From Nitrosomonadales bacterium (GTDB lineage: Bacteria > Pseudomonadota > Gammaproteobacteria > Burkholderiales > Gallionellaceae): a stretch of DNA of 32,995 nucleotides. Shown in pieces: positions 1 through 32,995 of this stretch. Location: contig JACRAQ010000002.1 of assembly GCA_016213335.1 (NCBI GenBank), forward strand, positions 1-32,995, read 5' to 3'. The notes under the pieces are model-generated. The model searched no databases. It saw only the letters and a program-made list of their open reading frames with translations, and was not told where the DNA came from. Position 1 is the first letter of the stretch. The number at the start of each line of letters is the position of its first letter. The position numbers and the translations under genes are program-made.

Positions 1-195
1 CCCCGAATCCATCAACCCCTCCGCGAGGGCGAGCTTGAGCGCCTCGCTGCTCAGGCGCACATCCGACCCTACCACCACGCGGCGCGGCTTGCTGTACTCG
101 CCGCAGGCACGGCCGATGCGCCAGGCGATGCCTTCATCCAGCTCTGCGCCGAGTTTGCCGCGGATGTCGTAAGCCTTGAAACAGATCAGCTTCAT
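1..195 (-). CDS. manB: Phosphomannomutase/phosphoglucomutase, N-terminal part (cut by window edge)
   Basis: Only the first 65 codons are in the window, read on the minus strand from the ATG at 195-193. The protein begins [16 protein letters not shown], and the FKAYDIRG block is the conserved N-terminus of AlgC/ManB-type alpha-D-phosphohexomutases. These enzymes convert mannose-6-phosphate to mannose-1-phosphate in the cytoplasm. The serine-phosphate catalytic loop would lie further on, outside the window. The start codon overlaps the manC stop by one base (TGATG), so the two genes are probably translationally coupled and supply GDP-mannose together. AlgC-type enzymes often act on both mannose and glucose phosphates, so the exact substrate range is open. 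Confidence 0.88.
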
Positions 196-1610
196 CAACC
201 CCGCCCGTATACATCATCAAAACGGACGATGTCATCCTCGCCCAGATAACTGCCGGACTGCACTTCGATGAGGTAAAGCGGCTCGTCGCCGATATTCTCC
301 AGGCGGTGCTTCACGCCCAGCGGGATATAGGTGGACTGGTTCGGATACAGCACCAGCAAATCCTCTCCGCGCGTGACTCTCGCCTTGCCGGAAACCACCA
401 CCCAGTGCTCGGCGCGCTGGTGGTGCATTTGCAGGGAGAGCTTGGAGCCGGGCTTGACCATGATGCGCTTGGCCTGAAAGTTATCCCCGGCATCAATCCC
501 TTCGTAATAGCCCCATGGCCGGTAGACGCGGCGATGGAACAGATGTTCGGTGCGCTCTGCCTGCTTGAGATATTCCACCGCCTGCTTCACATCCTGAGCA
601 AAGCTCTTGTGCATCACCAGCACCGCGTCGGCGGTTTCCACGATTACCAGGTCTTTCACGCCGATGGCGGCCACCATGCGGCTCTCGGCGCGGATCAGGG
701 AATTGGCGGTTTCGGCGATGTAAACGTCGCCGCGCACTGCGTTGCCTTGCGCATCCTTGGCGCTGACATCGGACAGCGACGACCATGAGCCGATGTCGCT
801 CCAGCCCATCTCCACGGTCACCATGGCGGCGGATTGCGTGCGCTCCATCACGGCATAGTCAATCGAATCTGACGGACAGGCGGCAAAGGCCTTCTCATCC
901 AGGCGGCAAAAATCCAGATCGCGGGTGCTGTGCTGCCAGGCTGTTTGCGCCGCCTGGTATATTTCCGGGCGATAGCGCTGCAACTCGTGCAAATAAGCGG
1001 CGGCCTTGAATACGAACATGCCGCTGTTCCAGAAATAATTGCCCGAGGCCAGAAATTGCCTGGCCTTTTCCAGATCAGGTTTTTCCACGAAACGTGCCAC
1101 TGCGTAGGAACGCTCACCCGTTTGCAGCGACGCGCCGCGTTCGATATAGCCGAACCCCGTGGCCGGCTCGGTGGGGGTAATGCCGAAAGTTACCAGCTTG
1201 TCCTGTTGCGCCAGTTGCCGTGCGGCTTGGATCGCCGCATGGAAAGCCGGCACGTTCCGGATCAGGTGATCCGCAGGCAACACCAGCATCGTGGCCCCGG
1301 CATCGTCCGCCTGCGCCGCGAGCGCGGCCACGGCAACTGCGGGGGCGGTGTTGCGGCCGACCGGCTCGAGAATCAGCGACAGCGGCCGGATGCCGATATC
1401 GCGCAACTGCTCCGCAGCGAGAAAGCGGTGTTCGTTATTGCAGACCAGCAGCGGCGCAGCCATATCGGGCAGGCCTTTGAGGCGCAGGAGCGTTTCCTGG
1501 AACAGGGTGCGCTCGGACACCAGCGGCAGGAACTGCTTGGGCAGAGCCGCGCGCGACATCGGCCATAACCGGCTGCCGGAGCCGCCGGACAGGATAACGG
1601 GATAAAGCAT
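195..1610 (-). CDS. manC: Bifunctional mannose-1-phosphate guanylyltransferase / mannose-6-phosphate isomerase
   Basis: A 471-residue protein, the usual length for bifunctional ManC/AlgA. The N-terminal nucleotidyltransferase domain shows the pyrophosphorylase signature [14 protein letters not shown] (about residues 7-20), followed by LPKQF, and later FVEKPD. The C-terminal cupin-type phosphomannose isomerase domain (about 350-471) has the metal-binding [10 protein letters not shown] block. It makes mannose-1-phosphate into GDP-mannose, the precursor used by the divergent gmd and fcl genes. It is transcribed away from gmd, with a spacer of about 120 bases between the two starts, and it is followed directly by the phosphomannomutase gene in an overlapping arrangement. 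No in-frame defect is visible. The ribosome-binding site on the minus strand is weak. Confidence 0.95.
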
Positions 1611-1640
1611 GGCGTCTTTCAGGAGTGGTGCAACAATAAA

Positions 1641-1669
1641 TTATGGTGGCTTGTGGCTTGAATTATAAT
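1641..1669 (+). promoter_or_regulatory. Possible promoter for gmd in the divergent manC-gmd spacer
   Basis: A perfect TATAAT lies at 1664-1669, about 65 bases before the gmd start. The hexamer 17 bases upstream (1641-1646, TTATGG) is a poor -35, so an activator might be needed. The surrounding ATTATAAT is itself palindromic, so a minus-strand -10 for manC could overlap it, but no matching minus-strand -35 was found. This is a sequence-pattern call only. Confidence 0.35.
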
Positions 1670-1734
1670 CTGCAAACCGGCGCCAAAGGGGCGGAACCTT
1701 GTGGGCTGCGCCCAAACATCACGAGGGTGGATTT

Positions 1735-2820
1735 ATGAGCAAGGTTGCATTGATTACCGGCGTTACCGGCCAGGACGGCGCCTATCTGGCCGAATTCCTG
1801 CTGAAGAAAGGCTATGTGGTGCACGGCATCAAACGCCGCGCCTCCCTGTTCAACACCGACCGCATTGACCACCTGTACCAGGACCCGCACGTCAACAACC
1901 GCCATTTCATCCTGCACTACGGCGACATGACCGACTCCAGCAGCCTGGTGCGCATCATCCAGCAGGTGCAACCGGACGAAATCTACAACCTCGCCGCGCA
2001 AAGCCACGTCGCGGTATCGTTCGAAGAGCCGGAATACACCGCCAACTCCGATGCGCTGGGCGCGCTGCGGGTGCTCGAGGCCATCCGCATTCTCGGCCTG
2101 GAAAAGAAAACGCGCTTCTATCAGGCTTCCACTTCCGAACTATACGGCCTGGTGCAGGAAACGCCGCAGAAAGAAACCACGCCGTTCTATCCGCGTTCGC
2201 CCTACGCGGTCGCCAAGCTGTACGCCTACTGGATCACCGTCAATTACCGCGAGGCCTACGGCATGTACGCCTGCAACGGCATCCTGTTCAACCACGAATC
2301 GCCGATGCGCGGCGAGACTTTCGTCACGCGCAAGATCACCCGCGCACTGGCACGCATCAAGCTCGGCTTGCAGGATTGCCTGTATCTGGGCAACCTTTCA
2401 GCCAAACGCGACTGGGGCCACGCCAAGGATTACATCGAGATGCAATGGCTGATGCTGCAACAGAAAACACCAGAAGATTTCGTCATCGCTACCGGCGTGC
2501 AATACAGCGTGCGCGACTTCGTCAATGCGGCCGCTGAAGAACTGGGTATCAAGGTACGCTGGGAAGGCAAGGGCGCAGACGAGAAGGGCTATGATGCGGC
2601 GGGCAAATGCATTGTTGCCGTTGACCCACGCTATTTCCGCCCGACCGAGGTGGAAACGCTGCTGGGCGATGCCACCAAGGCAAGAGAAAAACTGGGCTGG
2701 ACGCCCAGGGTAACTTTCGGGGAGCTGGTTGCCGAAATGGTGCGCGAAGACCTGAAGAGCGCGGAGCGGGACGAGCTGGTCAAGAAACATGGCTACAAGG
2801 CCATGGATTACCATGAGTGA
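1735..2820 (+). CDS. gmd: GDP-mannose 4,6-dehydratase
   Basis: A 361-residue short-chain dehydrogenase/reductase that converts GDP-D-mannose to GDP-4-keto-6-deoxy-D-mannose. The Rossmann motif [12 protein letters not shown] is at residues 9-20. The catalytic set seen in E. coli GMD is present as T133, E135, Y157 and K161 (YAVAK). I start at the ATG at 1735, which gives [13 protein letters not shown]; it is preceded by GAGGG at 1723-1727 at good spacing. The reading frame is open 12 codons further upstream, but that stretch does not look like the family. With the fcl gene downstream the expected product is GDP-L-fucose. The 3' end overlaps the start of the ORF6N gene by eight bases. Confidence 0.97.
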
Positions 2821-3361
2821 CATGGTAAAGATTGAAAATCTGAAAGGCATGATTATCGAAATCAGGGGGCAAGGTGTTCTGCTCGATAGCGATGTCGCTC
2901 AAATTTATGGAGTTGAAACCAAGCGAATCAACGAGGCAGCCAGGAACAACCCCGATAAGTTTCCTGATGGTTATCTCATTGAGCTCAATAAAAGCGAATG
3001 GGCAGCATTGAAGTCGAAACTTTCGACTTCAATCAAGGGTGGAAAGGTAAAGCTCCCAACGGCCTTTACAGAGAAAGGCCTGTACATGCTTGCCACCATA
3101 CTCAAAAGCCCGGCAGCTACCCAGGCAACTATTTCAATCATCGAAACGTTTTCAAGAATCCGCGAACTATCAAGAAGCGTCAAAGAGCTCTCGACAGTGC
3201 AGGACAAAATACAGCAGAACGCACTGATGCAGCGTAGCGGCGGGTTGATTGCAGAGATCCTGGATGATGATTTGCAAACCAGCGATGCGGAAACATCCAT
3301 TGAACTGAACTTTGCTGTTCTGAAATTCAAGCATATCGTGAAGAAGAGGCGCGCCAAATAA
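2813..3361 (+). CDS. ORF6N-domain DNA-binding protein (phage/KilA-N-associated type)
   Basis: A protein of about 182 residues. Its N-terminal half fits the ORF6N domain: [12 protein letters not shown], then [20 protein letters not shown], an [11 protein letters not shown]-like block, and [18 protein letters not shown]. The C-terminal third (about 105-160) looks like a coiled coil and is followed by a basic tail (KKRRAK). ORF6N is known mainly from phage and mobile-element regulators and is thought to bind DNA. The start is either the ATG at 2813 (MSDMVKIEN) or the one at 2822; 2813 overlaps the gmd stop and is preferred for coupling. The gene is inserted between gmd and fcl, which are normally adjacent. 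Its role is unknown; a local regulator or a domesticated mobile-element gene are both possible. Compared with its neighbours it looks less GC-rich. Confidence 0.85.
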
Positions 3362-3398
3362 TGCACATGCGCCATAACCATCTTGTTCGGCACCTGAA

Positions 3399-4358
3399 GT
3401 GAACAAAGACTCAAAAATCTATATCGCCGGTCATCGCGGCCTGGTCGGTTCCGCCTTGATGCGTCAGCTGGAGGCACGCGGCTTTCGCAATCTTGTTTCC
3501 CGAACCCACGCCGAATTGGACCTGACAGACCAGGCAGCAGTGCGTGCCTTTTTTGCCGCAGAAAAACCGGAAGCCGTTTTTCTGGCCGCTGCCAAGGTCG
3601 GCGGCATCCACGCCAACAACACCTATCCGGCGGAGTTCATCCAGCAGAACCTCGCCATCCAGACCAACGTCATCCACGAATCCTGGCGCAACGGCGTCAA
3701 ACGCCTGCTGTTTCTCGGCTCTTCCTGCATCTATCCGCGCGATTGCCCGCAGCCCATGAAGGAGGAATACCTGCTGACCGGCCCGCTTGAAGCGACCAAC
3801 CGTCCTTATGCTCTGGCCAAGATTGCCGGGATAGAAATGTGCCACGCCTACAACCGCCAGTACGGCACTCAATATCTGGCAGCCATGCCCACCAACCTGT
3901 ACGGGCCGAACGACAACTACGACCTGCAGAATTCCCACGTGCTGCCCGCGCTGATCCGCAAGATGCACGATGCGAAGGAGCGCGGCGACAAGGAAGTGGT
4001 GGTCTGGGGAAGCGGCACGCCGCGCCGCGAGTTTCTTTACAGCGACGACATGGCGGATGCCTGCGTCTTCCTCATGGAATCGAGCAGTGAAAAACTTGCT
4101 GCTCTGTTTACGCCGGATGCTCCGCCGCTGATCAACATCGGTTGCGGGAAAGATGTGACGATCCGCCAGCTTGCGGAAAGCACAGCCAGAATCATCGGTT
4201 TTGCCGGAAACATGGTTTTCGACCGCACCAAACCGGATGGAACACCGCGCAAACTGCTGGCCGTGGATCGCCTGTCAGCAATGGGCTGGAACGCCAGAAC
4301 CTCGCTGGAAAACGGAATCGCCCTGGCATACCGCGACTTCTTAAAGACTCCCCGCTAA
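3399..4358 (+). CDS. fcl: GDP-L-fucose synthase (GDP-4-keto-6-deoxymannose epimerase/reductase)
   Basis: A 319-residue SDR enzyme that epimerises and reduces the GMD product to GDP-L-fucose. The cofactor loop IAGHRGLVGSA is at about residues 9-19. The catalytic residues known from E. coli Fcl/WcaG are matched by S109 and C110-IYP, Y137 and K141 (YALAK) and H180. The start is a GTG at 3399, because an in-frame stop lies just upstream and no ATG is available near the Rossmann motif. The ribosome-binding site is weak. The 37-base gap after the ORF6N gene suggests that gmd, ORF6N and fcl share a transcript. No dedicated fucosyltransferase can be named in the window. Confidence 0.96.
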   Translation: MNKDSKIYIAGHRGLVGSALMRQLEARGFRNLVSRTHAELDLTDQAAVRAFFAAEKPEAVFLAAAKVGGIHANNTYPAEFIQQNLAIQTNVIHESWRNGVKRLLFLGSSCIYPRDCPQPMKEEYLLTGPLEATNRPYALAKIAGIEMCHAYNRQYGTQYLAAMPTNLYGPNDNYDLQNSHVLPALIRKMHDAKERGDKEVVVWGSGTPRREFLYSDDMADACVFLMESSSEKLAALFTPDAPPLINIGCGKDVTIRQLAESTARIIGFAGNMVFDRTKPDGTPRKLLAVDRLSAMGWNARTSLENGIALAYRDFLKTPR

Positions 4359-4371
4359 ACCCAAATTCCCC

Positions 4372-4400
4372 TTGCAATTCCTTCTAAGGCCTGCTTAAAT
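4372..4400 (+). promoter_or_regulatory. Weak candidate promoter upstream of the MarR-like regulator
   Basis: TTGCAA (4372-4377) and TTAAAT (4395-4400) are 17 bases apart and each match four of six bases of the sigma-70 consensus. They sit in the gap after fcl, about 40 bases before the regulator start. A promoter here would separate the regulator and the kdn genes from the fucose genes. Pattern only. Confidence 0.3.
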
Positions 4401-4439
4401 TGTGTGCGTTCAACAGCTGAACATCACTCATGCGGCGCC

Positions 4440-4793
4440 ATGCTAACCGACGAATACCGCTACAAGATATTGAAAGAACTGGAAACCAACCCTGAAATCA
4501 GCCAGCGCGATCTGGCCAGGGGATTGGGCATCAGCCTGGGGAAAGCCAACTTCTGCATCAAGGCGCTAATCGAGAAAGGCTTGATAAAGGCCAATAACTT
4601 TCGCAACAGCCAGAACAAGAAAGCCTACTTTTATTACCTTACTCCAAAAGGAATGGAAGAAAAGGCCAGCATCACTCTGCATTTTCTTAAATACAAAATG
4701 GCAGAATATGAAGAACTAAAAAAAGAAATTGAGCAACTGCGCAATGAGGTTGAAAAACACCCTGTACAAGATAACGTGCTGAGCAAAAGATAA
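4440..4793 (+). CDS. MarR-family EPS-associated transcriptional regulator
   Basis: A 117-residue protein with an N-terminal winged helix. [25 protein letters not shown], then [26 protein letters not shown], then [12 protein letters not shown], match the EPS-associated MarR-like family (TIGR04176 type) that is found inside exopolysaccharide and O-antigen loci. The recognition helix is about residues 25-45. The C-terminal helix (about 80-117) is rich in Glu and Lys, probably a dimerising coiled coil. I start at the ATG at 4440 (MLTDEYRY), because the GTG 12 codons upstream adds residues not typical of the family. It lies between the GDP-fucose genes and the kdnB operon and probably controls this locus; the ligand and operator are unknown. 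Confidence 0.88.
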
Positions 4794-4829
4794 TCCGGAA
4801 AATCAAAATCGTTCATCGCAAAGGATTGC

Positions 4830-5954
4830 ATGGCCAATAACTCACTCAATACCGGTATCAAGCTGGTAAAAAATGTCGGGAGCTTTAATATTGGTGCCGG
4901 CTCGCTCGACGAACTTCCGGCTCACGTGGATGCGCGCCGCGCCAGCGCAATCAAACAAGGAGGAGAAGGCAAGGTCGTCTTTCTTATTGACGAGTTTTTC
5001 GCCGGCCAGCCGGCAACGCTCTCCAGACTGGGCGCGAAGGAGCAGGATCGTATCGAATTTGTCTCAACCCGGGATGAACCGAAAACGGAAGCTATTGATC
5101 TGCGAGTTGCAGGCCTGGTCAAGGCCGGTTTTTCCAAGCCAGCCACAATCGTAGGACTAGGGGGCGGCATCACCCTCGACACCGCCAAGGCCGTATCCAA
5201 CCTGCTCACCAATGGTGGTTTGGCAGAACAGTATCAAGGCTGGGATCTGGTCAAGGTTCCCGGCATCCACAAAATCGGCGTTCCCACCATTTCCGGCACA
5301 GGTGCGGAAGCGACTCGCACCTGTGTCATGACCAATACGCGGAACGGCCTCAAGCTGGGGATGAACAGCGATCACACCGTCTTTAATCATCTTGTTCTCG
5401 ACCCCGAGCTTACCGCCACCGTGCCGCGCAGCCAGTATTTCTATACCGGAATGGATGCATATATCCACTGCGTCGAATCAATGGCGGGCAGCTATCGCAA
5501 TGCGATAGGAGATGCCTATTCGCGCGAGACAATCAGCCTCTGCCGTCAAGCCTTCCTCGCTGAAGACATGATGAGCCCGGAATCGAGGGAGCGGCTGATG
5601 GTAGCTTCCTACCTGGGTGGTTGCGCCATTGCCACCAGTTACGTCGGCCTGATACACCCTTTCTCAGCCGGCCTCAGCGTGGTGCTCGGATTGCACCATT
5701 GCGTGGCCAACTGCATCGTCATGCGCGCCATGGATGAGTTTTACCCAAAGGCCTGTGAAGAATTCTGGACCATGGTTGAGCGCCAGCGGGTAACAATCCC
5801 GGAGAACATCTGCAGCGGGCTAACTGATGAACAATACAGCGCCCTCTATGATGCCACCGTCATTCACCAGAAGCCTCTCACGAACGCTTTGGGCAGCAAC
5901 TATCTTGAGGTGCTTACCTTTGACAAGGTAACGTCCCTGTTCCTGAAAATGTGA
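4830..5954 (+). CDS. kdnB: KdnB-like 3-deoxy-octulosonate 8-oxidase (iron-containing alcohol dehydrogenase family)
   Basis: A 374-residue group III, metal-dependent alcohol dehydrogenase. It closely resembles Shewanella KdnB, which oxidises the C8 hydroxyl of Kdo to an aldehyde as the first step to 8-amino-Kdo. Visible features are the dinucleotide loop GLGGGITLDTAK (109-120), SGTGAEATRTCVM (155-167), and metal ligands inferred as D209, H213, H276 and H290. The stretches QGWDLVKVPG and HPFSAGLSVVLGLHHC are characteristic of this subfamily. kdnA follows 45 bases downstream, as expected for a pair working in sequence. The actual substrate is uncertain here because the nearest sugar-acid synthase gene is NeuB-like rather than KdsA-like: it could be Kdo or a nine-carbon ulosonate. 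Confidence 0.88.
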   Translation: MANNSLNTGIKLVKNVGSFNIGAGSLDELPAHVDARRASAIKQGGEGKVVFLIDEFFAGQPATLSRLGAKEQDRIEFVSTRDEPKTEAIDLRVAGLVKAGFSKPATIVGLGGGITLDTAKAVSNLLTNGGLAEQYQGWDLVKVPGIHKIGVPTISGTGAEATRTCVMTNTRNGLKLGMNSDHTVFNHLVLDPELTATVPRSQYFYTGMDAYIHCVESMAGSYRNAIGDAYSRETISLCRQAFLAEDMMSPESRERLMVASYLGGCAIATSYVGLIHPFSAGLSVVLGLHHCVANCIVMRAMDEFYPKACEEFWTMVERQRVTIPENICSGLTDEQYSALYDATVIHQKPLTNALGSNYLEVLTFDKVTSLFLKM

Positions 5955-5999
5955 TGGCGGCAGTATTAATAACAGATAACCAGAATAAGCGAGATAACC

Positions 6000-7181
6000 A
6001 TGCCCGGTTTTGAAGTCATTGGCGCAGAAGAACAGGCCGAAGTCAACGACGTATTTGCCCGCGGGGGCGTCTTGTTCCGCCATGGCTTCGATGCCTTGCG
6101 GAATAACTGCTACAAGGTTCGCGAATTCGAGGCCGCATTTGCGGCTGCCATGGGCGCTCCCCATGCGCTGGCTGTCACTTCCGGCACGGCAGCGTTGCGG
6201 GTGGCCCTGGCAGCCACGGGAATTGGCCCGGGAGATGAAGTCATCACCCAGAGCTTCACTTTTGTCGCCACGGTCGAAGCTATTATCGAGGCTGGAGCAA
6301 CCCCGGTGTGCGCCGAGATTGATGCCACCTTCAACCTCGATCCCGAGGACCTGGAGCGGTGCATCACCAAACGCACCCGCGCCGTCATTGCGGTTCACAT
6401 GCTCGGCACACCGGCACGGCTGCCTGAAATTCAGGCCATTTGCCGCAGGCACAACCTGATTCTGATCGAGGATGCAGCATGGGGCTGCGGCGGCAGCCTC
6501 GCCAACAGACCTCTCGGCACCTGGGGCGAAATGGGAACCTTCAGTTTTGACTTTGCCAAGACCATGACCACGGGCGAAGGCGGCATGATCCTGTTCAAGG
6601 ATAAAGCGCATTACCAGCGAGCGGCGGCCTGGCACGATCACGGCCACGAAAACAATCCCGCAGTGCCGCGCTGGGAAGACACGCGCTCCGGCAGCGGCTT
6701 CAATTACCGGATGATGGAATTGCAGGGCGCGGTGGGGCTGGCGCAGCTCAGGAAGCTGCTTGGCGTAGTCGAGGCGCAACGCGCCAACCGCGAACGCTTA
6801 TGGGCTGCCATTCACGATTTGCCGGGCATCACACCCAGAGCGGTACCTGACAGCGCGAAAGAAACTGCCGATGCGCTGGTCTTCAGCGTGCAAGATCGAG
6901 AAACCGCCCTGCGTTGCAGGGCCTCGCTGCTGGCTCGCGGAGTGTCCACCAAAATATTGCCCGAAGCCACCACATGGCATTTCGCCGGAACATGGACACA
7001 CATGCCCGAACTGGTCAAAGCCCACGGCGGCAGCTTGAGCGATGCCTTCCCGCAGTCAAGACAATTGCTGGAAAGAGCAGTTTCCCTGCCTGTGATGGTC
7101 AACATGCCAGAAACGCTTCCCCTGACCATCCGCGCCGCACTGCTTGAGGCGTTGACAGAGCCTGCACGGAAAACACCGTAA
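6000..7181 (+). CDS. kdnA: KdnA-like 8-amino-3,8-dideoxy-octulosonate transaminase (DegT/DnrJ/EryC1 family)
   Basis: A 393-residue PLP enzyme that begins [15 protein letters not shown], very like Shewanella KdnA. It should aminate the aldehyde made by KdnB, using glutamate, to give an 8-amino-8-deoxy ulosonate. [10 protein letters not shown] (61-70), [10 protein letters not shown], the [10 protein letters not shown] cofactor block (157-166) and the PLP lysine K187 in [15 protein letters not shown] are all in place. The DHGHE stretch after K187 is also typical of KdnA. It starts at the ATG at 6000, which has only a modest ribosome-binding site. The next gene begins 12 bases after its stop, so the genes are almost certainly co-transcribed. 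Confidence 0.88.
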
Positions 7182-7192
7182 AGGAAGAATGC

Positions 7193-7858
7193 ATGACCAG
7201 GGTTCCCACCATTTCAGTTCTGGTTCCGGTTCACAACCAGGAAAAATACATCGGGCGCTGCCTGCGGTCGCTGCTGTCGCAAAATTATCCCCGCGATTCC
7301 TTCGAGATTATTGTGGTTGACGATGGCAGCCATGATCGCACCGCATATGCACTGGAGCTGTTCCGGGATGAGATCAAGCTGGTGCGCAACGACACCAACC
7401 TGGGCCTGCCCGCTTCCCTGAATCGCGGAATACATGCTGCCAGCGCACCCTTTATCGTCCGCGTTGACTCGGACGATTATGTCAACGCCAATTTTCTGAG
7501 CATATTGCACCTGTTTCTCACCAGCAACCTCTACATGGATGCCGTGGCCTGCGATTACCTGCTCGTCAACGACCGCGAAGAAGTGGTAGCACGCAAGAGT
7601 TGCATAGAAGAGCCGATCGCCTGCGGAATCATGTTCCGTACAGAGCAGCTCATTGATATCGGCCTCTATGATGAAAGTTTCCTGCTGCATGAAGACCGCG
7701 ACCTCCGTTACCGTTTCTTGCAGAAATACGATATTCACCGGCTGGAGCTGCCGCTCTATCGCTACCGCCGCCACGAGAACAACATTACCAACAACACCGA
7801 AGCCATGGAGCATCACATGGCCAATCTGATCCAGAAACACGGGGAAGGAGCACGCTGA
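7193..7858 (+). CDS. Family 2 glycosyltransferase (GT-A fold)
   Basis: A compact 221-residue protein. [19 protein letters not shown] at the N-terminus, [10 protein letters not shown] (41-50) and the metal-binding RVDSDDYV (D92, D94) define a GT2 enzyme. The ED of [12 protein letters not shown] later in the protein is a likely catalytic-base region. It has no membrane segment, so it would act at the cytoplasmic face on a lipid-linked acceptor. The start ATG at 7193 follows a strong AAGGAAG. It sits between the kdn pair and the NeuB-like gene, so it may add or extend from the ulosonic acid unit. Donor and acceptor cannot be read from the sequence. Confidence 0.9.
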
Positions 7859-7861
7859 AAA

Positions 7862-8932
7862 ATGATGACACTGCAATTGGGCAAACGCCTGCTGACCGCA
7901 CATAGCCGCCCCTATATCATCGCCGAAATCGGCGTCAACCACGAAGGCTCGATGGATCAGGCCAGGCGGCTTATTGACCTCGCCAAACAAGGTGGCGCCG
8001 ATGCGGCAAAATTCCAGAGCTACAAGGCCGACACCCTGGCTTCCAGGCATTCACCCGCCTACTGGGACACCAGCAAGGAACCCACGAAAAGCCAGCACCT
8101 CCTGTTCCAGAAATACGACAACTTCGGCCCGGACGACTATATTGCCCTGGCTGAACATTGCCGCAAGACAGGCATTGAATTCCTTTCGACCCCGTTTGAT
8201 GATGCGGCCATCGAATTTCTCGATCCACTGGTGCCTTTTTTCAAAATTGCCTCCGCCGATCTCACCAATATTCCGTTCCTGCGCAAAATAGACGCCAAGG
8301 GCAAACCCGTCGTGCTCTACACCGGTGCATCCACTCTGGGCGAAACAGATATTGCCGTCCACACGCTTGGCCAGTCTGGTTGCCGGGACATCGTGCTGTT
8401 GCACTGCATCCTCAACTACCCCACCGATAACATCAATGCCCATCTGCGCATGATCAACGGGCTGCAGCGCGCCTACCCTGACCGTCTGGTGGGATATTCG
8501 GATCACACCTTGCCCGATAATGCCATGACGGCGCTGATGACGGCGCACCTGCTGGGGGCGGTGGTAATCGAGAAACATTTCACCCACGACAAGACCCTGC
8601 CGGGCAACGATCATTACCACGCCATGGACGTGCATGACCTGGCCCGTTTCGTTTCGCTGGTTGGCCATGCCCACACACTGATGGGGCCTTCTGACTTTAA
8701 AGCCCCCATTGCAACCGAAGCCATCTCGCGCCGCAATGCGCGCCGGAGCATCGTCCTGGCACGCGATGTTCCCGCAGGGCACAGACTGGAGGCTGCCGAC
8801 CTTACTTACAAACGGCCGGGCACCGGCGTCAGCCCGCTGCATTGGGATGAAGTGCTTGGGCGGGCTGTCGCATGCGCGCTGCGCGCGGACGATGTCCTGC
8901 AATGGGAACACCTCACCGCTGAAACGAAGTGA
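7862..8932 (+). CDS. neuB: NeuB/SpsE-type nonulosonic acid synthase with C-terminal SAF domain
   Basis: A 356-residue PEP-dependent aldol synthase. YIIAEIGVNHEGSM (18-31), AAKFQSY (48-54), FLSTPFDD (107-114), KIASADLTN (128-136), GYSDHT (211-216) and EKHFTHDKTLPG (237-248) are family motifs. A SAF/antifreeze-like domain follows from about residue 290. Such enzymes condense PEP with an N-acylhexosamine or similar sugar to make sialic, legionaminic, pseudaminic or spore-coat-type nonulosonic acids. It resembles the SpsE/NeuB branch, and no PEP-dependent KdsA is seen nearby. The ribosome-binding site GGAAGGAG lies in the end of the glycosyltransferase gene. The stop overlaps the next start as GTGA. 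The exact product is unknown; its pairing with KdnB/KdnA is unusual. Confidence 0.9.
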   Translation: MMTLQLGKRLLTAHSRPYIIAEIGVNHEGSMDQARRLIDLAKQGGADAAKFQSYKADTLASRHSPAYWDTSKEPTKSQHLLFQKYDNFGPDDYIALAEHCRKTGIEFLSTPFDDAAIEFLDPLVPFFKIASADLTNIPFLRKIDAKGKPVVLYTGASTLGETDIAVHTLGQSGCRDIVLLHCILNYPTDNINAHLRMINGLQRAYPDRLVGYSDHTLPDNAMTALMTAHLLGAVVIEKHFTHDKTLPGNDHYHAMDVHDLARFVSLVGHAHTLMGPSDFKAPIATEAISRRNARRSIVLARDVPAGHRLEAADLTYKRPGTGVSPLHWDEVLGRAVACALRADDVLQWEHLTAETK

Positions 8933-9645
8933 GAAAACGCACCGTAGCCATTATTCAGGCTCGCATGGGCTCTGCCCGCTTTCCCGGCAAAATGCTTGCC
9001 TCCCTCGGCGGACGCGCGCTGCTGGAGTGGGTGCTCCATCGCGTAACGCAAGCTGCCAGCCTGGACGAAACCATCCTTGCAACCTCGACACATACACGCG
9101 ACGACCCCTTGGCGAAATTATCGTAGAAATCTGGTGTGCAGGTATATCGCGGCTCTGAATCCGATGTGCTGGGGCGTTTTGTTGCAGCGGCTGAAATTTC
9201 ACGCGCGGAAACTGTAGTGCGCATCTGCGCCGACAACCCCTTCATTGATCCCGGAGAGATTGACCGGCTGATAGATTTTTTCAACTACAGCAACTGCGAC
9301 TATGCCTGCAACCATCTCGACCGGCTGGGCAGCCGCTATGCGGACGGCTTCGGCGCGGAGATTCTTGGCGCAGACCTGCTGCGCCAAATCGCCTCCAGAA
9401 CAACGGAAACAAGGTATCGCGAGCATGTCACGCTTTACCTCTGGGATCATGCGGGTGAATACAATTTGATGGCGGTGCCTGCGCCGAGTGCTTTGGCCTG
9501 CCCGGAGTTGAGCTTCGATGTGGACACTCCATCCGACCTGATTGAACTGGAGCATCTGGTTGCCGCAGGCATCAATCTGGAGACTCCCGCAGCAAGGATA
9601 GTCGAGCTGGCGTTGGCCCGCGTCAGCAATGGTGAGCAAAGGTAA
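8929..9645 (+). pseudogene. spsF: SpsF-type cytidylyltransferase, interrupted by an in-frame TAG
   Basis: Read through, this is a 238-residue CMP-sugar-acid synthetase of the SpsF/NeuA-like kind. It begins with GTG overlapping the neuB stop (GTGA) and shows TVAIIQARMGSARFPGKML and then LLEWVLHRV. After the stop the same frame continues with VQVYRGSESDVLGRFVAAA, ICADNPFIDP and SFDVDTPSDL. The break is a single TAG at 9124-9126, in the usual position of a variable residue before the conserved RGS-DVLGR block; reverting it to CAG gives a normal protein. The first piece has 65 codons and lacks the sugar-acid site. Restart at the GTG at 9136 would lack the CTP loop. It is either a recent nonsense mutation or a base-call error. 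Confidence 0.88.
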
Positions 9646-9648
9646 CAA

Positions 9649-10653
9649 TTGAACCCGTCAAACGAACCAGCAGCAAGAGTCAGCGGCATTGACCGGATCC
9701 GGGCATTTGCTGCCCTCTCGGTTATGCTGGCCCATACCAGCGGCCCATATCTGCCGGAAATTTTCCGCTATGTATTTACCGGAATGCCGGCGGTAATTGT
9801 TTTCTTTGTGATATCCGGGTTCTGTATCCATTACCCCTACGTGGCATCGCCGCTTCCCGTTCAGGCATTCTATTGCTCAAGGCTCATGCGAATCCTTCCG
9901 GTAGCGCTCCTGGGAATAGCGCTTGCCAGGATAAGCGGGCACCCGGATTTGCCGGGGTTCAGCTTTACGGGGCAATACATTCTGTGGAGCGTGAACTGTG
10001 AGCTATGGTATTACTTTCTTTATCCCGCGTTTTATTACCTGTCGCGCTTTATTTCCTGGCGCAGGCTGTTGCTGATTTCTTTCCTGATCTATGCCGTCCT
10101 GATCTACCTGAAGCCCGGAGATCAATCCGGAAACCTGCATTACACCTATAGCTGGAAAAATCTGTGGTTAATAGGCCTGCCCGCCTGGCTGGCGGGTTGC
10201 GTACTGGCTCAGGAGCTGCCTTTGTTTCAGCGAATCATCGGCACATGCTCGCATCGCTGGCTATGGCGCCTGACAGCAGCTTCAAGTGCATCCCTGCTGT
10301 GCTGGCTTACGCTCAACTCTCCCATCAAGTATTACTATTCGATGAACCTATTTGCCTTGCTTGTTGTTTTTTGGGTAGCTGTCGAGATTGCCGCCTCCCG
10401 GAAAGAGCTTGCGCCGAGTATATGGGACTGGATTGGGAAGTGGAGTTACTCCATTTACATCTTTCATGAGATTTGCCGCGTGTATCTCCAGATGGCGGGA
10501 ATAAATAGCTGGGTCAAGCTTCCTCTGATACTGGCCGGTTGTTATCTGGCATATCTTGTGGTGGAACTGCCATCACACAAGGCTGCAAAGGCCTTATTTC
10601 GCAAATCGAGGCACATGCTGCGGATAAACACCCCTCGCGGAGCTCTGGTATGA
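9649..10653 (+). CDS. Acyltransferase-3 (OafA/NolL-type) membrane O-acyltransferase
   Basis: A 334-residue polytopic membrane protein. It begins with the family block GIDRIRAFAALSVMLAHTS, whose histidine is a conserved acyltransferase-3 residue. Next come IVFFVISGFCIHYPY and SRLMRILPVAL, the usual RxxR-P region, and roughly nine to ten hydrophobic segments. It probably transfers an acetyl or other acyl group to a lipid-linked sugar at the inner membrane. The start is a TTG at 9649 preceded by AAAGG; no ATG is available before the first motif. It begins four bases after the broken cytidylyltransferase gene. Its stop overlaps the next start as ATGA. Confidence 0.87.
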   Translation: MNPSNEPAARVSGIDRIRAFAALSVMLAHTSGPYLPEIFRYVFTGMPAVIVFFVISGFCIHYPYVASPLPVQAFYCSRLMRILPVALLGIALARISGHPDLPGFSFTGQYILWSVNCELWYYFLYPAFYYLSRFISWRRLLLISFLIYAVLIYLKPGDQSGNLHYTYSWKNLWLIGLPAWLAGCVLAQELPLFQRIIGTCSHRWLWRLTAASSASLLCWLTLNSPIKYYYSMNLFALLVVFWVAVEIAASRKELAPSIWDWIGKWSYSIYIFHEICRVYLQMAGINSWVKLPLILAGCYLAYLVVELPSHKAAKALFRKSRHMLRINTPRGALV

Positions 10654-11963
10654 ATGACGCCAACATGGCCAAGATAGCCGGTGAAATAGAAAGCTATCTA
10701 CGCCGCCTGTTTCCGGTCTGCCGCAGCATTACCGGCAACGGCAACCGGGAAACCCTGCGCACCCTGCAGGAACTCATCCCGCTCACCCTGCATGAAGTGG
10801 CATCCGGCACCCAAGTCTACGACTGGACCATCCCGGACGAATGGAACATCCGCGACGCATGGATCGCTGCGCCGGAGGGCCGCCGCATCGTTGACTTCAA
10901 CGTTAGCAACCTGCACGTCGTCAGTTACAGCAACCCGGTGCGCGGGAGATTTACCTGGGTCGAGTTGCAACCCCACCTGCACACCCATCCCTCGTTGCCT
11001 GATGCGATTCCCTACCGCACCAGCTATTACAGGCGTGACTGGGGTTTCTGCCTTACCCATGCCCAATATCGTGAACTGGAACAACATGGCGGCCCTTTTG
11101 AAATCGTCATTGATTCCACGCTGGAGCCCGGCTCGCTCACCTACGGCGAGCTGCTGCTGCCCGGCCAGTCGAAGCAGGAAATCCTTCTCTCCTGTTACAT
11201 CTGCCATCCCTCCATGGCCAACGATAGCCTGAGCGGCGTGCTGCTCACGGCTTTTCTGGCACGGGAGTTACTGGCCCGCACTGATCGCCGTTATTCCTAC
11301 CGCATCGCCTTCGTGCCGGAAACCATAGGCGCCATCACCTACTGCGCGCGCAATGAAACCGCCATGCAGCAGATTGACACGGGTCTGGTCATCACCACTG
11401 TCGGCGGGCCGGGAAAGTTCGGCTACAAGCAAAGTTTTGAATCCAGCCACGCCATCAACCGCCTCATCGAGGATGTGTTGTGTGAAGCTGGCGTGGATTA
11501 CCTCACCTACCCCTTCGACATTCATGGCAGCGACGAGCGCCAATATTCATCACAGGGCTTTCGCATCAACGCGGCAACTCTTTGCCGTGACCGTTATTAC
11601 GAATACCCCCAGTACCATACCTCCTTGGACAACCTGGATTTCGTCACCGGAAAACAGATTGCCGAAACCCTGGCACTTTATATCCGGCTGATAGACAAGC
11701 TCGAAGCCCGGCGCATCTACCGCAACCGCATTCCCAACTGCGAAGTGATGCTCTCGCGGCACGATCTCTACCCGGCGACAGGCGGCGCCCAACGCCCTGA
11801 GCTTGGCGGACGGTCGGAACTGGACCTGATTCTCTGGCTGCTGTTTCTCTGCGACGGAAAGCTCGACATGAATGCCATTGCGCGCCGATTGGCGGTCTCA
11901 CTGGACACCCTGATTACCATCGCTGACAAGCTGGTATCCAGGGGTGCGCTTGAAGCAGCCTGA
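10650..11963 (+). CDS. DUF4910/DUF2172 aminopeptidase-like zinc protein with C-terminal winged helix
   Basis: A 437-residue protein of the M28-like aminopeptidase family that recurs in surface polysaccharide loci. FPVCRSITGNGNRETL (21-36) is the N-terminal signature. Candidate zinc ligands are H186 and D192 (CYICHPSMANDSLSG), E224 (FVPETIGA), D295 (HGSDERQY) and H323 (YHTSLDNLD). The last 80 residues form a helix-turn-helix-like segment. No signal peptide is seen, so it should act in the cytoplasm. The family has no settled function; an amidase or deacylase acting on an N-acylated sugar is one possibility. The start ATG at 10650 overlaps the acyltransferase stop (ATGA); an earlier in-frame start is open but encodes nothing typical. 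Confidence 0.82.
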   Translation: MNDANMAKIAGEIESYLRRLFPVCRSITGNGNRETLRTLQELIPLTLHEVASGTQVYDWTIPDEWNIRDAWIAAPEGRRIVDFNVSNLHVVSYSNPVRGRFTWVELQPHLHTHPSLPDAIPYRTSYYRRDWGFCLTHAQYRELEQHGGPFEIVIDSTLEPGSLTYGELLLPGQSKQEILLSCYICHPSMANDSLSGVLLTAFLARELLARTDRRYSYRIAFVPETIGAITYCARNETAMQQIDTGLVITTVGGPGKFGYKQSFESSHAINRLIEDVLCEAGVDYLTYPFDIHGSDERQYSSQGFRINAATLCRDRYYEYPQYHTSLDNLDFVTGKQIAETLALYIRLIDKLEARRIYRNRIPNCEVMLSRHDLYPATGGAQRPELGGRSELDLILWLLFLCDGKLDMNAIARRLAVSLDTLITIADKLVSRGALEAA

Positions 11964-11964
11964 C

Positions 11965-12951
11965 ATGGCCAAGACCTACCGACTGCAATCTGCCGCCCTC
12001 GGGCCCGAATGGGATGGCCTTGTGGCCGCATCCGATGACGCGACAATATTTTCCACCTCGGCCTACCTGGCGCATACCGGGTGCAGGCTTGGGCTCTACT
12101 ATTGCTACAACGCCGACGAACTCCGGGCTGGCATCGCCGTGATCGAAAGCGCTGATGGAGAGAACGCGGTGATGGATGACCTGGTGATTTACGGCGGGCC
12201 ATTCTTTGGGCCGCCAACGAACGGCCAGAATCGGGCGCAGCGCATATCGGAGCGATTCGAGATCGCCACTTTCATTGCCGAGGCGCTGGCAACCCGCTAC
12301 CGTGACATCTCTTTCGCCCTTGCTCCCTCTGTCACCGATGTGAGGCCTTTCCTCTGGCACAACTATGGCCAGACGCATGACCGGTATGCAGTGGATGTTC
12401 GCTACACCTCTTATCTCGACATTGCCGATTTCGCGCAGGCTCACAAGCTTGAAGACATTGCCGCTTATGGGGAAGCCTCATCGGCACGGCGCCAGCAGGT
12501 GCGATACGCCCGCCGGGATGGTGTGGCAACAGAACTCTTTGATGATGTGAATGCATTCGTCGCTTTCTACCGCATGACCATGGAGCGCCAGGGAGAAGCC
12601 GTTGAAACGGAAAAGCTCGACCGGATGGAAGCGCTTGTGGCCGGATTGATCGGCGCCGGAGCGGCGCGCATGTTTGTTTCCCGCACGCGCGAGGGCGCTC
12701 CCGGCAGCATTGCCGTATATGCTTTTGACCGGCGGCGGGCTTATTACCTGTTTGGGGCGAGCGACCCCGCCCTGCGGGACTCGCCCGCTGGCACCGCCGT
12801 GCTGTGGGACGCGTTTACCGCCTTGGCGAAAGAGGGGATCACCCAGATAGACCTGGAGGGCGTCAATAGCCCGCGACGCGGGTGGTTCAAGCTCAGCTTC
12901 GGCGGCGACTTGCGAGCCTATTATCAAGTTTACAAAAAAGATGCCCCATGA
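11965..12951 (+). CDS. GNAT/FemAB-like acyltransferase
   Basis: A 328-residue cytoplasmic protein with two GNAT-like halves, as in FemAB and the acetyltransferase-6 (BioF2-like) group. The second half contains SIAVYAFDRRRAYYLFGASDPALRDSPAGTA, then ITQIDLEGVNSPRRGWFKLSFGG, which fit the acyl-CoA or aminoacyl-tRNA binding core and the FemAB-like C-terminus. It probably attaches an acyl or aminoacyl group to an amino sugar; the amino-ulosonate made by KdnA is an attractive but unproven acceptor. The ATG at 11965 comes one base after the DUF4910 stop and is preferred over a GTG seven codons upstream. Its stop overlaps a 17-codon ORF. Confidence 0.78.
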   Translation: MAKTYRLQSAALGPEWDGLVAASDDATIFSTSAYLAHTGCRLGLYYCYNADELRAGIAVIESADGENAVMDDLVIYGGPFFGPPTNGQNRAQRISERFEIATFIAEALATRYRDISFALAPSVTDVRPFLWHNYGQTHDRYAVDVRYTSYLDIADFAQAHKLEDIAAYGEASSARRQQVRYARRDGVATELFDDVNAFVAFYRMTMERQGEAVETEKLDRMEALVAGLIGAGAARMFVSRTREGAPGSIAVYAFDRRRAYYLFGASDPALRDSPAGTAVLWDAFTALAKEGITQIDLEGVNSPRRGWFKLSFGGDLRAYYQVYKKDAP

Positions 12952-13001
12952 TCGAATCCGTTTCAATCAATAGCGGCGCCCTTGATGAAAGTAGCCAATG
13001 A
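12948..13001 (+). CDS. Possible 17-codon micro-ORF linking two genes by ATGA overlaps
   Basis: The ATG at 12948 overlaps the preceding stop as ATGA. The frame encodes MIESVSINSGALDESSQ, and its stop overlaps the ATG of the radical SAM gene at 12998, again as ATGA. The whole 46-base spacer is therefore bridged by one tiny reading frame. It may serve only to hand ribosomes to the next gene, or it may encode a short peptide. It could also be chance. It has no ribosome-binding site of its own beyond what coupling would supply. Confidence 0.35.
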   Translation: MIESVSINSGALDESSQ

Positions 13002-14140
13002 AAACTAATCAAAACAATACCGGAGATATTCCCGTTATCGCCCAAGCCGCGCCCGTAGCCGAAAGTGTTGGCGAGCGTTATATCCCGATCAACAAGGGGC
13101 ATTTTGACCTTGATACACCTGAGCGCACTCTGGCTTTCAGCGAAAAGCTCTCCAGGGGTTGGTCGAAAGAGTATGAGGAATACCGACGTCTATGGGTTGA
13201 TTTGGCGAAAACCAGACAGATACGCGACTACCCACTCTTGGTGGACTTGGAGCTTTCTTCCAAGTGCAACCTGCATTGCCCGATGTGCTACACCATTACG
13301 GAAGAGTTTCTCAGCAAGGTGGATAAGCAGTACATGGACATTGGCCTCTTCAAAAAAATCATTGATGAGATCGCCGGCAAGGTTTTTGCGGTACGTTTAA
13401 GTTTGCGTGGCGAATCCACATTAAACCGTCATTTTATAGAAGCGATTGCTTATGCCAAGGGAAAGGGCATCAAGGAAGTTTCTACACTTACTCACGGCAA
13501 GAAGTTTACTGGCGATTTTCTTCGCAAAGCAGTGGAAGTTGGAATTGACTGGATCACCATTTCTATAGATGGAACAGGGGAAACCTATAACCGTATTCGC
13601 CAGCCCCTCACATGGGAAGACACGCTGGGGCGATTGAAGGAAATCAAGGCGCTCAAAGACGAGCTGGGTATAGTCAAGCCCGTCATCAAGGTGCAGGGAA
13701 TATGGCCCGCGATTCGGGAGAATCCATCCGCATACTACAATGCGCTGGAGCCTTACACCGATTTGATCGCGTATAACCCATTGATTGACTATCTGCGCAA
13801 GGACTCTGAAATTATCTATGAAGATAATTTCGCCTGCCCGCAACTCTACCAGCGCCTGGTTATCGGCAGCGACGGTAAGGTTATGATGTGCAGCAATGAC
13901 GAAGACTCGTTGAACGTGGTGGGCGACGCCTACACCCAAAGCATTCACGAAATATGGCACGGTGATGCATTGAACCGTGTGAGGGAAATACATGCTCGCC
14001 GGGATGGGTTTAAGGATATTCCCGTCTGCCGTGCCTGTTATTACCCGCGTAAAGCCGTACCGGACGAGACTGCAATGGTGAATGGCCGGACGATAGTGAT
14101 TGAAAACTATGTCAACCGTGCGCAGGAAGTAGGTAAGTAA
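12998..14140 (+). CDS. Radical SAM protein with SPASM-type C-terminal domain
   Basis: A 380-residue protein. The radical SAM cluster motif is CNLHCPMC (C90, C94, C97), inside LVDLELSSKCNLHCPMCY, and ITISIDGTGETYNRIR is typical of the SAM barrel. The C-terminus holds C280, C298, C344 and C347 in the pattern of SPASM auxiliary Fe-S clusters (CPQLYQRLVIGSDGKVMMC, then VCRACYYPRK). Such enzymes carry out radical chemistry on peptides or small molecules; in polysaccharide loci the substrates are mostly unknown. It is followed by a second radical SAM gene 65 bases on. A role in modifying a sugar or sugar acid is inferred from context only. Confidence 0.88.
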   Translation: MKTNQNNTGDIPVIAQAAPVAESVGERYIPINKGHFDLDTPERTLAFSEKLSRGWSKEYEEYRRLWVDLAKTRQIRDYPLLVDLELSSKCNLHCPMCYTITEEFLSKVDKQYMDIGLFKKIIDEIAGKVFAVRLSLRGESTLNRHFIEAIAYAKGKGIKEVSTLTHGKKFTGDFLRKAVEVGIDWITISIDGTGETYNRIRQPLTWEDTLGRLKEIKALKDELGIVKPVIKVQGIWPAIRENPSAYYNALEPYTDLIAYNPLIDYLRKDSEIIYEDNFACPQLYQRLVIGSDGKVMMCSNDEDSLNVVGDAYTQSIHEIWHGDALNRVREIHARRDGFKDIPVCRACYYPRKAVPDETAMVNGRTIVIENYVNRAQEVGK

Positions 14141-14205
14141 CAATTACTGTTAGCTCTTGAATCCGTTGCTTGCATCAGGCATGTCAATTAAAGAGGTTTC
14201 TGCAA

Positions 14206-16293
14206 ATGCTCGAAACAAATGTTTCTGAAAATCGTAAGGCTATTATCTATTTGGCAGACTTGACACACACCGGTGTTACTGTTGCCACCGAAAGCTTCCC
14301 CCTCAATATTGGGCTAGTTGCGTCATACGCAAAAAGACACTTGGGGGATGCTATCGAAGTGCGCTTGTTCAAGTATCCGGAAAAGCTCATTACAGCGCTA
14401 AAAGATCGCGTTCCGGATATTCTTGGCTGCAGCAACTACGTTTGGAACAGCAACTTATCGGAATGGATGCTCGGCTATGCAAAACGCCTGAACCCAGAGG
14501 TAGTAACTGTTCAAGGCGGAACGAATTATCCATTCAGCCCGTCAGGGCAACTGGAATTTCTACGTACCCATCTCAATACCGACTTCCATGTTTACTATGA
14601 AGGCGAGGTTGCCTTCCTCCAATTCCTGAGGCGATATCTGGAAACTCGCAGCCTGGAAGGAATGAAGCAGGCGCCAATTGAGGGGTGCCAGTACCTGTCG
14701 CCTTACGATGGCTCGCTTGTGTCTGCCCCGGCTGCGGTGCGAATCAAGGAACTGGATGATATTCCATCGCCCTATACAACAGGAATTCTAGACGAATTCT
14801 TCGATGGGAAGCTAACACCAATGATGGAAACGACTCGCGGTTGCCCATTCGCATGCAACTTTTGTAATGCGGGAGACAAGTACTTTAACAAGATCAACAT
14901 GTTCTCTCTTGAATATTTCCTGGCCGAGCTTGAATACATAGCCCCTCGTATTTCTGCGGTTGGCGTGTCGCACCTGACTTTGGCGGATAACAATTTTGGC
15001 ATGTACCCTCGCGATGCTGACATTTGCCATGCAATAAAAGATGTGCGGGACAAATATGGGTGGCCCATGGGCCTTATCGCGACGACCGGCAAGAACAGCA
15101 AGGAACGTATTATCAAAGCAACAGAGATTCTTGGCCCGTCGCTTCTGGTGAGCATGTCCGTCCAATCTACAAATCCCGTAGTGCTCAAGAACATCAAGCG
15201 TGACAACATTAAGCTTGACCATTACAAGCAGATTAATAAAACCCTTACCCAACAAGGGCGCACCGGAATGGCAGAAGTTATTCTGCCGTTGCCGGGCGAA
15301 ACATACGAATCATTTTTGAGTGGGATCGAGTCACTAATTGAAGCCGGCGCAGCCAAGGTAACCTCATACACGATTCAGTTGCTTTACGGCACGGATTACA
15401 AGGAGCCGGAATACCGCAAAAAATGGGGTTACGTTGGGAAGTGGCGCCAGATACCCTACGATTTTGGGGAATATGGGGGGGAACGTGTTTTCGACGCGGA
15501 AGAAGTTGCCGTTAGCAACAATACCATCAGCTTCAATGATTATCTAAACATTCGCGGCTTTGCACTCACTACCGAGATTGCATTCAATAACTACATATTC
15601 CATGAAATTCTGCGATACATTCAAGAATATGGAATTTCTTCATTCAAATGGCTCCGGATGGTATGGGACTGCAGGGAAAACTTCCCGGAAGAAATCCAGA
15701 ATGTATTTGCCAGTTTCATTGCTGATACAAAAAACGAGCTTTTTGATACCGAGGCAGACCTCCGGCTCTTTTATGGCAAACAAGAGAATTACGAGCGTCT
15801 GGTCCGGGGTGAAATCGGTGGCAATGTCATTTTTAAGCACAAGACGATGGCGCTGACGCAGCATATTGCTCCATGGTTAAAATATATTACTAAAACCGCC
15901 GAGAACCTTGTAAAGCTCAGCACTCCGGACGAGCGCGAAATGGAACAAGCTGCCACCGAGATCGCGGAAATACGTTATTACCTTGAATGCAAGCTGAACG
16001 GCATTCTTGACAGCACCAGCACCGAGCCTATCATCGCACGCTTCCACTATGACATTCTGGCTTGGATGAAAGATGAAAACGGCAGTCGCTTGCGCGATTA
16101 TTACCGCCCCGGAGGCGTGAGTATTTCCTTCCATTTCAGCGATCAGCAGTTGACCGAGCGCCGAGACGGCTTCCAGCGTTACGGAACACATCTTCTTGGA
16201 TTGACCAAGATTCTGCAGCGGATTCCATCACACGACCGCCTTTTCCGCCAAGTAGCTTATGCTACCGGCCAGATAGCAGTGCCCAGCACTTGA
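14206..16293 (+). CDS. Large radical SAM protein, B12-binding-domain type
   Basis: A 695-residue protein. The N-terminal 180 residues look like the Rossmann-type B12-binding fold found ahead of radical SAM domains (NIGLVASYAKRHLGD, then VTVQGGTNYPF and YEGEVAFLQF). The cluster motif is RGCPFACNFC (C213, C217, C220), followed by LTLADNNFGMYPRDADI and ILPLPGETYESFL, typical of this group. A canonical DxHxxG cobalamin lower-ligand motif is not visible, so B12 may bind without it or not at all. The last 250 residues are unassigned. The start ATG at 14206 has AAGAGG nine bases upstream; a TTG 12 codons earlier is less likely. The stop overlaps the next start as TTGA. Confidence 0.88.
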   Translation: MLETNVSENRKAIIYLADLTHTGVTVATESFPLNIGLVASYAKRHLGDAIEVRLFKYPEKLITALKDRVPDILGCSNYVWNSNLSEWMLGYAKRLNPEVVTVQGGTNYPFSPSGQLEFLRTHLNTDFHVYYEGEVAFLQFLRRYLETRSLEGMKQAPIEGCQYLSPYDGSLVSAPAAVRIKELDDIPSPYTTGILDEFFDGKLTPMMETTRGCPFACNFCNAGDKYFNKINMFSLEYFLAELEYIAPRISAVGVSHLTLADNNFGMYPRDADICHAIKDVRDKYGWPMGLIATTGKNSKERIIKATEILGPSLLVSMSVQSTNPVVLKNIKRDNIKLDHYKQINKTLTQQGRTGMAEVILPLPGETYESFLSGIESLIEAGAAKVTSYTIQLLYGTDYKEPEYRKKWGYVGKWRQIPYDFGEYGGERVFDAEEVAVSNNTISFNDYLNIRGFALTTEIAFNNYIFHEILRYIQEYGISSFKWLRMVWDCRENFPEEIQNVFASFIADTKNELFDTEADLRLFYGKQENYERLVRGEIGGNVIFKHKTMALTQHIAPWLKYITKTAENLVKLSTPDEREMEQAATEIAEIRYYLECKLNGILDSTSTEPIIARFHYDILAWMKDENGSRLRDYYRPGGVSISFHFSDQQLTERRDGFQRYGTHLLGLTKILQRIPSHDRLFRQVAYATGQIAVPST

Positions 16294-17990
16294 ACAATAA
16301 TATTCGCATCATAGCCCTTACTCCGTATTCGGAAATCAGCGGCGAGACGATTCTGATCGGGGCCAATTGCACCGATGCTTCCTTTGGCAGAACATTTGGC
16401 GGCCTGCATCCGGCCATGATTTCACCTTACAGGGATCACGCGGCTATCGAACAAGCATCCCAATATTGCTGGGGAGCCGCACTTAATATCTGCGGCAGCC
16501 TGTCGGAACAGCTCAATCGTATCCTGGGTGTAAAGCGCGGCCCGCTTTATTGGGAGGCTCTGCTACTGCCATGGCTTGTCGCGTGGGTGGAGAACCTGTA
16601 CGACCGCTACCTGCGGCTTGATTGGGTGCGAAAAAATATGCCGGATGGGATCCTAGAATTGCCTCATGTGATACTGCCTGCCCCCCTCTATCAAAAATCT
16701 TTTGATGTTTGGTGCCAATCACACCCCCACTCGGTCAACGCATCCATTTATAGCCTTCTCATCGGATGTATGGGCATGCAGAATAATGTGCGCTTCCTGG
16801 GAATACCCCCGGAGGAAACCCGCACGGCAAGCGGCATTTCTGGCAGGCAAAAGCTGAAAGGATTGGTCAAACGATATGCGGGCTCTTTAATCAAACCAAG
16901 CCCTTTTAAGCAGGCAGGTATCAACTGCACCGAACTTATGCATGAATCTGTCAAGGATTCGGGTTTCGCCGCACAGGATTTGGATCGTGGCTCCTTGCGC
17001 ATCGAACAGCCGCAGGATGAGTTTAAGAAGATATTGGCGATCCTCACAGCCAAGACGCTTCCATCCGCCCTTTTCGAGGAGTACCACGCGCGTAGCGCCT
17101 ACGCGCAACAGCTGATACAAAAACGAAAAATTCACACCCTATGCATTTCAAATACATTTTGGGGCAACGATACCATCAAGTATGTTCTGGCTGAACTCCG
17201 GGAATCAGGCGCCCGAGTGCTGGGGCGACAACATGGCTCAGGTTATGGAAACTATGAGCTCAATACGCCAGAACAGATAGAGCGGCATCTAACCGACATC
17301 TTCATTACTTGGGGCTGGACAGACAAGCGTCACTGCCAAACTTTACCCTTGCCCGATCCTAAGTTATCTGGCCTATCTGACATTCACGCGGCAGCAAACG
17401 ATAATATTTTATTTATTGGATCGCACGGTGGAATGTACATGTTTCGGTATCAGAGCTACGTTATTCCGGAATTTGTCTATGATCGGTATGCGCCCATGCA
17501 GGGAATTTTCCTTAATGCGCTCAGCAAGGCTGTCAGAAGCCGTATAGTCTACCGGCCATACCTTGTGGAGTATGGGTGGGGAGAGCGGGAAAGATTGAAG
17601 CGGTTTCAGCCCGGAATTCGCTTTGATTCTGCCCCGCAAGCAATCAAGAGCATGTCTCGATGTTCCCTGGCAGTGATTGACCACCCAGGAACCTCTCTCT
17701 TGGAAGCTTTGGTCATGAATACGCCTACCATCGCATACTGGGAGCCGGAACAATCTCCGATGCGAGCCGAAGCGCAGCCCTATTTCGAGCTACTCAAAGG
17801 CGCAGGCATCCTTTTTGATAGCCCGGAAGAAGCCGCCAAGCAGGTAAATTCGGTTGCGGGCGATCCGCAATCCTGGTGGAAAAATAACGCTGTACAGGCT
17901 GCTCGCAGGAATTTCTGCCGCCGCTTCGCTTGGGCAGAACCCGATTGGAAGCCTTACTGGGTAAATGCGTTAAAGAATAGAACCTCCTAG
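16290..17990 (+). CDS. LIC12162-family surface carbohydrate transferase
   Basis: A 566-residue protein that I recognise as the LIC12162-type putative transferase first noted in Leptospira O-antigen loci. The N-terminus (IIALTPYSEISG, later RGPLYWEALLLPWL) fits this family. The C-terminal half looks like a GT-B-type transferase: GRQHGSGYG, FITWGWTD and a SLAVIDHPGTSLLEALVMNTPTI block that resembles the nucleotide-binding half of CDP-glycerol or Kdo-like transferases. Its biochemical activity is not established. The start is a TTG at 16290 overlapping the radical SAM stop; no other start lies near the N-terminal motif. It probably adds the modified sugar made by the preceding genes. Confidence 0.78.
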   Translation: MNNNIRIIALTPYSEISGETILIGANCTDASFGRTFGGLHPAMISPYRDHAAIEQASQYCWGAALNICGSLSEQLNRILGVKRGPLYWEALLLPWLVAWVENLYDRYLRLDWVRKNMPDGILELPHVILPAPLYQKSFDVWCQSHPHSVNASIYSLLIGCMGMQNNVRFLGIPPEETRTASGISGRQKLKGLVKRYAGSLIKPSPFKQAGINCTELMHESVKDSGFAAQDLDRGSLRIEQPQDEFKKILAILTAKTLPSALFEEYHARSAYAQQLIQKRKIHTLCISNTFWGNDTIKYVLAELRESGARVLGRQHGSGYGNYELNTPEQIERHLTDIFITWGWTDKRHCQTLPLPDPKLSGLSDIHAAANDNILFIGSHGGMYMFRYQSYVIPEFVYDRYAPMQGIFLNALSKAVRSRIVYRPYLVEYGWGERERLKRFQPGIRFDSAPQAIKSMSRCSLAVIDHPGTSLLEALVMNTPTIAYWEPEQSPMRAEAQPYFELLKGAGILFDSPEEAAKQVNSVAGDPQSWWKNNAVQAARRNFCRRFAWAEPDWKPYWVNALKNRTS

Positions 17991-18121
17991 CGTATTCAAG
18001 CAAAATCGGGCTCCTATGGGATTTCGGTTTGACCGTAGGCGATTACAGATCAGCAATGATCGTAGCCGGATTTGCAAAGCAACAATAAGGGGTCCTCGCA
18101 GACGGGGCTTACTGAATAGAA

Positions 18122-18181
18122 GGTCAGATGGCAGGATGAAATACCGCAATACACCTGACCGATTGGGGCTCACCCCAATTT
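18122..18181. other. Structured spacer with possible weak terminator hairpin
   Basis: The 233-base gap between the LIC12162-type gene and the flippase gene holds no convincing gene. Within it GGTCAG (18122-18127) can pair with CTGACC (18155-18160). A seven-base stem ATTGGGG/CCCCAAT with a CTCA loop follows at 18162-18179, with a short T run. The short tail makes this a weak intrinsic terminator at best; it may instead be an RNA structure ahead of the TTG-started flippase gene. Confidence 0.35.
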
Positions 18182-18223
18182 GATCGCGGATAACTCGTTG
18201 CCTCTCATGGCTGGTGTTTCAGA

Positions 18224-19723
18224 TTGACCCTTACACGCCAATATCTTGCCAAACTTGCATCTAATTTGGCTGTCTTTCTCACCGGCTTGATAACGCTGGC
18301 GCTCGTGCCACGCGCCCTCGGCCCGGAAGCATTTGGCCGCTATGAATTTCTGACCAACTTCTTCCTGCAGGTAAAAAGCTTTTTCGATATGGGCACATCC
18401 GCCTGTTTCTACACCCGCCTTTCGCAACGCCAAGGAGATACCGGCTTGGTGGCGTTTTACCACAAGCTGCTGTTCTGGGCATCGGTGCTGATGATTGGCG
18501 GCGCGTTGCTGTTGGCTGGCACGCCGCTCGGCAACCTACTGTGGGTCGGAGAAGGGGCGCTGCTGGTTAGTTTTGCCGCGAGCTACGCTGCAGTGACGTG
18601 GTGGCTGGATACCACCCGCAAAATAGTGGATGCACGGCACCTGACCGTGCGCGGCGAAACGCTTTATGCTTTTTCCCGCATTGTGACAACGCTTATTCTG
18701 GTAGCCATTGTTTGGGGGTGGAGCCTCCGGATTGAGGGATATTTTATTTACCAGATCATCACATTGCTTTTGACTGTAGCGGTGCTGACTCATTTGCTGA
18801 ACAAACACGCATTGCCATCTGCGGACAAAATTGCACCACAACCGGCACGCACTTACATCCGGGAATTCTGGAACTACTCTCACCCTCTTATCGCGCATGC
18901 GTCAGTAGGCATGCTGGTCATCATAGCGGAACGCTGGATATTGCAGACCCAGGCCGGCGCCATTGAACAGGGGTTTTATGGGCTGGCCTCCCAGGTAGCT
19001 GTCATGTGCTTCCTGTTTACCAGCGCCATGACGCAACTCCTGACCCGGGAGTTTGCCGTGGCGTGGGACCAGCAAAACATGGAACGGATGCGCTCCATGT
19101 TTCGCCGCATCATTCCCATGCTTTACGCGGTGGCGGCCTATTTCTCGGTATTCATTGCCTGCCACGCGGAAGACGTGGTCTGGCTGCTGGGCGGGCAGGC
19201 GTGGAAGGAAGGGGTTCTTGCCATGTCCATCATGGTGCTCTACCCCATGCATCAGACCTACGGTCAATTGAGCGGCTCGGTTTTCTATGCCACCGGACAG
19301 ACCAGGCTTTACCGCAACATCGGTATTACCGGCATGGTGGCTGGGTTGCCGGTGATGCTGTGGCTGGTATTGCCGGTGGAATCTGGCGGGCTAGGCCTCG
19401 GCGCGGCCGGGCTGGTGCTGAAGATGGTGGTGCTTCAGTTCATTTTGGTGAACGTGCAACTGTGGTTCAACACCCGCCTGCTATCGTTGAGCTTCTGGAA
19501 GCTACTTGCCCACCAGTTGGTCGTGCCGGCAGTCTTTCTGGCATGCGTCTTTGCCGGCTCCACGCTGGTATCGTTTCCCGGCTTGCCGAGGCTGGGCCAG
19601 TTTCTGCTTACCGGGATGGCGTATACCTTCCTTGTAGTCGTAATAATTCTGTTGATCCCCCAGCTTGCCGGATTGCAGCGGGGTGAGATTGGAGCGGCTG
19701 CGCGCAAGGTATGGGGCAAATGA
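18224..19723 (+). CDS. wzx: Wzx-type polysaccharide flippase (MOP superfamily)
   Basis: A 499-residue protein with about 12 to 14 hydrophobic segments. LTLALVPRALGPEAFGRYEF near the N-terminus is the usual first helix and loop of Wzx/RfbX-like exporters. It would move undecaprenyl-pyrophosphate-linked repeat units from the cytoplasmic to the periplasmic face. The only sensible start is the TTG at 18224, since upstream ATG codons are out of frame. It is separated from the preceding genes by 233 bases, more than elsewhere in the cluster, so it may have its own promoter. No Wzy polymerase was recognised beside it. It is the last clear polysaccharide gene before the interruption at 19790-24386. 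Confidence 0.88.
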   Translation: MTLTRQYLAKLASNLAVFLTGLITLALVPRALGPEAFGRYEFLTNFFLQVKSFFDMGTSACFYTRLSQRQGDTGLVAFYHKLLFWASVLMIGGALLLAGTPLGNLLWVGEGALLVSFAASYAAVTWWLDTTRKIVDARHLTVRGETLYAFSRIVTTLILVAIVWGWSLRIEGYFIYQIITLLLTVAVLTHLLNKHALPSADKIAPQPARTYIREFWNYSHPLIAHASVGMLVIIAERWILQTQAGAIEQGFYGLASQVAVMCFLFTSAMTQLLTREFAVAWDQQNMERMRSMFRRIIPMLYAVAAYFSVFIACHAEDVVWLLGGQAWKEGVLAMSIMVLYPMHQTYGQLSGSVFYATGQTRLYRNIGITGMVAGLPVMLWLVLPVESGGLGLGAAGLVLKMVVLQFILVNVQLWFNTRLLSLSFWKLLAHQLVVPAVFLACVFAGSTLVSFPGLPRLGQFLLTGMAYTFLVVVIILLIPQLAGLQRGEIGAAARKVWGK

Positions 19724-19739
19724 GCGATCAGGATTGCTG

Positions 19740-19774
19740 GATGATAATCGTCCATTGAATGGATGATTATCATC
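19740..19774. promoter_or_regulatory. Palindromic operator-like element upstream of the AAA/DUF4143 gene
   Basis: Two 17-base arms (19740-19756 and 19758-19774) are inverted copies with one mismatch and a one-base centre. The second arm covers the promoter spacer, and the centre falls within the -35 box. Such placement suggests a repressor or autoregulatory site. It could also form a hairpin at the end of the flippase transcript, but no T run follows. Confidence 0.6.
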
Positions 19775-19783
19775 TGATACAAT
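19755..19783 (+). promoter_or_regulatory. Sigma-70-like promoter for the AAA/DUF4143 gene
   Basis: TTGAAT (19755-19760) and TACAAT (19778-19783) are separated by exactly 17 bases. The expected start of transcription, six to seven bases after the -10, falls at about 19789-19791, on the ATG at 19790. This implies a leaderless message. Confidence 0.6.
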
Positions 19784-19789
19784 TTCAAT

Positions 19790-21040
19790 ATGTACACTAG
19801 GCATATTCTCCCGCTACTCAATGAAGCGCTCGCAGACACGCCCGTCGTATTGCTGAATGGCGCGCGTCAAACCGGGAAAAGCACGCTGGTTCAATCACTA
19901 TCTGCCGAAAACAACCGCCGCTATTTAACGCTGGATGATCATGTCACGCTGGCGGCTGCCAAGAGTGATCCTGACGGGTTTATTGCCGGCATCAATGGCC
20001 CTGTTACTCTGGACGAGGTGCAGCGGGTACCGGAACTTTTCCTCGCCATTAAAGCATCTGTAGATCGTGATCGTAGCCCCGGGCGATTTTTGCTGACAGG
20101 TTCGGCTAATGTCCTGCTATTGCCCGGCATCGCCGATTCGCTGGCGGGGCGCATGGAAATATTATCGCTTTGGCCATTGTCGAATGCTGAAATAGCCGGC
20201 GCACCGACCATCAATCTCGCCGACTGGCTATTTGACGGGCCAATCAACGCATTGGGTATATCTCCATGCGACCGCGTCCAACTGATTGAAAAATTGCTGT
20301 GTGGCGGATACCCGGAAGTGGTTAGCCGCAATACGCCAAGGCGGCGAGCAGCATGGTTTAACAGCTACCTGCAAGCCATCATGCAACGCGACGTGCGTGA
20401 TTTGGCCAATGTTGAGCAACTGACTGAAATTCCGAATTTAATCCAACTGCTGTCCACACGTAGCGCGAGCCTGCTGAATTTCGCTGAAATCTCCCGATCC
20501 AGCGGGCTATCGCAAACGACGCTCAAGCGTTATTTCAGCCTGCTGGAAACTTTGTTTCTGGTGTATCGCTTACCGGCATGGGAGCGCAATTTGGGTAAGC
20601 GTTTGGTAAAAGCTCCCAAGGTGTTCTTGCTGGATAGTGGTCTGTTGGCTCACCTGGTTGAACTGTCACTGGAACGATTGACTATTGAAGCGGGTTTGCC
20701 CGGTAGTCTGGTTGAAACCTTTGTGTTGGGTGAATTACTCAAACATCTCGCCTTCTCCGAAAGGCAACTGACTCTGTGGCATTACCGTACACAATCCAAT
20801 ATCGAAGTTGATTTCATTCTGGAAAACAGGCTGGGCAAACTAACAGGTATCGAGGTCAAGGCGAGCCATAGCGTAGGCAGCAAAGACTTCAACGGCATGC
20901 GCCATTTGAAGGAAACCGAACCGCAACTTTTTCAGCGCGGTATCGTACTCTACAGTGGCCGCGAAATAGTGCCATTCGGCGCCGATCTGTTTGCAGTGCC
21001 TTTATCGGTGTGGTGGGCGCTTAACGCTCCCGCCGCCTGA
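19790..21040 (+). CDS. AAA ATPase with DUF4143 domain
   Basis: A 416-residue protein. MYTRHILPLLNEALADTPVV leads into the Walker A motif NGARQTGKST (K30), and TLDEVQRVP carries the Walker B acidic pair (D75, E76). GRFLLTGSANVLLL is the sensor region. The C-terminal DUF4143 part (from about residue 190) includes the winged-helix-like SLLNFAEISRSSGLSQTTLKRYFSLLE and the nuclease-like EVDFILENRLGKLTGIEVKAS. This combination is widespread in bacteria and archaea, is horizontally mobile, and has no settled function. It has its own promoter and terminator and is unrelated to sugar synthesis, so it is probably an insertion at this locus. Confidence 0.92.
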   Translation: MYTRHILPLLNEALADTPVVLLNGARQTGKSTLVQSLSAENNRRYLTLDDHVTLAAAKSDPDGFIAGINGPVTLDEVQRVPELFLAIKASVDRDRSPGRFLLTGSANVLLLPGIADSLAGRMEILSLWPLSNAEIAGAPTINLADWLFDGPINALGISPCDRVQLIEKLLCGGYPEVVSRNTPRRRAAWFNSYLQAIMQRDVRDLANVEQLTEIPNLIQLLSTRSASLLNFAEISRSSGLSQTTLKRYFSLLETLFLVYRLPAWERNLGKRLVKAPKVFLLDSGLLAHLVELSLERLTIEAGLPGSLVETFVLGELLKHLAFSERQLTLWHYRTQSNIEVDFILENRLGKLTGIEVKASHSVGSKDFNGMRHLKETEPQLFQRGIVLYSGREIVPFGADLFAVPLSVWWALNAPAA

Positions 21041-21114
21041 ACGAATGCAGGATTTCTGATGGAACTACTAGCCTACCCCGTCATTCCGAACGCATGTGAG
21101 GAATCTTGCAAATC

Positions 21115-21132
21115 GCCCGCTGCGCGGGTTTT
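21115..21132 (+). terminator. Intrinsic terminator after the AAA/DUF4143 gene
   Basis: CCCGC (21116-21120), a TGC loop and GCGGG (21124-21128) are followed by TTTT. It lies 75 bases after the stop codon. Confidence 0.55.
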
Positions 21133-21180
21133 AGCATTACACAGTAGCCAGTCATTTTGGCGACATTGCATCGTTGCATC

Positions 21181-21274
21181 GTTCCCATGCTCTGCGTGGG
21201 AACACTAGCCGTGCCGCTCTGCGGTACGGGACGCGGAGCGTCCCCAGATGCGTTCCCACGGAGACCGTGGGAAC
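21181..21274. repeat. Composite palindromic repeat (REP/BIME-like)
   Basis: Three hairpins occur in a row. GTTCCCATGC (21181) pairs with GCGTGGGAAC (ending 21203). GGGACGC (21228) pairs with GCGTCCC (ending 21244). GTTCCCACGG (21252) pairs with CCGTGGGAAC (ending 21274). The first and last share the same GTTCCCA...TGGGAAC core. This is the well-known style of dispersed intergenic palindrome in proteobacterial genomes. It lies in a 463-base gap (21041-21503) that otherwise contains a terminator, a short GTCATTCCGAACGC-type repeat near 21080 and the element at 21359-21436, and no gene. Confidence 0.75.
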
Positions 21275-21358
21275 GAGAAGAGCGTCAAGTGTCGCCTATA
21301 TTTCTGACTTATGAGTAATCCAGAATTCCTCAGTTGGAAGCGAACCACTCAAGGGCAA

Positions 21359-21436
21359 CCCTCATCCCCAGCCCTTCCCCCGCCTTGGGAAGGGAGCAAA
21401 GCCCCTCTCCCTCCGTGAGAGGGGTGGGGGTGAGGG
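21359..21436. repeat. Palindromic repeat able to form a three-way junction
   Basis: The outer arms 21359-21370 and 21425-21436 pair with one G-T mismatch. Inside, CCCTTCCC (21372-21379) pairs with GGGAAGGG (21387-21394), and CCCCTCTC (21402-21409) pairs with GAGAGGGG (21417-21424). Every arm of the element is used. The CCCTCTCCC...GGGGTGAGGG pattern is a familiar dispersed intergenic repeat in proteobacteria, probably mobilised by a transposase-like helper elsewhere in the genome. Confidence 0.75.
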
Positions 21437-21503
21437 AGAGCAGCATCCAGCTTGCCACAGAGCGTGAATACCACAATGCAACTACGTTTTCCAGGTTAAT
21501 GCT

Positions 21504-24386
21504 GTGAATAATTTCATTGCCCGATTTGGCGCCACTCTTCGCGGGGAAGTTCATGCGGACTTGCTGTCGCGCGGTCTCTACGCCACCGATGCCAGCATGT
21601 ATCAGATGCTGCCGCTGGCTGTGGTTACTCCGCTGGATCGCGACGATACGGTAGCAGCGGTCAGGCTCTGCGCTGAACTGGGTTTGCCTCTGCTGGCCCG
21701 TGGCGGAGGCACCAGCCTGACCGGCCAATCCGTGGGCGAGGCAGTTATTCTGGATGTTTCCAGACATCTGACCCGTGTGCTGGAGTTGAATCTGGAAGAA
21801 GGATGGGTGCGGGTGGAGCCGGGTGTAGTATGCGGCGAACTCAATGTGCTGCTGAAACCGCATGGCGTGCATTTTGCGCCCGACCCGGCCACGGCCAGCC
21901 GCGCCAATATCGGCGGCATGATCGCCAACAATGCGGCGGGCATGCGCTCGGTGCGCTATGGCATGACCATTGACCATGTGCTGGCGCTCGATCTGGCACT
22001 GGCCACGGGCGAAGTGCTGAGCCTGGGGCCACTGGACAGGCAACAACTGGCCGCCAAGTGCGCACTGCCTGACCGTGAAGGCGACATCTACCGCGGCCTG
22101 CGCGACTTGATGCAACATGCAGACGAGATTCGCGCCCGCTACCCCAAAGTAATCCGCCGTTCGGGCGGCTATGCGCTGGATGCACTGGCCAATGCGGACC
22201 CCCTGAACCTGGCCAAGCTGATCTGCGGCAGCGAAGGTACGCTGGGCGTGATACTGGAAGCCAGGCTGCGCCTTACTCCGCTGCCCCGCCACAGCGCTGT
22301 CTGCCTCGCGCATTTCGACAGCCTTGATGCCGGCCTGCGCGCGGCTGCACCCATTGTGGCTGACAGCCCCTCGGCGGTGGAGCTGATTGATGGCGTCATC
22401 CTGCGCCAGGCAAAGATGCATCCACTCACGCGTGACATTTGCTCACTGATTCATGGCGACCCGGCATCCGTGCTGGTGATCGAAGTGCAGGGCGAGAATT
22501 CCGATGCCGTGGCAGCGCATATCCACCGCATTGCCGATAGTCTTGCGGGCCGTGCCTATGCCGCACCGGTGATGACCGACTCCGACGACATCCGGGATGT
22601 CTGGCAGTTGCGTGCCAGCGCGCTGGGCCTGATGACCACCGTGCAGGGCCCTAGAAAACCCGTGCCCTATATCGAGGACGCGGCAGTACCCCCCGAGGCG
22701 CTGGCCGACTATGTGGCCGAAGTGCTGGCGGTCTGCCGCAAGCATGGCCAGCCCGTGTCCATGTTCGGCCACGCCAGCGTCGGGTTGATCCACATCCGCC
22801 CCCTGCACGACCTGCACCAGAGCGCCGACATCGCACGCATGGCGCAGATTCAGGAAGAGGTTTTTCCTTTGGTGCAGAAATACGGCGGGTCATGGAGCGG
22901 CGAGCACGGCGATGGCATAGTCCGCGGCGGCTTCAACCGGCGATTTTTCGGCGATCAGCTCTACGGCGCATTTTGCGAAGTAAAGCGGCTGTTTGACCCG
23001 GAAGGCCGGATGAACCCGGGCAAGGTGATTGGCACGCCGCCCCTGGATAGCCATCTGCGCTTCGGGTCTGGCTACAAACCATTGCCCGTCAAGAGCCTGT
23101 TTCATTATCGTGCAGAGGGCGGCATGCTGGCGGCTGCGGAGCAGTGTACCGGCGTGGGCGACTGCCGCAAGCCGCAGGGCGGGGTAATGTGTCCGTCCTA
23201 TGCCGCTACCCGTGAAGAGATTCACAGCACCCGCGGGCGCGCCAATGCCCTGCGCCTTGCGCTGACCGGGCAGCTTGAGCCCGAAGCAATAAGCAGCGAT
23301 GAGCTGAAGGCGGTGATGGATCTGTGTCTGGCATGCAAGGGTTGCAAGGGCGAATGCCCGAACAGCGTGGATATGGTGCGCCTCAAATCCGATGTGCTGC
23401 ACCAGCACCAAAAGCGTCACGGGGTTCCGTTGCGGGCACGATTTTTTGGGCATCTGCCCGGCCTTGCCCGGTTGGCATCCGGCCCGCAGGCCCCGCTGGT
23501 CAATGTCCTGATGGGCAGCACACCCATGCGCGGCTTGATGGGAAAAGTGCTGGGCGTTGATCCCATGCGTCCGCTGCCGCCGTATGCAAGCCAGCGCCTG
23601 AGTAAATGGTTTGCGCAGCGCCCCTCCAGTAGCGCCGTTGCGGGGAAGAATTGCAGGCCCCGTGTTGTGCTTTTCAACGACACCTATACCGAGCACTACC
23701 TGCCGCAAGTAGGGCGTGCGGCCATCGAGGTTCTTGAAGCGGCGGGCTATCGGGTTGATCTGGCCACCCTGGGTGACAGCCAGCGCAGCGCCATCTCTCA
23801 GGGGTTGCTCGATCAGGCCAGGCGCGATGGCATCCGGCTGTTCCAGCGGCTGGATGAGATGCTTGCGGACAATACGCCGCTGCTGGTCTGCGAGCCCAGT
23901 TGCGCCACAGCGCTGGCCGACGATCTTCCGGATCTGCTGAATGACGCCGAGCTGGCCCGGCGTGTTGCCCGTCGCGTCCGGATGCTGGATTGTTTTCTGG
24001 AACAGGAGCTGGCCTCCGGTCGCTGCACACTGCCCTGGAAAATACCGGAGACAGATGCACCCCGGCATTTTCTGGTGCATGGCCATTGTCACCAGAAAAC
24101 TCTGGATGGGGGCCGCTGGACCCACCGGCTGCTGGCCCGTATTCCCGGTGCAACCGTGGCAGACAGCGAAGCCGGTTGTTGCGGCATGGCGGGCGCATTT
24201 GGCTATGAGATTGAACATGCCGGATTTTCGCGTAAAATCGCCAGCCAGCGATTGTTGCCACGCCTGGGCAAAATCAGTGGCGAGACTCGCGTGGTGGCCA
24301 ATGGTTTTTCCTGTCGCCATCAGATTGCCGATCTGGGTGGGCGGCAGCCCAGCCATGTGGCGGAACTGATTCGGGAATTTTTGTAA
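21504..24386 (+). CDS. FAD-linked oxidoreductase fused to Fe-S/CCG domains (D-2-hydroxyacid dehydrogenase, YdiJ/GlcD-GlcF type)
   Basis: A 960-residue fusion. The N-terminal FAD_binding_4 domain has LARGGGTSLTGQSVG (about 64-78) and PDPATASRANIGGMIANNAAG. A FAD-oxidase C domain follows, with GHASVGLIHIRP and WSGEHGDGIVRG, and it ends at LFDPEGRMNPGKVI. The ferredoxin part has CTGVGDCRK...MCPSY and CLACKGCKGECP. Two cysteine-rich CCG-type modules follow (CEPSCATAL, GHCHQKTL, EAGCCGMAGAFG). Such enzymes oxidise D-lactate, D-2-hydroxyglutarate or glycolate and pass electrons to quinone or cytochrome. The start is a GTG at 21504. The exact substrate is not predictable. It looks like a housekeeping gene and is GC-rich, unlike the next operon. 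Confidence 0.92.
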   Translation: MNNFIARFGATLRGEVHADLLSRGLYATDASMYQMLPLAVVTPLDRDDTVAAVRLCAELGLPLLARGGGTSLTGQSVGEAVILDVSRHLTRVLELNLEEGWVRVEPGVVCGELNVLLKPHGVHFAPDPATASRANIGGMIANNAAGMRSVRYGMTIDHVLALDLALATGEVLSLGPLDRQQLAAKCALPDREGDIYRGLRDLMQHADEIRARYPKVIRRSGGYALDALANADPLNLAKLICGSEGTLGVILEARLRLTPLPRHSAVCLAHFDSLDAGLRAAAPIVADSPSAVELIDGVILRQAKMHPLTRDICSLIHGDPASVLVIEVQGENSDAVAAHIHRIADSLAGRAYAAPVMTDSDDIRDVWQLRASALGLMTTVQGPRKPVPYIEDAAVPPEALADYVAEVLAVCRKHGQPVSMFGHASVGLIHIRPLHDLHQSADIARMAQIQEEVFPLVQKYGGSWSGEHGDGIVRGGFNRRFFGDQLYGAFCEVKRLFDPEGRMNPGKVIGTPPLDSHLRFGSGYKPLPVKSLFHYRAEGGMLAAAEQCTGVGDCRKPQGGVMCPSYAATREEIHSTRGRANALRLALTGQLEPEAISSDELKAVMDLCLACKGCKGECPNSVDMVRLKSDVLHQHQKRHGVPLRARFFGHLPGLARLASGPQAPLVNVLMGSTPMRGLMGKVLGVDPMRPLPPYASQRLSKWFAQRPSSSAVAGKNCRPRVVLFNDTYTEHYLPQVGRAAIEVLEAAGYRVDLATLGDSQRSAISQGLLDQARRDGIRLFQRLDEMLADNTPLLVCEPSCATALADDLPDLLNDAELARRVARRVRMLDCFLEQELASGRCTLPWKIPETDAPRHFLVHGHCHQKTLDGGRWTHRLLARIPGATVADSEAGCCGMAGAFGYEIEHAGFSRKIASQRLLPRLGKISGETRVVANGFSCRHQIADLGGRQPSHVAELIREFL

Positions 24387-24411
24387 TGCACCCTCTAGCG
24401 AGCTGCCCCAT

Positions 24412-24531
24412 ATGCCAAAGGCTCTGATCACCACCGTCCCCTTCGGAGATAAAATCGTTTGCCTTGCTGGTTTTGCGCGTTTAGTCTGGCGCAGTAGAGA
24501 GTTTCAGTCCTCTGCTACCAGGCTGCGCTAA
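24412..24531 (+). pseudogene. Remnant of a D-2-hydroxyacid dehydrogenase N-terminus
   Basis: The ATG at 24412 encodes MPKALITTVPFGDK, which resembles the first strand and loop of phosphoglycerate-dehydrogenase-like NAD enzymes. After codon 14 the similarity ends abruptly and the frame stops at 24531. No ribosome-binding site is visible. I infer that most of a dehydrogenase gene was deleted just ahead of the aldolase operon, leaving its first 14 codons (24412-24453). Because the match is short, chance remains possible. The rest of the gap to 24585 contains a hairpin (GCGCAG at 24489 with CTGCGC at 24523) and no other gene. Confidence 0.45.
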
Positions 24532-24585
24532 CTCATCTACTTTCGGCAGGCGATAGTTCAGTTTGCTGATAATTTAAGGGTTCAC

Positions 24586-26199
24586 ATGACCATCAAGCTC
24601 CTTGATTGCACCCTCCGCGACGGGGGTTACTACAACAACTGGGACTTCGAGCCGAGCACAGTGCATAAGTATCTAGTTGCCATGGCATCTTCTGGTGTTG
24701 ATATGGTCGAGATTGGTTTTCGGCTGAAACCGGCAAACACCTTTCTCGGGGCGTTTGCCTATTCCACCGATGATTATCTTGCTGCTTTAAACGTCCAAAC
24801 AACATTGAAGCTGGCGGTCATGATCAACGCTTCTGAATTTGTGGCGGAACCCAGAGGGGGGGCGAGTGCGGTGGATACCTATTTTGCGCCCGCTGCACTA
24901 TCGCCAGTCAGCATGGTGCGAATAGCACTGCGCGTCCGCGATGTCGCCTCAGCAAAACATATCGCATTACGACTACGGGAATTGGGTTACACACTTGCGG
25001 TCAATCTGATGCAGATCGATTCGCTGAATAAAGAGGAAATAATTTCTGCTGCGAAAGAGATCGCATCGTGGGGTGCGGTAGACGTTCTGTATTTTGCAGA
25101 TTCCCTAGGAAACCTGGAACCTGAGTCCACTAGGCAAATCATCAGGGTACTTGACTCGGTTTGGCCAGGAGAACTGGGCTTTCACTCCCATGACAACAAG
25201 GGGCAGGCTTTTGTGAACTGCTTGGCCGCTGCGGACTCAGGCGTTACTTGGCTGGACGCAACGATACTTGGCATGGGGCGCGGCGCTGGCAATGTTCGTA
25301 CAGAAAATCTGCTGATCGAACTCGAAAAGAGAAAGCTGGGCACATACAACGTGCAGTCGTTATATCCCCTCGTACTGGAAGATTTTGCCGCACTTCATAA
25401 ACAATATGGCTGGGGAGCCAATCTGTTTTACCACCTGTCCGCAGTTGAAGGCATACACCCGACTTATGTCCAGGAACTCCTGGCTTCTGATCGATATTCG
25501 CCAGATGAGATACTCTCCGCACTGAAATACCTGAGTGGCACAGAGGCGCGCTCATATAACCCCGGCGCATTGGGAGCAGCGGTTCGCGGCGCTGATCCGG
25601 GGGGTGAGGGTACTTGGCATGCAGGCGGATGGGCGCAAGGCCGGAGCGTATTAATCATTGGCTCGGGAGCCTCAACTGCGCAGCACATGGGTACCATCGA
25701 GCAATATATCCGGCGCAAACAGCCCATTGTACTGTGCCTTAATATCAATCGTGCAGTGCCGACCGATCTGGTGAGTGCTTACGTGGCTTGCCACGAGTCG
25801 CGCATCCTTATCGAGGCGCATCATTATTGTGAACTGGGCAGGCCGGTTATTCTTCCGTTGGCCCGGGTTCCTAAAGGGGTACGTGCCTTGCTGAAAGGGG
25901 TAGAGGTGCTGGATTACGGATTGCGCCTATCCGACAAACGTGTCGAGGTAGGGAATACGGGATGCGTTTTGCCTACAACGTTAGCGGCTGCTTATGCCAT
26001 TGCCATTGCAACGGCAGCCGGGGCAGAACGGATATTGATGACGGGCATTGACGGTTATGCAGCCGGCGATCCGAGGCAAGAAGAAATGATCGAGGCGCTG
26101 GAGCATTACCAACGCGTGGATAAAGCCATACCGATAATGGCGATTACACCAACAACTTATCCCATCATGCAGCGCTCAATATATGAGCCTAATCTTTAA
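24586..26199 (+). CDS. HMGL/DmpG-type aldolase with extra C-terminal domain
   Basis: A 537-residue protein. The N-terminal 300 residues form a DRE-TIM barrel: LLDCTLRDGGYYNNW (5-19, with R11 and D12), GFHSHDNKGQAF with the metal pair H200/H202, and GMGRGAGNVRTE (229-240). This resembles 4-hydroxy-2-oxovalerate aldolase and HMG-CoA lyase relatives, which make or break C-C bonds next to pyruvate or acyl-CoA enolates. From about residue 353 a second Rossmann-like domain (VLIIGSGASTAQH, later RILMTGIDGYAAGD) of unknown role is attached. The ATG at 24586 follows TAAGGG. It starts a five-gene unit that ends with KdsB, so a role in building a deoxy-sugar acid is likely. Confidence 0.85.
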   Translation: MTIKLLDCTLRDGGYYNNWDFEPSTVHKYLVAMASSGVDMVEIGFRLKPANTFLGAFAYSTDDYLAALNVQTTLKLAVMINASEFVAEPRGGASAVDTYFAPAALSPVSMVRIALRVRDVASAKHIALRLRELGYTLAVNLMQIDSLNKEEIISAAKEIASWGAVDVLYFADSLGNLEPESTRQIIRVLDSVWPGELGFHSHDNKGQAFVNCLAAADSGVTWLDATILGMGRGAGNVRTENLLIELEKRKLGTYNVQSLYPLVLEDFAALHKQYGWGANLFYHLSAVEGIHPTYVQELLASDRYSPDEILSALKYLSGTEARSYNPGALGAAVRGADPGGEGTWHAGGWAQGRSVLIIGSGASTAQHMGTIEQYIRRKQPIVLCLNINRAVPTDLVSAYVACHESRILIEAHHYCELGRPVILPLARVPKGVRALLKGVEVLDYGLRLSDKRVEVGNTGCVLPTTLAAAYAIAIATAAGAERILMTGIDGYAAGDPRQEEMIEALEHYQRVDKAIPIMAITPTTYPIMQRSIYEPNL

Positions 26200-26223
26200 A
26201 AAACGAAAAGCGGAGTGAAAACG

Positions 26224-27243
26224 ATGAGCAGATTTGAGATCCTGCGTGACCTGTTGTCACGCGGGAAATATTTCAAGCTGGTATGTGGCGCCGGCAATGA
26301 AAATGTCGAAGAGGTCAAGCGCTTGGCCTTGGTCTATACCTTGGCAGGCGCCAATGGGTTCGATGTCTCAGCAACACCAAAAGTCGTGGATGCATGCGTG
26401 AAAGGTATAGACTTGGCTTACCGTCACGCCGAAAAACTGGGGGGAGAGATACCCATTCGTCCATTCATTACGGTAAGCGTGGGGATGCCGGGAGACCATC
26501 ACGTCCGAAAGGCTTTCATCATCGACGATTGCGTCGATTGCGGCAAGTGCATTCCCGTATGCCCCACCGACGCGATTCCCAAGGACTACAACATCATTCG
26601 CGAGAAATGCATCGGTTGCGGAAACTGCGAGGCCGTTTGTCCGCCCAAGGTGGCTGCCGTGCGTTACGAACACAACGATAAGGCATTAAGCGAAATTCTG
26701 CCGCTCTGCCTGAAGACAGGTGCGGAAAATATTGAATTGCACGCCGCCGTACCGGGTGACGACAAGATACTGGAAGAATGGAAGATGGTGAGCGACGCCC
26801 AACCGGACAACTTTATCTCAATGTGCCTGGACCGACATCACCTTTCGAATATGCATCTGATCGAGCGTATTCGCGCTGCCCGGGAAATTGCGGGGGAACG
26901 TACCATGATCCAGGCCGATGGTGTGCCTATGAGTGGCGGCGCCGATGATTTCAATACGACCCTACAGGCTATCGCTATTGCTGATGTAATTCAGAAAAAC
27001 TTAAAAGCAAAGGATAAGACTTTCCAGAATATGCCCATACTCCTTTCTGGTGGCACCAACGGTAGGACTGCCGAGATGGCAAGGATGTGTGATACACCCT
27101 ACCAAGGGGTTTCGATCGGCACTCATGCGCGCAAAATCATCAAAACCTGGATCAGCGAGGCAAATTTCGAAAATGACCTGAACGCAATTCGTGCGGCAGT
27201 GGAGCCCGCCGCCGATCTTGTAAAACGAAGTGTAGTCCAGTGA
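26224..27243 (+). CDS. LdpA-like protein with two [4Fe-4S] motifs in a TIM-barrel-like scaffold
   Basis: A 339-residue protein. Two complete ferredoxin motifs are present: C103, C106, C109, C113 (CVDCGKCIPVCP) and C129, C132, C135, C139 (CIGCGNCEAVCP). They are inserted between segments that look like parts of a TIM barrel (LAGANGFDVSA before; MIQADGVPMSGG and ILLSGGTNGRT after). The arrangement resembles the cyanobacterial iron-sulfur protein LdpA, whose enzymatic activity is unknown. I chose the ATG at 26224, with GGAG eight bases upstream, over the GTG at 26215. The stop overlaps the HAD gene start as GTGA. A redox or dehydration step on a sugar-acid precursor is a reasonable guess but unproven. 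Confidence 0.82.
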   Translation: MSRFEILRDLLSRGKYFKLVCGAGNENVEEVKRLALVYTLAGANGFDVSATPKVVDACVKGIDLAYRHAEKLGGEIPIRPFITVSVGMPGDHHVRKAFIIDDCVDCGKCIPVCPTDAIPKDYNIIREKCIGCGNCEAVCPPKVAAVRYEHNDKALSEILPLCLKTGAENIELHAAVPGDDKILEEWKMVSDAQPDNFISMCLDRHHLSNMHLIERIRAAREIAGERTMIQADGVPMSGGADDFNTTLQAIAIADVIQKNLKAKDKTFQNMPILLSGGTNGRTAEMARMCDTPYQGVSIGTHARKIIKTWISEANFENDLNAIRAAVEPAADLVKRSVVQ

Positions 27244-28010
27244 CAGCGCTGTACGCGAATGGGGTAATGCTACTGGATAGCCCCGAGATGGTGCTGCTGG
27301 ACAAAGACGGTACCATCATCGACATTCATCACTACTGGACTTCGATGATCCGTCTGCGCGCCCGACTGGTCGTCGAACAGTGCTTCAGGGGGCGAACTGA
27401 CGCAATTGATGTGGAACACAATTTAATTGACGCGATGGGCGTGGACATTTCCAGTGGGAGAATGAAACCTGAGGGTCCGGTAGGCGTTAAGCCTCGCCCG
27501 TTCATTGTCGGTGTAACTGCCGCCACAGTGCGTGAATCAGGCGTGGATATGGATGATGCGCGCATGGAGGCCATCTTCGCGGAGATCGACCGGAGGACTG
27601 CAGCAGATTTGCTCCCTCTGCTCAGGCTCTTGCCCGGAGTGAAGGATCTTCTAGACGCGTTGCGTGCACGCGCGATTGCGGCTGCCGTCGTCTCAACCGA
27701 TATCACCAGCCGCGCCACTTCGGCCATGCAAGCCTTGGGCATCGCACATTACTTCAGCGCCATTATTGGCGGTGATGCGGTAGCGCATACCAAGCCCGCC
27801 CCCGATCTAGCTCATACCGCTCTGGCTTCTAGTAGTTGCAGCCCATCCCGTGCGGCGGTGATCGGCGATCACCCGGTAGATATTCAAATGGGGCACAACG
27901 CCAGATGCGCCGCCAATATAGCGGTTCTGACCGGCTTGTCGGATGCGGATGCCTTTAGCGGTCTGGGATGCACACTGGTTGATAATCTGACGTACGTTAC
28001 AGTGAGGTGA
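27240..28010 (+). CDS. HAD-superfamily phosphatase
   Basis: A 256-residue protein with all four HAD motifs: LLDKDGTIID (nucleophile D21 and acid D23), VVSTD (motif II, 151-154), K185 in HTKPAPD, and IGDHPVDIQMG (D210, D214). A helical cap lies between motifs I and II. It starts with a GTG that overlaps the preceding stop. In Kdo and sialic-acid pathways a phosphatase of this superfamily removes phosphate from the ulosonate before CMP activation, and the downstream KdsB makes such a role likely here. It is not a KdsC of the short, cap-less kind, so the substrate may differ from Kdo-8-phosphate. Confidence 0.87.
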   Translation: MTALYANGVMLLDSPEMVLLDKDGTIIDIHHYWTSMIRLRARLVVEQCFRGRTDAIDVEHNLIDAMGVDISSGRMKPEGPVGVKPRPFIVGVTAATVRESGVDMDDARMEAIFAEIDRRTAADLLPLLRLLPGVKDLLDALRARAIAAAVVSTDITSRATSAMQALGIAHYFSAIIGGDAVAHTKPAPDLAHTALASSSCSPSRAAVIGDHPVDIQMGHNARCAANIAVLTGLSDADAFSGLGCTLVDNLTYVTVR

Positions 28011-28014
28011 TGAG

Positions 28015-28800
28015 ATGCTGATTCGATCGCCTATGCGCGAAAAGTTGTCTCGTGGCGAACCTGTCATCGGGACTTGGAATACATTGGCGTCTCCCTTAGT
28101 CACCGAGGTCATGGCGCAAGCAGGATTTGATTTTCAGATCATCGACCTTGAGCACGGGCCGTTTGTCCTGGATCAGGTGCATCTACACGTTTCTGCCTGC
28201 GAGAACGGATCGAACTGCTCCCCCTTGGTGCGCATCCCGGCAAACGAGTCGTGGATGGCCCTTCAGGCACTGGATCAGGGCGCGCATGGCGTGGTCGTCC
28301 CGAATATTCAGGATGCTCAAGCGGCACTCAAGCTTGCTCAAGCGATCAAGTACCACCCAAACGGCATGCGAGGATTTACCCCCTTTCCCAAGGCAGGGGG
28401 ATTTTCGAACCAGCGCACGGCGGAGTATGTGCGCACGGCCAACCGGGAAACATTAGGGATCGCAATCATTGAATCACTTACAGGCTTGAACAATGTAGAA
28501 GAGATCGCCACCCAAGAGGGGATCGACGTGGTCTACTTCGGCGCTTACGATCTTTCTCAAGCCTTGGGGCACCCGGGGGAACCCCGTCATCCAGATGTTG
28601 TAGTCGCCATCCAGCAAGGCGCAGAACGGGTTCAAATGCTTGGAAAGTGCGCGGGCGGATTCGTGCCCCAATCCAAAGACGACGTCAAATGGCTACTCGA
28701 CTTGGGTATGCGATTCATCACTTACGAAGTAGACAGCTCCATCCTGTTTCGTCATATACGTGACTTGCGCGATTGGTTCACGACGGAGACCGCCAAATGA
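28015..28800 (+). CDS. HpcH/HpaI-family class II pyruvate aldolase
   Basis: A 261-residue protein of the 2-keto-3-deoxy acid aldolase family. Equivalents of the HpaI catalytic residues are present: H47 in DLEHGP, R73 in LVRIP, E153 in IIES and D179 in AYDLS. The glycine-rich GAHGVVVPN block (89-97) is also typical. These enzymes join pyruvate and an aldehyde to make 4-hydroxy-2-oxo (3-deoxy) acids, which is the carbon skeleton of ulosonic acids. The ATG at 28015 follows GAGGTGA. Its stop overlaps the kdsB start as ATGA. It could replace the PEP-dependent synthases normally used to make a CMP-activated sugar acid. Confidence 0.9.
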   Translation: MLIRSPMREKLSRGEPVIGTWNTLASPLVTEVMAQAGFDFQIIDLEHGPFVLDQVHLHVSACENGSNCSPLVRIPANESWMALQALDQGAHGVVVPNIQDAQAALKLAQAIKYHPNGMRGFTPFPKAGGFSNQRTAEYVRTANRETLGIAIIESLTGLNNVEEIATQEGIDVVYFGAYDLSQALGHPGEPRHPDVVVAIQQGAERVQMLGKCAGGFVPQSKDDVKWLLDLGMRFITYEVDSSILFRHIRDLRDWFTTETAK

Positions 28801-29555
28801 TCGCCAAGAAACCAAAAACCGTTGCGCTGATTCCGGCGCGCTTGCAATCTTCCCGTCTACCCCGCAAGGCCTTGGCAGATATCCACGGCATGCCCATGAT
28901 CGTGCATGTCTACAAACGCTGCCTCCTTGCGAAGCACCTCGATGCAGTCTATGTTGCGACTGACAGCGAGGAAATCCGTAGTGCGGTGGAAAACTATGGT
29001 GGCCGTGTTGTCATGACTTCGACTGCTCATGAAACCGGCACAGACCGTATTGCCGAGGCCTCTGGGCAATTGGAGGCTGAAATTGTGGTTAATGTTCAGG
29101 GCGATGAGGCGCTGGTGAATCCAGAATACATTGATCGGGTGGTAGAGGCTCTCTACCACGATTCATCGATAGATGTCGCCATCCTCGTCAACCCATTCGG
29201 TAAACGTCATTCACTTTCGGATATCAAGACTGTGCTGAACGAGCATGATGATGTAATGTATTTTTCCCGTGCCGACATTCCGTCAGATGCACGCACTCCT
29301 AACCCGCCTATGCTCAAGGCTTATCATATTGTGCCGTTCCGAAAAGAATTCCTGTTGCAATATACAGCATGGAACAAGGGGGTTCTGGAGCGCATCGAGT
29401 ACAACGAGTATCTGCGTATCCTGGAAAAAGGGCATCGCATTCGTGCGGTACGCGTTGAAAGTGATGCCCTCAGCGTGGATACGCCTGAAGATCTCGAATT
29501 TGTGCGCGAGAAAATGTTGACGGATTCGTACTACCCTAAGTATCGGTTGACTTGA
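28797..29555 (+). CDS. kdsB: 3-deoxy-manno-octulosonate cytidylyltransferase (CMP-Kdo synthetase) or paralogue
   Basis: A 252-residue protein, the usual KdsB length. VALIPARLQSSRLPRKALADI (9-29) is the CTP-binding loop, HETGTDRIAEA (78-88) and VNVQGDEALV (99-108, metal-binding D103) are KdsB signatures, and SVDTPEDLEFVRE closes the fold. It transfers CMP from CTP to Kdo or a close relative. I use the ATG at 28797 overlapping the aldolase stop; the open frame extends eight codons upstream. It is probably not the housekeeping kdsB, since it is co-transcribed with the aldolase genes. It may accept an 8-amino or other modified ulosonate, as the Shewanella enzyme does. Confidence 0.92.
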   Translation: MIAKKPKTVALIPARLQSSRLPRKALADIHGMPMIVHVYKRCLLAKHLDAVYVATDSEEIRSAVENYGGRVVMTSTAHETGTDRIAEASGQLEAEIVVNVQGDEALVNPEYIDRVVEALYHDSSIDVAILVNPFGKRHSLSDIKTVLNEHDDVMYFSRADIPSDARTPNPPMLKAYHIVPFRKEFLLQYTAWNKGVLERIEYNEYLRILEKGHRIRAVRVESDALSVDTPEDLEFVREKMLTDSYYPKYRLT

Positions 29556-29646
29556 TCAATGTGCATTAAAAATGAAGCTCGTCGCAGGGTTTTCCAGGTA
29601 TGGCTGCCGGTATTGCCAGATATGACTGGCTTGCGGAAATTTGTCC

Positions 29647-31470
29647 ATGAAGATTAGCATCGCCACGCCTGGATGCGTGGGCAAGCTGGAAGCAAAAGAA
29701 TGCGGCTGGATTTATGCGGACGATGATCTGGGAACATTCCGCCTGATACGCGAAATTTTGGGGAATCCCGGCCTCATGGTATCTGCCGAGGTTTTTCAGC
29801 AAACTGCTTTAGACCTCCAGGCCCCGTTTGTTTGCTGGGTGGACGAGTGCATGAGCGCAACGCCACGCAGCTACTGGCTGGCAACCCCATTGAGCAAGAA
29901 CCCTTTCGAGAGCAACCTGTTTCTGCATCTGGTCTGGATGGTGGTGATAGATCGGGCCATCCAACAGGAGAAGAACGGGATTGTCGTGGTAACGGAGTCG
30001 CATGGACTGGCCTTGGCATTGGCAGAGTTGTGCCGCATCCGTGGCTGGGAATGCAAACGCTACGGCAAAACCAGCAGCCTTTTCCGGCACGGGCGCCGCA
30101 ATTTTATTGCCCTCGCAAAATGGCTCGGCAAGCTGCTGCTCCTGGGTTATAGGGCAATTGTGGCAAGGGGCCTGTTCACGGACAAATTCGTGACTGCCCA
30201 GCTTTCCAGTACAGAACTCCTGCTCGAAACCTATATTCACGATGGGGATATGGGTGAAAACGGGAACTGCAAGGATCGGTATTTTCCCGGACTGATGGCG
30301 TATTACCGCGCTCAGGGTGTCAAAGCCGGTTATTTTCCGCTGCTTCACCGCATCCCATTCCTGCGCCTTAGGAAAACCTATGCCGCCATGAAACGGAGCG
30401 AAATTCCCTTTGTGCCTTTCGAGGCATTTATTACTTTTCGGGATATCGCCCTGGCAGCCTGGACGAGCATGCGGCACGGGCTGTCATCCCACCTGCCAAC
30501 CCTTCCGGCCTTTCAGGGCATGCCGGCAAGTGCGCTGGTTCGGACGGAACGTTTCACTACCGGGCTGCGCAGCGTCATGCCTCTTGTTCATGCGAGCGCT
30601 CCGCGCCGCATGGCCGGGGCGGGAATACAACCGAAATGGTTTATTGACTGGTTCGAGAACCAGACTCTGGATAAGGGTATCGTGTTGGGGCTCAAGGAAG
30701 CCTTGCCGGATTGCCGCATAATTGCGGTGAGGCAATATGCGCCTTTGAGCAATTTCCTCTCGCAGCTTTCTACATCGGGAGAGGTCAAGGCTGGCGTTGC
30801 CCCCACCGAGAACTGGGTATGCGGGGAAGCGCTCAAGCCAATGCTTTCGCGCTTTGATGCAGTGGGCAGGTATTCTGCCGTGCCCGCGCTCCGCTATGCC
30901 TATCTTCACCAGGCATCTCCCACCATTGAGTTGGGCAATACGTTGCTGGTGCTGCTGACACATTCGGCAGAAGAGTCGCTGGGTATCCTGGGTTGTGTTG
31001 CACCACTTTGCCTAGAAGAAGGAACGGATGCCTCCCGTTTTGTTGTGAAAACTCACCCGGATATGAACCTCGAACTGTTCCGGCAAAAGGCGGAGCGGCG
31101 CTTCCCTGATCTGGAAACTAATATCGTAGAGTGGACAGATCGCAAATTGAGCGAGCTTCTGCCCACTGCAAAAATAGTCGTGACATCCGGCTCCAGCGCG
31201 GCATTGGAAGCCATTTGCCGGGGAATTCCCGTTGTGCTGATCGGACGGCAGGCGGGGCTGAATTTCAACCCACTGTGTGAAGCTGATCCGAAAATATGGC
31301 TCATTGTTTACACTTCAGAAGATTTGAGAGAGGCCATTGCCCAACGATTTTGCGAAGAACAGTTGCCGGGTACAGAGCGGCTCGCCATCGCAGAAAGCAC
31401 GAGAAAAGCTTTTTTCATGGAAACTGGGAGCAATAAGATGCACCGTTTTTTGCCAATGGAACAAAGGTAA
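29647..31470 (+). CDS. LIC13510-like surface carbohydrate biosynthesis protein, probable transferase
   Basis: A 607-residue cytoplasmic protein. I place it tentatively with the LIC13510-type family of putative surface carbohydrate proteins described in Leptospira. The C-terminal third looks like a GT-B sugar-nucleotide half: ILGCVAPLC, FVVKTHPDM, WTDRKLSELLPTAKIVVTSGSSAALEAICRGIPVVLIG. The N-terminal two thirds are not recognisable beyond a hydrophobic stretch near residue 160. The start is the ATG at 29647, with GGAAA upstream as a weak ribosome-binding site. It lies downstream of kdsB, so it may use the CMP-ulosonate made by that operon, which is an inference from position. Confidence 0.65.
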   Translation: MKISIATPGCVGKLEAKECGWIYADDDLGTFRLIREILGNPGLMVSAEVFQQTALDLQAPFVCWVDECMSATPRSYWLATPLSKNPFESNLFLHLVWMVVIDRAIQQEKNGIVVVTESHGLALALAELCRIRGWECKRYGKTSSLFRHGRRNFIALAKWLGKLLLLGYRAIVARGLFTDKFVTAQLSSTELLLETYIHDGDMGENGNCKDRYFPGLMAYYRAQGVKAGYFPLLHRIPFLRLRKTYAAMKRSEIPFVPFEAFITFRDIALAAWTSMRHGLSSHLPTLPAFQGMPASALVRTERFTTGLRSVMPLVHASAPRRMAGAGIQPKWFIDWFENQTLDKGIVLGLKEALPDCRIIAVRQYAPLSNFLSQLSTSGEVKAGVAPTENWVCGEALKPMLSRFDAVGRYSAVPALRYAYLHQASPTIELGNTLLVLLTHSAEESLGILGCVAPLCLEEGTDASRFVVKTHPDMNLELFRQKAERRFPDLETNIVEWTDRKLSELLPTAKIVVTSGSSAALEAICRGIPVVLIGRQAGLNFNPLCEADPKIWLIVYTSEDLREAIAQRFCEEQLPGTERLAIAESTRKAFFMETGSNKMHRFLPMEQR

Positions 31471-31491
31471 GGGATTGTAGATAGCAAGATA

Positions 31492-32235
31492 ATGAAACGT
31501 TTTTATCAAACTGAATGGCAGGGCATCCAATTTACAGGCTTGACTACGCTTTCCGAAACCAGGCTGGCGGGTGCGGAGTTCTACAACGCTTTCTACCGTG
31601 AATTCTTCCGGCGCTATGCTAACTATGATGACCTTGATGCATCGTGGTTGCTGAATAAGAAGGAAGTGGCCGATTGGATTGCGGCCCAGTTGAAGACAAG
31701 TGCGCGAGTTCTCTCAGTCGGTTGCGGCCTTGGTTACATGGAAAGTTACTTGCACCGTAATCACGGTGCCGAATTGGAACTGCATGTGTCGGATTATGCC
31801 TCTGATGCCCTGAAATGGCTGCGTCAAGTACTCCCGGAAGATCGCATACACTTGGTTGACAATCCTGTAGATGATGAATTATACGACTTCATCTATCTAT
31901 CGGCCGTTGATTATGCCGTACCGACAAACGATATGATTGACCTGCTGGCTCAGCAAAGGTGCCGTCTTGCGCCTTCAGGTACCTGCTTGATTATTTCAGC
32001 TTCGTACCTCAATGAGGGCATGCCTATGTCAGTGCGGATCAAAGCCGTGGTCAAGCATGCCATAAAAGCATTATTGAGCTCCGCTGGTTTTTATCATCGA
32101 GGGCAATTCTGGGGTTGGATGCGCACCCGTTCTGAATATCGCGATCTAATGCTGGGAGCGGGGTATTCACAAGTCGAAGATGGGTTTATTGAAACACCTA
32201 ACCAGCGGACTTATTTTATTAGGGGTAGTGTATAG
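31492..32235 (+). CDS. Class I SAM-dependent methyltransferase
   Basis: A 247-residue protein. ARVLSVGCGLGYMESYL (71-87) is the SAM-binding motif I, with the acidic residue of motif II in LHVSDYASDALKWL and a YDFIYLSAVDY motif IV region. CLIISASYLNEG follows as the fifth strand. It would methylate a sugar or precursor in the cytoplasm. Twenty-one bases separate it from the LIC13510-like gene, so they are probably co-transcribed. O- or N-methylation cannot be told apart from the sequence. Confidence 0.85.
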   Translation: MKRFYQTEWQGIQFTGLTTLSETRLAGAEFYNAFYREFFRRYANYDDLDASWLLNKKEVADWIAAQLKTSARVLSVGCGLGYMESYLHRNHGAELELHVSDYASDALKWLRQVLPEDRIHLVDNPVDDELYDFIYLSAVDYAVPTNDMIDLLAQQRCRLAPSGTCLIISASYLNEGMPMSVRIKAVVKHAIKALLSSAGFYHRGQFWGWMRTRSEYRDLMLGAGYSQVEDGFIETPNQRTYFIRGSV

Positions 32236-32272
32236 CTCAGATGTTTCATATTTGACGACGTGATTGTTCCCA

Positions 32273-32995
32273 ATGCCTCTTTTAAACTTTATCTCCAAAC
32301 TGGCTAAGTTGTTGCGTGCCTCAGTCTTACCCTATCAATTTGGGTTTGTGCAATGTCATTCATATCTTAGTGATGAGCAATTGGATCAGATCAGGATCCT
32401 GCTGGAGTCCAACGATGATATTGAGAAACAGCGCACTTTATTAGAGTTTGAAGAAAGGTTTGCCGGGTTAGTGGGGGCTGGCTCTGCTTGCAGTTTTGCT
32501 TCCGGCCGGATGGCGTTTTATGCGTTTATGAAAGCGCTTGGCATAGGCAAGGGGGATGAAGTTATCCTGACGGCATTCACTTGTTCTGTTATGCCTAATG
32601 CGGTTATGAAGCTGGGAGCTCGACCGATATATGCTGATATGGACAGAAATACATTCGGGTCAAGTTCGAGCGCGATTCAAAATGCCATAACCAGCAGAAC
32701 AAGACTAATTGTTGCGCAACATTCCTTCGGCATCCCATGCGATATAGATCTGATTGTTAACTTGGCCAAGGAAAGAGGTATTTTTGTTGTTGAAGATTGC
32801 GCTATTACTCTTGATTCTTCGTTAAAGGGAATCAAGGTCGGAAATTGGGGAGATGCAGCCATATTTTCCACCGATCATAGCAAGCCGCTAAATACTGTAA
32901 TCGGCGGAATGTTATATACGCAAAATCCTGAGATTCATGAAAGGGTCAAACGTTTGGCAAAAATATCCCCACAACTATCTTATGAACATCAACAA
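32273..32995 (+). CDS. DegT/DnrJ/EryC1-family aminotransferase, truncated by window edge
   Basis: The first 241 residues are in the window and the frame is open to the last base. SACSFASGRMAFYAFMKALG (71-90), TAFTCSVMPNAVMKLGARPI, HSFGIPCDID, VVEDCAIT (172-179) and the PLP lysine K204 in IFSTDHSKPLNT are family features. The SGRMA in place of the more common SGT-AL resembles the subgroup that acts on sugar or phospho-sugar ketones. It begins at the ATG at 32273. The gene is visibly more AT-rich than those at the left of the window. A role in making an amino sugar for the same surface glycan is likely. Confidence 0.85.
   Translation, partial: MPLLNFISKLAKLLRASVLPYQFGFVQCHSYLSDEQLDQIRILLESNDDIEKQRTLLEFEERFAGLVGAGSACSFASGRMAFYAFMKALGIGKGDEVILTAFTCSVMPNAVMKLGARPIYADMDRNTFGSSSSAIQNAITSRTRLIVAQHSFGIPCDIDLIVNLAKERGIFVVEDCAITLDSSLKGIKVGNWGDAAIFSTDHSKPLNTVIGGMLYTQNPEIHERVKRLAKISPQLSYEHQQ

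Follow-up and report, generated by a model that had tools for sequence, protein, structure and literature searches.

A conserved module of a DmpG-like aldolase and a KdsB-family CMP-transferase as a candidate route to CMP-ulosonic acids

Bacterial surfaces are shaped in part by ulosonic acids, among them Kdo and the sialic acids, and all biosynthetic routes to CMP-ulosonic acids known to us begin with a PEP-dependent synthase. The closest described system for the locus analysed here is the Kdo pathway KdsA-KdsC-KdsB, which it resembles in having a carbon-carbon bond-forming step, an HAD-family phosphatase, a KdsB-family CMP-transferase and an expected 2-keto-3-deoxy acid product. It differs from the Kdo pathway in that the gene set lacks a PEP-dependent synthase and contains a predicted metal-dependent pyruvate aldolase instead, and in that its KdsB proteins form separate clades. 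We consider it probable, though by no means certain, that the operon directs the biosynthesis of a CMP-ulosonate in which a pyruvate aldolase replaces KdsA. A search of open-licence papers, covering titles, the beginnings of abstracts and some passages, returned no description of such a module.

The window, by which we mean the whole stretch of 32,995 nucleotides from a Nitrosomonadales bacterium (contig JACRAQ010000002.1), contains the five genes at positions 24586-29555, followed by a sixth gene of interest:

24586..26199, + strand: HMGL-type protein, 537 aa (PF00682), with a predicted DmpG-like class II pyruvate aldolase domain at about residues 1-340 and a second domain at about 345-537
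25618..26196, + strand: C-terminal domain of the same protein, labelled MptE-like from PF01973 matches in relatives
26215..27243, + strand: LdpA-like protein (Fer4 and LdpA_C), a TIM barrel into which a 2[4Fe-4S] ferredoxin module is inserted
27240..28010, + strand: predicted HAD-family phosphatase (HAD_2, PF13419)
28015..28800, + strand: predicted HpcH/HpaI-type class II pyruvate aldolase (PF03328, HpcH_HpaI)
28797..29555, + strand: predicted KdsB-family CMP-transferase (PF02348; TIGR00466 kdsB, 165.8 bits)
29641..31470, + strand: TIGR04326-like surface carbohydrate protein (49.1 bits to TIGR04326)

The first-pass annotation described the HMGL, LdpA-like, HAD, HpcH/HpaI and KdsB genes as a tight operon, and this description holds: all five reading frames are open, lie on the + strand at the positions given earlier and are separated by +15, -4, +4 and -4 bases from 5' to 3', with flanks of 199 bases upstream and 85 bases downstream. 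The listed KdsB frame opens with a TTG at 28773, and the ATG at 28797 is the likelier start. The complete set, whose recurrence in other genomes had been proposed as a check, was found in four other loci (L042, L056, L161 and L162), one actinobacterial and three from the Omnitrophota, and the gene order in L056 is exactly that of the window. Since the same five genes recur in these loci, the set is not a product of chance.

Loci were also collected by the HMGL-type protein alone, 72 in all, and their neighbours were scored within 3 kb by profiles. A cytidylyltransferase gene is located within 3 kb in 65 of the 72 loci and within 60 bases in 51, an HAD gene is present in 51, and both are present in 50; by these profiles, no HAD gene was found within 3 kb in 21 loci and no cytidylyltransferase in seven. 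The HpcH/HpaI gene lies within this distance in only 4/72 loci, and beyond the HMGL/HAD/cytidylyltransferase triad the next gene cluster within reach of the HMGL gene has only 16 members. The five-gene set of the window is a rarer version of an HMGL/HAD/CMP-transferase module, with the LdpA-like protein added. The proposal that a pyruvate aldolase replaces the PEP-dependent synthase before the CMP-transferase gains strong comparative support from these data, but the steadiest partner is the HMGL-type protein rather than the HpcH/HpaI enzyme to which the step had been assigned. Conversely, the HMGL-type enzyme had been given the role of supplying or modifying the aldehyde, which we consider less likely: because it is linked to the CMP-transferase, mostly without an HpcH/HpaI gene nearby, it is the likelier former of the carbon-carbon bond.

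The KdsB protein of the window passes TIGR00466 (165.8 bits, cut-off 155.2) and NF009905 (258.9 bits, cut-off 255) and stays below the equivalog model NF003948 (182.4 versus 281 bits). Neither KdsA nor NeuB was found inside 24586-29555. The idea that such genomes lack a PEP-dependent synthase does not apply to that of the window, which encodes KdsA (C135), a second, housekeeping KdsB and NeuB, the last located within the window itself (7862-8932), so an ordinary precursor is available. The window also contains a clear KdnB/KdnA-like (Kdo8N) pair at 4830-7181 (298 bits to 5k8c for KdnB and 286 bits to 5k8b for KdnA). On these grounds, the KdsB paralogue could activate ordinary Kdo or Kdo8N made by KdnB/KdnA, while the two aldolases, together with the LdpA-like protein, would supply the glycan with some other acidic side group. 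We regard this as unlikely, although it is the strongest of the alternatives, because no KdnB-like match was obtained in any of 15 LdpA-type loci with flanks of up to 10 kb (L042, L045, L056, L093 and L153-L163), and because the eight LdpA-type KdsB sequences in the tree form a single clade (support 99/93) outside the 16 housekeeping KdsB proteins and differ from them at the C-terminal positions 175, 177, 179 and 205, which are invariant in the latter. In a marine Bacteroidetes single cell (L116), moreover, the HMGL and KdsB proteins are fused in a single reading frame of 592 aa, with PF00682 at 24-276 and PF02348 at 352-561, which also counts against this alternative.

Loci of this kind also occur where KdsA is absent, which likewise argues against activation of ordinary Kdo. 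No KdsA above the cut-off was found in 8 of the 25 genomes examined, and seven of these have their only KdsB match of at least 127 bits in such a locus; in the eighth, which served as a control and has the clock LdpA only, no KdsB match of that strength was found. The expected absence of KdsA and NeuB is borne out in part: five of the seven genomes retain NeuB elsewhere, and no clear separate NeuB was found in the other two, G1406 (Rossellomorea) and G1259, both of which carry the HMGL gene.

By sequence and predicted structure, the HMGL-type protein is a putative DmpG-like pyruvate aldolase. The AlphaFold2 model (mean pLDDT 94.5) is most similar to 3dxi (Z 38.6), the putative aldolase BVU_2661 of Bacteroides vulgatus, which is 33% identical to the HMGL barrel, shares the motif TLRDGGYY with it and has no assigned function; the solved chain is an N-terminal domain. 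The best fold matches after 3dxi, over residues 1-339, are the DmpG/BphI 4-hydroxy-2-oxovalerate aldolases (1nvm, 4lrs, 4jn6 and 8ih7; Z 34.3-35.7 for the DmpG type), and the protein scores below the equivalog cut-off of TIGR03217 (91.9 versus 286 bits). Residues R11, D12, H200 and H202, aligned to 1nvm, are invariant in 60/60 members, a conservation that for R11 and D12 is partly due to selection, as they are part of the search pattern. These correspond to the Arg, Asp and two His residues of DmpG that we take to form the metal and pyruvate site. The position of DmpG His21, presumably the catalytic base, is occupied by Tyr15 in the window and by a tyrosine in 59/60 members, and the base therefore differs in the HMGL-type enzyme. 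Further differences from DmpG/BphI are the second, C-terminal domain, the polysaccharide setting and the lack of an aldehyde dehydrogenase partner in the operon of the window.

The HMGL-type enzyme shares the PF00682 superfamily with homocitrate and isopropylmalate synthases and has weak profile matches to both, which would fit a Claisen-type synthase that joins acetyl-CoA to a keto acid, with KdsB activating a branched hydroxy acid. This reading is improbable in our judgement, since homocitrate synthase reaches a Z score of at most 28.1, about 6 units below the DmpG type, and covers residues 1-272 only, and since the profile search also ranks the DmpG-type pyruvate aldolases first.

In 71 of the 72 loci the HMGL-type barrel and the C-terminal domain share one frame, and the remaining locus is the KdsB fusion. 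Matches to PF01973 were obtained in 17 of 41 relatives at E values up to 1 (best 3.1e-5), suggesting that the domain may be MptE-like, a label taken from these relatives; the domain of the window itself gave no PF01973 match at E up to 1. The structure-search lists for the full protein were filled by barrel matches.

An excerpt of PMC6697681 reports nucleotidyl activation in phosphonate biosynthesis. By analogy with PntC, which acts on phosphonates, the CMP-transferase could activate a non-sugar acid that the aldolases serve; we judge this slightly less probable again than a Claisen-type synthase, because Kdo cytidylyltransferase models are the best matches of the KdsB proteins tested (from the window, L046 and L153), although some triads, those of L049 and L109, have a PseF/NeuA-like enzyme in place of KdsB, and because the loci with the HMGL and CMP-transferase module are surface-polysaccharide clusters. 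That the aldolases are catabolic and stand beside KdsB by chance or by hitch-hiking in a variable cluster is already disfavoured and very improbable, for although HpcH/HpaI and DmpG relatives of known role are mostly catabolic, the nearness of aldolase and CMP-transferase is kept across six phyla (Pseudomonadota, Bacillota, Bacteroidota, Cyanobacteriota, Actinomycetota and Omnitrophota), and among five relatives that lack the C-terminal domain and are uncut (L107, L111, L113, L114 and L117), none was found to have a cytidylyltransferase within 3 kb.

Among the other members of the operon, the HAD protein shares the motif DKDG[TV]xx[DN]xxxYW with 11/11 HAD proteins chosen by their likeness to it, and in the LdpA-type loci L093, L157 and L159 the HAD is instead of the kind seen in the triad. 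The HpcH/HpaI-type protein matches PF03328 with 116.2 bits (cut-off 25), and its nearest solved relatives are 7v8t and GarL (1dxe). Like the HpaI/GarL class II aldolases, it has the full set of what we assume to be the catalytic residues, H47, R73, E153 and D179, kept in 12/12 sequences; it differs from them in scoring far below the equivalog cut-offs and in its location with the HMGL, LdpA-like and KdsB genes. The protein at 29641-31470 does not reach the curated TIGR04326 cut-off of 250 bits. L056 and L042 likewise have a TIGR04326-type gene directly after KdsB (432.5 and 88.4 bits, respectively), and it is possible that the protein is a transferase for the operon product.

The LdpA-like protein resembles the circadian clock protein LdpA in its two-part architecture and in eight cysteines, which are kept in all 26 sequences of the alignment, the clock LdpA included. 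It differs in being only 27-30% identical to it and in its occurrence in polysaccharide loci, in cyanobacteria and beyond, and it does not reach the equivalog cut-off of the clock LdpA model NF045992 (136.6 versus 450 bits). The barrel is present in the predicted structure (pLDDT 78.9; residues 98-156 below 50). The best match with Foldseek and VIA-align was ribulose epimerase (Z 17.9, rmsd 3.1, 215 aligned), followed by KDPG/KHG aldolase (Z 17.7, rmsd 2.9, 209 aligned); as the matches are to general TIM barrels only, we assign the barrel to no enzyme family.

All 17 LdpA-like loci that are uncut by a contig end contain an HMGL or HpcH-family gene. L153 and L154 contain the KdsB, HAD, HpcH and LdpA-like genes, and no HMGL match at 1e-15 was found in their genomes; L167 contains the whole set except KdsB, for which the 11 kb read gave no match. 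In L042 and L045 the HAD and LdpA-like genes are separated by a ferredoxin-NADP reductase-like gene. When 300 genomes of the order were searched with the LdpA-like protein, 222 matched, but ferredoxin-like matches swamped the result, and the best outside the genome of the window reached 35.7 bits. Named phages and plasmids gave no match to the LdpA-like protein at 1e-20, and named phages none to the HMGL-type protein at 1e-15. Viral contigs yielded four relatives of the LdpA-like protein with the alignment as query and none with the single protein of the window, and a PHROGs scan of the proteins beside the genes on such contigs gave matches for only two of nine, which makes L166 and L167 no more than candidate phage loci.

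We infer the following route, from its substrates and product to the sequence of its reactions and the reduction ascribed to the LdpA-like protein. Through aldol chemistry, the operon would make a CMP-activated 2-keto-3-deoxy sugar acid for a surface polysaccharide. On a divalent metal, the HMGL-type enzyme, or HpcH/HpaI in some LdpA-type loci, would form the enolate of pyruvate and add it to a sugar aldehyde that probably bears a phosphate. Once the HAD enzyme had removed the phosphate from the aldol product, the KdsB paralogue would join the acid to CMP, and a transferase, perhaps the TIGR04326-like protein, would consume the activated acid. In the version of the window, the LdpA-like protein would reduce a sugar intermediate with electrons that pass through its two clusters, and the HpcH/HpaI enzyme would either make the acceptor or add a second pyruvate.

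As for known polysaccharides, that of Klebsiella K38 was considered for a short ulosonic acid, on the premise that it contains a 3-deoxypentulosonic acid. This lead was dropped because an excerpt of PMC6856556 gives 4-deoxy-hex-4-enuronic acid instead. For Escherichia coli K3, the title of a reference in PMC10433991 names a 4-deoxy-2-hexulosonic acid. A distant blastn search of E. coli genomes with the enterobacterial module copy L067 (2,990 bases) gave no match, a result that a diverged copy could escape.

More tentatively, and with somewhat less confidence than even odds would give, we suggest that at least six phyla share a PEP-independent route to CMP-ulosonates with a two-domain aldolase in place of KdsA or NeuB, that the LdpA-like protein is an iron-sulfur reductase leading to a further deoxygenated or reduced acid, and that the clock LdpA descends from, or is, such an enzyme. 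If so, many surface polysaccharides would hold sugar acids that are unpredictable by current rules, and the presence of KdsB copies in genomes without a detected KdsA would be accounted for. The module would also add new biocatalysts for the synthesis of such sugar acids, and the LdpA-like branch would allow the descent of a circadian redox protein from an enzyme to be put to the test.

The five operon genes (window 24586-29555, forward strand), encoding an HMGL-type aldolase, an LdpA-like protein, a HAD protein, an HpcH/HpaI aldolase and KdsB, are real, adjacent and located on a single strand, with junctions of +15, -4, +4 and -4 bases, and the families assigned to them in the first-pass annotation were confirmed. 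The KdsB start is likelier at ATG 28797 than at the listed TTG 28773. The operon is set in a surface-polysaccharide cluster, and the window also contains a NeuB gene with these neighbors:

Window 4830-7181: KdnB-like (Fe-ADH) and KdnA-like (DegT) genes for Kdo8N synthesis, ahead of the NeuB gene, named from their best solved relatives
Window 8902-9645: NeuA/SpsF-like cytidylyltransferase frame adjoining NeuB, interrupted by an in-frame TAG

The best solved relatives of the Fe-ADH protein are KdnB (5k8c, 298.3 bits) and, equally, the iron-containing alcohol dehydrogenase 3rf7 (298.4 bits), while that of the DegT protein is KdnA (5k8b, 285.6 bits; next 162.4). The interrupted frame is either a pseudogene or an assembly error. 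An FAD and 4Fe-4S protein of the GlcD/D-lactate dehydrogenase type (window 21504-24386) is encoded 199 bases upstream of the operon, and D-lactate dehydrogenases (PF09330) also adjoin the modules of loci L153 and L157. Window 16290-17990 encodes a LIC12162 family transferase (TIGR04331, 355 bits), a family known from Leptospira surface carbohydrate loci.

It had been proposed that the operon represents a route without a PEP-dependent synthase. However, the window's own genome encodes KdsA (408 bits, cut-off 314) in addition to the NeuB in the window, and is thus not free of such synthases. It also encodes another KdsB, 39% identical to that of the operon.

In genome contigs, the HMGL alignment hit at least 591 stretches, at least 585 of them relatives, and the best 80 loci were kept. 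The HMGL frame was at least 480 aa in 74 of these, and 72 remained after leaving out the Streptomyces loci L113 and L114, which lack the C-terminal domain. This domain is located in the same frame as HMGL in 71/72 loci, and is replaced by a KdsB domain in L116. On the same strand, a cytidylyltransferase was located within 60 bases of HMGL in 51/72 loci and within 3 kb in 65/72, and at the latter distance HAD was present in 51/72, HAD and cytidylyltransferase together in 50/72, HpcH in 4/72, NeuB in 2/72 and KdsA in 0/72. Counted from the frame ends on either strand, before the Streptomyces loci were dropped, the numbers were 66/74 for cytidylyltransferase, 54/74 for HAD and 51/74 for both; NeuB was present anywhere in the locus in 11/74 and KdsA in 1/74 (L106). 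Among the six remaining loci (L096, L107, L108, L111, L115 and L117), L096 has a broken HMGL frame with both partners present, and in L108 and L115 the match is at or near the contig end. No cytidylyltransferase is located within 3 kb in L107, L111, L113, L114 or L117, the five relatives that lack the C-terminal domain and are not cut. The largest clusters of called genes in reach of HMGL were HAD (46 members) and two of cytidylyltransferases (45 and 23), followed by one of 16. Since the genes beyond this triad are inconstant, the acceptor aldehyde may be a common metabolite. The HMGL-type protein is rare in the whole-genome sample of the phylum (4/398 genomes at 1e-25), and two of the four copies are full-length, one being the window's own.

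The aldolase and the CMP-transferase are naturally fused in the single-cell Bacteroidetes contig L116 (4,182 bases), where a single 592-aa open frame covers both PF00682 (24-276) and PF02348 (352-561):

L116:1118-2893: fused HMGL aldolase-KdsB, no MptE-like domain between

In Bacillus sp. ISL-41 (L106:4111-11347), HMGL, KdsB and HAD have a second KdsB and a KdsA nearby, which is unusual in a Gram-positive. Four Marinobacter loci (L047, L050, L052 and L060) contain a gene of 422-425 aa near HMGL that looks sialyltransferase-like by eye; the L047 copy had no Pfam match.

The version with the LdpA-like protein is rarer. This protein was identified in 1/247 genomes in the class of Microthrix (Microthrix itself), in 6/237 genomes of Omnitrophota, the phylum of L042, and, at 398 bits or more, in 8/251 genomes in the family of the Prochlorococcus locus L093, where the other matches, none above 111 bits except that of G673's second copy (117), were taken for clock LdpA. 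All five genes, when sought together in other genomes, were present in L042, L056, L161 and L162. L045 contains the set without HpcH, as do L157, L159 and L093, with HMGL, KdsB, a triad-type HAD and the LdpA-like gene. HMGL is absent from L153 and L154, which have HpcH, KdsB, HAD and LdpA-like genes, and from L160, whose genome has one; L163 is cut. In L155, L156 and L158 the LdpA-like gene is located beside divergent HpcH-family proteins (L158 barely passes, at 25.5 against a cut-off of 25, and its genome has HMGL elsewhere). Among the contigs listed as viral, L164 and L166 have HpcH-family genes beside LdpA-like, L165 is cut, and L167 has LdpA-like, HAD, HMGL and HpcH but no KdsB within the 11 kb read; L166 also encodes a TPP enzyme and L167 a DegT-like protein. 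Overall, 17/17 uncut LdpA-like loci contain an HMGL or HpcH-family gene. The HpcH proteins have the full catalytic residue set in 12/12 rows, whereas the His and Arg are missing in 5/5 divergent second copies. DKDG[TV] followed by YW is common to all 11 HAD proteins chosen for similarity to that of the window; the triad HAD of the Idiomarina seosinensis locus L046 differs from this pattern.

The HMGL-type protein of the window (537 aa) was modeled with AlphaFold2 from 60 sequences (mean pLDDT 94.5). The best structural match to residues 1-339 was 3dxi (Z 38.6, rmsd 2.2, 298 aligned). Behind it came five DmpG-type aldolase entries, with 321-326 residues aligned at Z 34.3 to 35.7 and rmsd 2.6-3.3, and then homocitrate synthase (Z 28.1, rmsd 2.5, 248 aligned, residues 1-272). 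3dxi and DmpG-type enzymes also rank first in Foldseek and profile searches. The DmpG residues R17, D18, H200 and H202 correspond to R11, D12, H200 and H202, while the position of DmpG H21 is occupied by Tyr15. These four residues, together with R112, N140 and D172, are invariant (60/60), although residues 7-22 fall inside the patterns that picked the loci and their conservation is therefore partly due to selection, which does not affect the other invariant residues. The second domain (345-537) matched the MptE-like PF01973 in 17/41 relatives at E up to 1 (best E 3.1e-5), with no match in the window's own copy at this threshold.

In a phylogeny of 66 KdsB proteins, the eight LdpA-type rows (the window, L056, L042, L045 and L160-L163) formed one clade with support 99/93, the 16 housekeeping rows grouped together (88/79, not starred), and a third group of 39 rows (99/97) contained most triad KdsB plus L153 and L154; L090, L106_b and L120 were placed outside all three. 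At the positions of A175, H177, V179 and Y205 in the window protein, housekeeping KdsB has H, G and Y (16/16 each) and Q (14/16), and the triad group mostly Q, C, Y and I. Leaving out the three outlying rows, D103 and D228 are kept in 63/63. Judged by motifs, these would correspond to D95 and D219 of Aquifex KdsB, which are reported to bind Mg-A, with Kdo bound by the C-terminal half (PMC3149649).

We searched 25 genomes, 24 with a module of either type and the control G1157 with clock LdpA only. KdsA was over the cut-off in 17/25 and not in G1157, G1233, G1259, G1194, G1277, G672, G1406 (Rossellomorea) and G673. In the seven of these with a module, the only KdsB match of at least 127 bits is located at the module (others at most 39 bits); the control had no KdsB match. 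NeuB is clearly present in G672, G673, G1233, G1194 and G1277. The single NeuB matches in G1259 (18.9 bits) and G1406 (32.1 bits), below and above the Pfam cut-off of 22.1, most likely represent DAHP-synthase-like proteins, since they coincide with weak KdsA-family matches. HMGL is present in G672, G673, G1194, G1259 and G1406; it gave no match at 1e-15 in G1233 or G1277, whose loci contain HpcH and LdpA-like genes. As the completeness of these genomes is not given, the absences are provisional.

The LdpA-like protein is modeled as a TIM barrel with a cluster-holding insert of low confidence, and its fold matches are general. A second, weaker LdpA-like protein is located beside the first in three loci, and the copy in L093 has no ferredoxin insert:

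L093:15416-16291: second LdpA-like protein
L154:5962-6837: second LdpA-like protein
L158:9079-9930: second LdpA-like protein

In L042 and L045, a ferredoxin-NADP reductase-related gene is located between HAD and LdpA-like (2xnj, E 5.9e-6 in L042; NF008178 under its cut-off, E 1.5e-7 and 1.9e-8), with no match in Pfam. Our best guess, a tentative one, is that the LdpA-like protein performs a reductive step.

The operon in the window is not, as a set, a member of the Kdo pathway; by the predicted roles of its enzymes it would work like that pathway, with a pyruvate aldolase replacing KdsA.
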